From a virus, in the IMG/VR virus record IMGVR_UViG_3300013004_000058, positions 1 to 52,716 of that record: 52,716 nt of DNA. One strand, 5' to 3'. Shown in pieces: positions 1-52,716 of the stretch. The stretch's first letter is position 1, and each line of letters begins with the position of its first letter. Position numbers and translations under genes: made by a program. The notes beneath the pieces are model-generated. The model did not search any database. It was given only the letters and a program-made list of their open reading frames with translations, and was not told where the DNA came from.

Positions 1-283
1 ACATTCACACAGTGCTGTAGCTGTATCTACTTCTGCAGTTTCTCCAAATCCTCATAGTCATACTGTTTCTTGGCAAAAAGGACAAGCTGATCAAAACGAG
101 CCTGGAGTTTATGGCGAACTTTATGATGCTAGAACACCTTATAATAGAACAACAACAACATCTACTGTAAGTCTTACTGTTGATGTAAGTACAGGTGTTA
201 CAATATCATCTACAGGAAGTGGAGCAGCTCATGCAAACATACAACCTGTTATAGCTGCATATTATATTATGTACATTCCTTAA
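1..283 (+). CDS. C-terminal end of a tail-collar / short-tail-fibre-like protein (5' partial)
   Basis: An open frame enters from the left edge (first full codon at base 2) and ends with TAA at 281-283, leaving about 93 residues. The fragment contains HSHS at its start, HSH about 20 residues on, a threonine run (TTTTS), and ends with AHANIQPVIAAYYIMYIP. His-x-His pairs followed by a terminal H-x-N-x-QP and an aromatic/aliphatic last strand are known from phage tail-collar and receptor-binding tips such as T4 gp12, where the histidines bind a metal between subunits. I infer a trimeric fibre tip. It sits directly upstream of a collagen-like fibre gene with a 20-base gap, so it belongs to the same fibre operon. 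The true start is outside the window, and the rest of the protein could change the name. Confidence 0.6.
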   Translation, partial: HSHSAVAVSTSAVSPNPHSHTVSWQKGQADQNEPGVYGELYDARTPYNRTTTTSTVSLTVDVSTGVTISSTGSGAAHANIQPVIAAYYIMYIP

Positions 284-303
284 TCTTTTAAACTAACTAT
301 AAA

Positions 304-2367
304 ATGGCTTGTAATCCTGGCGATCCTTGCTACAACGCATACTATCATCCTAATCAAACTTCTGGATGTTCTCCTTGTGAGACAACAGCAGATCATGTTA
401 TATATAATGGACCTAACCTACCTAATACAGGAATTCAAACTGGAGATAATCTAGACTGTGCTCTATCAAAAATAGATGACACTTTTAGTGAAGGTGTTGT
501 TGGTCTGAATGGTACTTCTGGTACATCTGGCTCTAGTGGTAACACTGGAACTTCTGGAGTGAATGGTTCTGGAGGTACATCAGGTTCTTCTGGTTCTTCT
601 GGTACTAATGGCTCATCTGGTTCTTCTGGAAAAGATGGAAGTTCTGGTATATCATCTAATGGTACTAGTGGTACAAATGGTACAGCTGGAAAAGATGGGT
701 CTAGTGGTGTTAATGGTTCTTCTGGTTTGAGTGGTACTGCTGGAACTAGTGCTTCAAGTGGAACATCTGGTATAGATGGCACTAATGGCACTGATGGTTC
801 TAATGGAACAAGTGCTACTTCTGGTACTTCTGGAACTAGTGGTCAAGACGCAACTGCAGGAACTAGTGGAGTTGATGCAACTTCAGGTACAGCTGGTACG
901 AGTGCAAGTTCAGGTACGTCTGCATCTAGTGGATTAACTGGTACTGCTGGCACTGCTGGCACTTCAGCATCTTCTGGAACTGCTGGTAAAGATGGAGATA
1001 GATATTTAACAAGTTCTACAACTTCTTTATTAATAGGAACAGGATCAAAAAGTTTAATAGTAGGAACAGGACTAGCATATAGTATTGCACAGACAGCTAT
1101 CATAGTATATGATGGAAGTAATACAATGCAAGGAACTGTTACCTCTTACAATAGTGGAACAGGTGATATAGTGATTAATGTTACCACTGCAGTGGGTTCA
1201 GGAACTTATGCTGTATGGACAGTGAATCTATTTGGTGCAGCTGGTGGTAATGGTACTTCTGGAATAAATGGTACCTCTGGCACAGCTGGTACATCTGCTT
1301 CCTCAGGTACATCTGGAACTACAGGTACATCTGGTACCTCTGCATCTTCTGGAACTTCTGCATCTTCTGGTACATCTGGAACAAATGGCACCACTGGTAC
1401 ATCTGGAACTAATGGTACTTCTGGAACTAATGGTACATCAGCTACTAGTGGATTAACAAATGGTACATCAGGTACATCAGGTACCTCAGGTGCTAATGGT
1501 GGTGCTGGACCAACTGGTCCAAATGGAACTAGTGGAACTAGTGGTACCTCAGGCACCTCAGGTGCAAATGGTGGTGCTGGTCCAAATGGAACTAGTGGAA
1601 CTAGTGGAACATCAGGTGCTAATGGTGGAAATGGTTCTTCTGGTACTTCTGGTACTTCTGGTGCTAATGGTGGAAATGGTTCTTCTGGAACAAGTGGTAC
1701 AAGTGGTGCTAATGGTGGAAATGGAAGTAGTGGTACTTCTGGAGCTAATGGTGGAGTTGGTTCAAGTGGTACTTCAGGATCATCAGTAGCACTTTCTGGA
1801 ACAACTAATACAATAGGTAAATTTACAAGTGCATCAACTCTTGGTGATGCTCCTATAACAGATAATGGAACTATAGTTAATTTTAGTAGATATGTATCTA
1901 TTAATGCTGTTGGTGGCTCAGGACAAAGTCTTGAATGTAGTGGAGGTGTATATAGTGCTACAGAAGTAAAGAGTAGTGGTCACTTTGTAAATGACGTTGT
2001 AGATAAAGGTATATATAACTCAGCATTAGGTTTTTCATTTTATGCAATTACAGCTACAGGATGGGTATCTAATACAGCCATCTCAGCAACAGCATTTTTT
2101 GAGACATCAGATATTAGATATAAAAATGTATTAGAATATAATCCTCAAATAGATTTATTAGGAATAGACGTAATTAAGTTTGTAAGAACTGACGATGACA
2201 CAAATAAAGTTAGATATGGTTATTCTGCTCAACAAGTACAATCAATACTTCCAGATGCTGTTGTAGGAGAAGATAAACTATCTGTAAACTATATGGATGT
2301 ACATACATTAAAGATAGCAGCATTAGAAAAACGTATTGCAGAACTTGAAGCTAAATTAAACAAATAA
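304..2367 (+). CDS. Collagen-like tail fibre with C-terminal S74 intramolecular chaperone
   Basis: 687 residues. Residues 1-65 form a Cys-rich anchor (motif YNGPNLPNTGIQTGDNL) also found in the fibre at 38792. Two Gly-X-Y collagen-like stretches (about 68-229 and 315-497) are built almost entirely of GTS, GSS, GTN and GAN triplets; they flank a beta-rich bead at about 230-314 (starts GDRYL, ends VNLFGAAGG). After a short head domain the C-terminus is a Peptidase_S74 chaperone: SDIRYK, with Ser602 and Lys607 as the likely self-cleavage pair, then YGYSAQQV and a terminal coiled coil of about 20 residues. In this family the chaperone trimerises the fibre and then cuts itself off. The stop overlaps the next start by one base (TAATG), suggesting coupled translation. 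Probable role: trimeric receptor-binding or appendage fibre. The exact receptor is unknown. Confidence 0.85.
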   Translation: MACNPGDPCYNAYYHPNQTSGCSPCETTADHVIYNGPNLPNTGIQTGDNLDCALSKIDDTFSEGVVGLNGTSGTSGSSGNTGTSGVNGSGGTSGSSGSSGTNGSSGSSGKDGSSGISSNGTSGTNGTAGKDGSSGVNGSSGLSGTAGTSASSGTSGIDGTNGTDGSNGTSATSGTSGTSGQDATAGTSGVDATSGTAGTSASSGTSASSGLTGTAGTAGTSASSGTAGKDGDRYLTSSTTSLLIGTGSKSLIVGTGLAYSIAQTAIIVYDGSNTMQGTVTSYNSGTGDIVINVTTAVGSGTYAVWTVNLFGAAGGNGTSGINGTSGTAGTSASSGTSGTTGTSGTSASSGTSASSGTSGTNGTTGTSGTNGTSGTNGTSATSGLTNGTSGTSGTSGANGGAGPTGPNGTSGTSGTSGTSGANGGAGPNGTSGTSGTSGANGGNGSSGTSGTSGANGGNGSSGTSGTSGANGGNGSSGTSGANGGVGSSGTSGSSVALSGTTNTIGKFTSASTLGDAPITDNGTIVNFSRYVSINAVGGSGQSLECSGGVYSATEVKSSGHFVNDVVDKGIYNSALGFSFYAITATGWVSNTAISATAFFETSDIRYKNVLEYNPQIDLLGIDVIKFVRTDDDTNKVRYGYSAQQVQSILPDAVVGEDKLSVNYMDVHTLKIAALEKRIAELEAKLNK
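505..990 (+). repeat. Collagen-like Gly-X-Y coding repeat, first block
   Basis: Imperfect 9-base units of the form GG(T/A)-AC(T/A)-TC(T/A) encode Gly-Thr/Ser-Ser triplets. Third-position variation keeps the DNA from being a perfect tandem array while the protein repeat stays regular, so selection acts on the peptide. The repeat creates long spurious frames on both strands. Confidence 0.85.
1246..1788 (+). repeat. Collagen-like Gly-X-Y coding repeat, second block
   Basis: This continues the shaft after the internal bead. Towards its 3' end (about 1485-1755) a higher-order unit of GTSGTSGANGGNGSS type is repeated at least four times with near-identical DNA, which suggests recent local duplication. 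Confidence 0.8.
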
Positions 2368-4037
2368 TGAGTTGGAATACATTACTACCTAATCAGTGTA
2401 TATCATTTAATAATTTACAAGATGCTTGTAACATAGGATTATTTTTATTTAGTCAACCTATTCCTGTAAGTACTGAACAAATTACTAAACAAAACTTTGA
2501 AGATTATATACTTGTACCCACTAGTGTATCGCAATATCCTCCATTTGTTAATAAGTCTCAAAATCAACTAGTTGTAAAAGAAGATATTGCCTTATATGGA
2601 AATGCTACATTAGTTCCTAATTATGGTATATCTTTTACAGGAATATATTATACTGATTTTACTAATCAATCACCAGTAGGAATTTGGAGTCTTCCTGCAT
2701 CTTCAACTCAAATTTCTCAATATTATTCTGAATTTGGTGGTCTTTTTTATCCTTATTTATATATAGAAGTTGATGGTACTAGTACTAGCCCATCAGGATT
2801 TTTTAGTGTGACATTATCTGTAAATGGAAATGTAGTCTCTGATGGTACTTTTTTTAATGTAAGTGGACCACAAGCTGCTATAGTTTTTCTTAATAATGAA
2901 ATTATATATGCTCCTAATGATATAGAATTAACTATCATTGATGGACAAGCAACTCCTATAAATTTTACTTTCCAAGATCAGAATGGAGGAATTCCTATAA
3001 CAGCAGTATCTATGAATAGAGGATCTGGTCAATATCAAATGGTAGCAACTGGTTCTGCTGGAGGAAATATAGGTTTCTTACAAGGAAGTTTATATAGATC
3101 TATTGATTATGGTGCAACGTGGCAAGCATCTTCTACAAATACATTATATTATTGGCAAAGAATAGCAATGTCTGACACTGGTCAGTATATGATTGCTAGT
3201 TCATTAAATGGTCCACTATTTTTATCTAGTAATTATGGTGCGTCTTATGATGATATAACTACTAGAATACGAGGAAATGCTACAGAATATTTTGAAGGAA
3301 CAGGAATGTCTGGAAATGGACAGTATATAATTGTTTGCTATGAATTAGGTAATTCTACCTATACTACAAAGATTTCAAACAACTATGGAGCACCTGGCTC
3401 TTGGTCAGTTATTCCAGGAATATCATACAGTGCTTCACCTCCTGTTGGGAGTGGTTACAGTATTCAAGGAGTGGCAATAAGTGACACTGGTCAGTATATA
3501 TATCTTTCATTTACTAGTGGTTTTACTGGAGAAGTTTATAAGTCATCTGACTATGGTGCTACATGGCAAACAGTATATCCTGGAACTCAATATGTAGTAG
3601 ATATTAGTTGTAGTAGTGATGGTTCAACTGTTGTTGTAACAGGATCTACTAGTGGTTTTGGTGGAGGATATTTATCAAGAGGATATATGTTTAAGTCTAC
3701 TAATTATGGAGCATCTTTTACCAGTATTACAAATGGAGACTCTTTAAGAAGGTGGTACAGAGTTGGACAATTATATACATCTACATCTCCTTCTGGATAT
3801 GGCACTGTAATGACTTATGCAGGTGACTCTCCTAACCAAATAACTTTTCCAGCAGAAACATATCCTGTTGGTGGTGATACTTTAGGATCTGTTATTAATA
3901 GTAATCTTACTGGTATGGGACAAAGACCATTTACAGATTGTGCTGTAGGTGGTACAGATGGAGTATATAGATTACTTGGATCAACAACTGGATTATTTAG
4001 ATCAATAACTGGAGGAGGCTCATGGACTCAACTTTAA
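2367..4037 (+). CDS. Tail-associated protein with a six-bladed Asp-box (BNR) beta-propeller
   Basis: 556 residues. The first ~210 residues start MSWNTLLPNQCISFNNLQDA and contain PIPVSTEQITKQ and NQLVVK; I recall this N-terminal module from phage fibre proteins in freshwater metagenomes and read it as a virion anchor. From about residue 215 there are six repeats, each pairing an (S)DTGQY-like strand with an Asp-box: SIDYGATW, SSNYGASY, SNNYGAPGSW, SSDYGATW, STNYGASF and SITGGGSW (bases about 3100-4025). Six Asp-boxes fit one complete propeller, as in sialidases and glycan-binding BNR proteins. No full sialidase catalytic set could be confirmed, so glycan binding is as likely as cleavage. Its ATG overlaps the preceding TAA by one base. 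Probable role: receptor or glycan recognition. Confidence 0.7.
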   Translation: MSWNTLLPNQCISFNNLQDACNIGLFLFSQPIPVSTEQITKQNFEDYILVPTSVSQYPPFVNKSQNQLVVKEDIALYGNATLVPNYGISFTGIYYTDFTNQSPVGIWSLPASSTQISQYYSEFGGLFYPYLYIEVDGTSTSPSGFFSVTLSVNGNVVSDGTFFNVSGPQAAIVFLNNEIIYAPNDIELTIIDGQATPINFTFQDQNGGIPITAVSMNRGSGQYQMVATGSAGGNIGFLQGSLYRSIDYGATWQASSTNTLYYWQRIAMSDTGQYMIASSLNGPLFLSSNYGASYDDITTRIRGNATEYFEGTGMSGNGQYIIVCYELGNSTYTTKISNNYGAPGSWSVIPGISYSASPPVGSGYSIQGVAISDTGQYIYLSFTSGFTGEVYKSSDYGATWQTVYPGTQYVVDISCSSDGSTVVVTGSTSGFGGGYLSRGYMFKSTNYGASFTSITNGDSLRRWYRVGQLYTSTSPSGYGTVMTYAGDSPNQITFPAETYPVGGDTLGSVINSNLTGMGQRPFTDCAVGGTDGVYRLLGSTTGLFRSITGGGSWTQL

Positions 4038-4057
4038 TATAAAAAACCAAATATAAT

Positions 4058-4681
4058 ATGACAGTCTTAGTAACATTAACTTTAGCAGGGACAGACGTAG
4101 GTCCCTTCAACCTTTATTCAAATGTAGATGGATATACTACACCATTAGCAACAGGAATAACTAGAGCTGCATTATTGGCAGGGTACAGCCTTACAGGTGT
4201 TCCAGACACAGCTTCTGTTATCAGAGCACAATCTACAGGCACTTGTACAAATTTTCTTGATATGCTTTTAAGTGGTGCAACAACCACTACAACTAGTAGC
4301 ACTTCTACAACAACCTCTACAACTACATCTGTTGTACCATGTCTCACTGGTGACACAAGTGCTGTGGCATCTTGTTTAGGTGGAGAATCAGCGTTGTTCA
4401 CAGTAAGTGCAGGAAATCTAGCATTAATCACTCCTGGTGGATACTTTAATGGTGGAAGTGGTACAAGAACATATGCATGTTACATTATGAATGCTGCTAA
4501 TGATACAGTTTTATATACGTTCACTTACACTCAGACAAGCATGAGTCCAGGAACTTGGACATCAACATTACCTTCTAACATCTTATCTGCAGGTAGCTAT
4601 CGTTTAAGAACAGACACTGTGAACTGTTTCACTAGTTCTGGTTCATTTAGTTTAAATGCTACATGTAGTGCACCTGATTAA
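4058..4681 (+). CDS. D1 domain - threonine linker - Cys-domain surface protein
   Basis: 207 residues in three parts. Residues 1-72 are a small beta domain (here called D1: GPFNLYS, ITRAALLAGY, then GTCTNF) that recurs at the starts of the genes at 13321 and 13810. Residues about 75-91 are almost pure Thr/Ser. Residues about 93-207 form an Ig- or beta-sandwich-like domain with six Cys (CLTG, ASCLGG, YACYI, VNCF, ATCS). There is no signal peptide or membrane segment. Position at the end of the fibre block and the linker-plus-domain design suggest a virion decoration or adhesin-like domain. I do not recognise a named family. It is the last gene before the terminator at 4713. Confidence 0.6.
   Translation: MTVLVTLTLAGTDVGPFNLYSNVDGYTTPLATGITRAALLAGYSLTGVPDTASVIRAQSTGTCTNFLDMLLSGATTTTTSSTSTTTSTTTSVVPCLTGDTSAVASCLGGESALFTVSAGNLALITPGGYFNGGSGTRTYACYIMNAANDTVLYTFTYTQTSMSPGTWTSTLPSNILSAGSYRLRTDTVNCFTSSGSFSLNATCSAPD
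4280..4330 (+). repeat. Threonine-codon tract
   Basis: A run of ACA/ACT/ACC codons with a few TCT/AGC codons encodes a Thr/Ser linker. The same kind of tract appears in the genes at 8276, 13321 and 45545. Confidence 0.8.
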
Positions 4682-4712
4682 AAACCTCTGTTTGTTGGTT
4701 TACAGAAGGTCT

Positions 4713-4742
4713 CCCCTAGGGTTTCTACCCTGGGGGTTTTTT
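4713..4742 (+). terminator. Intrinsic terminator after the first fibre block
   Basis: Stem CCCCTAGGG (4713-4721) pairs with CCCTGGGGG (4728-4736), 9 base pairs with one T-G wobble around a six-base loop, followed by six Ts (4737-4742). It is the most GC-rich short stretch in the region and lies 31 bases after the stop at 4681, so it should end the fibre transcript. Confidence 0.88.
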
Positions 4743-4796
4743 GTTTAAACTCTAACTAAAAAAGTTATTCTATATAATTAAATTAGTTAACAAAAT

Positions 4797-4828
4797 TTTG
4801 AAAATGTCAAAAATAATTCCTACCTTTA
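4797..4828 (+). promoter_or_regulatory. Candidate Bacteroidetes-type promoter for the connector/cargo operon
   Basis: TTTTG at 4796-4800 lies 20 bases before TACCTTTA (4821-4828), which matches the Bacteroidetes -7 consensus TAnnTTTG except at the last base. It sits between the terminator and the start at 4857, giving a leader of roughly 20 bases. It lacks the TTTGCTAAT extension shared by the promoters at 19815 and 38686, so it is the weakest of the three. Confidence 0.5.
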
Positions 4829-4856
4829 CAGTAATTTTAACTAAACTAAACTACAT

Positions 4857-6107
4857 ATGCCTGAAAATCAATCCTTGCTGCAACAGCTAGAAGAGATTCT
4901 ACACTGGAAAAAAAGTAAAAAGTTCTATGCTGATAAGCTTGGAATTACAGAGTTTGAGGTGGATGAGCTATTAAAAGAATTAAGAAATCAAGAGAAGAGT
5001 GAAGAAGATGCTGAGATAGGGAACTATATTGCTGATCTAGAAAACAGGGTTATTAAGTTTACAGAAGATCTAGCTAAGGGTACAGGAGAGGTTGTAGCCA
5101 ACTTTAGCGAAGAGGTTAAGAGTCTTGATGAGCTTATTGAGAAATGTAAGATAGATACAGAGAAGTGGGAGATAACCAAATATGTTCAAAACTTCTGGGG
5201 AAATGGAAACAATCCTCATTGGCAAGTCAAAGCATGGTTAGGGAAGAAGTCTACAGAGCAAGTTTTTCAAGATGTGTTTGTAGACTTTTTAGCTTCATAT
5301 AAGCCTGTATCTCAAGAAGTTATGAGTCCTAAGGTTGACTTTAACAAACCAAATGGTATGTTAGTTATCAACAAACAAGACTCTCACTTAAACAAATGGG
5401 ACATAGATGGTAACAATAATGTAACAGATAGACTAGCTAACATTATGTACAAGGTGGAACTGATAGCTAATCAAGCTCAGTTATCCAACAACTTACAGAA
5501 CATAACTTACATAATAGGATCTGATGAGTTTAACAGTGAGTATACCAATGCCACTACAAAAGGAACTCCTCAACAGAACACACATACATATCATACATCT
5601 TTTGAATACATCTGTGGACATGAGGTTTTGATGATTACAATGTTATTACAATATGCTCAAAATGTCAATGTGATCTATGTGGCAGGTAATCATGATGAGT
5701 TTGTAGGTTGGCATTTAGTTAACTGGTTACAAACCTACTTCAGAAATACAGAGAGATTAGCATTTGATTTATCTCCTAAGTATAGAAAGTATGTAAGCTA
5801 TGGTGATTCAGCATTGATGTTTAACCATGGAGATGCTATTAAACCAGCTAAGCTTGCAGCTTTATTCCCAATAGAGTTTAGAGAACATTGGTCTAGTCAT
5901 AGCAAGTTCTACATTTTTACAGGAGACAAACACCATGAGGTGAGTCATGATTTCAATGGTATAAAGTTTTATCAAATTCCAGCATTTTCAAATGCTAAAA
6001 GTCTTTGGGACGACAAGATGGGTCACACAATGTCCAAGGCAGAAGTAACAGGATTTTTAATAGATGACTGTGATGGAATGACAAATATATTCAAACAGTA
6101 TTTATAA
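4857..6107 (+). CDS. Calcineurin-like metallophosphoesterase with N-terminal helix-turn-helix
   Basis: 416 residues. Residues about 5-45 look like a helix-turn-helix (KFYADKLGITEFEVDELLKE), followed by a charged helical region. The metallophosphatase core starts near 168 and shows the dimetal ligands in family order: Asp175-x-His177 (QDSH), Asp223 (GSDE), Asn278-His279 (AGNHDEF), His324 (NHGD) and His359/360 (GDKHH). All expected ligands are present, so it is probably active as a phosphodiesterase, nuclease or phosphatase; the substrate cannot be read from sequence. Metallophosphatases of this kind are recurrent in crAss-like structural operons. It is the first gene of its operon and its stop overlaps the next start (TAATG), which ties it to head-tail assembly proteins. 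Confidence 0.85.
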   Translation: MPENQSLLQQLEEILHWKKSKKFYADKLGITEFEVDELLKELRNQEKSEEDAEIGNYIADLENRVIKFTEDLAKGTGEVVANFSEEVKSLDELIEKCKIDTEKWEITKYVQNFWGNGNNPHWQVKAWLGKKSTEQVFQDVFVDFLASYKPVSQEVMSPKVDFNKPNGMLVINKQDSHLNKWDIDGNNNVTDRLANIMYKVELIANQAQLSNNLQNITYIIGSDEFNSEYTNATTKGTPQQNTHTYHTSFEYICGHEVLMITMLLQYAQNVNVIYVAGNHDEFVGWHLVNWLQTYFRNTERLAFDLSPKYRKYVSYGDSALMFNHGDAIKPAKLAALFPIEFREHWSSHSKFYIFTGDKHHEVSHDFNGIKFYQIPAFSNAKSLWDDKMGHTMSKAEVTGFLIDDCDGMTNIFKQYL

Positions 6108-6844
6108 TGGCAACATTAAGACAAATGGTTTCAGATGTACGTTCAGTACATAAATTGCTCACTACAGATAATCTAATTACTGATAGAGTGGTTGCGTCTG
6201 AAATCAAGAACAACACATTTTTACTAATCAAGCGTGAGACTAATCTCAGAAAGCTTTGGGCTACTGATACTGTATTCCAAACACTTCCTTGTTTGGAAAT
6301 GGTAGAGGTACCTATTTCTGATTGTTGTGAATATGTGGACCCTTGTCAAGTTGCAAGAAGCAAATATAAGCTTCCTCGTATCAGTGAAGGAAACTATCAA
6401 TACTTAATCCAAGGTGTTTATTCTATCAACGCTATGGGTGGTAAAGGAAAAAGATTCAAAGAGATTACAATCAATAGATACTTAAATCTATTGAAGCTAC
6501 CTATTATCAGAGCTGAACAATACTATTGGATAGCTAATGGTGGGTATTTATATATTAACAATCCTCACTTACAATCAGTTAGAATATCTGCATTCTTTGA
6601 AGAAGATGTTCCAAACAGTATTTTATATCCTGATGGTTGTAGTTGTGGAAACATTCCCACTGTAACTGATGAGGAATATTGTATTAATCCATTAGACAAA
6701 GAATTTGGATGCCCAGGATACTTAATAACACAAGTGTTACAACTTACTTCTCAAAAACTATTATCGACATACTTTAGCATTAAAACAGACCAAACATTTG
6801 ATGGCATTGATGGACAAGCTCCCAATGCAAAACCAACAAGCTAA
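6107..6844 (+). CDS. crAss-like ring/adaptor (head-tail connector) protein
   Basis: 245 residues without signal peptide or membrane helix. The N-terminal third is helical (SDVRSVHKLLTTDNLITDR), as in connector proteins. The middle holds a Cys pair (DCCEYVDPC) and the C-terminus a CSCG motif. The order metallophosphatase - this - 158 aa - 323 aa - giant muzzle matches the conserved block in crAss-like phages, where the small proteins form rings between portal and muzzle. It is coupled to both neighbours by one-base stop/start overlaps. The assignment rests on order and on remembered sequence similarity; the exact ring cannot be named. Confidence 0.6.
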   Translation: MATLRQMVSDVRSVHKLLTTDNLITDRVVASEIKNNTFLLIKRETNLRKLWATDTVFQTLPCLEMVEVPISDCCEYVDPCQVARSKYKLPRISEGNYQYLIQGVYSINAMGGKGKRFKEITINRYLNLLKLPIIRAEQYYWIANGGYLYINNPHLQSVRISAFFEEDVPNSILYPDGCSCGNIPTVTDEEYCINPLDKEFGCPGYLITQVLQLTSQKLLSTYFSIKTDQTFDGIDGQAPNAKPTS

Positions 6845-7320
6845 TGCGTACTAAGATAGACTGGAGAAGCTCTAGTAAAGAAAACTATAGTAACTTTTGT
6901 AAGAAACATCCCACCATAAAAATTACATTTGATGAGTGGCGAAACATTATATATTTATATAATGACAATTTTAAAAACTACATTCTAGAAACAGGAGAGA
7001 AAGCAAGACTTCCTTTTGGCTTTGGTGAGTTCTCTATCAATAAAAAGAAGAGAAGAAAAACAAAGACAGTTGATGGAAAGGAGATAGTTAACCTACCAGT
7101 TGATTGGCAAAAGACAAAACAAAAAGGAAAGATTATCTACAACTTCAACTTCCATACAGAAGGGTTCTTCTTTGGATGGATTTGGTTTAAAGAGTCTACT
7201 AGAATTCGTAATATAAATCTGTGGTATTTCAAACCTTCTCGTACCACTTCTAGATTGCTGTCACATTACATAAAAACAGATGATAAATACCAACACATTT
7301 ATTGTGAATGGAAAAAATAA
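6844..7320 (+). CDS. Conserved crAss-like structural-block protein
   Basis: 158 residues, strongly basic (KKKRRKTK near residue 60) and aromatic. The C-terminal half contains FHTEGFFFGWIWFK and LWYFKPSRTTSRLLSHYI, a conserved signature I recall from this slot in crAss-like genomes. No enzyme motif is visible. The basic patch suggests contact with DNA or with an acidic partner at the portal vertex, which is inference. Its ATG overlaps the previous TAA, and six bases separate it from the next gene. Confidence 0.6.
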   Translation: MRTKIDWRSSSKENYSNFCKKHPTIKITFDEWRNIIYLYNDNFKNYILETGEKARLPFGFGEFSINKKKRRKTKTVDGKEIVNLPVDWQKTKQKGKIIYNFNFHTEGFFFGWIWFKESTRIRNINLWYFKPSRTTSRLLSHYIKTDDKYQHIYCEWKK

Positions 7321-7326
7321 AAGAAC

Positions 7327-8298
7327 ATGGCATACTACTACAGATACAATTTTGTCTCACCTGAACCAATTTATTCAGTTGTTAAGGAAGAGTTAAAATC
7401 TTACTTTGACACAGGAGCAGTGGATGATTTGCTTTTCCCTACTTACTTAGACAAATGTCTACAGAAGTTGGGTAGGTCAAGTTATGTCATTGCTGAACAA
7501 ACATTGGATATTTCTGGCTTTGAGGCTAGACTTCCTGACAACTTCTTTGCTGTTAGGGAAGCTTGGATGTGTACAGAGATACCATCTAACTACCCATATC
7601 AAACAGCTAACTCGTTCTATTCTCAAGCTGCTTCTCAAACAACAATACAAGTCTCTCCTATTATTAGTGGAACTGTACCATGTACAAATCCACAATGTAC
7701 AACAGGATGCCCTACGTGTATGCCTGATATCATCCAAGCAGTATATAAAACCAATCAACAGATTGCTAGATCAATAAAGAGAGAATACTTATTAAAACCA
7801 GGTAATATATCTTGTCAAGGTAAGTGTGATGTAAGTTATACAGATGCTTGGGAATTCTACACACCTGCTCCTCCTATACATGAGTTCACTCCAGGATCAG
7901 CAGGATATGATAGCTTTGACATTAGAGATAATAAATTTGTCACCAACTTTGGTTGTGGTATAGTTCATATGATATTCTATGCTACAGACTATGATGCTAT
8001 TGGTAATCAGTTAATTCCTGATAACTATCGTATTAGAGAGTTTGTAGAAGCGTTTATTAAATACAAAGTGTTTGAGACATTGGCTAATCAAATCAATGAT
8101 GAAACTTTTAATCAAATACAACAGAAGCTAGCATATTACAAACAGTTACATGATGAAGCATTCATTATGGCTTACACTGAAATTAAGAAGCAAGACGCAT
8201 GGACTAAACAAAGAAGAGTAAGAAATGACTTACAACGCTTTGGACAATATGAATTACCAAATAGAAGCTCAAGATATGGCAGAGGATGGAATAGATAA
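7327..8298 (+). CDS. crAss-like tail ring / adaptor protein
   Basis: 323 residues. Its N-terminus (YYYRYNFVSPEPIYSVVKEEL) and long C-terminal helices (about 235-300) resemble tail-tubular or adaptor proteins that dock on the portal. A Cys-rich insert sits in the middle (CTNPQCTTGCPTC, residues about 118-130, and ISCQGKC near 160) with zinc-ribbon-like CxxC spacing, perhaps metal binding or disulfide bonded. The 3' end overlaps the start of the muzzle gene. Position directly before the muzzle gene supports a tail-hub or ring role. Confidence 0.6.
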   Translation: MAYYYRYNFVSPEPIYSVVKEELKSYFDTGAVDDLLFPTYLDKCLQKLGRSSYVIAEQTLDISGFEARLPDNFFAVREAWMCTEIPSNYPYQTANSFYSQAASQTTIQVSPIISGTVPCTNPQCTTGCPTCMPDIIQAVYKTNQQIARSIKREYLLKPGNISCQGKCDVSYTDAWEFYTPAPPIHEFTPGSAGYDSFDIRDNKFVTNFGCGIVHMIFYATDYDAIGNQLIPDNYRIREFVEAFIKYKVFETLANQINDETFNQIQQKLAYYKQLHDEAFIMAYTEIKKQDAWTKQRRVRNDLQRFGQYELPNRSSRYGRGWNR

Positions 8299-11200
8299 TC
8301 AAGGAACATCTAACGTAAGACAAGAATTTAATCTTGGCAGAGTTGGATTAGACATGGACTCTTCTGTAAATCAAATACAGAAGGGTAAGCTTTCTTATGC
8401 TCTAAACGCAGCATTAGAAAACTTTGACGCTAATTCTGTAAGCTATCAGAATGAGCCAAGTAATGAAGCTTGCTTAGAGTTTCCTGAAGGCTTTCAGCTT
8501 ATTGGAACTCATTTCATACAAGAGAAAAACAAACACATATTCTTCTTAGCTAATCCTCAAACAGGAGGAAGTGAGATAGGATATATGGATAACAATGATT
8601 GTGTATATCGCACACTTTGTACTCCTATTCCTGATACAGAGTTGATAGTTTGTGCTAACTCAGACTGTTTAAACTTTGATATAAACTATCCAATACACAA
8701 AGCTGTACATAAGATTACAAACTGTACCACTGAGATTTATTGGACTGATGGATTGAATCCAAGAAGATATATTAACATTGAGCAAGTTCCATATGTTTTT
8801 TCATATGAAGGAGATAGCACTTGTGATCCAACTATTCTAGTAGTAGATGGACAAGGAGTTCTTGATTGTAATAAGTTAGATGTACAACCTAACTTTCAAA
8901 TTCCTAATATAGAAGTTGCTGACATTGTTGTAGGAGGAGATTTAAAAGCTGGTACTTATCAGTTTGCTATTCAGTATGGTAACTCTTCAGGAGATGCTTA
9001 TACATCCTACTTCTCTATAACTAATCCTACATCTATTGCTAATACAGAAATAACAACTCCTGATTTTCAATATTCTGTAGGTGAATCTATTGTATTAAAT
9101 ATTACTAACTTAGATGTTACAGGATACTTCCAATACTTTAACTTAGCTGTTATAAAGACCATTAATAATGGTACCACTGTAGAATTAGTGGGAACATATA
9201 ACATTGAAGAAAGGTCTACATCAATTACTTATACAGGACAGAACACAACTCAGATTCCTTTGAGTCTTGCAGATGTTCTTGAAAAGTTTCCTTATTATGA
9301 AATTGCTCAAGATGTAACAAACGTACAAGATGTTATTGTTTGGGACAACTTAACTTCTATTGATAGAATCAACTATCAAAGCGTTGCTAATCAAATACAA
9401 CTTCAATGGGAGACATACAAACTACCAGCTGGTAATACTTATGCTGATGGTTTTTATACTTCCAACTTAAGAGGATATTTAAGAGATGAGGTCTATGCAT
9501 TTGAAATTGTATTCTTATTAACCAATGGTAAGCAAACAGATGGTTTTCATATTCCTGGTAGATCACCAATTTTTAATGATTTAACTCCTATTTATGAAAC
9601 TGGTCCTAATGCAACTCCTGACTTCATAGGTACTGCTACTAATATTGAACCTGTTACACTTTATAAATATAGTCCTAATTGGAAAATATATAACACAGCT
9701 AGTGTATCTACAACGTATCCTGTTCCTACAGACAATACTAGGAAGATAGGAGATGCCTATCCTTATCAATCTGGAGACTTTGCATATTGGGAGTCTACTG
9801 AGGAGTATCCATGTAACGTAGACGTATGGGGAGACTTAGCTGGTAAACCAATTAGACACCATAAGTTTCCTGATGTTCTTGTAAGTCCTTACTTTGAGAG
9901 CCCCACCATTATATATACTGGAGGTCAAATAGAACCTGTAATGCAAGTTGCTAATGCTATCTATCCAATAGGTGTAAAGATAGATGTACAACAAGTGACT
10001 TTTGCTATTCAAAATTCTAGTTTAACAAATGAAGAGAAGGCATCTATTGCTGGATTTAAAATAGTAAGGGGTAATAGAAGCACAAACAAATCTATTATTG
10101 CTAAAGGTATTCTTAGAAATGTAGGTAAATACACTAGAGAAGATCCTAGTGATCCTAATGCTACATACTACTACTATCCTAACTATCCATATAATGACTT
10201 AAGTGAAGATCCATTCTTGCTTGAGAGAAACAATGCATACAACTCTCAATGTGATACGTTCTCTATATCAGTGACAACTCCTGGTATCTTACAATACACA
10301 AACTGTTATACAGGAGAAGCAGATACACAAGCATTTGATAGTAGCACCACTGAAATATGTTCTATTACACTTCCTGTTGTAAATAGTCCAGGAGCAGCTA
10401 CGTTTACAAATATTACAACTACTACTTATACAATTACAAATAATTCACCTGTTTTCTCTGTTACATTTAATTATACAGATCCAGTTACAGGAGCATTACA
10501 AACTATAATAATAGATGGTTTTGCATTAGGTATAAACACTAAAACATTTAATTCTATCACTGTACCTGTGCGTACAGGAGGATCAACTAATTATAAAATA
10601 GTAGCTAGCAACACAAGTGAAAACTTAAATTGTTATCCTAATAAATTAGATGGATTTAATAATCCTGAGTCTGCTTACAGACAAGTATTTAATTCTCCAG
10701 AAACATCTTTTGGACAACCTACACTAGGTAATGTTCTTAAGTTAGAGAGTGTATTATTTGGTGGAGGAAGAGCTCATTTTGTTGAAGTGCAGAAACATGC
10801 TATGTATAAGCTTATCACTGAACAAACACAAGTTGATGCTTTGAACTCTAGTAAGAGAATAGCTGATCTTGGAGGATTTAGTGCTACAGCATTCTTCACA
10901 GCATATCAGACTTACTTACAGATTTATATTAATGGTATTAGTAGACAAAACTTTGCATATTCATTTAACTCTAGATCTAGTTATGACTATAGTGCAGATG
11001 TTCCTAATAATCAAAAAATTAAACAAAGACAACTTGATCTAGCTCAATACGTATTCCCAGGTGTGCAGAACGTAGGTGATAATTATGATCTTAATAACTG
11101 GAATAGAGAGTCTTCAGTTTATGTTAAAACTATTGATGTTAGAAATGGAATACCTGTATCACCTTTACCATATCCTAATGATACTCCTTCTCTTGTTATA

Positions 11201-13309
11201 GCAGGTGTAAGTCAAATTAGTGACAATTCAAGATTTACAATTTCAGAAGCAGAAAACTGTGCTAGTCCTGAAGCTCAGAGAGATATCAAAGTAGTATCTT
11301 ACTATGGTTCTATAAAGGTTATTAATAATGGTCAATATGGACAAATCTATTCATATCAAACTATTGACACAGGATTCCAAAGAATATTCAGTGCAATATC
11401 TGCTAATGATCCTGAAGTGATATTTGGTGGTGATACATATATTGGTAAGTTTGGATTTAAAACAAAGCTTCCTTTCTTTATTGACAATAGAGTGAATGCT
11501 CCAGATGATTCTGATATATACTATGATGAGATAGGTAATGTAGCTTACCCACAATATTGGTATTCAGCAAGATCTATCTTGTCTGATTTTACTGTAGGCT
11601 CTACTGTAATGAAGAACATAATCTCTACCAAAGCACATTATTTTGATTGTCCTAATGATGATATTGTTGACAATGCTACAACAACTACATCAACTACACC
11701 TGCTCCAGGAACAGTAACAGCTGGTTCTTTAAATTATGTATATAGTGGTAAGATGTATTTGTTTGCTTATGGTATTCCTTACTATTATGTAGAGAGTTCT
11801 ATTAATGTAGACTTACGTCAAGCATTCAATAACTTAGAAGGTGACTTCTATCCACATGTAAGTTCAGGTATTCCTGATACTTGGTTCCAAGAAAGTAGAG
11901 TTCCTATTGCTCTTGATAATACTTATTATTACAATACAACCTTCTCTAAGCAGAATGTAGAGAACTTCTTCTCTCACTTGCCTGCAGATTGGATACAGCA
12001 ATTGTGTTATAAAAACTTCCCATTCAGAGCAATATACTCTGATAGACAAGAAAGCTATTCTGATAATAGAATAAATAGCTGGTTGATATATCGTCCAATA
12101 AGCTTCTTTGATTTCCCTCAAAACTATGGTAATCTTATATCTTTAGATGGTATTCAGAACAGAGCTACATTAGCTAGATTTGAGAACAAGACATTGTTAT
12201 ATGGTAACATGTTAACATTGAATACAAGTAATCCTCAAGCAGCTTATTTAGGTAATCCTTCATTATTCAGCAGTGTTGAACCACCTCCTATAGATTATGC
12301 TGAGACAGATCTTGGATATGTTGGTTGTCAAAATAAGATGTTGCTTAAGATACCTCAAGGGCAGATAACTATTGATGCTAAGAGATGTCAAGTATTTTTA
12401 ATTCAAGGAACACAAGCAACTGATATTTCAGGATTTGGTTCTGGTCTTAATAGATTCTTTACAAATCATTTAGCATTTGAAATACTAAGATACTTCCCAA
12501 CAGTTAACACAGATAATCATTTTAAGAATATTGGTATTCATGGTGTGTATGATAGTGTATTTGAAAGAGTAATAATTACTAAGTTAGACTATGTTCCACA
12601 ACCAGGTAAAGAGGTATTTTATGATGAGGTGGTTAAACAGTTTTATGTTGACCAACCAGTAGCTGGTGATCTTGTAGTTAAGAAATATATCGAGGTGACA
12701 GATCTTGAATACTTCTGTAACAAATCATGGACTGTTTCATTTAACTTCAATACAAAGAGTTGGGTGAGTTTTCACACATATCTTCCTAACTTCTATATAG
12801 GAGAAAACAGTTTCTTCTATTCTGGATTAAATGAAGGTTGTGATGTCACAGCAGTGGCAGTTGTACCAATACCTTCTCCAACCACAACAACTACAACAAC
12901 AATAATTATATATTGTAACCTAACTGGTACAGCAGTAGTAACAGGATATCCTTGTCTTTTAGAAGGAACAGCTACAGAACAAACTACTACCACAACTACT
13001 ACTACTACTCCTCCAAATTGTACTTTAACAGCAGGTAGTGTTCAAGTGAGTTATTTATTGTATTCTGAAGATAGATTTCATTTTAGCAACAGTATTCTTG
13101 GAACATGTATTGCTGTAGCAAGTCCTGCTTACTATGAACCAGGAGCATTACTTTTTGATCCTGTAGTAAAAATATTCCAAGATCCACAAGGTTTAGTTCC
13201 TTTTCCATATACTTATGTAACTGACACACTATTTTCACCTCCTACAGCTATATATAACTATAATAGCACCACAGGAGTTGTAGGATCATATGTAAGTTCA
13301 TGTTTATAA
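8276..13309 (+). CDS. Tail muzzle protein (crAss-like gp44 type), N-terminal and main part
   Basis: About 1,677 residues from the ATG at 8276; upstream in-frame ATGs at 8225 and 8249 are possible but deepen the overlap with the previous gene. The start region (RQEFNLGRVGLDMDSSVNQI) and the late region (VYDSVFERVIITKLDY, FCNKSWTVSFNFNTKSWVSF) match the giant muzzle proteins that close the crAss-like tail. Thr linkers interrupt it near residue 1,135 and twice in the last ~150 residues, which carry extra Cys domains (IYCNL, PPNCTL) not expected in a plain muzzle. The usual muzzle C-terminus is missing here and seems to lie in the gene at 13810. Role: distal tail channel and gate, and probably the exit route for cargo proteins. 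Confidence 0.72.
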   Translation: MAEDGIDNQGTSNVRQEFNLGRVGLDMDSSVNQIQKGKLSYALNAALENFDANSVSYQNEPSNEACLEFPEGFQLIGTHFIQEKNKHIFFLANPQTGGSEIGYMDNNDCVYRTLCTPIPDTELIVCANSDCLNFDINYPIHKAVHKITNCTTEIYWTDGLNPRRYINIEQVPYVFSYEGDSTCDPTILVVDGQGVLDCNKLDVQPNFQIPNIEVADIVVGGDLKAGTYQFAIQYGNSSGDAYTSYFSITNPTSIANTEITTPDFQYSVGESIVLNITNLDVTGYFQYFNLAVIKTINNGTTVELVGTYNIEERSTSITYTGQNTTQIPLSLADVLEKFPYYEIAQDVTNVQDVIVWDNLTSIDRINYQSVANQIQLQWETYKLPAGNTYADGFYTSNLRGYLRDEVYAFEIVFLLTNGKQTDGFHIPGRSPIFNDLTPIYETGPNATPDFIGTATNIEPVTLYKYSPNWKIYNTASVSTTYPVPTDNTRKIGDAYPYQSGDFAYWESTEEYPCNVDVWGDLAGKPIRHHKFPDVLVSPYFESPTIIYTGGQIEPVMQVANAIYPIGVKIDVQQVTFAIQNSSLTNEEKASIAGFKIVRGNRSTNKSIIAKGILRNVGKYTREDPSDPNATYYYYPNYPYNDLSEDPFLLERNNAYNSQCDTFSISVTTPGILQYTNCYTGEADTQAFDSSTTEICSITLPVVNSPGAATFTNITTTTYTITNNSPVFSVTFNYTDPVTGALQTIIIDGFALGINTKTFNSITVPVRTGGSTNYKIVASNTSENLNCYPNKLDGFNNPESAYRQVFNSPETSFGQPTLGNVLKLESVLFGGGRAHFVEVQKHAMYKLITEQTQVDALNSSKRIADLGGFSATAFFTAYQTYLQIYINGISRQNFAYSFNSRSSYDYSADVPNNQKIKQRQLDLAQYVFPGVQNVGDNYDLNNWNRESSVYVKTIDVRNGIPVSPLPYPNDTPSLVIAGVSQISDNSRFTISEAENCASPEAQRDIKVVSYYGSIKVINNGQYGQIYSYQTIDTGFQRIFSAISANDPEVIFGGDTYIGKFGFKTKLPFFIDNRVNAPDDSDIYYDEIGNVAYPQYWYSARSILSDFTVGSTVMKNIISTKAHYFDCPNDDIVDNATTTTSTTPAPGTVTAGSLNYVYSGKMYLFAYGIPYYYVESSINVDLRQAFNNLEGDFYPHVSSGIPDTWFQESRVPIALDNTYYYNTTFSKQNVENFFSHLPADWIQQLCYKNFPFRAIYSDRQESYSDNRINSWLIYRPISFFDFPQNYGNLISLDGIQNRATLARFENKTLLYGNMLTLNTSNPQAAYLGNPSLFSSVEPPPIDYAETDLGYVGCQNKMLLKIPQGQITIDAKRCQVFLIQGTQATDISGFGSGLNRFFTNHLAFEILRYFPTVNTDNHFKNIGIHGVYDSVFERVIITKLDYVPQPGKEVFYDEVVKQFYVDQPVAGDLVVKKYIEVTDLEYFCNKSWTVSFNFNTKSWVSFHTYLPNFYIGENSFFYSGLNEGCDVTAVAVVPIPSPTTTTTTTIIIYCNLTGTAVVTGYPCLLEGTATEQTTTTTTTTTPPNCTLTAGSVQVSYLLYSEDRFHFSNSILGTCIAVASPAYYEPGALLFDPVVKIFQDPQGLVPFPYTYVTDTLFSPPTAIYNYNSTTGVVGSYVSSCL
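11678..11702 (+). repeat. Threonine-codon tract inside the muzzle gene
   Basis: ACA/ACT codons give TTTTSTTP within an otherwise continuous muzzle sequence, consistent with a flexible surface loop. Confidence 0.7.
12881..13009 (+). repeat. Paired threonine-codon tracts at the muzzle 3' end
   Basis: Two ACA/ACT/ACC runs (12881-12902 and 12983-13009) bracket a short Cys-containing domain of about 25 residues. The second run encodes nine consecutive threonines. Confidence 0.75.
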
Positions 13310-13320
13310 AATAAAATAAT

Positions 13321-13800
13321 ATGCCATTTTCAGTAATAACATTAGCAGCAGCAGGGGCAGATACAGGACCTTTTGATTTATATTCAGATGATGATAGTTA
13401 TGCTGTTGCATTTGAAACAGGGGTTAGTAAAGCTAATTTATTGGCTGGATACTACACGTTTGTTCCTAATGCAGCTACTGTAGTTAGAGTTAAATCAGCT
13501 AGTGCATTGTGTACAAACTTTGTAGATATGGAAATAACTAGTACTACAACTACAACTACAACACCAGCTCCAATATATAATTACTATACATTTACACCTT
13601 GTAATGGTGGTGCAGGAACTGATTATAGAAGCATATTATCATTAGCATTAAACGATGTATACGCATTCCAAGAATCTCCTCCTGACAGAGCTTGTTATAC
13701 AATTACAGATATAACAGCAGCACCTAATACAAATGATTTACCTACACTATATGGACCTAAAGCTGGAGGATGTTTAGATGGTGATTGTATACAATTATAA
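13321..13800 (+). CDS. D1 domain - threonine linker - Cys-domain protein lodged between muzzle parts
   Basis: 159 residues. Residues 1-74 are a D1 domain (GADTGPFDLYS, VSKANLLAGYY, ALCTNF) clearly related to the gene at 4058. A seven-Thr linker (about 75-81) follows, then a ~75-residue domain with FTPCNGG, RACYTI and GGCLDGDC. That last domain resembles the C-terminal domain of the gene at 45545 (aromatic start, one Cys, RxC, GC end). It lies 11 bases after the muzzle stop and 9 before the next ATG. No named family recognised. It is most simply a surface decoration module that became a separate ORF. Confidence 0.55.
   Translation: MPFSVITLAAAGADTGPFDLYSDDDSYAVAFETGVSKANLLAGYYTFVPNAATVVRVKSASALCTNFVDMEITSTTTTTTTPAPIYNYYTFTPCNGGAGTDYRSILSLALNDVYAFQESPPDRACYTITDITAAPNTNDLPTLYGPKAGGCLDGDCIQL
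13543..13563 (+). repeat. Threonine-codon tract
   Basis: Alternating ACT/ACA codons encode seven threonines between the D1 domain and the Cys domain. Confidence 0.75.
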
Positions 13801-13809
13801 TTAAAAAAG

Positions 13810-14676
13810 ATGGCTAAAACAGTAATAATAAGATTAACATGTGCAGGTGGCAGAACAGGACCCTTTGATATCTCTGATAACTTAGGGACAGTTTTGGGTA
13901 CTGATATAACTAAGCAAAATCTTATTGATGGATACACTGTTAGTGTTGCTGATGCTGTTACTACAATAGTTATTCAATCTCAAGGTAAGTGTTCTACTAG
14001 TATAAACGTTACTATTGGCACTGCCACCATAGAACAACTTGCTGCTTTAGATTACACTGTGTGTAATACAGGATCTATATGGAAGCATTTAGATGATACA
14101 ATACATTATAACAAATACTATGGTAATGTAGAACCATACATAATTGAATATCCATTTGCTTATCAAACCTATGATGAGATACTTCAGAATGTTAAAGATT
14201 ATAGTAAGGTGTATAACTATATACCATCTGTAGATGGAGTGGTTAATGAAACTGCTAAGATAGAGGTTGATAATCAATGGTTTAACAAAGCTGTTCTATA
14301 CAATGGACAACAGTCTACAGGTATATTAGAACTTGTACCAAAGCCAATCAACAACCTAAAACAATACTTAGCTTACCCAATATATAATGACTTTAGCAAG
14401 ACTATCACTTATACTAAGTCAGATAACTTCTATCAATATAATACATTCTGGGGATTAGTTAAGAATAAATCATTACCTTTGTTTAGAACAAGTTGTGAAT
14501 CTTTATCAATAGATAAGATTGTAAATCAAGTGAATATGGATTATGGAAAACGTTCATTTAAGAAAGAACCATTGAGAGCCAAAGATCTTAAGGTGAGACA
14601 CATTCTTGACAATAGCTCTGAAGCACACATAGTTTCTCAATTCATTGTTGCACCTGCTCAAATCTCTTATAAATAA
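13810..14676 (+). CDS. D1 domain fused to the displaced C-terminal part of the muzzle protein
   Basis: 288 residues. Residues 1-71 are a third D1 copy (GGRTGPFDIS, ITKQNLIDGY, KCSTSI). From about residue 84 the protein changes: SIWKHLDDTIHYNKYYG, IIEYPFAY, NKAVLYNGQQSTGILEL, YPIYNDFSKTITYTKSDNFY and NTFWGLVKNK match, from memory, the C-terminal domain that ends crAss-like muzzle proteins. I infer that the muzzle chain is encoded by two genes here, with Thr-linker modules between. The stop overlaps the next ATG by one base. An alternative is that this is a separate tail-tip protein that only resembles the muzzle end. Confidence 0.6.
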   Translation: MAKTVIIRLTCAGGRTGPFDISDNLGTVLGTDITKQNLIDGYTVSVADAVTTIVIQSQGKCSTSINVTIGTATIEQLAALDYTVCNTGSIWKHLDDTIHYNKYYGNVEPYIIEYPFAYQTYDEILQNVKDYSKVYNYIPSVDGVVNETAKIEVDNQWFNKAVLYNGQQSTGILELVPKPINNLKQYLAYPIYNDFSKTITYTKSDNFYQYNTFWGLVKNKSLPLFRTSCESLSIDKIVNQVNMDYGKRSFKKEPLRAKDLKVRHILDNSSEAHIVSQFIVAPAQISYK

Positions 14677-16871
14677 TGGTTAACTGGTTAGACAAATATG
14701 AACAAGGAGGCTTAGTCTTAAAGAAAAAGACTAAGGATAACTATGGCAAGAAAGCTAATCCTAATGATGTCCAAGCGTCTGTAGGTCCTGACTTTGTAGG
14801 ACTTGGATATAACATTAAGGGTAGGGACTATTCTCCTGCATGGGGTGGGCGATTTGCTATGGGTGGTAGCATGCCAGGTGCTGTAGGATTCATGTACGCA
14901 CGTACACAAGACCCTGCTCCTGCTAATGGCAAGTATACTAAGAAGACAAAAGCAAGTGCTCAGAATGGTAAAAAGGTAGATAAGCCAAATCCAAATGAAA
15001 AGAAATATCAAGCACCAGATAAAAAAGAAATTGTAAATTGGTTTAAAAACTATTATGCTTCTCCTTTGTTTAAAGAAAACTTATACAATAAAGGTCTTCC
15101 AGATGAGGGAACTAAAGTAGGGAAAGAAACAACAGATGTAATCAATAAATTAAACTTTACATACAATGATCTTGACTCTTTAGGAAATCCAGATATTACT
15201 TCATATGATAATGACAAGACTATAAATATGGGTGATCCAAATAAATATTGGAATCAACCAAAGTCTACTGCATTAGCTCATGAACTTGCCCACGTTAATC
15301 AAGATGAGATATTAAGTCATCAGCCTAGACATCTACTATACATGCTTAATCGTAATAAAAACATGGATAGAAAATCTGAGGCAAACAGACTATTTTCATT
15401 AGCAAATCAAAAGCCTGTTAACCCAGCTATTCCTACAGCACCATATAGATTAAGTGAATTAAAAGAGTGGGTAAAATTAGAAAATAGTGGAAGATCACCT
15501 TGGATGCATGATGATAGTATAGGAGAGATAAGAGCAGATGTAATGGCATTAAGATACTTAGCAGCTAAAGAAGGAATTTGGGATGCAGTAACAAATAAAC
15601 CTGGTTCATTTACTCCTGAAATGTTAGATAAGTTATATAAAATAAAAGACTTAAATACACCTATGGTGACTTATGATCAGTATGGAGTAACACGTAGTAT
15701 ACCTAATCCAGAGAGTTTAAACCCTAATGATTTAAAAAATGTAGCACCTCCTAAAAAACCAGGAATGATTCTTGAGAGACTTAGAAAGAGATACAGAGAT
15801 AGTGAGTTGATAGACTTAATAAATTGGTTAGCTAAGAACGAAGATACAACTCCTATGGATCAGGCTCAGAATGGTACAGAGATGAAATTCTACCAAGAAG
15901 GACTAGACTTCAAACCTAAGACTATATCTAAGAATGGTTCTGCTATTAAAGATGATATGGGACAGTGGGCTCATCCAGGTGAGATAACACAGATAGGTTC
16001 TAATGAAATAACAATGAAGGGAGTTGAGTATCCTGTACTTGGTATATCTGATACAGGTGATAGAAAGATGATGTATCCTGGTAAAGATTATAAGTTTGAT
16101 GGTAATATGGTTACAGAATACCCACTAGCTCAAGATGGTGAGAACATTACCAAAAAACTGAAGAAAGAAGCTGAGGAGAAATTAGAAAGGATGAAGAAGC
16201 CTAAGGCTACTGTGTCTCAATACACTCCTAAGAAAGGAGAAGCAGAGAGATTAGATAGAGAGAAGTTACAAAGAATAGCTGATGAAAACAAACCATTAAA
16301 TAAGTTTGCTAGATCTAAAGCATCTGGTAATCTACAAGATGCTATAGAAGCAGCATTGATAATGGAAGGTGGATTGGCAGCAGGTAAGCTTGTTGGCAAA
16401 GGTGCTAAAGCTGCAGGTAAATATCTTACAGAGGAAACAGCTTTAAAGAATGCTTATAAGTTAAATCCTTTAGCATTTAAACCTAAGACAGATGCTTATT
16501 ATAGAATGATAGGTGAAGGAGGATATGCAGATGCTCTAGAGAGTGGTGTAGTTAGACCTCCAAAAGAACTAGGTCAAGAGTATGCATATTATAATAAAGG
16601 ATATCCTTTAGATACAAGATTTAGAAACGCTACTGGAAGAGCAGGATATGAAGGGCCTTATATGGCAGAAGTAAAAGGAAATAAAGACTTGTTTGTAAAT
16701 GATAATCCACAAGGTTTTACTGGACCTATGTTTGATGATCCTATTTATTACTCAAAACAAAATATACCAATTGGTAATTCAGATGTTAAGTTATATAAAG
16801 AAAATTGGTTAAAAAGATATAAAGAAGTTTCTAAAAAGGAAGATGGTGGCTGGTTAAACAAATATAAATAA
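14676..16871 (+). CDS. Virion cargo protein with intact zincin metalloprotease motif
   Basis: 731 residues. Residues about 115-300 form a zincin-like domain: ALAHELAHVNQ (HExxH at 202-206) and GEIRADVMALRYLA (Glu284 as probable third ligand). Residues 408-485 carry DDMGQWAHPGEI, GSNEITMKG and YPGKDY, a module I recall from crAss-like virion proteins. A Gly/Ala-rich helix (GGLAAGKLVGKGAKAAG) lies near 565-582, and the last ~140 residues form an unidentified domain starting YYRMIGEGGYADAL. Both ends carry a W-L-x-K-Y motif beside Gly-Gly (WLDKYEQGG; GGWLNKYK). Position between muzzle and cargo genes suggests an ejected or capsid-packaged protease, perhaps for maturation or cell-wall entry; that role is inferred. 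Confidence 0.65.
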   Translation: MVNWLDKYEQGGLVLKKKTKDNYGKKANPNDVQASVGPDFVGLGYNIKGRDYSPAWGGRFAMGGSMPGAVGFMYARTQDPAPANGKYTKKTKASAQNGKKVDKPNPNEKKYQAPDKKEIVNWFKNYYASPLFKENLYNKGLPDEGTKVGKETTDVINKLNFTYNDLDSLGNPDITSYDNDKTINMGDPNKYWNQPKSTALAHELAHVNQDEILSHQPRHLLYMLNRNKNMDRKSEANRLFSLANQKPVNPAIPTAPYRLSELKEWVKLENSGRSPWMHDDSIGEIRADVMALRYLAAKEGIWDAVTNKPGSFTPEMLDKLYKIKDLNTPMVTYDQYGVTRSIPNPESLNPNDLKNVAPPKKPGMILERLRKRYRDSELIDLINWLAKNEDTTPMDQAQNGTEMKFYQEGLDFKPKTISKNGSAIKDDMGQWAHPGEITQIGSNEITMKGVEYPVLGISDTGDRKMMYPGKDYKFDGNMVTEYPLAQDGENITKKLKKEAEEKLERMKKPKATVSQYTPKKGEAERLDREKLQRIADENKPLNKFARSKASGNLQDAIEAALIMEGGLAAGKLVGKGAKAAGKYLTEETALKNAYKLNPLAFKPKTDAYYRMIGEGGYADALESGVVRPPKELGQEYAYYNKGYPLDTRFRNATGRAGYEGPYMAEVKGNKDLFVNDNPQGFTGPMFDDPIYYSKQNIPIGNSDVKLYKENWLKRYKEVSKKEDGGWLNKYK

Positions 16872-16891
16872 ATCATACAATAGAGTATAAT

Positions 16892-19750
16892 ATGAAAGAC
16901 CAAATATTAAAGATTGCTAAAGTAAAGTCTGAGAAGGAATTCTACAAGAAGTATCCTACAGAAGAAGCATTTATGAAAGCTCATGGTAAAGAGTTAAAGA
17001 AAGCTGCTATGGGTAAGTCTATGGTAAACAAACAGTTACACCAACTTACAGACTTTGGCAATCCTCCTATTGCTCAATATGGGGGTGCAGTTAATCCTAA
17101 TACAGGAATGTTTAACATGCCTATGAGTGGACAGTCTGTAAGTCGAGTTGATACAATGGCTGCAGGTTATGGATCAGCTGCTCCTCCTGAAGGGTTTGGT
17201 AATGTAGAAGGTGGTGAAGGAGCTGGTGCAGCAGGAGTAGTAGGGGCAGCTATTGGTGCATTGCCAGGAATCATAGGTGGTATCCAAGCAATGGAAGCAC
17301 AGACAAAATCAATAAATAAAGCATATCAAGCTAGAGAGTTATCAGAACTAGCTTTACAAGCTAGCTCTACAAGAGAGAAAGTTAAACGTAAGTATGTAAG
17401 ACCAGAAGATAATATTGCACAGCCTGGACAGTTAGGTAATCCTTATGGATCAGGTACAAACTTTTTATCTAAGAATGGTAGAACGATTGGTGGCAATCCT
17501 ACAGAGATTCAGAACATGTACAATCCTGGTGACATCTATACAGATGCTGGATATGAACCATTAGAGTCTCAGAAGTTAAAACAATATAGACAAGGAGGTG
17601 ATCTTCCTGAAGCAGCATTTGGAGATTACTTTCAAAGTTCTGGTCAAGCACAGATTGGTAGTGCTGTAGGTACAGCAGCAGGTAGTCTTATAGGTGGACC
17701 ATTAGGTGGTGCAATTGGTGGACTTATTGGTACAGCAGCTGGTAACTTATTAGGTGGTGCTAAACAAGCAAGAGAACTAGAGGCAGAGAAAAAGAAAGCT
17801 GAGATGAACACTCAACAAGCTGCGTTCCAACAAGCTCAACAAAATCAGTTTGGTGCATATATGGAGCAAGGTGGTAAAGTGGATGTAGGTAATGAATATA
17901 AGTGGGTTAGTCATACATGGCAACCACAAACAATTGCTAAGTTTGGTGAGTATAATGTTAAAGACTTGTTAAAGCCACCTACAGATGCAGATATGCTAAG
18001 AAGTGGTGGTCATTTAAAAGATGAGTATTATACACCTCCTAGTGCAGAAGCATTGTTTACTGGCAGACCTGAGCGAAAGCCTTTAACTATGGAACAGGGT
18101 GGACAGATGGCTATGGGTGGTGACTTAGAAGTAATTGAAGGTGGTAAGGCAGAAACTATCTCTTACAATCCTTTCCTACCAGATGGTGGTGAGACTATAA
18201 TGTTTAAAGGAAGATCTCATGACAATGGTGGTATTCCTATTAACTTTGGTGAGAATGGTGTAGAGGTTGAAGGTGGTGAGCCAGCAGTTAAATTAAGAGA
18301 TGGTGGAAATGAAAGTAATATGGTTGTCTTTGGTAACATGAAGTTATCAAAGATGGCTGCTGATGAGTTTGGTATCCCAGATGCAAAAGGCAAGAAGTTC
18401 AAACATGTTGCTAATGAAATAAGCAAGGTGGAGAAAAAACAAAATAAACTAATAGATCAAGCTACAGAAAGAGCAGACATGACTACAGGAAGTAGTGGTT
18501 TTGATCAATTAAAAATGAATACAAGTCAAGCTCAACTTATGGGTGCTAATATGAAATTAAGAAGTGCAGCTATTTTAAAACAAAACCTAGGAGCTGTTCA
18601 AAATGCTATTCTTGATACAGCTAGTGAACTAGGTGTAAAAAGTGATGAGTTGGCTCAAGGAAAATTAGTAAAAGAAAAAGATCCTCGTATGATGGCTAAA
18701 TATGGTAAGAAATTAAAGAAGGCTCAAAGTGGTGACTATGAATATCTTGGTCCTAAAGAAGAAGAGTTTAACTTTTCTGATATAGGTACTGGTGGTGTAA
18801 TGTCTGGATATGATCAAAATATGAATTACTTTGATCAATCAGGAAATCTAGTAGATCAATCTGGAGATCTTCCTGGAGTAGTTGAAATAGCTGGAGTAGG
18901 TGGAGGTGGAGGTGAAGGTGGAGGATTTGGACAAACATTAAAGTCATTAGGAAGTACTTTAGGTAAAGGACTTGAGAAGTATGGTCCTACTCTTCTATCT
19001 AATCTAGCACCATTGCTAAGACCTAGAACTAAATTAGGTCTTGATCCTGAAGAACTATATCCTGAATACTTTGCTATAGCTACCAATCAGTTAGAACCTG
19101 TACAGGCTCAGACGTTCCAGCCAATGCTAGACACTCCTATGGATATTTCTTTTAATGATCAGCTTAGTGCTATTGATTCTCAATCTAGAGCAGCCATCAG
19201 AGCAGCAGGTTCAAATCCAGCTGCCCAAGCAATGATTATGTCTCAAAGCTTAGAAGCTAAGAACAAAGTTTTGGGAGAGCAAACAAGAATCAATGCTGCA
19301 AACAAGATGCAGACCTATGATAAGAACAGAGCAATATTGAATGATGCTCAGCTTAAAAACTTACAAATTCTTGATAATCAATATGTTAGACAAGCTCAAG
19401 CTAAATCTAACACTAAGGCTCAGACACTTGAAGCCCTTAAATCTATTGCTGCTAAAACTGCTCAGAATAAACTTGAGAATAGAACACTTAATACCTATGA
19501 GAACATGTACAACTACAGATTCTCTCCAAGTGGTGTAGCCTATAATACAAATGCTCCTGCTCAGTTTAACATCCCTGGAGCAGGTGGTATAGAAGGTTTA
19601 ACAGACTTAGATAAAGATAAGATAAAAGAGCTATATGAAAAAATTGTTAGTAGAGATAGGACTGGCAACATTACAGGAAGTAGAGAGAGAAGTCGTACTA
19701 CAAGACAGAGAAGAAATGGTGCAATTGTTCAAGCTCTAAAAAATCTATAA
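16892..19750 (+). CDS. Virion cargo protein with glycine-zipper membrane segment
   Basis: 952 residues. Two glycine-rich hydrophobic stretches (about 108-134 and 251-290; IGSAVGTAAGSLIGG then GGAIGGLIGTAAGNLLGG) form classic glycine zippers suited to oligomeric membrane insertion. Residues 437-463 (FKGRSHDNGG, VEVEGGE) are a signature I recall from crAss-like cargo proteins. Short Q-G-G motifs after an aromatic or Met residue recur (YRQGG, YMEQGG, TMEQGG). The C-terminal ~200 residues are helical and Gln/Asn-rich. The nearest functional comparison is to podophage internal proteins that form a pore or trans-envelope channel at ejection. It ends its operon: a hairpin follows within 20 bases. 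Confidence 0.6.
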   Translation: MKDQILKIAKVKSEKEFYKKYPTEEAFMKAHGKELKKAAMGKSMVNKQLHQLTDFGNPPIAQYGGAVNPNTGMFNMPMSGQSVSRVDTMAAGYGSAAPPEGFGNVEGGEGAGAAGVVGAAIGALPGIIGGIQAMEAQTKSINKAYQARELSELALQASSTREKVKRKYVRPEDNIAQPGQLGNPYGSGTNFLSKNGRTIGGNPTEIQNMYNPGDIYTDAGYEPLESQKLKQYRQGGDLPEAAFGDYFQSSGQAQIGSAVGTAAGSLIGGPLGGAIGGLIGTAAGNLLGGAKQARELEAEKKKAEMNTQQAAFQQAQQNQFGAYMEQGGKVDVGNEYKWVSHTWQPQTIAKFGEYNVKDLLKPPTDADMLRSGGHLKDEYYTPPSAEALFTGRPERKPLTMEQGGQMAMGGDLEVIEGGKAETISYNPFLPDGGETIMFKGRSHDNGGIPINFGENGVEVEGGEPAVKLRDGGNESNMVVFGNMKLSKMAADEFGIPDAKGKKFKHVANEISKVEKKQNKLIDQATERADMTTGSSGFDQLKMNTSQAQLMGANMKLRSAAILKQNLGAVQNAILDTASELGVKSDELAQGKLVKEKDPRMMAKYGKKLKKAQSGDYEYLGPKEEEFNFSDIGTGGVMSGYDQNMNYFDQSGNLVDQSGDLPGVVEIAGVGGGGGEGGGFGQTLKSLGSTLGKGLEKYGPTLLSNLAPLLRPRTKLGLDPEELYPEYFAIATNQLEPVQAQTFQPMLDTPMDISFNDQLSAIDSQSRAAIRAAGSNPAAQAMIMSQSLEAKNKVLGEQTRINAANKMQTYDKNRAILNDAQLKNLQILDNQYVRQAQAKSNTKAQTLEALKSIAAKTAQNKLENRTLNTYENMYNYRFSPSGVAYNTNAPAQFNIPGAGGIEGLTDLDKDKIKELYEKIVSRDRTGNITGSRERSRTTRQRRNGAIVQALKNL

Positions 19751-19766
19751 CTAATTAAGTTATAGT

Positions 19767-19801
19767 GAATTACCAAAAAATGTTATACCTCTTGGTAATT
19801 C
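19767..19801 (+). terminator. Perfect 10-bp hairpin after the cargo operon (terminator or operator)
   Basis: GAATTACCAA (19767-19776) and TTGGTAATTC (19792-19801) are exact inverted repeats around a 15-base loop. The following tract (TAATATTTTAAATT) is A/T-rich but not a clean T run, so termination is plausible but weaker than at 4713. The 3' arm contains the TTG proposed as the -33 element of the next promoter. Confidence 0.55.
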
Positions 19802-19822
19802 TAATATTTTAAATTAAATTTG
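19792..19822 (+). promoter_or_regulatory. Candidate promoter for the giant-protein operon
   Basis: TTG (19792-19794), a 20-base spacer, then TAAATTTG (19815-19822), an exact TAnnTTTG. It continues as CTAAT, so the nine bases TTTGCTAAT are identical to those at the promoter at 38686. The expected start of transcription is only about ten bases before the ATG at 19837, giving an almost leaderless message. Confidence 0.62.
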
Positions 19823-19836
19823 CTAATTATAATACC

Positions 19837-22614
19837 ATGGCATCGTTTACAGATCAAATACAAACATTTAACCCTTACGTCTCCCAGGCTCCTTTGATAG
19901 AAGCTATGGTCGCTGTTGGCACTCAAAAGCAACAACAGTATGACCAAGGTGTGCAAAAGATTCAAGGGTATATAGATAACATTGCTGGTATGGATGTTGT
20001 CAATGACGCTGACAAAAAGTATTTACAGTCTAAGTTAAATGACTTAGGTAGTCGTTTAAAGACTGTTGCAGCTGGTGATTTCTCTAATCAACAACTAGTT
20101 AACTCTGTAGGTGGTATGGCTACTCAAATTGTTAAAGATCCTACAGTTCAGAATGCTGTATACTCTACAGCTAATTATAGAAAAGAATTAGCTAGATTAC
20201 AGAAAGATATAGAAGAAGGAAAGTCTAGTCCAGCTAATGTTGAGTTTTTTAACAAAAGAGCTGACAGTTGGTTGTCTTCTGACAAAGCTGGTCAAAAGTT
20301 TTCATCAAGTTATATTCCTTACTTTGATGTACAAAAGTTTGCTAAAGAAACATTCGATGCTATAAAGCCTGATGGTTTTACAATTGATCAAGTGTATGAA
20401 ACAGATACTCAGGGTAATATCAAACTTGATAAAGCAGGTAGACCTATTTATTCTCCAGTAATGAAAAGAATGGAGCAAGAAGGTAGAACTCCACAAAAAG
20501 TAAAAGAAACATTAGAACAAATCTTTTCTGATGCTAGAGTGAGTCAGCAATTAGATATCTCAGGTCAATATGAATATAGAGGTTACTCTCCAGAGATGTT
20601 GACTCAAAAAATCAACTTACAGAAAGAAAGTCTTATCTCTAAATATGATGAGCAGATAAATGAACTTGCTTTACAAAAAGGCACAGGTAAAGATGTCCAA
20701 GCTCAGATAGATCAACTTGAGTTAAGAAAGAACAATATTAAAAGTCAGTATGATGATATAATGACTGTAGCTCAAGATAATCCAGATTCTATCAGATCTC
20801 TTTTATATAAGGATGATGTTAAAAGTAGATTCACCACAATGTTTGGTGAGATGAAAACTAAAGAAGCATTAATGGATAACCCAGGTTGGAATGCTAACTT
20901 CAAGTTACAACAAGAAGCTAATGAACAATCTAGATGGGCTCAAGGAATGGCATGGGATGTTAAGAAGTTTAATATAGGATTATCAGAGGCAGAGAAAAAT
21001 CGTAACTTACGAATCCTTCTTGCTCAAATGAAAGGAACCAAAGGCAAAGGTATTGATACTAATGGTGATGGTATTCCTGATGATTTTGGAGCAGGTGCAG
21101 GTTTTGAACAAGGAGATATGCCAGGTAGTGTTGATCTTATTGCTAGGTTTGAATCAGAGTTAACTAATGCTGCAGATGACTTTATTAATGCTTCTGATAA
21201 CTTTATTTGGAATGCAGGTTTTTCTAAAGTGCCTGGAAACCAAGCTAAGCTTGATTCTATGATGAAGCAAGGAATTGGTAAAGACCAAGCTATTAAAAAC
21301 TTACTTGATAATACAGCATTTTTAAATAAAGAAACTCCAGAAAACTTTAGAGCTAGATGGGGAGATAAATCTACAGTGGCTTATAACAAAATGACTGCTG
21401 AACAGAGGAAAAAAAATCCTGATCTTCAAGATGCTTACTATTTATATGGTGAATCAAAAAGAAACTATGATGTATTAAATACTGTTAAAACTAAAGTTAA
21501 CGAGGTTACAGGAAATATACTAGGAAAGGATGTTGATAAGACAAAAGTAATTGAAGGAATTAAACCTGTTACAGGTTTCATTAAAGGTAAACCTGTTCAA
21601 CTTACTCCAGAAGACTTTTATGATATGGCAATTTATCTAAAAGGTAATGCGTCTTCTGTTGGATTTTTGAATGATAAAACTGCAAGAGAACAAGCTAAGA
21701 AAGCTGAAGCTAGATTAGACTTAAGAGGTAAATCAGAATTATTACCTATATTATTAGAACAACAAGGTAAAGGTAAAGGAGGACTTATAACAGGTGCTAT
21801 AAGAGGAGTTAAAGCATTGGTAGGTTTAGCAAAAGCAGGAGGACCTGTTCCAAACATGGGTGCAATGGATCTTGTTGATTTATCTCAAGTTAATAAGATA
21901 TATGATAAGTTGGGAGATGATTATGCAGGAGCTTTAAAAACAAAAGCAGATGTTGTAAAACAATACTATAACATTCAGCCAAACTTAAAAGCTGGTTTAT
22001 TAACTGGAGATGCTGGTGATGATAAAGTTATGGTAGATAAGATAACAAGATATGCTGCTAATTACAATACAGCAGGAAAGAATCTTTCTCCTGACTTCAA
22101 AGCATTTGCTTCTAATGTTGGTGGTAAAGATGTTACTTATGAAGCACAAGTTATTACAGGTCCTGGAAGCAAACCAGTAGTAGAGATTGTAGCATATGGT
22201 GGAGAAGATAATAAGAGATTAGGTGGTATGATTGTAGCTGATGATGAATCTACTAGACTTGGTATTAATCCTGCAACATTATATGAACCAAAGCAAGTAA
22301 CTAATCTTAGAACTTATATCCAAGCAAATGGTGACCAAACTTCTAAGGGAGACCCTAAAGAAAAACAAACTTACATACAAGGAGATAGTTATCTTAAGAC
22401 TCCTAATTTTATAAACTTAAAAGGAAGTGGCTACGATGCAGCTGCTAACATTACATATAAAAATGGTTTATATTATGCAAACATATTTGGAAGCGATGGC
22501 AGAAGGTCAAACATAATGACCATGCCTGGTAGTCCAAACTTGCAAGCTGTTCTTCAGAACTTAACAAATAACGTAAACGCACAGTGGATTGAAGCACTTT
22601 TAACTGAAAGATAA
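19837..22614 (+). CDS. Large crAss-like virion protein preceding the virion RNA polymerase
   Basis: 925 residues. The N-terminus (QTFNPYVSQAPLIEAMVAVG, KQQQYDQGVQKIQGYID, FSNQQLVNSVGG) is a conserved start I recall from proteins next to the RNA polymerase in crAss-like genomes. The first third is helical and Gln-rich. Residues 407-416 read DTNGDGIPDD, a calcium-loop pattern like that of dockerin and thrombospondin type 3 repeats, followed by a Gly-rich stretch. No catalytic motif or signal peptide is visible. First gene of its operon, with a one-base TAATG overlap to the polymerase gene. Likely packaged and ejected together with it; function unknown. Confidence 0.6.
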   Translation: MASFTDQIQTFNPYVSQAPLIEAMVAVGTQKQQQYDQGVQKIQGYIDNIAGMDVVNDADKKYLQSKLNDLGSRLKTVAAGDFSNQQLVNSVGGMATQIVKDPTVQNAVYSTANYRKELARLQKDIEEGKSSPANVEFFNKRADSWLSSDKAGQKFSSSYIPYFDVQKFAKETFDAIKPDGFTIDQVYETDTQGNIKLDKAGRPIYSPVMKRMEQEGRTPQKVKETLEQIFSDARVSQQLDISGQYEYRGYSPEMLTQKINLQKESLISKYDEQINELALQKGTGKDVQAQIDQLELRKNNIKSQYDDIMTVAQDNPDSIRSLLYKDDVKSRFTTMFGEMKTKEALMDNPGWNANFKLQQEANEQSRWAQGMAWDVKKFNIGLSEAEKNRNLRILLAQMKGTKGKGIDTNGDGIPDDFGAGAGFEQGDMPGSVDLIARFESELTNAADDFINASDNFIWNAGFSKVPGNQAKLDSMMKQGIGKDQAIKNLLDNTAFLNKETPENFRARWGDKSTVAYNKMTAEQRKKNPDLQDAYYLYGESKRNYDVLNTVKTKVNEVTGNILGKDVDKTKVIEGIKPVTGFIKGKPVQLTPEDFYDMAIYLKGNASSVGFLNDKTAREQAKKAEARLDLRGKSELLPILLEQQGKGKGGLITGAIRGVKALVGLAKAGGPVPNMGAMDLVDLSQVNKIYDKLGDDYAGALKTKADVVKQYYNIQPNLKAGLLTGDAGDDKVMVDKITRYAANYNTAGKNLSPDFKAFASNVGGKDVTYEAQVITGPGSKPVVEIVAYGGEDNKRLGGMIVADDESTRLGINPATLYEPKQVTNLRTYIQANGDQTSKGDPKEKQTYIQGDSYLKTPNFINLKGSGYDAAANITYKNGLYYANIFGSDGRRSNIMTMPGSPNLQAVLQNLTNNVNAQWIEALLTER

Positions 22615-25600
22615 TGCCAGATAAAATAGTAAACTTAGGAGGTACAATTGAAGGTTTTCCAAATACACCTGTAGTAAATACAGATATTAGACAATCTAAA
22701 GGACCTACTCCTTCTATAACTGATTTGTATACACAAGGACTAAGCACTGTTAAACCAGCAGGTGTAAAGGCTGTTCCTACGTCCAATATATATATTGGAG
22801 AAAGATATGCTGCTGTTAGACCTGGTGAAGACCTAGAAGAGATGTATGGTCAGCAACAATCTAGTGCAGATAAATGGAAGAATGGTGCTATTAAGTTTTT
22901 TGGTACTGCAACTGCTTCTCTTGTTTCTGGTACAGCTGGTCTTGTTTATGGTGTGGGTTCTGCTATAAAAGATGGAAAGTTTTCTAGTCTTTATAATAAT
23001 GATTTGACTAGAAAGATGGATGAAACATTTATCCAAGGTTTAGACAATACTGCTCCTAACTATTACACTACAAAAGAAAGAGACTCTGACTGGTGGTCTC
23101 CTGATAATATCTGGACTGCTAACTTCTTCTCAGATAAGCTGATGAAGAACTTAGGTTACACAGTGGGTGCTTTAGCAGGTGGTGTGGGTTGGGCTAAATT
23201 ATTAAAAACATTAGGTACAACAAATGCGTTGGTTAGAGGTGGTTATGGTTTAGAAGCTGTAACTGCTGCAGAAAATGCAATGCAAGCTGTTCCTAAAGTA
23301 AATCAATTTGCTGCATTTGATGGTGCTGTTAATTCTGTAGCACAGAAGTATTTAAAAACACCTTTAGCTAAGATACTAAGTGATCCTGAAAGAATTGTTG
23401 CTTCTACAATGGGTACATTTGGTGAAGCTTCATTAGAGGCTTTACAGAATGCAAATGAGTTTAGAAAAGGAGCAATAGAACAATATGTAAGAAAGTATGG
23501 TAAAAATCCTACAGGTGCTGACTTAGAAGAGATTGATGACTATGTAAGTAGTGTTGGTAACTTCACTTGGGGAATGAATACTTTATTATTAACTGGCACA
23601 AACTATATTCAACTTCCAAAGATATTAGGTTCTTCTAATAGAGCTGATAAGATGTTACTTAATCAGATTGAAAAGAAAGGACAAGGTGCTGCATTCACAG
23701 AAGTGATGCCAGCTACTAAGTTTGGAAAGGTGTTACAAAGATCAAAGGATGTTTCAAAACTATTCTTTGCTCCATCAGAAGCATTTGAAGAAGGTGCACA
23801 GTTTGCAATCCAAGTAGGTACAAATGATTATTTTAACAGAGCCTTTAGAAATAGACAAGGAACTCAAGACTTCTTGACTGCTCTAAATGGTACTATGGGT
23901 AATGTACTTGGTAAAGGGGTAGAAGAAACTATATCTACTAAAGAAGGTTTAGAGAGTATATTGATTGGTGGTCTTTCTGGTGGTATTCAAAGAGCTAGAA
24001 ATACAATTCAACAACAAGGTATATTAGGTACAGGAGGATTACGAAGAGCTAATACAGATATTGCTCTAGGTGCTTTGAATCAAAGTAATATTGAAACTGT
24101 ACTTGGAGACTATGCTAGATACATAGGTATTGGTATTGGTTCTCAAAAGGCTAGACAACAAGCTATTGTAAATAATGATAAGGTTTCTGAGAAAGACTTT
24201 GAAAATGATTTCACTCTATCTTACATTATGCCAAGAGTTAAGTATGGTAAGGTGGATTCTATTGGAGAAGAACTTTCATACTACTCTCAACAATCATCTA
24301 CAGAAGAAGGCTTCCAACAATTGGTTGCAAATGGCATTGTAAATGCTGGTGAAAGTAGAGAAGATTTCTTAGCTAGAATTACAAACGTTGCAAGAATTAC
24401 TAAGAACATTAATGATCTTTATGATTCATTAGGTAGAAAATATAGTAATCAACCTGGCTATACATCAGAGATCTTAGATAAGATGGTGTACTCTTTAGCT
24501 AAGGTGGGTAGTTATGATGTACGTATCCCTGAAGTAAACAATCTATTGTTCATAGCAGGTGTAAATACACAAGACATATTACAAAGTGTTATCAAGGAAA
24601 ACAAACCTAACAAAGAAGCTGTAGAAGAATCATTGAAACAAATCAATGAGATGGATGTAACTTCTGAGACTAAGGATGATCTTAAGACAGCATTGTCTGA
24701 TATCATTGAGTTAGGCTTACGTAGGAAAATGTTTATTGATGAGTATGATGCTATCAAGGCTAATCCTACAGAATTCCAATTCAAGCCTGACGTAGAGTTT
24801 GGTGCCACAGAAGAAGTGCCTGTAACAGTTACAGAAGAGGAAGAACAAAAAGTTACTCCAGAAGGACAGATTGAATTGTTTCCTACAAAGAAAGAAAGAA
24901 AACTAGAGGTTGGTAGAGAATACTTCTTGAAACAACCTGTTAGAAAAGAAGACAATACACTTACCCTAGCACCTAAGATTAAGGTGTTATCTCAAACATT
25001 AGGTGGTGAGTTTGAAGTGCAGTTGCCTAGAGGTAATGTGAGCTTCTTAACTCCTGAAGATTTTGCAAAATTAGACTTAGCAGATGAAGGTGCAGCGTCA
25101 CCAGAGCTTAGAGATATAATGGAAGCTGCTATTGATAATGTATTATCTACTTCTGAGTTTGCAGGTGTAACACTTCCTGAGGGAGAAGATAAGTTAGCAT
25201 CTCTTAACTCTTTAAACAACGCACAATTAGTTGATGCTGTTGAGACTGAGTTCAATGCACTTTCAGAAACATATCTGAAAGAACAAGCTGATCTTCAAGC
25301 TAATAGAGAGAAGATGAACGCTGTAGCAGATAAGATTAAATCTGCACAAACTGATATTGCTGCTACATCTGGAGTTGTCCCAACAGGCAACAATGATGAA
25401 GACTTAATGAACACTCCTAGTTCTAAGGAGACTCCTAAGAAAGATGCAGGTATATTGTTTACCTCTTCTACGTCTGCCTCTGTTGACTGGGAGAAAGTAT
25501 TAGCTCCTAATGTTACACGTTATAATGAGTTTATAAACAAGGTAAAGACCTTTAAGAATAATAAGAACATCAAAGCTATTGTTGTCACTCAGAAGCAAGA

Positions 25601-28600
25601 AGCTGCATTAGGACTAGCTGGTCTTGGTGAACTATCTTTTAGAGAAGGTAACTTTGATACAGATTTGTTAAATGATCCTATTGAAGGATTTATTGGTCTT
25701 GTGTTTGTAGAAGATAAGAAAGGAGAAAGACAATTTATAGATAAGAATGGTAATCCTATTGGTAAGGTGGGGGAGCAAGTAGAATTAAACAAGGTGGTAT
25801 TTACAAGCATGCCTGCTGCTAAACTAACTAATAGTAAAGGTGAACCTAGAAATAGAGCTGGTCAAGAAGAACAAGCTGCATTAGAGTTAGCAGCATATGA
25901 AGTATATCGTAAAGACTTAAGAGAGGCTGCTGAAGAAGAGTATCCAATATTTAACTTTACTCCATCTAAAGGTATTGCTATTACAGATGATGTTAAGAAA
26001 TCTGTAGGTGGTGTTCTTGTTCCTGAGAATCAGATTGCTACACAACAAGTATTGACTGTTGTGACTAAAGGAGGTGTTGACCATGTAGATGGTATAACTT
26101 ATAACTTTCCTAATGGCAGACCTGTATTCCAAAGCCAAGATACATTAGAATATCTAAACAATTCTAACTTAACTAAAGACCAAGCAAGTGCAGTTTATAA
26201 TGTACTCAAAGCTATGTCTAATGAAGCTAAGCAACAAATTGTTGCTAAGAAGCCAGTTAAGTTTAATGAGATATATAAGAGATTTTTACAAGGTGTTACA
26301 TTCTATACCAACGCAGATGCTGTAGCAAAAGGTGTGGGTGAAGGAAGTAGCAATCGTATTTATATAGAAGGATCTGTATTGCATATTGGAAGCAACACAT
26401 ATGACTTTGCTAATATAGAAAAGCAAGAGATCCCTATTGTAAGTGATTTACAAGGAGTGTTTCATAATGTAAATAGCTTCACAGTTAACTTAGGACTAGG
26501 TGAACCATTTGTAGAATTCTATGTAGACGCTGCTGGTAAGTTAGCACAAAGAAGCTGGAAGAACTATCAGTCTTATTTGTTAGCAAGTAAGAACCCTGAT
26601 GGATCTGGACGTATAGCTCCTTTGACAACCACTGTGGCTAAACCTACAGAGGCTGTTCCTTATACACACAAACAAAAGTATATCATTCTAAATGGCTTAG
26701 AACTTCCAAAACAATCTGTAGCTAAACCTGCAGAACCTGGAGTGGAGACATATAAGTCTAATGTAGGTGATGTTACATATACAGTTACTACAGACAGTAA
26801 AGGTGACTTCACTGTAGATTTAGTTGGTGAGAATCCAAACATCCAAAAGATTGTAGACAACCCACAATTAATGGCTGTTGCTACACAACAGTTGAAAGAC
26901 TTAGGTAAGTTTGATGAGTTAGATCAACCTATTCAAACTGCTGCTAAGTTTGCTGCTGAGGTTATTACAGCTAAGTTATTAAGTGAAAGAAAAGCTGCAG
27001 CTCCTGTTGTTGAAGAAGAAGTCATTACTCCTGACCAACCTAAGAACATCAACATTGGTGATGCTGAATATAGAAGAATTGGTAGAACAGATGTAGATAG
27101 AATAAGTGATGCTGAGCTTGCATTGTTTAAAGAATGGCACGCTAAGAATGCTAAAACTATTCCTTACGAAGTGTTAGAGAATGTTATTAAGATTAATAAC
27201 ACAGAGAAAGCATGGGGAGCATTTGAGAATGGTGTAGCTAAGTTCTTTAAGGGAGCTCAGAGAGGTACAGAATATCATGAGATATTTGAAGGTATCTGGA
27301 AAGGATTCTTATCTCAAGGAGAACAACAATCTATCCTTGATGAGTTCAAAGCTCAAACAGGTTCTTTCTTAGATAGAGAGTCTGGTAGAAGAATAGATTA
27401 TGCAAACGCTACAGATCAACAAGCTAAGGAAAGAATAGCTGATGACTTTGCTGAGTTCAGACTTGGTAAGTTACCTGCTAGAAACCTTACAGAAAAGATC
27501 AAGAACTTCTTCAAAGCTATTGTGGATTTCTTCAAATCATTTGTAAATAAACCTACATTGAAAGAAGACTTATTCAAAGCTATAGATACAGGTGAGTTTG
27601 CAGATAGAACACTTCCTGAAACTGTTAAGAATCAAGCTGCTGAGTATAGAAAGATTGAAGGTATAAATGCTAAACAAACTAATGAGTTTGTACAAGACAT
27701 TACAGCTAGAGTGTTTGGTGAGATATTTGCTAACAACAGCTCTTTGTTTAATATAGAAGATATTACAGCTTTTGATTTATTTAATAGAATCAAGGAGAAA
27801 TACATACAGAACAATGTTATAGGTGACAATCCTGTAACACAAATCACTGAGAATCAATACGCTAAGTTAGTTGAAAGAACTAAAGAGTTCTTAAAGACAT
27901 ACAGAATTGAGTTTGATGAAGATAGTAGAGTTACAGTTAATGATGATGGAGCTAATAGAAAAGACTATGCAGCTGAAGCGTTCACTGTTAATTTCAAGAA
28001 GTCTTCTCCATATGCTGTTAAGTTATTGATTGGTACTTTGATTAAGACAAAAGGTTTGAATCAAGAAGCAAGTGCAGTACTTAAACGTCCTGAAGCTGAT
28101 ACATCTAGTATTGGTGGACTTAAGCTATTGCCTTTCAATCAAGCGTTCACAACTTTGATGAATAGACTTTCTAACACAAGAAGTATCCCTGAGTTTGTAT
28201 CTAAGCTACATGAATTAGCTAAACAAAACAGTGACTACGTTAGATTGTTTGAGCGTTTAGGTGGTAACCTAACCACTGGTCAGATTGACTTTGCTAGCTA
28301 CCAACCACATGACATTAGATTGTTTACTAACTTCTATCAGGTGTTTACAAAACAAAGACCTGATGCGTTGGCTATGTTCATGGATGGTAATAACGTATAC
28401 ACTGCTCCTGCTAACCAAGCTTCTGCTATTGCTGGGATAAGATCTGAGTGGATAGAGAACATGAAGACTAAGGCTGAACAGCCTGGTTCTATCATTAGCT
28501 ATAATGGAAGAGTATACAAAGTTAAGAAAGAAGATTATAACATTAAATTTCCTGAAGACAAGGTAGCGTTCTTAGGAGAGTTGGGTATAGAATTCCCAAT

Positions 28601-31600
28601 GGCTGTATACAATAAGGTTAAGAACAAGAAAGCTTTCTCTGACGCTGTAAGTGGTATTAAGTTAGGTCTTAGTAAGACAGATGAGTTGATGAGCTTTGGT
28701 GGTAGAAAGCTTGGTATTCGTACACAGTTAAATGAGTTAGCTAAGTTATATACAGTAGCTGCTTCTCCTGCAGAAGACAGCACATACTTTGGTGTAGATG
28801 GTAATAGAATACAATCTGACACAGATGCAAACTATCCTTCTTTATTAGAATACGTATTTAACTCTTCTGATACGTTAGAAGAATTGAAGCAAAACATGCC
28901 TCAATTAAATGATGTATTCTCTACAAACAGCCAAGTCTTAAAGTTAGGTGGTAAGTTCTTTGATGAAGAAGGTAATAGAATTGCTGAAATCAAGTTACAA
29001 TACATACAAGGAGTTAAGGATATTGTAAACAATGATGGTCAAACAACATCTTCTCTAAGCATAGGTGATAGGTACATTACAGAAATGAACCAAAACTTAG
29101 ATGGTAGATATTATGTATTAATCCCTGCAGATAGTTCTAGAGAGTGGATGATGGACTTAGGTAATACAATTGCCTACACAGATGTAGCTGCTGGAAATGT
29201 AGATACATTGTTCACAGATGTATTCTTAGGCTATTTAAAAGATGAGATTAAGTTAGCTCAAGACAGCACTAACAGAACTAAGCTTAGAAATGTAGGAGAT
29301 AAAGCTACAGAACTTAGATTCTTAAAGGATATGCTTCCTGCTAACTTGTTAAAGGAGATAAATACTCTTATTGAGAAGAGAGCATCAGAAGCAGAGATTA
29401 ATGATTTCATTTCTAAGAATCGTGAGGATAAAGACGAACAACCTGGTTTAGATTCAAGTATTTTAGAGTCATTAGATAACACTGTAACTAAGACTAGACA
29501 AAACTTAGTAGAAACACAAAAGGTTATTGCTAGTAAAGAAGCAGGTAGTTTCTTAATGCCTGAAATAGAGAACAGATTTACTGAAAAAGCTGGCTTAAAT
29601 AAGTTTGCCTTGACAGATCAAGACGTTAATAATGTTATCAAGTTTGCTAATGCTAACTACATGATTAACAACGTGGAGTTCCATAAGATTTTGTTTGGTG
29701 ATCCATATCAGTTTGAGATTAAGGGCAATCAATTAGATGAGACTAAGCGTATTAAGTCTTTCTTATCTCCAAGAAGAATCACTGTAAACTCTGATGAGTT
29801 TAACAACTTATTCAATAAACAATATAATACTGTAGCTGGTGTTGAGTTAACTCCTAATGACTATGGATATCATGAGCATAAAAACTTTGCTAAGACATTC
29901 ACAGCTGCTGACGTAAATGTAACAGATAGTTTCTACCCTAAATCAAATGAAGCAGATGCTGCTTCTTGGATTATGGATGGTGCGTTTAAAGAAGTGAAGT
30001 TAAAGAATGGTCAATGGTCTGATGAGGCTGAAGCATGGCATCAGTGGCAAATGGCTTACACAAGACAGAACGTTCCTGGCTACACTTACAGAAGTGAAGC
30101 ATTGCGTAAACATGATGAAGCGTTAGTAGAACAACCTGAACCTTTATATGTTACAGATGTATTGAAACCTATTGTATCTGGTAACAAGTTTGGTAAAGCA
30201 AACTTTGATCTAGTACTAGATAAGTTTTCTCAAATGCCTTTATACTATAAAGCTATAAAAGGAACTAACCTTGGCAAATTCTATGAGAAGATGTTCAAGG
30301 AAGGATATGACTATGCTGTAGTAGTTTCTGGTAGAAAGGTGGGAGCTGAGAAGTTACATAAATTATACAATGAAGATGGTAGCTTTAATGAAGAACCATT
30401 TAATAATACAATCAATGTTGGCTGGGATAGTTATGGTATCCAAGTAGAAAATAGCTATGACAAAGACAGCAAACAAACTCTTGGTTCTCAGTTAACTAAG
30501 TTGTCTACTGTTGACTTATATAATAATGGTAAGGCTAATAATGAAGCTGCTAGAAAGGCAGTAGAAAAGAATACAGAAGTATTAAAAGAGATGTTACTTA
30601 ATGGATATCAAGAGTTATTAAGAAAGCTTGGTATTGAAGACCTAGGTGACAATTTTGTTGTTAAAGATAAAACTGTTGTAGCTGATACATTGAGACAAGA
30701 GATGCTTAAGAGAGAAATGTCTGAGAATGGTATTGATAGTATATCTATTGATCCAGAAACTGGAGAGTTTTATATGCCATTCGAAGCATCTACAAACTAC
30801 ATTCAAATCAAGAACATCTTGTATTCAATTGTAAATAAGTCTATTGTATCTCCTAAGGTGAATGGTTTCCCTGCTGTACAGGTTCCTGTAACAATGTGGG
30901 AGAAAGCTGGTGAGTCTAGAGGAGAAGGATTAAAAAAGTCTGCTCTTAAGTTCTACACTAAAGAAGATCCATACATGGAAGTATATCTTCCTGCATGGTT
31001 CAAGAAACAATTACCTAAAGGTAAGACTGATGAAGAACTGATTAAGTTATTAGAAGGATCAGAGATATTAAAGGGTATAGGATTTCGTATTCCAACACAG
31101 GGTTTAAACTCTGCAGAGGTATTTAGAATCAAAGGTTTCCTACCTGAGTTTATGGGTAAGACAATTGTGGTTCCTTCTGAGATCACCACAAAAGCTGGAT
31201 CTGACTTTGACATAGATAAATTAAATCTATACTTAAAGAACATATATGTAACTCCTTCTGGAGAGATTAAGTCTGTACCATTCTTTGGATATGGAGATCA
31301 AGCTAAAGAGGCTATCAAGAAGTTTATTCTTGAAGAAGACATCAAAGCAATGTTAGATATCAATAGTGAAATCTCTGGAAGCAGAGTTGATGACTATGGT
31401 ACATTAGCAGATAAGCTATACAAGCAATCGCTTGAGAATGAATACTTTAGATCTATCGAAGCATTGTTAACTCTAGAAGAGAACTTTGATAGATTGACTT
31501 CTCCTAATACAGACAAGACTCTTAAAGATATTGCTAATGATTTAGATATATTAAGAGGGGAGAATGAAGGTGGTATCAAGAACAGATTGTTAGATAGAAA

Positions 31601-33608
31601 CTACATGACTAATCAAAGACATGCGTTCTTGACTGGTAAGAGATGGATTGGTATTGCTGCTGTAAACATTACAGGTAATTCCCTTGCACAGAAGACAGAC
31701 GTGTTTGTAGAGAATCCACAAACAGAAATGGCTTTACAACATAATAAGTTTACTGATGGTGGCTTTGAGCATATATCACTTTCTGGTATGTTAGATCAAG
31801 CTGGTAAATATATCTCTGATAAGTTATCAATGTATGCGAATGCTTTCGTAGATATTGCTAATGACCCATACATCATGAAGATTATTTACAGCAATAGAGT
31901 TGTAGGTACATTTGTGTTGTTAGAGCGTGCAGGTGTTCCTATGAAGACAGTGACTATGTTTATGAATCAGCCTATTGTAAGAGAACATATCAAAAACTTA
32001 GATGCTAATGGTGCTCCTAGATATGCAATAAGCAATGCTGATTATATTAAACAGGCTAAGATAAACTTCCCTGCAAATCCAAAAGCTATCCAAGCAGCTA
32101 CAGTTGCTGAAGGTAACTTTGAAGATAACATATCTTCTTATGCTAAGAATACAATGACTGAAGCTCAGAATGCTGAACAACACAAGATACTGAATGAGTT
32201 CTTATCTTATGTTACCCTAGCTGATGAGAACTTCAACTTCACACAGGCTATCAATTATGATACCACTACGTTTAGAAATGCTGATGACTTCTATAGAAAA
32301 GAAATGATGACTGATCGTGCACAAACTAAAGGTGCTATTAGTTCTCCAGAGAAGGTTTTAGAAAGCTCATTCTTAGGTACAGAAAAAACTGTGTTAGATC
32401 AATCTAATACAGCGTTGGGTGCTATCCTTAAGTTTAACCAATCTGAATTCAGAGGAGTGCTTGAGAATACTATTCAACAATATGCTGAGAAGTTTTACAT
32501 GGCTAAGGATACATTTAATAGAGTGGCTGAAAAAGCTACAGCAAGCCTACTTGATTATATTATTCAAACAGGTAGAAAGAACGCATTGAATATCAGTGAG
32601 TTATCTTTTGGTCCAGAGTCTGTAGCAGTGAAGTTAGAAGAAGCTAAACAAAAATATCCTAATGTACAAATACTACAAGACTTAGTTGTAGTGTCTGCAG
32701 AAAGACCAAACAGTCCTAAGACTATTAAGCTTAAAGCTAATGTAAAAGAAGCTTATGACGAGAACATGTATATTGGTATGATGAGAGAGTTAAGAGACAA
32801 TCCAGATACTAACCAACTATATAAAGATCTTATCAAAGTAGCTATCATACAAGGTACATATCAATCTGCTGTGTCTATCAAGAATATTATTCCTATTGAA
32901 GACTATTCTGCAGAGGTAAAGAATATTGTAAACACAGCTGTGGTAGATACAAACATTCAAGAGTTTGCTAACAACAATTGGTTCCAAAGAAACAATTGGA
33001 AGAATCCAGATGTCACTCCTGCTATTGCTCCTTATATTGATGAAGAGTCTGTAACAGAGATTGGTGAATTCAAGAATCAAATAGTTTCTCAATACAAGTT
33101 TTCAGGATTTGTAGAAATCCCAGAGATTGGAATTGGTGAAAATGATAAACTTGTACTATCTGTAGGAGAAAAATCTAAAGCTGCTGGCTATGATATGATA
33201 ACTATCCCACGCATTATTACTACTAAGTATGGTGAGATGATTGACTTCATGACTGGCAAGACTATTACAAGAGCAGGCTATGCAGAATTAAAAACTAAGG
33301 GTGATCCTATTATTGGACAAATGTTTGGTTATCAGAAAGTTAAGTTTGTAAGTGGTGAAGCATTAAGAACATATAAAGGAAAGTTTGTATTTAAGATGGT
33401 AAACTTATATGGAGATGGACAATTCACTTCTGAATATTATAAATTCAACAAACCTTCTGAGCTAGATAATAATACAGGCAAGGTGAACAATGAAATCCCT
33501 AATTCAGAAATCATAAAATACTTTACAGGTATTGTTGAAAATGAATTAAATTCGCAACCTGAAACAGAAACAGATCTAAGTACTAAAGACTTTAAATGTA
33601 AATTCTAA
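22614..33608 (+). CDS. Giant virion-packaged DNA-dependent RNA polymerase (crAss-like)
   Basis: 3,664 residues. The catalytic loop is SDFDID, with Asp2864, Asp2866 and Asp2868 as Mg ligands; just before it come FRIPTQGLNS, KGFLPEFMGK and VPSEITTKAG, the signature of the crAss-like single-chain polymerase (phi14:2 gp66 type) with two double-psi beta-barrels. The family enzyme is ejected with DNA and transcribes early genes. This protein is much longer than phi14:2 gp66. The extra N-terminal part has two hydrophobic Gly/Ala segments (about 92-118 and 180-200) that may help membrane passage, and a degenerate zincin domain (HEIFE at 1555-1559, then ERIADDFAEF) in which the second metal His is Glu. 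Coupled to both neighbours by TAATG overlaps. Polymerase identity is strong; N-terminal roles are inferred. Confidence 0.87.
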   Translation: MPDKIVNLGGTIEGFPNTPVVNTDIRQSKGPTPSITDLYTQGLSTVKPAGVKAVPTSNIYIGERYAAVRPGEDLEEMYGQQQSSADKWKNGAIKFFGTATASLVSGTAGLVYGVGSAIKDGKFSSLYNNDLTRKMDETFIQGLDNTAPNYYTTKERDSDWWSPDNIWTANFFSDKLMKNLGYTVGALAGGVGWAKLLKTLGTTNALVRGGYGLEAVTAAENAMQAVPKVNQFAAFDGAVNSVAQKYLKTPLAKILSDPERIVASTMGTFGEASLEALQNANEFRKGAIEQYVRKYGKNPTGADLEEIDDYVSSVGNFTWGMNTLLLTGTNYIQLPKILGSSNRADKMLLNQIEKKGQGAAFTEVMPATKFGKVLQRSKDVSKLFFAPSEAFEEGAQFAIQVGTNDYFNRAFRNRQGTQDFLTALNGTMGNVLGKGVEETISTKEGLESILIGGLSGGIQRARNTIQQQGILGTGGLRRANTDIALGALNQSNIETVLGDYARYIGIGIGSQKARQQAIVNNDKVSEKDFENDFTLSYIMPRVKYGKVDSIGEELSYYSQQSSTEEGFQQLVANGIVNAGESREDFLARITNVARITKNINDLYDSLGRKYSNQPGYTSEILDKMVYSLAKVGSYDVRIPEVNNLLFIAGVNTQDILQSVIKENKPNKEAVEESLKQINEMDVTSETKDDLKTALSDIIELGLRRKMFIDEYDAIKANPTEFQFKPDVEFGATEEVPVTVTEEEEQKVTPEGQIELFPTKKERKLEVGREYFLKQPVRKEDNTLTLAPKIKVLSQTLGGEFEVQLPRGNVSFLTPEDFAKLDLADEGAASPELRDIMEAAIDNVLSTSEFAGVTLPEGEDKLASLNSLNNAQLVDAVETEFNALSETYLKEQADLQANREKMNAVADKIKSAQTDIAATSGVVPTGNNDEDLMNTPSSKETPKKDAGILFTSSTSASVDWEKVLAPNVTRYNEFINKVKTFKNNKNIKAIVVTQKQEAALGLAGLGELSFREGNFDTDLLNDPIEGFIGLVFVEDKKGERQFIDKNGNPIGKVGEQVELNKVVFTSMPAAKLTNSKGEPRNRAGQEEQAALELAAYEVYRKDLREAAEEEYPIFNFTPSKGIAITDDVKKSVGGVLVPENQIATQQVLTVVTKGGVDHVDGITYNFPNGRPVFQSQDTLEYLNNSNLTKDQASAVYNVLKAMSNEAKQQIVAKKPVKFNEIYKRFLQGVTFYTNADAVAKGVGEGSSNRIYIEGSVLHIGSNTYDFANIEKQEIPIVSDLQGVFHNVNSFTVNLGLGEPFVEFYVDAAGKLAQRSWKNYQSYLLASKNPDGSGRIAPLTTTVAKPTEAVPYTHKQKYIILNGLELPKQSVAKPAEPGVETYKSNVGDVTYTVTTDSKGDFTVDLVGENPNIQKIVDNPQLMAVATQQLKDLGKFDELDQPIQTAAKFAAEVITAKLLSERKAAAPVVEEEVITPDQPKNINIGDAEYRRIGRTDVDRISDAELALFKEWHAKNAKTIPYEVLENVIKINNTEKAWGAFENGVAKFFKGAQRGTEYHEIFEGIWKGFLSQGEQQSILDEFKAQTGSFLDRESGRRIDYANATDQQAKERIADDFAEFRLGKLPARNLTEKIKNFFKAIVDFFKSFVNKPTLKEDLFKAIDTGEFADRTLPETVKNQAAEYRKIEGINAKQTNEFVQDITARVFGEIFANNSSLFNIEDITAFDLFNRIKEKYIQNNVIGDNPVTQITENQYAKLVERTKEFLKTYRIEFDEDSRVTVNDDGANRKDYAAEAFTVNFKKSSPYAVKLLIGTLIKTKGLNQEASAVLKRPEADTSSIGGLKLLPFNQAFTTLMNRLSNTRSIPEFVSKLHELAKQNSDYVRLFERLGGNLTTGQIDFASYQPHDIRLFTNFYQVFTKQRPDALAMFMDGNNVYTAPANQASAIAGIRSEWIENMKTKAEQPGSIISYNGRVYKVKKEDYNIKFPEDKVAFLGELGIEFPMAVYNKVKNKKAFSDAVSGIKLGLSKTDELMSFGGRKLGIRTQLNELAKLYTVAASPAEDSTYFGVDGNRIQSDTDANYPSLLEYVFNSSDTLEELKQNMPQLNDVFSTNSQVLKLGGKFFDEEGNRIAEIKLQYIQGVKDIVNNDGQTTSSLSIGDRYITEMNQNLDGRYYVLIPADSSREWMMDLGNTIAYTDVAAGNVDTLFTDVFLGYLKDEIKLAQDSTNRTKLRNVGDKATELRFLKDMLPANLLKEINTLIEKRASEAEINDFISKNREDKDEQPGLDSSILESLDNTVTKTRQNLVETQKVIASKEAGSFLMPEIENRFTEKAGLNKFALTDQDVNNVIKFANANYMINNVEFHKILFGDPYQFEIKGNQLDETKRIKSFLSPRRITVNSDEFNNLFNKQYNTVAGVELTPNDYGYHEHKNFAKTFTAADVNVTDSFYPKSNEADAASWIMDGAFKEVKLKNGQWSDEAEAWHQWQMAYTRQNVPGYTYRSEALRKHDEALVEQPEPLYVTDVLKPIVSGNKFGKANFDLVLDKFSQMPLYYKAIKGTNLGKFYEKMFKEGYDYAVVVSGRKVGAEKLHKLYNEDGSFNEEPFNNTINVGWDSYGIQVENSYDKDSKQTLGSQLTKLSTVDLYNNGKANNEAARKAVEKNTEVLKEMLLNGYQELLRKLGIEDLGDNFVVKDKTVVADTLRQEMLKREMSENGIDSISIDPETGEFYMPFEASTNYIQIKNILYSIVNKSIVSPKVNGFPAVQVPVTMWEKAGESRGEGLKKSALKFYTKEDPYMEVYLPAWFKKQLPKGKTDEELIKLLEGSEILKGIGFRIPTQGLNSAEVFRIKGFLPEFMGKTIVVPSEITTKAGSDFDIDKLNLYLKNIYVTPSGEIKSVPFFGYGDQAKEAIKKFILEEDIKAMLDINSEISGSRVDDYGTLADKLYKQSLENEYFRSIEALLTLEENFDRLTSPNTDKTLKDIANDLDILRGENEGGIKNRLLDRNYMTNQRHAFLTGKRWIGIAAVNITGNSLAQKTDVFVENPQTEMALQHNKFTDGGFEHISLSGMLDQAGKYISDKLSMYANAFVDIANDPYIMKIIYSNRVVGTFVLLERAGVPMKTVTMFMNQPIVREHIKNLDANGAPRYAISNADYIKQAKINFPANPKAIQAATVAEGNFEDNISSYAKNTMTEAQNAEQHKILNEFLSYVTLADENFNFTQAINYDTTTFRNADDFYRKEMMTDRAQTKGAISSPEKVLESSFLGTEKTVLDQSNTALGAILKFNQSEFRGVLENTIQQYAEKFYMAKDTFNRVAEKATASLLDYIIQTGRKNALNISELSFGPESVAVKLEEAKQKYPNVQILQDLVVVSAERPNSPKTIKLKANVKEAYDENMYIGMMRELRDNPDTNQLYKDLIKVAIIQGTYQSAVSIKNIIPIEDYSAEVKNIVNTAVVDTNIQEFANNNWFQRNNWKNPDVTPAIAPYIDEESVTEIGEFKNQIVSQYKFSGFVEIPEIGIGENDKLVLSVGEKSKAAGYDMITIPRIITTKYGEMIDFMTGKTITRAGYAELKTKGDPIIGQMFGYQKVKFVSGEALRTYKGKFVFKMVNLYGDGQFTSEYYKFNKPSELDNNTGKVNNEIPNSEIIKYFTGIVENELNSQPETETDLSTKDFKCKF

Positions 33609-36600
33609 TGAGTTGTCAAACAGGTATAAAAACTGCAGTTGAGAAATATGTACAGAACAAGCCTTACTTGAACTTTGATGGTAAGGACTTTATAGAAGTG
33701 AGGACATCTCCTAGAGAGAAAGTTAATCCTGAAAACTACTATGGAGTATCACGTTCTGTGGCAGACACTCTTAACAAAGCAATCAATTCTGAAATTGCCC
33801 TAGGGAAAGTATTCTATCCCAAAGCATATTCAGATAAGATAGGAGTTATTATTGCTCCTACAGTGAAGCAGTTGGATGCTTTGAATGCAAAAGATGCAGC
33901 TGAGCTTGACCAAGCTTTGGCTGAATTAGATCTTGAGATACCTGAGGCTAATAGACTAGATCTTGAGAATGACACTACGTTTGGTGTCAACTCTGATGGA
34001 GATAGTATTTTATTACAAACAGGAGAGATACCTGCTTCTAAAGCAGCCCCTCAAACTGTAAGTCTTGTTAAAGATCTTTTAAATAGAATAGGTGTAGATA
34101 TTAAAACACTACAAGCCATAGAGATAGATGGTATTAAGCAAGATGTAAATGGTGTTGCTGACATCATGCAAAAGCTTGTAAAGGTAACTCAAGGTAAAGA
34201 AGATGTAGCTCTTACAGAAGAAGCTATGCACTTTGTTGTAGAAATACTAGAGCAAAAGAACCCTCAGTTATTTAATAGGTTGCTAGGAGAAATCAATAGC
34301 TACAAAATGTACTCTGATGTCCTAGCTACATATGGTAAGTATAAACAATATCAAACTGCTGATGGCAAACCTAACATCAGAAAGTTAAAAGTGGAGGCTA
34401 TTGGTAAAGTTTTAGCTGAGACTATTATTAAAAAGAATGAAGGTTCTACAGAGAAGCCTGAGCTATTAGCTAAGGTGGAAGGTTGGTGGAACCAAATAGT
34501 TGACTTTATTAAAGGATTATTTGTTAAGTCTGGGTTTGATCAAGCAGCTATGATGGTATTAGGTGGTGAAGAAATTGGAACTGTAGATGATATTAGAAAT
34601 GCTGAAGGTGTGTATTTCCAACAAAACATCAATTCTCAACAGGCTATAATTGATAAGCTAAGATTTACTAGTGATCAGATTACAAAAGATGACACTGGTT
34701 ATTTAATCAATGGTAATAGAATCAAGAGAAGAGTTACTGACTTTGTTAAGGATTGGTATAGCACAAGATTTTCTAACAAAGACTTAACTAAGTCTGAGTA
34801 TGATCAAGCTGTAGATGATCTTAAGAAAGAAAAAGGTACAGCAGGACATGCTGATATTGAACACATGCTTAAAAACTATTTTTTAAATGAAGATGGTACA
34901 TTAAGACCTGAGAATGAAAGACCTGATGATAATGGATATGTATCTCAGTTAAATCCTAAGAACAAAGACTTGTACACTATATTAAAGAAAAACATGGCTG
35001 CTCGTTTGGAACAATTTAACAAAACAGCTCCTGGTACTAAGTTTCTTGCTGAGATGACTGTATATGATGCATCACGTGATGTAGCTGGTACTATAGACTT
35101 TATTGCTGTTACTCCTGAAGGAAAGGTGAGCATCTTAGACTGGAAGTTTATGGACCTTAATGTTCAAAGATATAAAGATGTTCCTTGGTATAAGGTTAGT
35201 GGTTGGAGACAACAAATGAAACAATACAAGTCTATTATAGAAAAGGGATATGGTGTTAAGCCAGAGGACTTTGAACAGACAAGAATGATTCCTATCAGAG
35301 CAATCTATTCTGGAGCTATTCCTAAAGAAGGTGTGCTACCACAGTTAACAGGTGTTCAGATAGGAAATGTAGATTTAAAGAAAGAAGAACTGGCATATTT
35401 ATTACCTGTAGGATTAGAAACTGAGAAGACTGGTATTAAGAAGGTGGATACTTTGATTGAGAAGTTGAATAAGATATATGATACTATATCTTCTAAGAAA
35501 GCTACTCCTGAAGAGAAAAGAAATAAGGCTGAGTTGTTAAACTCATTGTATGAGTCTATTAGACAATTACAAATCAGACAGAACGTTGAGCCTCTTGTTA
35601 GACAAGCTAAGTTATTAAATGCTGATGTTCAAAGAGTTATAGATACATATAACAATGAGTGGAAAGGTAAGGATGCTGGATCATTCACAGACAAACAAAA
35701 GAGTGAACTATCTGACAGAATCCTATCTTATGAAACCTCTCTAATGGTTTATACATCTTTGGCAACAGACTTAAAGAGTGTGTTTAAAAAAGACATGTCT
35801 GAGAAAGATCAAGCACTGTGGCAAGATATCAGAGACACTGCAGAAAGTGCAAATGAACTTGAAGCAGATCTTGAAGAAGTGAGAAAAGACTTTGCTGAGA
35901 ACGTTATCGCTAAGGATGCAAACGTTATGGACTATTTAAAACCTGAGAAGGTTATTAAAGGGTTTAGTAAGTTGTTTAACTCTACGTCTGTAATACAGCT
36001 TAAGTCTACTGAGATTTTATATAAGATGGCTAACAGAGCCTTTGGTCTTGCGTCTATTGAAACGTCAGAACAAGGAAACAAACTTTTAGCTATTAAAGAG
36101 AAGTATGATAAGTGGGCTAAGTCTAAAGGACTTACAAACAAAAACTACTTTGACATCATCAAGAAGAAGGGCAAGAATGAGTTGATAGATGAATATAGTC
36201 CTGAGTTCTACAAAACTTTAAAGAGTAAGATTGCTGAGAAAGATACACAATGGGTTAGAGATAACATAGACGTGTCTGCTTACAATGAATTCTTAAAAGA
36301 ACAAAAGGAAAAAGAACTTAAGAGAATAGAAGATAAGACTAGATTTGGTGATGAAGAGACTATAAAGAAAGATAAGAAAAGAGAGATTGCTGAAACAAAT
36401 GCTTTGTATAATACATCAACATCTGATTCTCCTGGTTGGTTATTGTATGATCTTACTAAGAAGTTTCCTAAGAAAGAAAATTGGCAGTCTGAAGCATGGA
36501 AAGAACTTAACAAAGCAGAGAACAAACCTGCCAAAGAATTCTTTGATTATATTAGAGAGAGGAATGAATACTTAGATCAGATTGGTTACATTAACAAAGC

Positions 36601-38617
36601 TGATGCTAGAGTATTTTTACCTTTCATAAGAAAGAGTCTTACAGAGAAGATTGTAATGGGTGGTGATTTTAGATTGGGAGAGTCATTCCTAAGAAACATT
36701 ACTATTACAGAAGGTGACGTTGGCTATGGTCAAATAGATCCTATTACTAAAGAGCCAGTATATTCTATTCCTAAATATTTTACTAGAGAAACTGTAGAAG
36801 AAGCAAGTGAAGACTTGTTTAGAAACATGACTCTATTAAATAGTATGGCTATTCGTTATGAATATCTAAGCAATATTGAAAACCAGTTAAACTTAATTGT
36901 AAAGACTGAAGGAAACAAAGAGGCTATCAAGACATCTTACTTTGGTAAAACTAAGTACAGACCTGATGGTACACTTGAGACTACATCAGATAACTCTGAC
37001 AATACTAAGCTTGTAAGAGACATGATGGCAGCTATTGTGTATGGTCAGAAGTATGTAGAGAGTGAAAACTTTGACCAGCTATTAGGAGGTATAAGTAACT
37101 TTGGTAAGAGAGCAAACAAAGTGTTAGGTAGAAAGATATTTACAGAAGACTATGATGATGCTCAGATATCTTTGAACAAAACAATCACACAGTTAAATAC
37201 TGTCTTCCAAATGAAGACGCTAGGATTAAATCCTATCTCAGCCCTATCAAACTTCTTAGGTGGTAGCTTCCAGAGTTATATCAATGCTGGTAAGTTCTTT
37301 ACAAAGACAGACTTTGTACGTAATGAGTTTATGATGGCAGGTAAAATGAATGGTGTAGATTCTAAGAAATATATAGGAGCATTACAATACTTCCAACCTT
37401 TAACAGAAAACTATAACAACATCCTTGCTAAAGAATTGTCTGTTAGTAAGTTTAGCCAAGAAGGAATACAAGACTTCTTAATGATTTTGATGAGAACTGG
37501 AGATCAATATGTACAGTCTATCAACTTCTTTAGCTACTTAGAAAACTCTATTGTAGAAGATGGTAAGGTGTTTAACGTAAGAGAATATCTTAAGAAACAG
37601 CCAGAGTTTGCTAATATGTTCACAGGCACAGCTCAAGAAAGAAATCAATTAAAAGAGAAGTTTGAGACAGAGGTAAAGAGGCTAATTGAGGAGAAAGGAT
37701 TTTTAAAACTAGCTAAGGTAGAAAATAATGAGCTTGTAGTGGAAGGTTTGGATAGAAAGTCTGATAGTGTAATTGAACTTAGAAGAAAGGTACAGGCTAT
37801 CACTAAAGATGCGTTAGGTAACCTATCTGAGGATGACCTTAGAAAGATTAACTTAAATATATATGGTAAGTCATTCATGGTATTTAAAAACTGGATACCA
37901 AGACTTGTGGATGTAAGATTTGGTAACCTGAAATATAACTCAGCTACAGAAGCGTATGAGTGGGGTAGAACTAGAAACATGTTCAGACTTCTAACACAAG
38001 ACTTCATGGGTTCTGTTGATAGCTTAATCAGTTCTATAAAAGGAGATGACCAAAAGTTTGTCGATCAAATAAAGACACTTTATGAATCAAAAAGATCTGA
38101 CTATGAGAAAGATACAGGTAAGACTTTAAACATGACAGAAGGGGAGTTTGTAGAATTAGTAAGTAATAACATACGTAACCAAATGACAGACTTCATGTTC
38201 TATCTTGCATTGTCCACATTAATCATAGGAGCTAAAGCTGCACAGCCAGGAGATGATGATGATAGAGCCACAAAGAATAGATATAAGTATATGCTTAGAG
38301 TGATGGATAAGATTAGAGATGAGGTTGCTTATTTCTACAATCCAACATCCTTCTTGGGCCTAACCACATCAGGTATCTTCCCAGCAATAAGTTACTTGGA
38401 GAATTTCAAGAAGCTATTCCTAAACTTTGGTACAGAGATGTACGCTCTAGGTGTAGGAGATGAAGAGTTGGCAAAGAAAACACAAGTGGTTAAATACTTA
38501 TTAAAAGGATTCCCTATAGCTTCACAAGTAGATGCTGTTCTGTTGATGTTCTATCCAGATATAGCTAAAGACTTAGGTATGAAAGCACAATCTGAGGCTA
38601 AGCCATTTGGTAAATAA
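33608..38617 (+). CDS. Giant virion protein with RecB/Cas4-like PD-(D/E)XK nuclease domain
   Basis: 1,669 residues. Residues about 405-560 show the RecB/Cas4 nuclease order: GTAGHADIEHML (His414), GTIDFIAV (Asp497), ILDWKF (Asp511, Lys513), then WRQQMKQY (Gln539-Tyr540). All catalytic positions are present. Before it, EEAMHFVVEIL (204-214) looks like a zincin helix whose first His is replaced by Glu. The central ~600 residues are helical and charged. Near 1525-1548 there is a single hydrophobic segment (FMFYLALSTLIIGAKAA). Location right after the virion polymerase, as the last gene before a hairpin, suggests it is ejected and acts in the host, perhaps on host DNA or on genome ends; this is inference. 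The nuclease domain itself is well supported. Confidence 0.7.
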   Translation: MSCQTGIKTAVEKYVQNKPYLNFDGKDFIEVRTSPREKVNPENYYGVSRSVADTLNKAINSEIALGKVFYPKAYSDKIGVIIAPTVKQLDALNAKDAAELDQALAELDLEIPEANRLDLENDTTFGVNSDGDSILLQTGEIPASKAAPQTVSLVKDLLNRIGVDIKTLQAIEIDGIKQDVNGVADIMQKLVKVTQGKEDVALTEEAMHFVVEILEQKNPQLFNRLLGEINSYKMYSDVLATYGKYKQYQTADGKPNIRKLKVEAIGKVLAETIIKKNEGSTEKPELLAKVEGWWNQIVDFIKGLFVKSGFDQAAMMVLGGEEIGTVDDIRNAEGVYFQQNINSQQAIIDKLRFTSDQITKDDTGYLINGNRIKRRVTDFVKDWYSTRFSNKDLTKSEYDQAVDDLKKEKGTAGHADIEHMLKNYFLNEDGTLRPENERPDDNGYVSQLNPKNKDLYTILKKNMAARLEQFNKTAPGTKFLAEMTVYDASRDVAGTIDFIAVTPEGKVSILDWKFMDLNVQRYKDVPWYKVSGWRQQMKQYKSIIEKGYGVKPEDFEQTRMIPIRAIYSGAIPKEGVLPQLTGVQIGNVDLKKEELAYLLPVGLETEKTGIKKVDTLIEKLNKIYDTISSKKATPEEKRNKAELLNSLYESIRQLQIRQNVEPLVRQAKLLNADVQRVIDTYNNEWKGKDAGSFTDKQKSELSDRILSYETSLMVYTSLATDLKSVFKKDMSEKDQALWQDIRDTAESANELEADLEEVRKDFAENVIAKDANVMDYLKPEKVIKGFSKLFNSTSVIQLKSTEILYKMANRAFGLASIETSEQGNKLLAIKEKYDKWAKSKGLTNKNYFDIIKKKGKNELIDEYSPEFYKTLKSKIAEKDTQWVRDNIDVSAYNEFLKEQKEKELKRIEDKTRFGDEETIKKDKKREIAETNALYNTSTSDSPGWLLYDLTKKFPKKENWQSEAWKELNKAENKPAKEFFDYIRERNEYLDQIGYINKADARVFLPFIRKSLTEKIVMGGDFRLGESFLRNITITEGDVGYGQIDPITKEPVYSIPKYFTRETVEEASEDLFRNMTLLNSMAIRYEYLSNIENQLNLIVKTEGNKEAIKTSYFGKTKYRPDGTLETTSDNSDNTKLVRDMMAAIVYGQKYVESENFDQLLGGISNFGKRANKVLGRKIFTEDYDDAQISLNKTITQLNTVFQMKTLGLNPISALSNFLGGSFQSYINAGKFFTKTDFVRNEFMMAGKMNGVDSKKYIGALQYFQPLTENYNNILAKELSVSKFSQEGIQDFLMILMRTGDQYVQSINFFSYLENSIVEDGKVFNVREYLKKQPEFANMFTGTAQERNQLKEKFETEVKRLIEEKGFLKLAKVENNELVVEGLDRKSDSVIELRRKVQAITKDALGNLSEDDLRKINLNIYGKSFMVFKNWIPRLVDVRFGNLKYNSATEAYEWGRTRNMFRLLTQDFMGSVDSLISSIKGDDQKFVDQIKTLYESKRSDYEKDTGKTLNMTEGEFVELVSNNIRNQMTDFMFYLALSTLIIGAKAAQPGDDDDRATKNRYKYMLRVMDKIRDEVAYFYNPTSFLGLTTSGIFPAISYLENFKKLFLNFGTEMYALGVGDEELAKKTQVVKYLLKGFPIASQVDAVLLMFYPDIAKDLGMKAQSEAKPFGK

Positions 38618-38619
38618 AC

Positions 38620-38659
38620 AATATAGTTATTGCTATATTATGTAGGAATAATTTTCCTA
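38620..38659 (+). terminator. Two small A/T-rich hairpins after the giant-protein operon
   Basis: AATATAG/CTATATT (38620-38626 with 38633-38639, six-base loop) is followed at once by TAGGAA/TTCCTA (38643-38648 with 38654-38659, five-base loop). They lie just after the stop at 38617 and before a promoter, where a terminator is expected. Neither has a proper T run, so efficiency is uncertain. Confidence 0.4.
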
Positions 38660-38664
38660 ACTCA

Positions 38665-38693
38665 TTGAAAATAAATTAAATTCATTACTTTTG
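38665..38693 (+). promoter_or_regulatory. Candidate promoter for the second fibre operon
   Basis: TTG (38665-38667), an 18-base A/T-rich spacer, then TACTTTTG (38686-38693), an exact TAnnTTTG followed by CTAAT. It shares TTTGCTAAT with the promoter at 19815. The predicted transcript starts near 38700 and has a leader of about 90 bases, much longer than elsewhere in the window. Confidence 0.65.
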
Positions 38694-38695
38694 CT

Positions 38696-38735
38696 AATAA
38701 GGGTGCACATACTATATCTAGTTGTGCACCTTATT
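38696..38735 (+). other. Leader stem-loop at the 5' end of the fibre transcript
   Basis: AATAAGGGTGCACA (38696-38709) pairs with TGTGCACCTTATT (38723-38735) over 13 base pairs with one bulged G and a 13-base loop. It lies at the predicted transcription start and lacks a T run. It could be a 5' stability hairpin, an operator overlapping the start site, or a remnant terminator. The remaining leader (38736-38791) shows no further structure that I can support. Confidence 0.5.
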
Positions 38736-38791
38736 GTATATCATACACATATGTATAGCAAAAAATTGTTATAACATCACAATCTAAAAAC

Positions 38792-41700
38792 ATGAACGTT
38801 ACTTGCTCAGCACAAACTTGTCCTGTAATATTAGATTCGACCTGCGTATTCTATGAAGGTCCTAATCTAATATGCTCTGGTATTAATACCAATGACAATC
38901 TTGAAACCATAATTGAAAAACTTAATGATGCCATCTGTGGCTCAGGACTATATGGTACTTCTGGTACCAGTGGTGCATCTGGTACTAATGGATCTAGTGG
39001 TGTCTCTGGGTCTTCTGGTACATCAGGATTAACAGGTTCTTCTGGTACCTCTGGTAAAACAGGAACATCTGGTACAAATGGTACCTCAGGTTCGTCTGGT
39101 AACAATGGTTCATCAGGCACTTCAGGTTCTTCTGGAAGTTCTGGATCTAGTGGTAAAGCAGGTACTTCTGGTACAGCTGCAACTAGTGGTACTGGTGGCA
39201 GTTCTGGTTCATCAGGTAGTTCTGGTACATCAGGATCTTCAGGTAGCTCAGCTTCTTCAGGTAGTTCAGGTTCTTCTGGTATCTCAGGTGATAGATATGC
39301 AACAATATCTAGTAGCACATTTACATTAGGTAGTGCAGGTTCTATTGTTGTTGGATTAGGCTTAGCTTATACAGCAGCACAGAACGTAATCATAGCATAT
39401 AATGCAAGCAATCATCAAACCTCTGAGGTTATTTCTTATAATGCTTCAACAGGTGTTTTAACCTTTGCAGCTCCTACAGACGTTGTTGGTTCTGGAACAT
39501 ATTCAATATGGACAGTAAACCTAGCTGGAGCAGCAGGTGGTGATGGATCAAGTGGTACTAGTGGTAGTGCTGGAACCTCAGGTTCAGTTGGTACTTCTGG
39601 TTCTTCTGGTACATCAGCTTCTTCTGGTAGCTCTGGTACAAATGGTAGCTCTGGAACAGATGGATCTTCTGGAACATCTGCAACTGCAGGTACATCAGGA
39701 AGTTCTGGTAGTTCTGGTAGTTCTGCAACAGCAGGAACCTCTGGTTCTACTGGTACATCAGGTTCTGCTGGAACAAGTGGTACAACAGGTACCACTGGAA
39801 CGAGTGGTACAACTGGAACAAGTGGAAGCAGTGGTACATCAGCATCTTCTGGTACTGTAGGAACTAGTGGAACATCTGGTAAAGATGGTTCTACTGGAGC
39901 AGCAATTGCTAACTGGTATGGTCAATGGCATTCAGCAACTACACAACAAGTTCTTGCTGCAGACACACCAACAGTTTGGTCTTATACTTTTACAGACATA
40001 GCATATGGTATTACATTAGTTTCAGGTACAAGACTTGAAGTGGCATACCCTGGACAATATGAGTTTGCTTTCTCAGCACAAGTTGATAAACAAACTCCTG
40101 GTTTAGCTACAGTATTTATTTGGTTAAGAGTAAATGGTGTAGATGAACCTAATAGTAAATCTTCTTTAGAATTGAATGGTCAAGAAGAAGAACAACTTCC
40201 ATACGTAGGATATTTCTTAGATTTAGTAGCAGGTGATTATGTTGAATGGGTATTTGCTTCTTCTGATGCAACAGTTAGACTTAAGGCTGTCCCAGCAACA
40301 GCAACTCCTGCTAATCCATATAATTCTCCTTTTGCTCCATCAGTTATTGTTTATGCTAAACAAATTGGTGTAGCAGTGAGTGGTACTTCAGGTACCAATG
40401 GTACATCAGGAAGTTCTGGTACAAGTGCTGCAGATGGTACAGCAGGTACGTCTGCTTCTTCTGGATCTTCTGGAACTTCAGCTACTGCTGGAACAGATGG
40501 GTCTAGTGGAACTGATGGCTCTTCTGGTACTTCTGGATCAAGTGGAACTTCAGCATCTTCTGGATCAAGTGGCACATCAGCTACTGCTGGTACATCAGGT
40601 ACAACTGGTACTGATGGAAGCTCAGGAACTGATGGTTCTAGTGGTACGTCTGGTTCTAGTGGTACATCAGGTTCATCTGCAACATCAGGTTCTTCTGGAA
40701 CTGATGGTAGCTCAGGAACAGCTGGTACAGATGGAAGTAGTGGTACAGATGGAAGCAGTGGTACGTCTGGCACTGATGGCTCAAGTGGTACTTCAGCAAG
40801 CTCAGGTACATCAGCAACAGCTGGTACTTCAGGTTCTTCAGGAACAACAGGCACCTCAGGTACAACTGGTACTTCTGGTACAACAGGTACAGATGGGTCT
40901 AGTGGTACTGATGGATCTAGTGGAACAGATGGTAGCTCAGGTACAAGTGGCACTACAGGTACAAGTGGTACAAGTGCAACAAGTGGATCTAGTGGATCTT
41001 CTGGAACAGATGGTTCATCTGGCACAGATGGTTCTTCAGGTACTAGTGGTACAGATGGTTCATCTGGAACAAGTGGAACAAATGGTACTGATGGTTCATC
41101 AGGCACTGCTGGAACAAGTGGAACAAATGGTACTGATGGTTCTAATGGAACTTCAGGATCAAGTGGTACAAATGGTTCAAGTGGTACAGATGGCTCTTCA
41201 GGCACTGATGGAAGTTCTGGTACTTCAGGTACAAGTGCTTCTGCAGGTACTGCTGGTCTTTCTGGAACAAGTGGATCTAGTGGTACTACAGGTACAGATG
41301 GTTCAAGTGGTACTTCAGGTACAACAGGAACTGATGGAAGCTCTGGTACTTCTGCATCTAGTGGTACTAGTGGAACAAGTGGAAGTTCTGGCACATCTGG
41401 TACATCAGGTACTGATGGTAGTTCAGGAACATCAGCTAGTTCAGGTACAGCAGGTCTTTCTGGAGACTTATACAAAACAACATCTAGTAGTAGTTTAGCA
41501 ATAGGAATTGGTACAAAAAATCTTACTGTTGGTACAGGACTTGCATATACTGTAGGACAGGCTGTAGTTATTGCTTATGATGGAAGTAATAGCATGGGTG
41601 GTGATCTTATTTCTTATGATTCTGGTACAGGTGCAATGTCAGTTAATATCACTGCAACTACTGGTTCTGGTACATACACAGCATGGCAAGTAAACTTAGG

Positions 41701-42568
41701 TGGTGCTGCTGGAGGTGATGGTACTTCTGGAACCTCAGGATCTAGTGGTACTACTGGTACTAGTGGCACTGATGGATCAAGTGGAACAAGTGGAACTGAT
41801 GGATCAAGTGGAACTTCTGCTTCTTCAGGCACTTCAGGCACCTCTGGTTCTTCAGGAACAAGTGCTACGTCTGGAACATCAGGATCATCTGGTACTTCTG
41901 GTTTACAAGGTTTGGATGGTAACTTAGCTAGTTGGAGAATATCAAGTTCTACAGATACAAGTACAGATCCAGGCAGTGGTTTCTTTGCTCTTAGCAGTGG
42001 CTTGACTTGGGGTACAACTACAACAAGCATTGCTATTGACAACATATCTTATGACCCAGCAATTAACTTCTCATCTTACCTTGACTATTTACAACCTAAC
42101 ACAGTACTTAAGATAGTTAAGAATGATGATAAGAATACATATAAAATATTATTAATTACAGCAAGAGATCCATTGGAGCCTGGCTTTGAGCAGTTCTCTG
42201 TTTCACAGATTGCTTCTGCAGGTCCTGATCCAGATGCTAGTGATGTATTCTATTTTAACGTTATTGGTGTAAGTGGATCTTCTGGTACTGCTGGAACAAG
42301 TGCATCTGCAGGTACAAGTGGACAAGATGCTACATCAGGAACTGATGGTTCATCTGGTACTAGTGGAACCTCTGGTTCATCTGGAACTAGTGGATCAGCA
42401 GGTACAAGTGCATCTTCTGGTACTTCTGCAAGCTCTGGTTCAAGTGGCACAGCTGGAACATCTGGTTCTTCTGGAACTGCAGCGTCTTCTGGAACTGCAG
42501 CAACATCAGGAGAAACATCAGTATACTCAGGAACAAGTGGAACAACAGAAACCTTACCTCCTGCTTAA
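38792..42568 (+). CDS. Giant beads-on-a-string collagen-like fibre protein
   Basis: 1,258 residues. Residues 1-50 form a Cys-containing anchor (FYEGPNLICSGINTNDNLE) like that of the fibre at 304. Gly-X-Y stretches dominated by GTS, GSS and GTD triplets then alternate with four globular beads: a beta domain at about 166-247 (GDRYA...VNLAGAAGG), a C1q/TNF-like jelly-roll candidate at about 368-529 (YGQWHSA, GQYEFAFSAQV, VFIWLRVNGV, LVAGDYVEW), a second copy of the first bead at about 890-971 (GDLYK...VNLGGAAGG) and a different bead at about 1038-1160 (LASWRISSST). There is no S74 chaperone at the end, which reads ETLPPA. Almost every residue outside the beads is Gly, Ser, Thr or Asp, a dense potential O-glycosylation target. 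Probable role: long flexible virion fibre. Confidence 0.75.
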   Translation: MNVTCSAQTCPVILDSTCVFYEGPNLICSGINTNDNLETIIEKLNDAICGSGLYGTSGTSGASGTNGSSGVSGSSGTSGLTGSSGTSGKTGTSGTNGTSGSSGNNGSSGTSGSSGSSGSSGKAGTSGTAATSGTGGSSGSSGSSGTSGSSGSSASSGSSGSSGISGDRYATISSSTFTLGSAGSIVVGLGLAYTAAQNVIIAYNASNHQTSEVISYNASTGVLTFAAPTDVVGSGTYSIWTVNLAGAAGGDGSSGTSGSAGTSGSVGTSGSSGTSASSGSSGTNGSSGTDGSSGTSATAGTSGSSGSSGSSATAGTSGSTGTSGSAGTSGTTGTTGTSGTTGTSGSSGTSASSGTVGTSGTSGKDGSTGAAIANWYGQWHSATTQQVLAADTPTVWSYTFTDIAYGITLVSGTRLEVAYPGQYEFAFSAQVDKQTPGLATVFIWLRVNGVDEPNSKSSLELNGQEEEQLPYVGYFLDLVAGDYVEWVFASSDATVRLKAVPATATPANPYNSPFAPSVIVYAKQIGVAVSGTSGTNGTSGSSGTSAADGTAGTSASSGSSGTSATAGTDGSSGTDGSSGTSGSSGTSASSGSSGTSATAGTSGTTGTDGSSGTDGSSGTSGSSGTSGSSATSGSSGTDGSSGTAGTDGSSGTDGSSGTSGTDGSSGTSASSGTSATAGTSGSSGTTGTSGTTGTSGTTGTDGSSGTDGSSGTDGSSGTSGTTGTSGTSATSGSSGSSGTDGSSGTDGSSGTSGTDGSSGTSGTNGTDGSSGTAGTSGTNGTDGSNGTSGSSGTNGSSGTDGSSGTDGSSGTSGTSASAGTAGLSGTSGSSGTTGTDGSSGTSGTTGTDGSSGTSASSGTSGTSGSSGTSGTSGTDGSSGTSASSGTAGLSGDLYKTTSSSSLAIGIGTKNLTVGTGLAYTVGQAVVIAYDGSNSMGGDLISYDSGTGAMSVNITATTGSGTYTAWQVNLGGAAGGDGTSGTSGSSGTTGTSGTDGSSGTSGTDGSSGTSASSGTSGTSGSSGTSATSGTSGSSGTSGLQGLDGNLASWRISSSTDTSTDPGSGFFALSSGLTWGTTTTSIAIDNISYDPAINFSSYLDYLQPNTVLKIVKNDDKNTYKILLITARDPLEPGFEQFSVSQIASAGPDPDASDVFYFNVIGVSGSSGTAGTSASAGTSGQDATSGTDGSSGTSGTSGSSGTSGSAGTSASSGTSASSGSSGTAGTSGSSGTAASSGTAATSGETSVYSGTSGTTETLPPA
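38955..39285 (+). repeat. Collagen-like coding repeat, block 1 of the giant fibre
   Basis: Gly-(Thr/Ser)-Ser triplet-coding DNA between the anchor and the first bead, with a nine-base periodicity that varies at third codon positions. Confidence 0.8.
39535..39895 (+). repeat. Collagen-like coding repeat, block 2 of the giant fibre
   Basis: Gly-X-Y triplets ([12 protein letters not shown]) between the first bead and the C1q-like domain. Confidence 0.8.
40378..41460 (+). repeat. Collagen-like coding repeat, block 3 (longest, about 360 residues)
   Basis: Uninterrupted Gly-X-Y triplets with a recurring GTDGSSGTDGSSGTS-type higher-order unit. Long antisense and +1-frame ORFs here are by-products of the repeat. 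Confidence 0.85.
41710..41905 (+). repeat. Collagen-like coding repeat, block 4 of the giant fibre
   Basis: Gly-(Thr/Ser/Asp)-Ser triplets between the second GDxY bead and the LASWR bead. Confidence 0.8.
42271..42530 (+). repeat. Collagen-like coding repeat, block 5 of the giant fibre
   Basis: C-terminal Gly-X-Y stretch with more Ala (GTA, GTSAS), ending just before the last bead-free tail. Confidence 0.8.
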
Positions 42569-42577
42569 TAAATAAAT

Positions 42578-43891
42578 ATGCCTTACAGTAATTTAACTTT
42601 TAATATTTCCCTGAATAAAGAGTTCAACACTAATGACTTTGTCAAAGTGGCTCATGATGGGAATAACTATATCACAGGAAGGGTTGTATCTTACAATCCT
42701 TCCACTGGTGCATTGGTTGTTGAACCTTATGAAGTTGTAGGTAGTGGTACTTACAGCAGCTGGAACGTTTCCTTAACAGGATTCAATGGTTCAGCTGGAA
42801 CTTCTGGTTCATCTGGTACATCAGGAACAACTGGCACAAGTGGATCTACAGGTACATCTGGTACAGCAGGTACTGCAGCAACAACAGGAACAGATGGTAG
42901 CTCTGCTACTTCTGGTAGTTCTGGTGATGCAGGTTCTTCTGCAACTAGTGGAGACAGTGGTTCTTCAGGAACTTCAGCCTCTTCTGGTACAGCTGGAACA
43001 GCAGGAACAGCAGGATCAGATGGATCTTCTGCAAGTTCAGGTACAAATGGTACATCAGGAAGTACTGGTTCTTCTGGTACAAGTGGTGGAATAGGTACAA
43101 GTGGCAGTTCTGGAAACTCTGGTAGTACTGGAAACTCTGGTGCTAGTGGTGGAAGTGGAACTTCTGGATCAAATGGAGCAACTGGACCTCAAGGTCCAAT
43201 AGGTCCCCAAGGACCTCAAGGTGCACAAGGTGGTAAAGGTCCATCAGGTGTAAATGGTGGTACAGGACCTCAAGGTGGTACAGGCCCAACAGGGGCACCA
43301 GGAGGAACAGGTGCAGCAGGTGCACCAGGACCACAAGGTCCAACTGGCCCTCCAGGACCTCAAGGACCCACTGGTGGTCAAGGTGGTACTGGTCCTACAG
43401 GTGGTGCAACATCGTATAATCAAAACTTAAATACTAATGGTAGTGTTGTATTTGGTAATTGTGCGATGCCTGCCAATGCTAATACTAGTAGTAGATTGTA
43501 TGTTGGAAACTTTGGTAGACTAGTGTCATCTGCAAATCAAGGAGTTCCTTGGACAGGATATAATGATGGTTGGTATACAGTTGGTGCTTTAGGAGCAGCG
43601 TTTTTCTTTAATACATCTTCTAGAACAGCAAAAGAAAATATAATACCATTTTCTCCATCAGCAGTAGAAATATTGAATGAAGTAGATATAGTTTCATATA
43701 ACTATGAAGTAGACCAAAATGATGAAGATACAAGAATAGGGTTCATAGCAGAAGATACTCCAACTATTTTATCTGGTAATAATAATGATAGAATGGACAC
43801 AATTAGTGTTATTGGATTAGCTTTGAAATCCATTCAAGAAATAGATAAAAGAATAACCAACCTAGAAAATATAAAGAATAATGCCATCTAA
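42578..43891 (+). CDS. Collagen/S74 tail fibre, paralogue A
   Basis: 437 residues. Residues 1-68 are a beta bead ([44 protein letters not shown]) related to the internal beads of the giant fibre. A Ser/Thr-type Gly-X-Y shaft follows (about 70-200), then a Pro/Gln-type shaft (about 200-280; [18 protein letters not shown]). The chaperone domain starts near 345 with SSRTAKENI and continues IGFIAEDTP before a short terminal coiled coil. The Ser and Lys of the S74 self-cleavage motif are kept, but SDxR is changed to SSR. It starts ten bases after the giant fibre. Probably a trimeric fibre with alternative tips among the three paralogues. Confidence 0.82.
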
Positions 43892-45164
43892 TATGACCTT
43901 TAACATAAATCCTGGACTAGCATATCTCCCTGGAGATAATGTACAACTTAGCCATGATGTTAATAACTATGTCATTGGTACTGTTGTATCATATAATCAA
44001 GGTACAGGAGTATTAGTAATTGCTCCAACTTTATCAAGAGGTACTGGTACATTTAGTACATGGACTGTTAGTTTAACTGGTGTTGTAGGTTCCTCAGGTA
44101 CAGCAGGATCTGCTGGCTCTTCTGGAAAAGCTGGAAAGAGTGGAAGCTCTGGTAAAGATGGAGCTCCTGGTCAATCTGGTAGTTCTGGTAAAGCTGGTAG
44201 TTCTGGATCTGCTGGTACTGCTGCTACATCAGGCACTGCAGGTACTACAGGAACTGCAGGTACACATGGTCAAGCAGGTTCTTCTGGAAAGGGAGGAGAA
44301 AATGGTAAATCAGGAAACAGTGGTAAGTCTGGTTCTTCTGGAGCTGCTGCATCTAGTGGTAACTCAGGTGGGTCTGGAAACAGTGGTAAGTCTGGGTCTA
44401 GTGGAAATAGTGGAACAGCAGGTTCTAGTGGTAAATCAGGAGCAAGTGGTTCTTCAGGATCAAGTGGTAAATCAGGAGCAAATGGAGCAACTGGACCACA
44501 GGGTGCACAGGGTCCAATAGGAGCACAAGGTCCTACAGGTGCTGGTGGAACAAGTGGTGCACAAGGTCCTACTGGTGCACCAGGTCCAACAGGGGCACAA
44601 GGTCCAAGAGGTCCACAAGGTGGTACTGGTCCTCAAGGGGGTGGTGGTCCACAAGGTCCAACAGGACCAACAGGTGCAACAGGACCTACAGGTCCTCCAG
44701 GAGGAACAGGTCCACAAACTGTTTACAATCAATTATTGAACACAGATAGTAATGTTTCATTTGCTACTACAGGTAGTGCAGGAGAAGTATTTACTGCTTC
44801 AGATTTTAATGTTGCACCTGGAACTGGTATAGTTTCTGGAGGTAACCAAGGTATTGGATGGTTAGGTACTGGTAATTGGCAAACATTTGGAGCTTGCGGT
44901 TCTACAAACTTTTTCAGTACTTCTTCTAAAATATATAAAAAAAATATTCAACCATATTCTCCTTCTGCTGTAAAAATTATAAATGATGTTAACATTGTTT
45001 CTTTTAATTATATAGATTATGAGCATACTAAAGTTGGATTTATTGCAGAAGATACTCCAGTTGAACTATCAACAGAAAAACAGGATAGCTTAGATACAAT
45101 GAACTCACTTGGACTAATATTAAAAGGGTTACAAGAATTAAATAGTAGAATAGATAAATTATAA
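43881..45164 (+). CDS. Collagen/S74 tail fibre, paralogue B
   Basis: 427 residues with the same plan as its neighbours: N-terminal bead ([28 protein letters not shown]), a Gly-X-Y shaft rich in Lys ([17 protein letters not shown]) and then Pro/Gln triplets (GPQGAQGPI), a head domain and an S74-type chaperone from about 348 ([25 protein letters not shown]). The regular Lys in the shaft distinguishes it from paralogues A and C and would be the natural target if any collagen-type lysine modification occurs. The start at 43881 overlaps the upstream gene by 11 bases; the next in-frame ATG (43893) would avoid this, but the first start keeps the MP-SN motif of its relatives. Confidence 0.82.
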
Positions 45165-45174
45165 AATAATTAAA

Positions 45175-45537
45175 ATGATAGTTAATTACACATTTAAAAT
45201 TTCAAGTTGGCATTTAATCCCACATATAAATGGGTTAGACAATGTTATACAAAGAGTAGATTGGGTTATTGTTGGAGAAACAATAGATGCCAATGGTAAA
45301 ACTCATACATGGGACCATACTCAGACAACAACTATTAAATTTGATGATACTGCTGATTTTATTTCAGCTAATGAGTTAACTCCTGAAGTTGTTCAATCTT
45401 GGGTTTTTGAAATTGAAAATAGGAAACAAAGAAACATTGATTGGATTAAAGAAAACATTATTTATAAAAGACTTGATGAGAAAGTAAATCCAGCAATTGC
45501 AAAAATTGTAAAACCTTTTTGGGAGCAACAACAATAA
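45175..45537 (+). CDS. Small conserved phage protein (DUF7936-like)
   Basis: 120 residues: a beta-rich first half (YTFKISSWHLIP, VIQRVDWVIVGE) and a helical second half (LTPEVVQSWVFEIE). The layout of an N-terminal strand, a VDWxIxGE-like strand and a VxxWV helix recalls small proteins of unknown function (DUF7936-type) found next to tail fibres in many phages. No catalytic motif, signal or membrane segment. It lies ten bases after paralogue B. A fibre-assembly or attachment role is a guess from position only. Confidence 0.5.
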   Translation: MIVNYTFKISSWHLIPHINGLDNVIQRVDWVIVGETIDANGKTHTWDHTQTTTIKFDDTADFISANELTPEVVQSWVFEIENRKQRNIDWIKENIIYKRLDEKVNPAIAKIVKPFWEQQQ

Positions 45538-45544
45538 ATAAACT

Positions 45545-46171
45545 ATGCCATACTCTAATATGACATTCACTGTCACCACAGGTTTAGCTTTTGTAGTTAA
45601 TGACTTTGTTCTAATATCTGCTGTTGATACAACTACAACCACTACAACATCGCCTATTGTAGATTGTGTTGAGTTTGTAAACATTGAGGTAACAGGAGCA
45701 GGTAATGTAACTTATTTAGATTGTAATGGAAATCCACAATTACAAAATGTAGGAATAGGACCAGAAGTAATTGGAACATCATTATATTGTGTTCAATGGA
45801 GTACATTAAGTGGAACTGCAACGTTTACTATTGATAGTCTTGGTCCTAGTTGTACACTAACTACAACTACTACAACTACTACAATTAACACAACTACCAC
45901 CACATCTACAACTACTGTTGCACCTACAACAACTACAACAAGTACAACTACTACAGAAGCACCTGTATATTACAATATATTAGATTGTGGAAATAGTTCT
46001 ACTGCATTCTCAATATTATATGCTGCTGGAACATTTGCAACTAGTGAAAGATGTACTGCAGTTGCAAGTGGTTTCCCAACAAGAACAGTAATTATTATTG
46101 GTAGCACAACAACATTACCTGGTGGTCCTTTATATACATTAACTTCACAAGGCATATTTGGTTGCCCTTAA
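45545..46171 (+). CDS. Thr-linker/Cys-domain protein starting with a truncated fibre bead
   Basis: 208 residues. Residues 1-25 (MPYSNMTFTVTTGLAF, NDFVLIS) match the first strands of the N-terminal bead in paralogues A and B, then break off into a Thr run. A ~65-residue Cys domain follows (IVDCVEF, TYLDCNGNP, LYCVQW, PSCTL), then a long Thr tract (about 105-137) and a last ~70-residue domain (YYNILDCGNSS, SERCTAV, GIFGCP) resembling the end of the gene at 13321. Nineteen bases downstream the next gene begins with the missing second half of the bead. I infer an insertion that split one fibre gene in two; the product may still be displayed on the virion. Confidence 0.6.
   Translation: MPYSNMTFTVTTGLAFVVNDFVLISAVDTTTTTTTSPIVDCVEFVNIEVTGAGNVTYLDCNGNPQLQNVGIGPEVIGTSLYCVQWSTLSGTATFTIDSLGPSCTLTTTTTTTTINTTTTTSTTTVAPTTTTTSTTTTEAPVYYNILDCGNSSTAFSILYAAGTFATSERCTAVASGFPTRTVIIIGSTTTLPGGPLYTLTSQGIFGCP
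45859..45956 (+). repeat. Long threonine-codon tract
   Basis: ACT/ACA/ACC codons interrupted by AAC, TCT and GTTGCACCT give three successive Thr runs. It is the longest such tract in the window. Confidence 0.8.
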
Positions 46172-46190
46172 TTGTTAAAATAAAAAAATT

Positions 46191-47405
46191 ATGTCTGATA
46201 ATTATATAATTGGTAGAGTTGTATCTTATAATCCCACAACTGGAGAACTAGTAGTTACTCCTTATGATGTAAAAGGGTCTGGTACATACAGTGATTGGAT
46301 TGTGTCTTTAACAGGATTTAATGGAACTGCTGGTACAGCAGGTACATCAAGTATTTCAGATTCTTCTGGTACTGCTGGTACATCTGGCACAGCTGCTACA
46401 GCTGGTACAGCAGGAGAAAGTGATAGCTCAGGTACTTCTGGAACAACAGGAACTTCTGGTTCATCAGCTACTTCAGGACAGTCACAACCAACAGGAACAA
46501 GTGGTACAGCAGGAACATCTGCAGAAAGTGGAACATCAGCCACTGCAGGCACAAGTGCAAGCTCTGGTACATCTGCTGAGAGTGGAACTTCAGGTTCTAG
46601 TGGAACTTCAGGTAGTTCAGCTACAGCTGGTACATCTGGTTCTAGTGGCACATCAGGAAGCTCAGCTAGCACAGGAACAGGTGGAACCTCTGGTTCTTCT
46701 GGAGTGAGTGGTGTTAATGGAGCTACTGGTCCACAGGGTGCAGCTGGTGGTACTGGACCAACAGGTGCAACAGGATCATCAGGTGTAAATGGTCCTACAG
46801 GTGGTACTGGTCCTGCAGGAGGTACAGGTCCACAAGGCCCACAAGGATTTCAAGGACCACAAGGTGCAACTGGTCCTGCAGGTGGTCCAGGTGGTACAGG
46901 TGCTCCAGGACCTACAGGTCCACAAGGTCCCCAAGGTCCTACAGGTAGTAATAACCAGAATTTGAATTTATATGTACCAGCAACATTTAATTCAGTTTCA
47001 ACTGGAGAATGGTATTCAAATACTAGATTTTATTGTAGTAATAATAGAGGACTCGTTGGACCATCACCAAGATGGACAGGTTATGGACCAGGTTGGTATA
47101 CTTTTGCTGCTGTAGGCTCAGTATATTTTTTTAATCCTTCTACAAGAGAGATGAAAACAAATATTCAACCTTTTACAAAATCAGCTTTAGATATTATTGA
47201 CTCTACAGAAATTGTGTCTTTTAACTACGAATTAGATGGGTTAGAAGATAATCAAAAAATTGGGTTTATTGCAGAAAATACCCCTGAAGAATTATCTACT
47301 AAAGGTCATGATAGAATGGATTATAATTCAACTATGGGTGTAATCATGAAAGCCATTCAAGAGTTAGATGCTAAATTAAAAATAAAAGAAGAACACTACA
47401 AATAA
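46191..47405 (+). CDS. Collagen/S74 tail fibre, paralogue C, with truncated N-terminal bead
   Basis: 404 residues. It starts inside the bead ([32 protein letters not shown]), lacking the first ~22 residues present in paralogues A and B; those residues occur at the start of the preceding gene. A Ser/Thr/Ala Gly-X-Y shaft and a Pro/Gln shaft (to about 255) follow, then a head region and an S74-type chaperone from about 313 (STREMKTNIQPF, IGFIAENTP) with Ser and Lys kept. It ends EEHYK, with its TAA in the loop of a 12-bp hairpin shared with the convergent gene. Whether it can still attach to the virion without the first bead strands is unclear. Confidence 0.78.
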   Translation: MSDNYIIGRVVSYNPTTGELVVTPYDVKGSGTYSDWIVSLTGFNGTAGTAGTSSISDSSGTAGTSGTAATAGTAGESDSSGTSGTTGTSGSSATSGQSQPTGTSGTAGTSAESGTSATAGTSASSGTSAESGTSGSSGTSGSSATAGTSGSSGTSGSSASTGTGGTSGSSGVSGVNGATGPQGAAGGTGPTGATGSSGVNGPTGGTGPAGGTGPQGPQGFQGPQGATGPAGGPGGTGAPGPTGPQGPQGPTGSNNQNLNLYVPATFNSVSTGEWYSNTRFYCSNNRGLVGPSPRWTGYGPGWYTFAAVGSVYFFNPSTREMKTNIQPFTKSALDIIDSTEIVSFNYELDGLEDNQKIGFIAENTPEELSTKGHDRMDYNSTMGVIMKAIQELDAKLKIKEEHYK

Positions 47406-47421
47406 CTACTTGTAGTGTTCT
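47390..47421. terminator. Bidirectional hairpin holding both stop codons of convergent genes
   Basis: AGAACACTACAA (47390-47401) and TTGTAGTGTTCT (47410-47421) are perfect 12-bp inverted repeats with an eight-base loop. The loop contains TAA of the plus-strand gene (47403-47405) and, on the other strand, TAG of the minus-strand gene (47408-47406). No intergenic space is left. Position at the meeting point of two operons supports a two-way terminator, although the flanking T runs are short. Confidence 0.65.
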
Positions 47422-48008
47422 CCTCCTACCCATAATACAAAAGATCTTCTAATACCTTTTGTAACAGGTGTCACTCTATGCATCATATATGATGGAAAGA
47501 TAAACACCAATCCTTTATCTCTTTGCACCTTTAATGCATTATTAGGATCTCCTCCTATAAAATATTCAAGATCACCACCTTCGTACTCTGAAGGATCTGA
47601 TAACTGAACTGTTACAGATATTTTTCTGGTAGATAACATACCTGGCCCAAAGTCTTGGTGCCATCCATAATGCCCATTCTCAGTGGCATGATACTCTGTA
47701 TATTGTACAGCGTCTAATACTCCAGTCAAATTAAAATTCCAAAGAGCATCATTTGCTTCTATTATCATTCCCATTAACTTATCGTACAACCACTCCCATT
47801 GTTGGGAAGGATGTATCCATTTGATTTGAGAAGATCTAACTGTAAGATCATTGTATTCATTAGAAGATCCTGTTTCTCCTGCTTTGAATGGAAGAAATGC
47901 AACGTCTGCATATATTTTATCTAGCTCTTCGTTAGAAAAACCTTCTTTAAAATAATAGTAGTTTTGAATATCTACTAACTTAGGGGGAAATATTATTGCG
48001 TTTTTCAT
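47406..48008 (-). CDS. 2-oxoglutarate/Fe(II) oxygenase, PKHD/prolyl-4-hydroxylase-like
   Basis: 200 residues. The Fe ligands are His117-x-Asp119 (GWHQDFG) and His177 (MMHRVTPV), with Arg187 (KGIRRSF) placed to bind 2-oxoglutarate; EYEGGDLEYF and KGLVFIFPS are further hallmarks of the PKHD-type group. The catalytic set looks complete, so an active hydroxylase is likely. Family members hydroxylate protein prolines or small molecules. It is the last gene of the minus-strand cassette and faces the collagen-like fibres, whose Pro-rich shafts are candidate substrates by analogy with collagen. Substrate is inference. It ends GEHYK, the same four last residues as the convergent fibre gene. Confidence 0.82.
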   Translation of the reverse strand: MKNAIIFPPKLVDIQNYYYFKEGFSNEELDKIYADVAFLPFKAGETGSSNEYNDLTVRSSQIKWIHPSQQWEWLYDKLMGMIIEANDALWNFNLTGVLDAVQYTEYHATENGHYGWHQDFGPGMLSTRKISVTVQLSDPSEYEGGDLEYFIGGDPNNALKVQRDKGLVFIFPSYMMHRVTPVTKGIRRSFVLWVGGEHYK

Positions 48009-48013
48009 ATGTT

Positions 48014-48661
48014 TTATTTTATATTGTTAAATTCTATATAGTTTGGAATATCACTTGAGATACCTAATCTTCCTTCAAAATAAGAGTTGAAAGCTAAACT
48101 TACTCTAGTATAATTACCTGTTGTAAAAGGAACAGAATGAGACAAGTCTGAAGGAAATAAAACAATATCACCATTACTCACTTTAAAAGTTGTTTGTAAT
48201 GAATTAAATTGATTCAAACTTCTAGGCTCTATGTATGTAGTTAATTTTCTATCTGAATGAAAACTAATCATATCATGTTCTTCTTGGGCACTTACATAAA
48301 TTACTCCACTTACCATACTATTAGGATGATAATGTCGTTGATGTTCTTCTTTATGTTTAGTGTAATTTAACCAAGATTGTGTTATTTTTAATCTAAATTC
48401 ATCACCATATAAAGGATCATAAACTTGTTTGCACCATTCCTTTAAACAACCTTCTGCAATTGCTTTTAAATGAACCATAACTGGCTCTTCTAGTATTCTT
48501 TTACTTTTAGTAGTGTTGTTACCTAAATAAATTTCATAAGGAGGAAGTGTAACATCTTTTTCTTTATTAAGAATAAATTCTATTTCTTCTTTTGTAAAAT
48601 TTCTACCTATGTTGAATTTTAAAATAGGAGTTGGGAAAATTTCAAAGATTTCTAACTGCAT
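48014..48661 (-). CDS. Putative 2OG-Fe(II) oxygenase, TIGR02466-like
   Basis: 215 residues from the ATG at 48661, chosen because the protein then begins MQLEIFEIFPTPIL as in the family and clears the upstream stop by five bases; an ATG at 48715 would overlap the previous gene by 49 bases. The core shows QSWLNY, HYHPNSMVSGVIYV (His110, His112), GDIVLFPSDLSHSVP (His175) and RVSLAFNS (Arg186). The double-stranded beta-helix pattern is clear, but the first ligand pair reads HxH/HxN instead of the textbook HxD. Five bases separate it from the next gene downstream. Probable role: hydroxylation step in the same modification cassette; substrate unknown. Confidence 0.72.
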   Translation of the reverse strand: MQLEIFEIFPTPILKFNIGRNFTKEEIEFILNKEKDVTLPPYEIYLGNNTTKSKRILEEPVMVHLKAIAEGCLKEWCKQVYDPLYGDEFRLKITQSWLNYTKHKEEHQRHYHPNSMVSGVIYVSAQEEHDMISFHSDRKLTTYIEPRSLNQFNSLQTTFKVSNGDIVLFPSDLSHSVPFTTGNYTRVSLAFNSYFEGRLGISSDIPNYIEFNNIK

Positions 48662-48666
48662 ATAAT

Positions 48667-49728
48667 TTATTTTATTAGATTTAAAATTGATTCTACTTTT
48701 ATTGATTTGTGACATTCAAAATGCCTAGGGGTATCTTCATGCTCAGGACACCAGTTCCAATCACCTTTGTTAAACTTAAACAGAGGATTATTCCAACAAC
48801 TGTTACATACATTAGGATTAATTATACGTGTGCAGTTAGATATAAACTCATGACCAGCTTCTGTAAAGTTAGAGATCATTATAGTATGTTTACCTACAGC
48901 CCAGTTTAACCAGCTGATACCACTAGAAAGACCAATGTAATGATCTGCATGATACAAGTAACGCATTGCATTTTGTAATGATTTATCTTCTAATGTTTCT
49001 GCACCTAAGTCATCTGCTTCCTGTGACAGTTCAAACACTCTATATCCTTTTGTTTTTAATGCTTCTATTAACTCTTTCCAATAGTACCAATGTTTACATT
49101 GTGCTGTAGAACGTGTAGATATACAAACGTACTTATCAACTACAGGTCTTTCTCCTCGATCAAAAGCAATGCGTGGATGTATCTCTTCATATTCTAGTGC
49201 TAATATATTACTAGCTGCTTGTTGTAAAGGTATTGTTGCAGGATGTGTAGGTTCTTTATGTTCATCCCAAAACCAACCAAGTTCTACCATGGCTTGGATG
49301 TTATCTACTGTTACACCTCTGCCTACAAACTCTAACTCAGGATACACAGATTCAAACAGATCATTCTTAAATGTAGATACAATCACCTTACACTTATACT
49401 TCTCTTGAAATTCATAACAGTATGGTATCCAAGCTATACTATCACCAAGACTCTTAGATTCAAATACTATAAACACTCTCTTACCTGCTAGTTCATCTAG
49501 TAAGTTTACCTGCTTTACTATGCGTCCTTCATACTTGACAAACACAGCTATATCAGATAAATACTTTCTGTTAAGTCTAACCCAAGTTCCTGGTTTTAGT
49601 TTTATATTGTAGATAGTCTTGTTATCTTTTCTATCTACAAAAGTTACATCATATTCTCTGTTCTTACCATCGTCACTTAATAGTTCAAAGAATAAACCAT
49701 TTACGTGGTGTAGTTTATAATTTATCAT
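48667..49728 (-). CDS. Autotransporter-heptosyltransferase-like glycosyltransferase (BAHT/GT9-like)
   Basis: 353 residues. Residues 1-78 form a small beta domain (VNGLFFELLSDD, KPGTWVRLNRKYLSD) as in bacterial autotransporter heptosyltransferases. The GT-B core follows with ESKSLGDSIAWIPY (91-103) and the donor-site stretch YIGLSSGISWLNWAVGK (264-280). Near the end are Cys308, Cys311, Cys327 and Cys339; CxxC then 15 residues then Cys matches the iron-finger layout I recall for TibC. TibC-type enzymes add heptose to Ser/Thr of repetitive adhesins. The phage fibres next door are Ser/Thr repeats, making them plausible acceptors. Its ATG overlaps the previous stop (ATGA). Family assignment is fairly firm; sugar and acceptor are inferred. 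Confidence 0.8.
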   Translation of the reverse strand: MINYKLHHVNGLFFELLSDDGKNREYDVTFVDRKDNKTIYNIKLKPGTWVRLNRKYLSDIAVFVKYEGRIVKQVNLLDELAGKRVFIVFESKSLGDSIAWIPYCYEFQEKYKCKVIVSTFKNDLFESVYPELEFVGRGVTVDNIQAMVELGWFWDEHKEPTHPATIPLQQAASNILALEYEEIHPRIAFDRGERPVVDKYVCISTRSTAQCKHWYYWKELIEALKTKGYRVFELSQEADDLGAETLEDKSLQNAMRYLYHADHYIGLSSGISWLNWAVGKHTIMISNFTEAGHEFISNCTRIINPNVCNSCWNNPLFKFNKGDWNWCPEHEDTPRHFECHKSIKVESILNLIK

Positions 49729-50303
49729 TTCTCTGTGTTAAAAAAGAATGTTTGAAATAGTCTACCATCTTCTAGACCTTTACCAAAGTAATCCAAAGAT
49801 ACGTGAAATAAATCACCTCTGTACATAATTAATCTATTATATACATTACCAATTCTATCTACCATCTCCCACTTAGTATAGTCTATGTGGTCTACATTTT
49901 GAGGTGCATTTTTATTTTCTTCATCTGTATGCTCTTGATATATCCAATTCTTAAGACCTGTAGCTTTATGTCTAAAGATACCTGTGCCTGCAGTTAAAGG
50001 AGCATCAGGAGTTAGATAACACACACCAGCCCAGTTAGTTGTACCATCACTATGTATCCAAGATCTATCCATAGCTGTAGTGTATTGGAATGCTCCAGAG
50101 TTAATATCTCCCCACCAAGTAACATCGCCTGCAAAAGGTCTGATTACATTCTGTATAGTTTCTTTGATGCTGTCATTAAAGAAAGGGACAGTTCTTTTAC
50201 CAGGATAGTTACCTGACTCACCAAATTCTTGACTCAAAGCAAAAGCTCTCACCTCTTCTGGATTATTATAGAAGTCTGCTATTGATAACATTTCTACTCT
50301 CAT
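49725..50303 (-). CDS. 2OG-Fe(II) oxygenase-like protein (DUF6445 type)
   Basis: 192 residues. His84-x-Asp86 (SWIHSDGTT), His167 (GDLFHVSL) and Arg181 (GRLFQTFFF) give the HxD...H...R arrangement of the double-stranded beta-helix oxygenases; WAGVCYLTP and NRLIMYRGDLFH are typical of the DUF6445-like group. This is the third oxygenase of the cassette and is clearly different in sequence from the other two. Stop and start overlaps (ATGA) link it to the glycosyltransferases on both sides, so it should be translated with them. Substrate unknown; protein or sugar hydroxylation are both possible. Confidence 0.72.
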   Translation of the reverse strand: MRVEMLSIADFYNNPEEVRAFALSQEFGESGNYPGKRTVPFFNDSIKETIQNVIRPFAGDVTWWGDINSGAFQYTTAMDRSWIHSDGTTNWAGVCYLTPDAPLTAGTGIFRHKATGLKNWIYQEHTDEENKNAPQNVDHIDYTKWEMVDRIGNVYNRLIMYRGDLFHVSLDYFGKGLEDGRLFQTFFFNTEK

Positions 50304-51313
50304 AAGTTATTGTATGCGTTTATGTATAATTGTTTTGTTCTGTCTGATGTATATCCCTCATTGATCTTCAATACATTCTCATAGTATTTATGTAGTGTCT
50401 TAGCTACAAGATCCCAACTATAGAAATCACGTACAGCTATCATCTCTTGTCTTCTATGTTCATACGTATTAATTGTTTCTACAATGCCTCTGGTCACTTC
50501 TTTTACACTGATAGAAGGTAAAACCCACATACCAGAGAAGTGTCTTGCTCCTCTATACGTTCCTACAATAGGAAGACATGCACTAGCTGCTTCACATAAT
50601 GTAAGGTTAGGATGTCCTGCTTCTAGCATAGATGGATGTAAGAATATAGTGTGTGTTTGATACAGTTCTCTAGTCTCTTCATCTGTAGGGTTTGTTAACT
50701 TTAAAGTTAACTTCTCATACTCTAATAGATCTTTATGCACCTCAAAGAACTTCTCATTGTTAGGATGACCAGCTATTGTAATAGGAAGTCCTAGTTCTTT
50801 AGCTGCTTCGATACCATATCTAAATCCTTTTCTATCAAAGCCTGAGTCACCTGCTAATCCATTGTTAGCTATCATCAATAATGCATGTGGTCTAGGAGCA
50901 GGATCATGACTAAAGAATTCTGTGTTAGCCCCATGTCTTAGATAGAACAACTTATCAGTCTCATTAAAATAGTCTATTAGATACTCAGCATGTGTGAAAG
51001 ATACAATAGATCCTTTCATAGCTTCTAGGTTTTGCTTAAACACCCAGCTATCTTTACCATACCATTCTGTGTGGTGATCATGTAGAGAGTATACATAAGG
51101 TATACCTTTGTCTCTACAGTGGATAGCCTGGTTAGCAAGGTGTGCATGTACAATTGTATCAGGCCACTTCTCTAACTCATTCATGTATTTAATCTCTACA
51201 GTGTCTCCTAGTTTCTCAAGTCCTTGTTTGTATTCCCATATAAGTCTTTCTACAGCACCCCAACCATTTGGTGGTATGGTAATTAGTCCTGTAGCTACGT
51301 GTACTACTCTCAT
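50300..51313 (-). CDS. GT-B glycosyltransferase, family 4-like
   Basis: 337 residues. The N-terminus MRVVHVATGL...NGWGAVERLIWEY is the acceptor-domain start of GT4 enzymes. VHAHLANQAI and YSLHDHHTEW follow, then DRKGFRYGIEAAKELGLP and the donor-binding region FLHPSMLEAGHPNLTLCEAAS, with Glu231 and Glu241 as the E...E pair (nine residues between instead of the usual seven). No signal or membrane segment, so it is cytoplasmic and could use nucleotide sugars of the host. It overlaps both neighbours by four bases (ATGA). Likely extends a glycan started by another enzyme of the cassette. Confidence 0.83.
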   Translation of the reverse strand: MRVVHVATGLITIPPNGWGAVERLIWEYKQGLEKLGDTVEIKYMNELEKWPDTIVHAHLANQAIHCRDKGIPYVYSLHDHHTEWYGKDSWVFKQNLEAMKGSIVSFTHAEYLIDYFNETDKLFYLRHGANTEFFSHDPAPRPHALLMIANNGLAGDSGFDRKGFRYGIEAAKELGLPITIAGHPNNEKFFEVHKDLLEYEKLTLKLTNPTDEETRELYQTHTIFLHPSMLEAGHPNLTLCEAASACLPIVGTYRGARHFSGMWVLPSISVKEVTRGIVETINTYEHRRQEMIAVRDFYSWDLVAKTLHKYYENVLKINEGYTSDRTKQLYINAYNNL

Positions 51314-52716
51314 TTTCTAAATGTTTTATGTGTGTTATCAATTAAGGAGAAACCATCTGCTTGGGTAGTAAGTCTATTATGTACAATACCCATAGGATGT
51401 CCCATAAAGATATTGTTAAAGTATATATCAGCAGCATCCCACTTGTGCTTTCTAAGCACATCTTTTAACCATGGAGCAGTCTTAATAGGGAACATAATAC
51501 ATTGTAAACCAATCACATGATCAGTAACATACATTGTTTCATTCACTTCTTTCCTTACAGGAGACTGAGGCCAGCCATGTTCTAATGTATCTTTGTCTCC
51601 AAAAGACATAATGTCTATGTTGTTTGGTCCCAATAAGTGTGCACATTCCTCAACTTTTTGTACGAAAAAGTGTATGTCTGTCTCAATAATACAATCTCCT
51701 TCACATACAATCAAGTGATCACAGTCATGGAATTCCATTAGGATGGCATTCTTGAATGCTTCGTAGCATCCATAATGTGCTGGGGTAAGTGCAGTGCCAT
51801 ACTCTTGAACTTGCTGTTCATTGAAGAGTTCCATTGAAACGCATAGTGGTCGCATACAGTTGTGAGCTGGTGGTAAAGATCTATAGGGCTCGTTAGTGTG
51901 TAGGATATATTCCCATCCATGGTCTTTGACTCTCTCAAGGGATGCTCTACTTGCTTGTTCTCTTTCATCATTTAATGTAGTTTGTATGTGAACTAATTTG
52001 ATCTTTGGTTTGTCTTTCTTCTTCCATTCAAACTTACCTGTGCTTTCATACATCTGTAAGTTGTCCTTAGTTAGTTTAAACTCTTCTACCTTGTAACATG
52101 TATCTCCATCATAGAAATCCATTCTTACATCAATAGGTTCTCCTTTGAATTCAAACTGATAAACAAGCTCATGGTTCTTAGCAGGTATGATTCTCTTCCA
52201 CATGTAGTCTGCAATAGATACATAAATGTTTCTATAGTCTCTGTTATATGTAAAGAAATAGAACACATAAGTGTTTGGTTTTCCAACAACAGGGATGATA
52301 GAATAATACTCACTATTTGATGCTACACCTAACCCACTGTTAACCAAGAACGTATGTTTGTCATTAGTAACCACTTGCACGTCATTAGGATTGAAGCTAA
52401 AGATAACCTTTGACAAATAGTCTTCTAGATAGTTCTCACATCTTCTTCTCTTACATACTTCGTTCCATTCTTCTGGTGTACGCACATCATCAAATTCTTT
52501 TAAGAAAAACTCTGTGTCAAACACAATACCATTAGTCTGAATTCCCTTACCCTGTGGTGTAGGAAGTGTAGCAGCATACAACTTCTTATCTGTTTTGAAT
52601 GCTTCATTCACTGCAGGTATGTCTTTAGAATCTAATACAACATCATATGTAGTGTAGAAGAATCTCTTGAATCCTAACTCTTTAGCAACCTTGGCACCAT
52701 TAAATATATTAGTTAA
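51310..52716 (-). CDS. Multidomain glycosyltransferase, two GT-A-like parts, second GT25-like (5' partial)
   Basis: The frame is open to the right edge (468 visible residues). A GTG at 52611 could be taken as a start, but coding sequence continues before it (FNGAKVAKELGFKRFFYTTYDVVL), so the true start is outside. Visible residues 1-120 look like part of a GT-A domain (TTYDVVL as a DxD-like site, then LYAATLP and GIVFDTEFF). A beta-rich middle follows. From about 240 a second GT-A domain appears: KIKLVHIQTTL, LTPAHYGCYEAFKNAI, then HLIVCEGDCII as the metal site. The LTPxxxGCY...hhhcEgD order recalls GT25, the family that includes bacterial LPS transferases and animal collagen galactosyltransferases. 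First visible gene of the cassette. Confidence 0.68.
   Translation of the reverse strand, partial: LTNIFNGAKVAKELGFKRFFYTTYDVVLDSKDIPAVNEAFKTDKKLYAATLPTPQGKGIQTNGIVFDTEFFLKEFDDVRTPEEWNEVCKRRRCENYLEDYLSKVIFSFNPNDVQVVTNDKHTFLVNSGLGVASNSEYYSIIPVVGKPNTYVFYFFTYNRDYRNIYVSIADYMWKRIIPAKNHELVYQFEFKGEPIDVRMDFYDGDTCYKVEEFKLTKDNLQMYESTGKFEWKKKDKPKIKLVHIQTTLNDEREQASRASLERVKDHGWEYILHTNEPYRSLPPAHNCMRPLCVSMELFNEQQVQEYGTALTPAHYGCYEAFKNAILMEFHDCDHLIVCEGDCIIETDIHFFVQKVEECAHLLGPNNIDIMSFGDKDTLEHGWPQSPVRKEVNETMYVTDHVIGLQCIMFPIKTAPWLKDVLRKHKWDAADIYFNNIFMGHPMGIVHNRLTTQADGFSLIDNTHKTFRK

What the first reader, a model, noticed from the sequence alone, without database searches (positions are those of the whole stretch)
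38792..52716. Candidate phage 'collagen maturation' system: collagen-like fibres beside three oxygenases and three glycosyltransferases
Four collagen-like proteins (38792-47405, plus one at 304) face a translationally coupled minus-strand cassette of a GT25-like enzyme, a GT4-like enzyme, a heptosyltransferase-like enzyme and three distinct 2OG-Fe(II) oxygenase-like proteins. In animals, collagen is matured by 2OG prolyl/lysyl hydroxylases and GT25 galactosyltransferases; in bacteria, TibC-type enzymes O-glycosylate Ser/Thr repeats. The fibres here offer Ser/Thr in most X/Y positions, some Pro (GPP, GAP) and, in paralogue B, regular Lys. The sequence shows the genes and motifs; the substrate link is inferred from position. 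If true, the virion carries hydroxylated, glycosylated collagen-like fibres made by its own enzymes.
Basis: partly seen in the sequence, partly recalled or inferred. Interest (0 to 1): 0.85.

Follow-up and report, generated by a model that had tools for sequence, protein, structure and literature searches.

The report
Phage kit that sugar-coats collagen-like fibres
A crAss-like aquatic phage carries collagen-like tail-fibre genes made almost only of glycine, serine and threonine beside its own enzymes of a kind known to attach sugars to serine, and the pairing recurs in unrelated phages, so it is probably a phage-encoded way of coating, and perhaps strengthening, virion fibres.

Summary
The genes are real. 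The window is a 52.7-kb Crassvirales fragment with five collagen-like ORFs. One enzyme (48667-49728, -) is a true TibC-family protein O-heptosyltransferase: above the curated cut-off, with catalytic Asp, Lys and four iron-finger Cys conserved. The truncated 51310-52716 protein has a GT25 fold; top solved matches include human collagen galactosyltransferase COLGALT1. Comparative tests split the idea into two associations.

(1) TibC goes with Pro-free, Ser/Thr-rich Gly-X-Y fibres: 23 of 28 non-redundant viral TibC loci with both flanks of at least 6 kb, nearly always tail-to-tail, plus two unrelated phages (Mel-JY01 and a 735-kb phage). Among Crassvirales the orthologous fibre is collagenous in 12/12 TibC+ and 0/3 TibC- genomes.

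(2) Only the 47406 oxygenase family is independently linked to collagen (27/34 clusters; 16/22 without TibC). Its prolines are almost all at X, not Y. Oxygenase B shows no independent link; C is cassette-bound. All three are optional.

Glycosylation is well supported, hydroxylation moderately; no modification has been observed. The cassette also occurs with Thr/Pro-rich tail proteins, so the substrate rule is probably hydroxyl-rich repeats, not collagen as such.

The parts
304..2367 (+). collagen-like fibre, 687 aa (fifth collagen-like gene, near the ring-protein genes)
   Evidence: Pfam Collagen 2.5e-32, weak Peptidase_S74; X/Y 66% Ser/Thr
38792..42568 (+). main fibre, 1258 aa: conserved head, then Pro-free G-T/S-S Gly-X-Y shaft with non-collagen inserts; proposed O-glycosylation substrate
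   Evidence: Pfam Collagen 9e-79; 80% Ser/Thr at X/Y; conserved head and same-locus test
42578..43891 (+). collagen-like fibre A with Pro at X and S74 chaperone C-terminus
43881..45164 (+). collagen-like fibre B with Pro and Lys at X and S74 C-terminus
45175..45537 (+). small protein between the fibres, DUF7936
   Evidence: Pfam 36.6 bits, cut-off 27; kept in G008 and G011
45545..46171 (+). Thr-rich protein (26% Thr, poly-Thr tracts); possible further O-glycosylation substrate
46191..47405 (+). collagen-like fibre C with Pro at X and S74 C-terminus
47382..47429 (.). inverted repeat at the tail-to-tail junction of the fibre and enzyme operons; codes the C-termini of both genes; terminator-like on the - strand
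47406..48008 (-). oxygenase A, 2OG-Fe(II) family (HxD...H...R); in relatives the last gene of the fibre operon
   Evidence: PF13640 1.2e-13; phrog_61; motif H117, D119, H177, R187; co-location with Pro collagens
48014..48661 (-). oxygenase B, 2OG-FeII_Oxy_5 / phrog_81; start corrected from 48715
48667..49728 (-). TibC-family protein O-heptosyltransferase
   Evidence: TIGR04414 247.5 bits, cut-off 200; PDB TibC 9e-41; catalytic and iron-finger residues conserved
49725..50303 (-). oxygenase C candidate, DUF6445 / phrog_1644, HxD...H...R pattern
50300..51313 (-). GT4-type glycosyltransferase
   Evidence: Glyco_trans_1_4 at 27.3 bits, cut-off 27; conserved next to TibC, 65-83% identical in crAss relatives
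51310..52716 (-). GTx, C-terminal 468 aa of a protein of about 885 aa cut by the contig end; C-terminal GT25-fold domain
   Evidence: model pLDDT 84.5; Foldseek COLGALT1 4.5e-8; many viral GT25 proteins

Best explanation
The minus-strand cassette is a fibre-maturation module. TibC (48667) uses ADP-heptose, or a similar sugar supplied by the host, to O-glycosylate Ser/Thr in the Pro-free G-T/S-S shaft of the main fibre and probably in other Ser/Thr-rich fibre segments. GT4 (50300) and GTx (GT4 plus GT25-type domains, 51310) extend the sugar. In relatives, FkbM methyltransferase, sulfotransferase and APS-kinase genes could cap it. Oxygenase A, normally the last gene of the collagen-fibre operon, modifies the Pro-containing S74 fibres, most simply by hydroxylating Pro at X. 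Oxygenases B and C are optional, with unknown targets. The glycan probably stabilises and shields a collagen-like rod that has no Pro or Hyp to hold it. Shown: genes, family features, co-occurrence, orientation, same-locus match. Inferred: activity, sugar, acceptor residues, benefit.
For: TibC membership with all key residues. Ser/Thr-rich Gly-X-Y fibre at 23/28 well-flanked viral TibC loci; fibre 3' of TibC in 31/31 positive clusters and on the opposite strand in 30. Reverse test 21/32. Unrelated phages Mel-JY01 and the 735-kb phage. Same-locus contrast 12/12 against 0/3. GT25 fold. OxyA next to Pro collagens in 27/34 clusters, 16/22 without TibC, same strand in 26/27, against oxygenase B 2/30 without TibC. 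Purifying selection on all six enzymes.
Against: No modification has been measured. One TibC subclade lacks collagen, as does the 636-kb phage locus. 11 of 32 GTS-fibre contigs show no TibC, though many are fragments. Pro is at X, not the Y favoured by known collagen prolyl 4-hydroxylases. Distant OxyA relatives are not near collagen. Tests are not corrected for phylogeny, and the TibC- set is small, with two near-identical members. The Gly-to-Ala substitutions leave the triple helix itself unproven. The phage source of nucleotide sugar is unknown.
Confidence: 0.7

Rival explanations
1. The glycosyltransferases remodel the host cell surface (lipopolysaccharide or O-antigen), for example to block superinfection, and lie near fibres only because host-interaction genes cluster.
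For: GT4, GT9 and GT25 families are common in lipopolysaccharide synthesis, and phage glycosyltransferases near tail fibres have been read this way (PMC7029224). Relatives carry a further GT9 gene.
Against: TibC is a protein glycosyltransferase family by sequence and key residues. Presence tracks the shaft type of one orthologous fibre gene, and the same pairing recurs in unrelated phages in a fixed tail-to-tail orientation.
Confidence: 0.12
2. The cassette glycosylates hydroxyl-rich repeats of tail proteins in general; collagen-like fibres are only the commonest substrate and the collagen fold plays no part.
For: TibC phages without collagen have Thr/Pro-rich tail proteins; the window also has a 26% Thr protein; known TibC substrates are beta-helical, not collagen (PMC4358343).
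Against: Most TibC loci have Gly-X-Y fibres, and the shaft swap at one locus is between collagenous and other. It differs from the best explanation mainly in breadth.
Confidence: 0.4
3. A full animal-like pathway: lysyl or prolyl hydroxylation followed by GT25 galactosylation of the hydroxylated residue.
For: GT25 fold with COLGALT1 among the top solved matches; three oxygenases adjacent; Mimivirus L230 shows such chemistry in a virus (PMC9614988).
Against: The main fibre has about 1% Lys at X, none at Y, and no Pro; Lys in paralogue 43881 is at X; the GT25 domain is missing in G013, which keeps GT4, TibC and the fibre; oxygenases are absent from most cassettes that have GTx.
Confidence: 0.06
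4. The oxygenases act on something else (DNA, small molecules, host proteins) and their position beside collagen-like genes is incidental.
For: 2OG oxygenases are common in aquatic phages; distant OxyA relatives in cyanophages sit by helicase genes; oxygenase B is not linked to collagen without TibC.
Against: The close OxyA subfamily is co-directional with and usually just downstream of collagen-like genes in many clusters, also without TibC.
Confidence: 0.4

Closest known systems
TibC/Aah bacterial autotransporter heptosyltransferases (BAHT, TIGR04414)
   Same: Family score above cut-off; catalytic Asp and Lys and four iron-finger Cys conserved; Ser/Thr-rich repeat partner encoded alongside
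   Different: In phages, partner is a collagen-like fibre instead of a beta-helical autotransporter; often fused to or beside GT4 and GT25-type enzymes; separate clade from most bacterial members
Mimivirus collagen modification (L230 lysyl hydroxylase/glucosyltransferase)
   Same: Virus with its own collagen-like proteins and enzymes; GT25-type glycosyltransferase and 2OG oxygenase
   Different: Mimivirus acts on Lys at Y; here the main fibre has almost no Lys or Pro, the linked enzyme is TibC-type, and oxygenases are optional and separate
Glycosylated BclA collagen-like spore proteins of Bacillus
   Same: Ser/Thr-type O-glycosylation of a bacterial collagen-like protein, thought to aid stability (PMC8968730)
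   Different: Cellular, other enzymes, Pro-containing repeats
Virion glycosylation in mycobacteriophages (Freeman 2023, as cited in PMC12619734)
   Same: Phage virion proteins carry glycans
   Different: Capsid and tail-tube C-termini there; fibre shafts and a different enzyme set proposed here

Membership tests
BAHT / TibC (TIGR04414) | curated family score | tested here: met
   247.5 bits, cut-off 200
BAHT / TibC (TIGR04414) | catalytic Asp (D110) and Lys (K230) | tested here: met
   window D96 and K212, invariant
BAHT / TibC (TIGR04414) | iron-finger, four Cys | tested here: met
   C308, C311, C327, C339, invariant
BAHT / TibC (TIGR04414) | heptosyltransferase activity on Ser/Thr of a protein; dodecamer | not testable with these tools
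   needs biochemistry
BAHT / TibC (TIGR04414) | autotransporter (beta-helix) substrate nearby | tested here: not met
   partner is a Gly-X-Y fibre; membership is of the enzyme family, not of the autotransporter system
GT25 | GT25 fold | tested here: met
   Foldseek COLGALT1 4.5e-8 and many viral GT25 proteins; whole-model TM-scores low because of several domains
GT25 | curated sequence match | tested here: not met
   no window match in Pfam; 2 of 31 relatives at best E 0.004, so only 'GT25-like fold' is claimed
2OG-Fe(II) oxygenase, collagen prolyl hydroxylase type (OxyA) | 2OG superfamily with HxD...H...R | tested here: met
   PF13640 52 bits, cut-off 27; H117, D119, H177, R187 invariant
2OG-Fe(II) oxygenase, collagen prolyl hydroxylase type (OxyA) | closest to prolyl 4-hydroxylases | tested here: not met
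   nearest solved relatives are PKHD/PiuC; prolyl 4-hydroxylase only at E 0.084
2OG-Fe(II) oxygenase, collagen prolyl hydroxylase type (OxyA) | Pro at Y of Gly-X-Y in the neighbouring fibre | tested here: not met
   Pro almost all at X
Collagen triple helix | long Gly-X-Y periodicity | tested here: met
   156 triplets against at most 9 in shuffles; Pfam Collagen
Collagen triple helix | folded triple helix | not testable with these tools
   Pro-free, and Ala at about 10% of Gly positions
Crassvirales | crAss ring and muzzle proteins | tested here: met
   CrAss_Ring_1, CrAss_Ring_2, crAss_MUZ 109 bits, all above cut-offs

The most novel reading that the evidence does not exclude
Aquatic phages of several unrelated lineages carry a mobile fibre-maturation kit: TibC-type O-glycosylation (extended, in some methylated or sulfated) stabilises Pro-free G-T/S-S collagen rods, while a separate oxygenase hydroxylates Pro at X in sister fibres. 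This would be a sugar-stabilised, hydroxyproline-free collagen and a prokaryotic-virus counterpart of animal collagen maturation.
Probability: 0.35. Interest if true: 0.92.

Novelty: new variant of a known kind. Interest (0 to 1): 0.78.

Why it matters
Phage glycosyltransferases are usually guessed to act on DNA or host lipopolysaccharide; this gives a concrete virion substrate and a rule (Ser/Thr-rich fibre, TibC tail-to-tail) that holds in several phage lineages. It also offers a purpose for some of the '2OG oxygenase' and 'prolyl hydroxylase' auxiliary genes common in aquatic phages, whose use was called cryptic (PMC9301287). If the sugars hold the fibre together, it would be a new way to stabilise a collagen-like rod without proline or hydroxyproline.

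Tried and rejected
Chance periodicity in the fibres: rejected. Full animal pathway on Lys: rejected for the main fibre. All three oxygenases as core parts: rejected, absent from most TibC+ loci. OxyA structure from five sequences: model too poor to use. The Mel-JY01 terminase scan was meant as a neutral control; it samples one clade only. OxyA relatives in cyanophage S-SCSM1, Pelagibacter phage HTVC008M and the 735-kb phage, and an OxyC relative in S-SSM7: no Gly-X-Y within 10-12 kb, so the OxyA link is shown only for the close subfamily. Inversion of OxyA through flanking inverted repeats: no convincing pair found. Literature searches found no paper on phage TibC-type enzymes or glycosylated phage collagen-like fibres; the library lacks most subscription journals and preprints.
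Full report
WHAT THE WINDOW IS. The window is a 52.7-kb linear IMG/VR virus record. Crass ring proteins 1 and 2 and the crass muzzle protein pass Pfam cut-offs, so it belongs to Crassvirales. No tRNA was found. Related contigs of up to 118 kb were found through ring protein 2, searched for TibC, and 16 were fetched and read.

THE OBSERVATION. Five collagen-like ORFs and the six minus-strand enzyme ORFs are present. The main fibre (38792) has 156 perfect Gly-X-Y triplets in runs of 8 or more against at most 9 in 500 shuffles. Its X/Y positions are 80% Ser/Thr with 0% Pro. The three S74-chaperone fibres (42578, 43881, 46191) carry Pro at X (18-19%) and little at Y (2-4%). Ala replaces Gly in about 10% of main-fibre triplets. 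The enzyme ORFs overlap by ATGA in the upstream half. The fibre and enzyme operons meet tail to tail at 47405/47406 in an inverted repeat that codes both C-termini.

THE ENZYMES. ORF 48667 is a TibC-family O-heptosyltransferase: TIGR04414 at 247.5 bits against a cut-off of 200, solved TibC at E 9e-41. Catalytic D110, K230 and the four iron-finger cysteines of TibC (eLife 03714) map to window D96, K212 and C308/311/327/339, all invariant in nine diverse phage members. GTx (51310) is the C-terminal half of an 885-aa protein cut by the contig end; relatives carry an N-terminal GT4 domain. A 31-sequence model reached pLDDT 84.5. Its top solved matches are a glycosyltransferase dimer (9u7i) and human collagen galactosyltransferase COLGALT1 (E 4.5e-8, prob 1.00), followed by other glycosyltransferases; the viral library returns many GT25 proteins. 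TM-scores over the whole model are low (about 0.34) because it holds more than one domain, so the claim is a GT25 fold for the C-terminal domain and not a specific activity. Pfam gives no significant match. ORF 47406 is a 2OG-FeII_Oxy_3 protein, 48014 a 2OG-FeII_Oxy_5/phrog_81 protein, and 49725 a DUF6445/phrog_1644 protein with an HxD...H...R pattern. All six enzymes show purifying selection against G011 (dN/dS 0.16-0.22).

TEST 1: DOES TibC TRACK THE FIBRE? A profile scan of IMG/VR gave at least 545 TibC relatives, of which the best 80 were kept. They form 48 non-redundant clusters; 34 have a Ser/Thr-rich Gly-X-Y ORF within 10 kb, and 23 of 28 with both flanks of at least 6 kb. In a second clustering the fibre lies 3' of TibC in 31/31 positive clusters, on the opposite strand in 30. 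Bacterial TibC homologues: 4/46, and two of those four (L257, L258) look like phage contigs. Reverse test: 21 of 32 contigs of at least 40 kb, chosen only for a DNA pattern coding [10 protein letters not shown] repeats, encode TibC. Control: terminase loci of a Mel-JY01-like clade, 4/59 with any Gly-X-Y and none with TibC.

TEST 2: UNRELATED PHAGES. Of 50,697 annotated phage records only four encode a TibC relative. Microcystis phage Mel-JY01 has a GT4-methyltransferase-TibC fusion 1.7 kb from an 805-aa GTS fibre. The 735-kb phage LR756501 (with LR756503, a record of the same length and match) has GTx and a GT4-TibC fusion next to a GTS fibre. The 636-kb phage LR756504 has TibC without Gly-X-Y within 20 kb.

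TEST 3: SAME LOCUS, WITH AND WITHOUT. The main fibre has a conserved head. Its orthologue holds 47-257 Gly-X-Y triplets in 12/12 TibC+ genomes (the window included) and none in the three TibC- genomes with complete fibres (G022, G024, G025), whose shafts are of another kind. Fisher p 0.002 without phylogenetic correction; G022 and G024 are near-identical. Further fragments agree: G031 has both, and G023 has no Gly-X-Y near its fibre head and no TibC.

TEST 4: THE OXYGENASES. Among TibC clusters with Gly-X-Y, those with oxygenase B or C all have Pro-containing fibres (5/5), while of 24 clusters with no oxygenase one does; for any oxygenase p is 0.0015, uncorrected. Independent scans: oxygenase A clusters lie near Gly-X-Y ORFs in 27/34, all with Pro, and in 16/22 without TibC. 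In 26/27 the nearest one is on the same strand and in 24/27 upstream. In the window OxyA is flipped into the enzyme operon, whereas in G004, G008 and G011 it follows the fibre on the fibre strand. Oxygenase B without TibC: 2/30. Oxygenase C: 9/10 clusters inside TibC cassettes. Controlling for distance, A against B differs at 3 and 9.5 kb (p 0.04 and 0.013) and not clearly at 6 kb (p 0.086). That all OxyA-linked collagens contain Pro is partly trivial, since ordinary phage collagens often do (G022 type).

WHAT IS CORE. GTx-GT4-TibC is the conserved core; the oxygenases are accessories. In G016 and G018 a GT4-type domain and TibC are fused in one chain of about 1130-1180 aa. In G013 the GT25 domain is missing. 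Beyond the window's end, relatives carry GT9, FkbM methyltransferase, sulfotransferase and APS kinase genes; the sulfation genes also occur in genomes without TibC, so they are not tied to the fibre.

PHYLOGENY. Phage TibCs form one clade (100/97), which also takes in four loci from genome assemblies, apart from 42 bacterial ones; fibre-positive members are spread across it. One subclade (99/91: L221, L223, L230, L247, L253) lacks Gly-X-Y, and those examined have TP-repeat tail proteins instead. So the shared feature of substrates is probably hydroxyl-rich repeats rather than collagen as such.

MECHANISM, WITH STATUS. (i) TibC initiates on Ser/Thr of the shaft: inferred from family, co-occurrence and composition. 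(ii) GT4 and GTx extend: inferred from conservation, fusion and fold. (iii) OxyA modifies Pro-containing fibres, perhaps at X: inferred from independent co-location; a Bacillus prolyl 4-hydroxylase accepts both X and Y (PMC8968730). (iv) Purpose: stabilising and shielding a Pro-free rod; inferred, by analogy with BclA. Nucleotide sugar is assumed to come from the host; no ADP-heptose pathway was identified in the phages.

COMPARISON AND NOVELTY. Virus-made modified collagen is known in Mimivirus (PMC9614988), and virion glycosylation in mycobacteriophages (cited in PMC12619734). A TibC-family enzyme paired with Pro-free collagen-like phage fibres, and a separable oxygenase-collagen link, were not found in the literature available here. 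I file it as a new variant of a known kind.

Noticed in passing
L230, L247, L253 (TibC loci): TibC phages without collagen carry tail proteins with TPTPTNTPQPT-type repeats and, in L247 and L253, a row of small genes that look like 2OG oxygenases; possibly a second, mucin-like substrate class.
   Followed up: partly
L172 15423-19173; G005, G008, G010, G016, G018, G025, G027: Just beyond the cassette in relatives lie sulfotransferase, APS kinase, CTP-transferase-like and small DUF2061-like genes, suggesting phage-encoded sulfation; not tied to TibC.
   Followed up: partly
L198, L212, L222: Proteins of about 3,100 aa with 850-950 Gly-X-Y triplets, 85-94% Ser/Thr at X/Y, lie 0.4-0.7 kb from TibC.
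   Followed up: no
L260 8636-9019 and 9818-11065; L256 3510-4859: Bacterial MAG contigs with a TibC relative near a small GSSGTSG-repeat protein; in L260 it follows a lipoprotein-like start. A possible cellular version of the pair.
   Followed up: no
window 47406-48008 against G004, G008, G011: Oxygenase A is inverted in the window relative to close relatives, where it follows the last fibre gene on the same strand; no clear inverted repeats flank it.
   Followed up: partly
L707 10001-11306 (Synechococcus phage S-SSM7): A DUF6445/oxygenase C relative overlaps a GT25 gene within a large sugar-nucleotide and glycosyltransferase cluster.
   Followed up: no
G012 36556, G004 64973, G005 68949, G008 64665, G018 6076: A separate small collagen-like gene sits at a second position, next to a gene of 338-407 aa; TibC-negative G022, G024 and G025 carry a low-Ser/Thr (7-10%) GIQ/GPQ-type collagen-like gene.
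   Followed up: no
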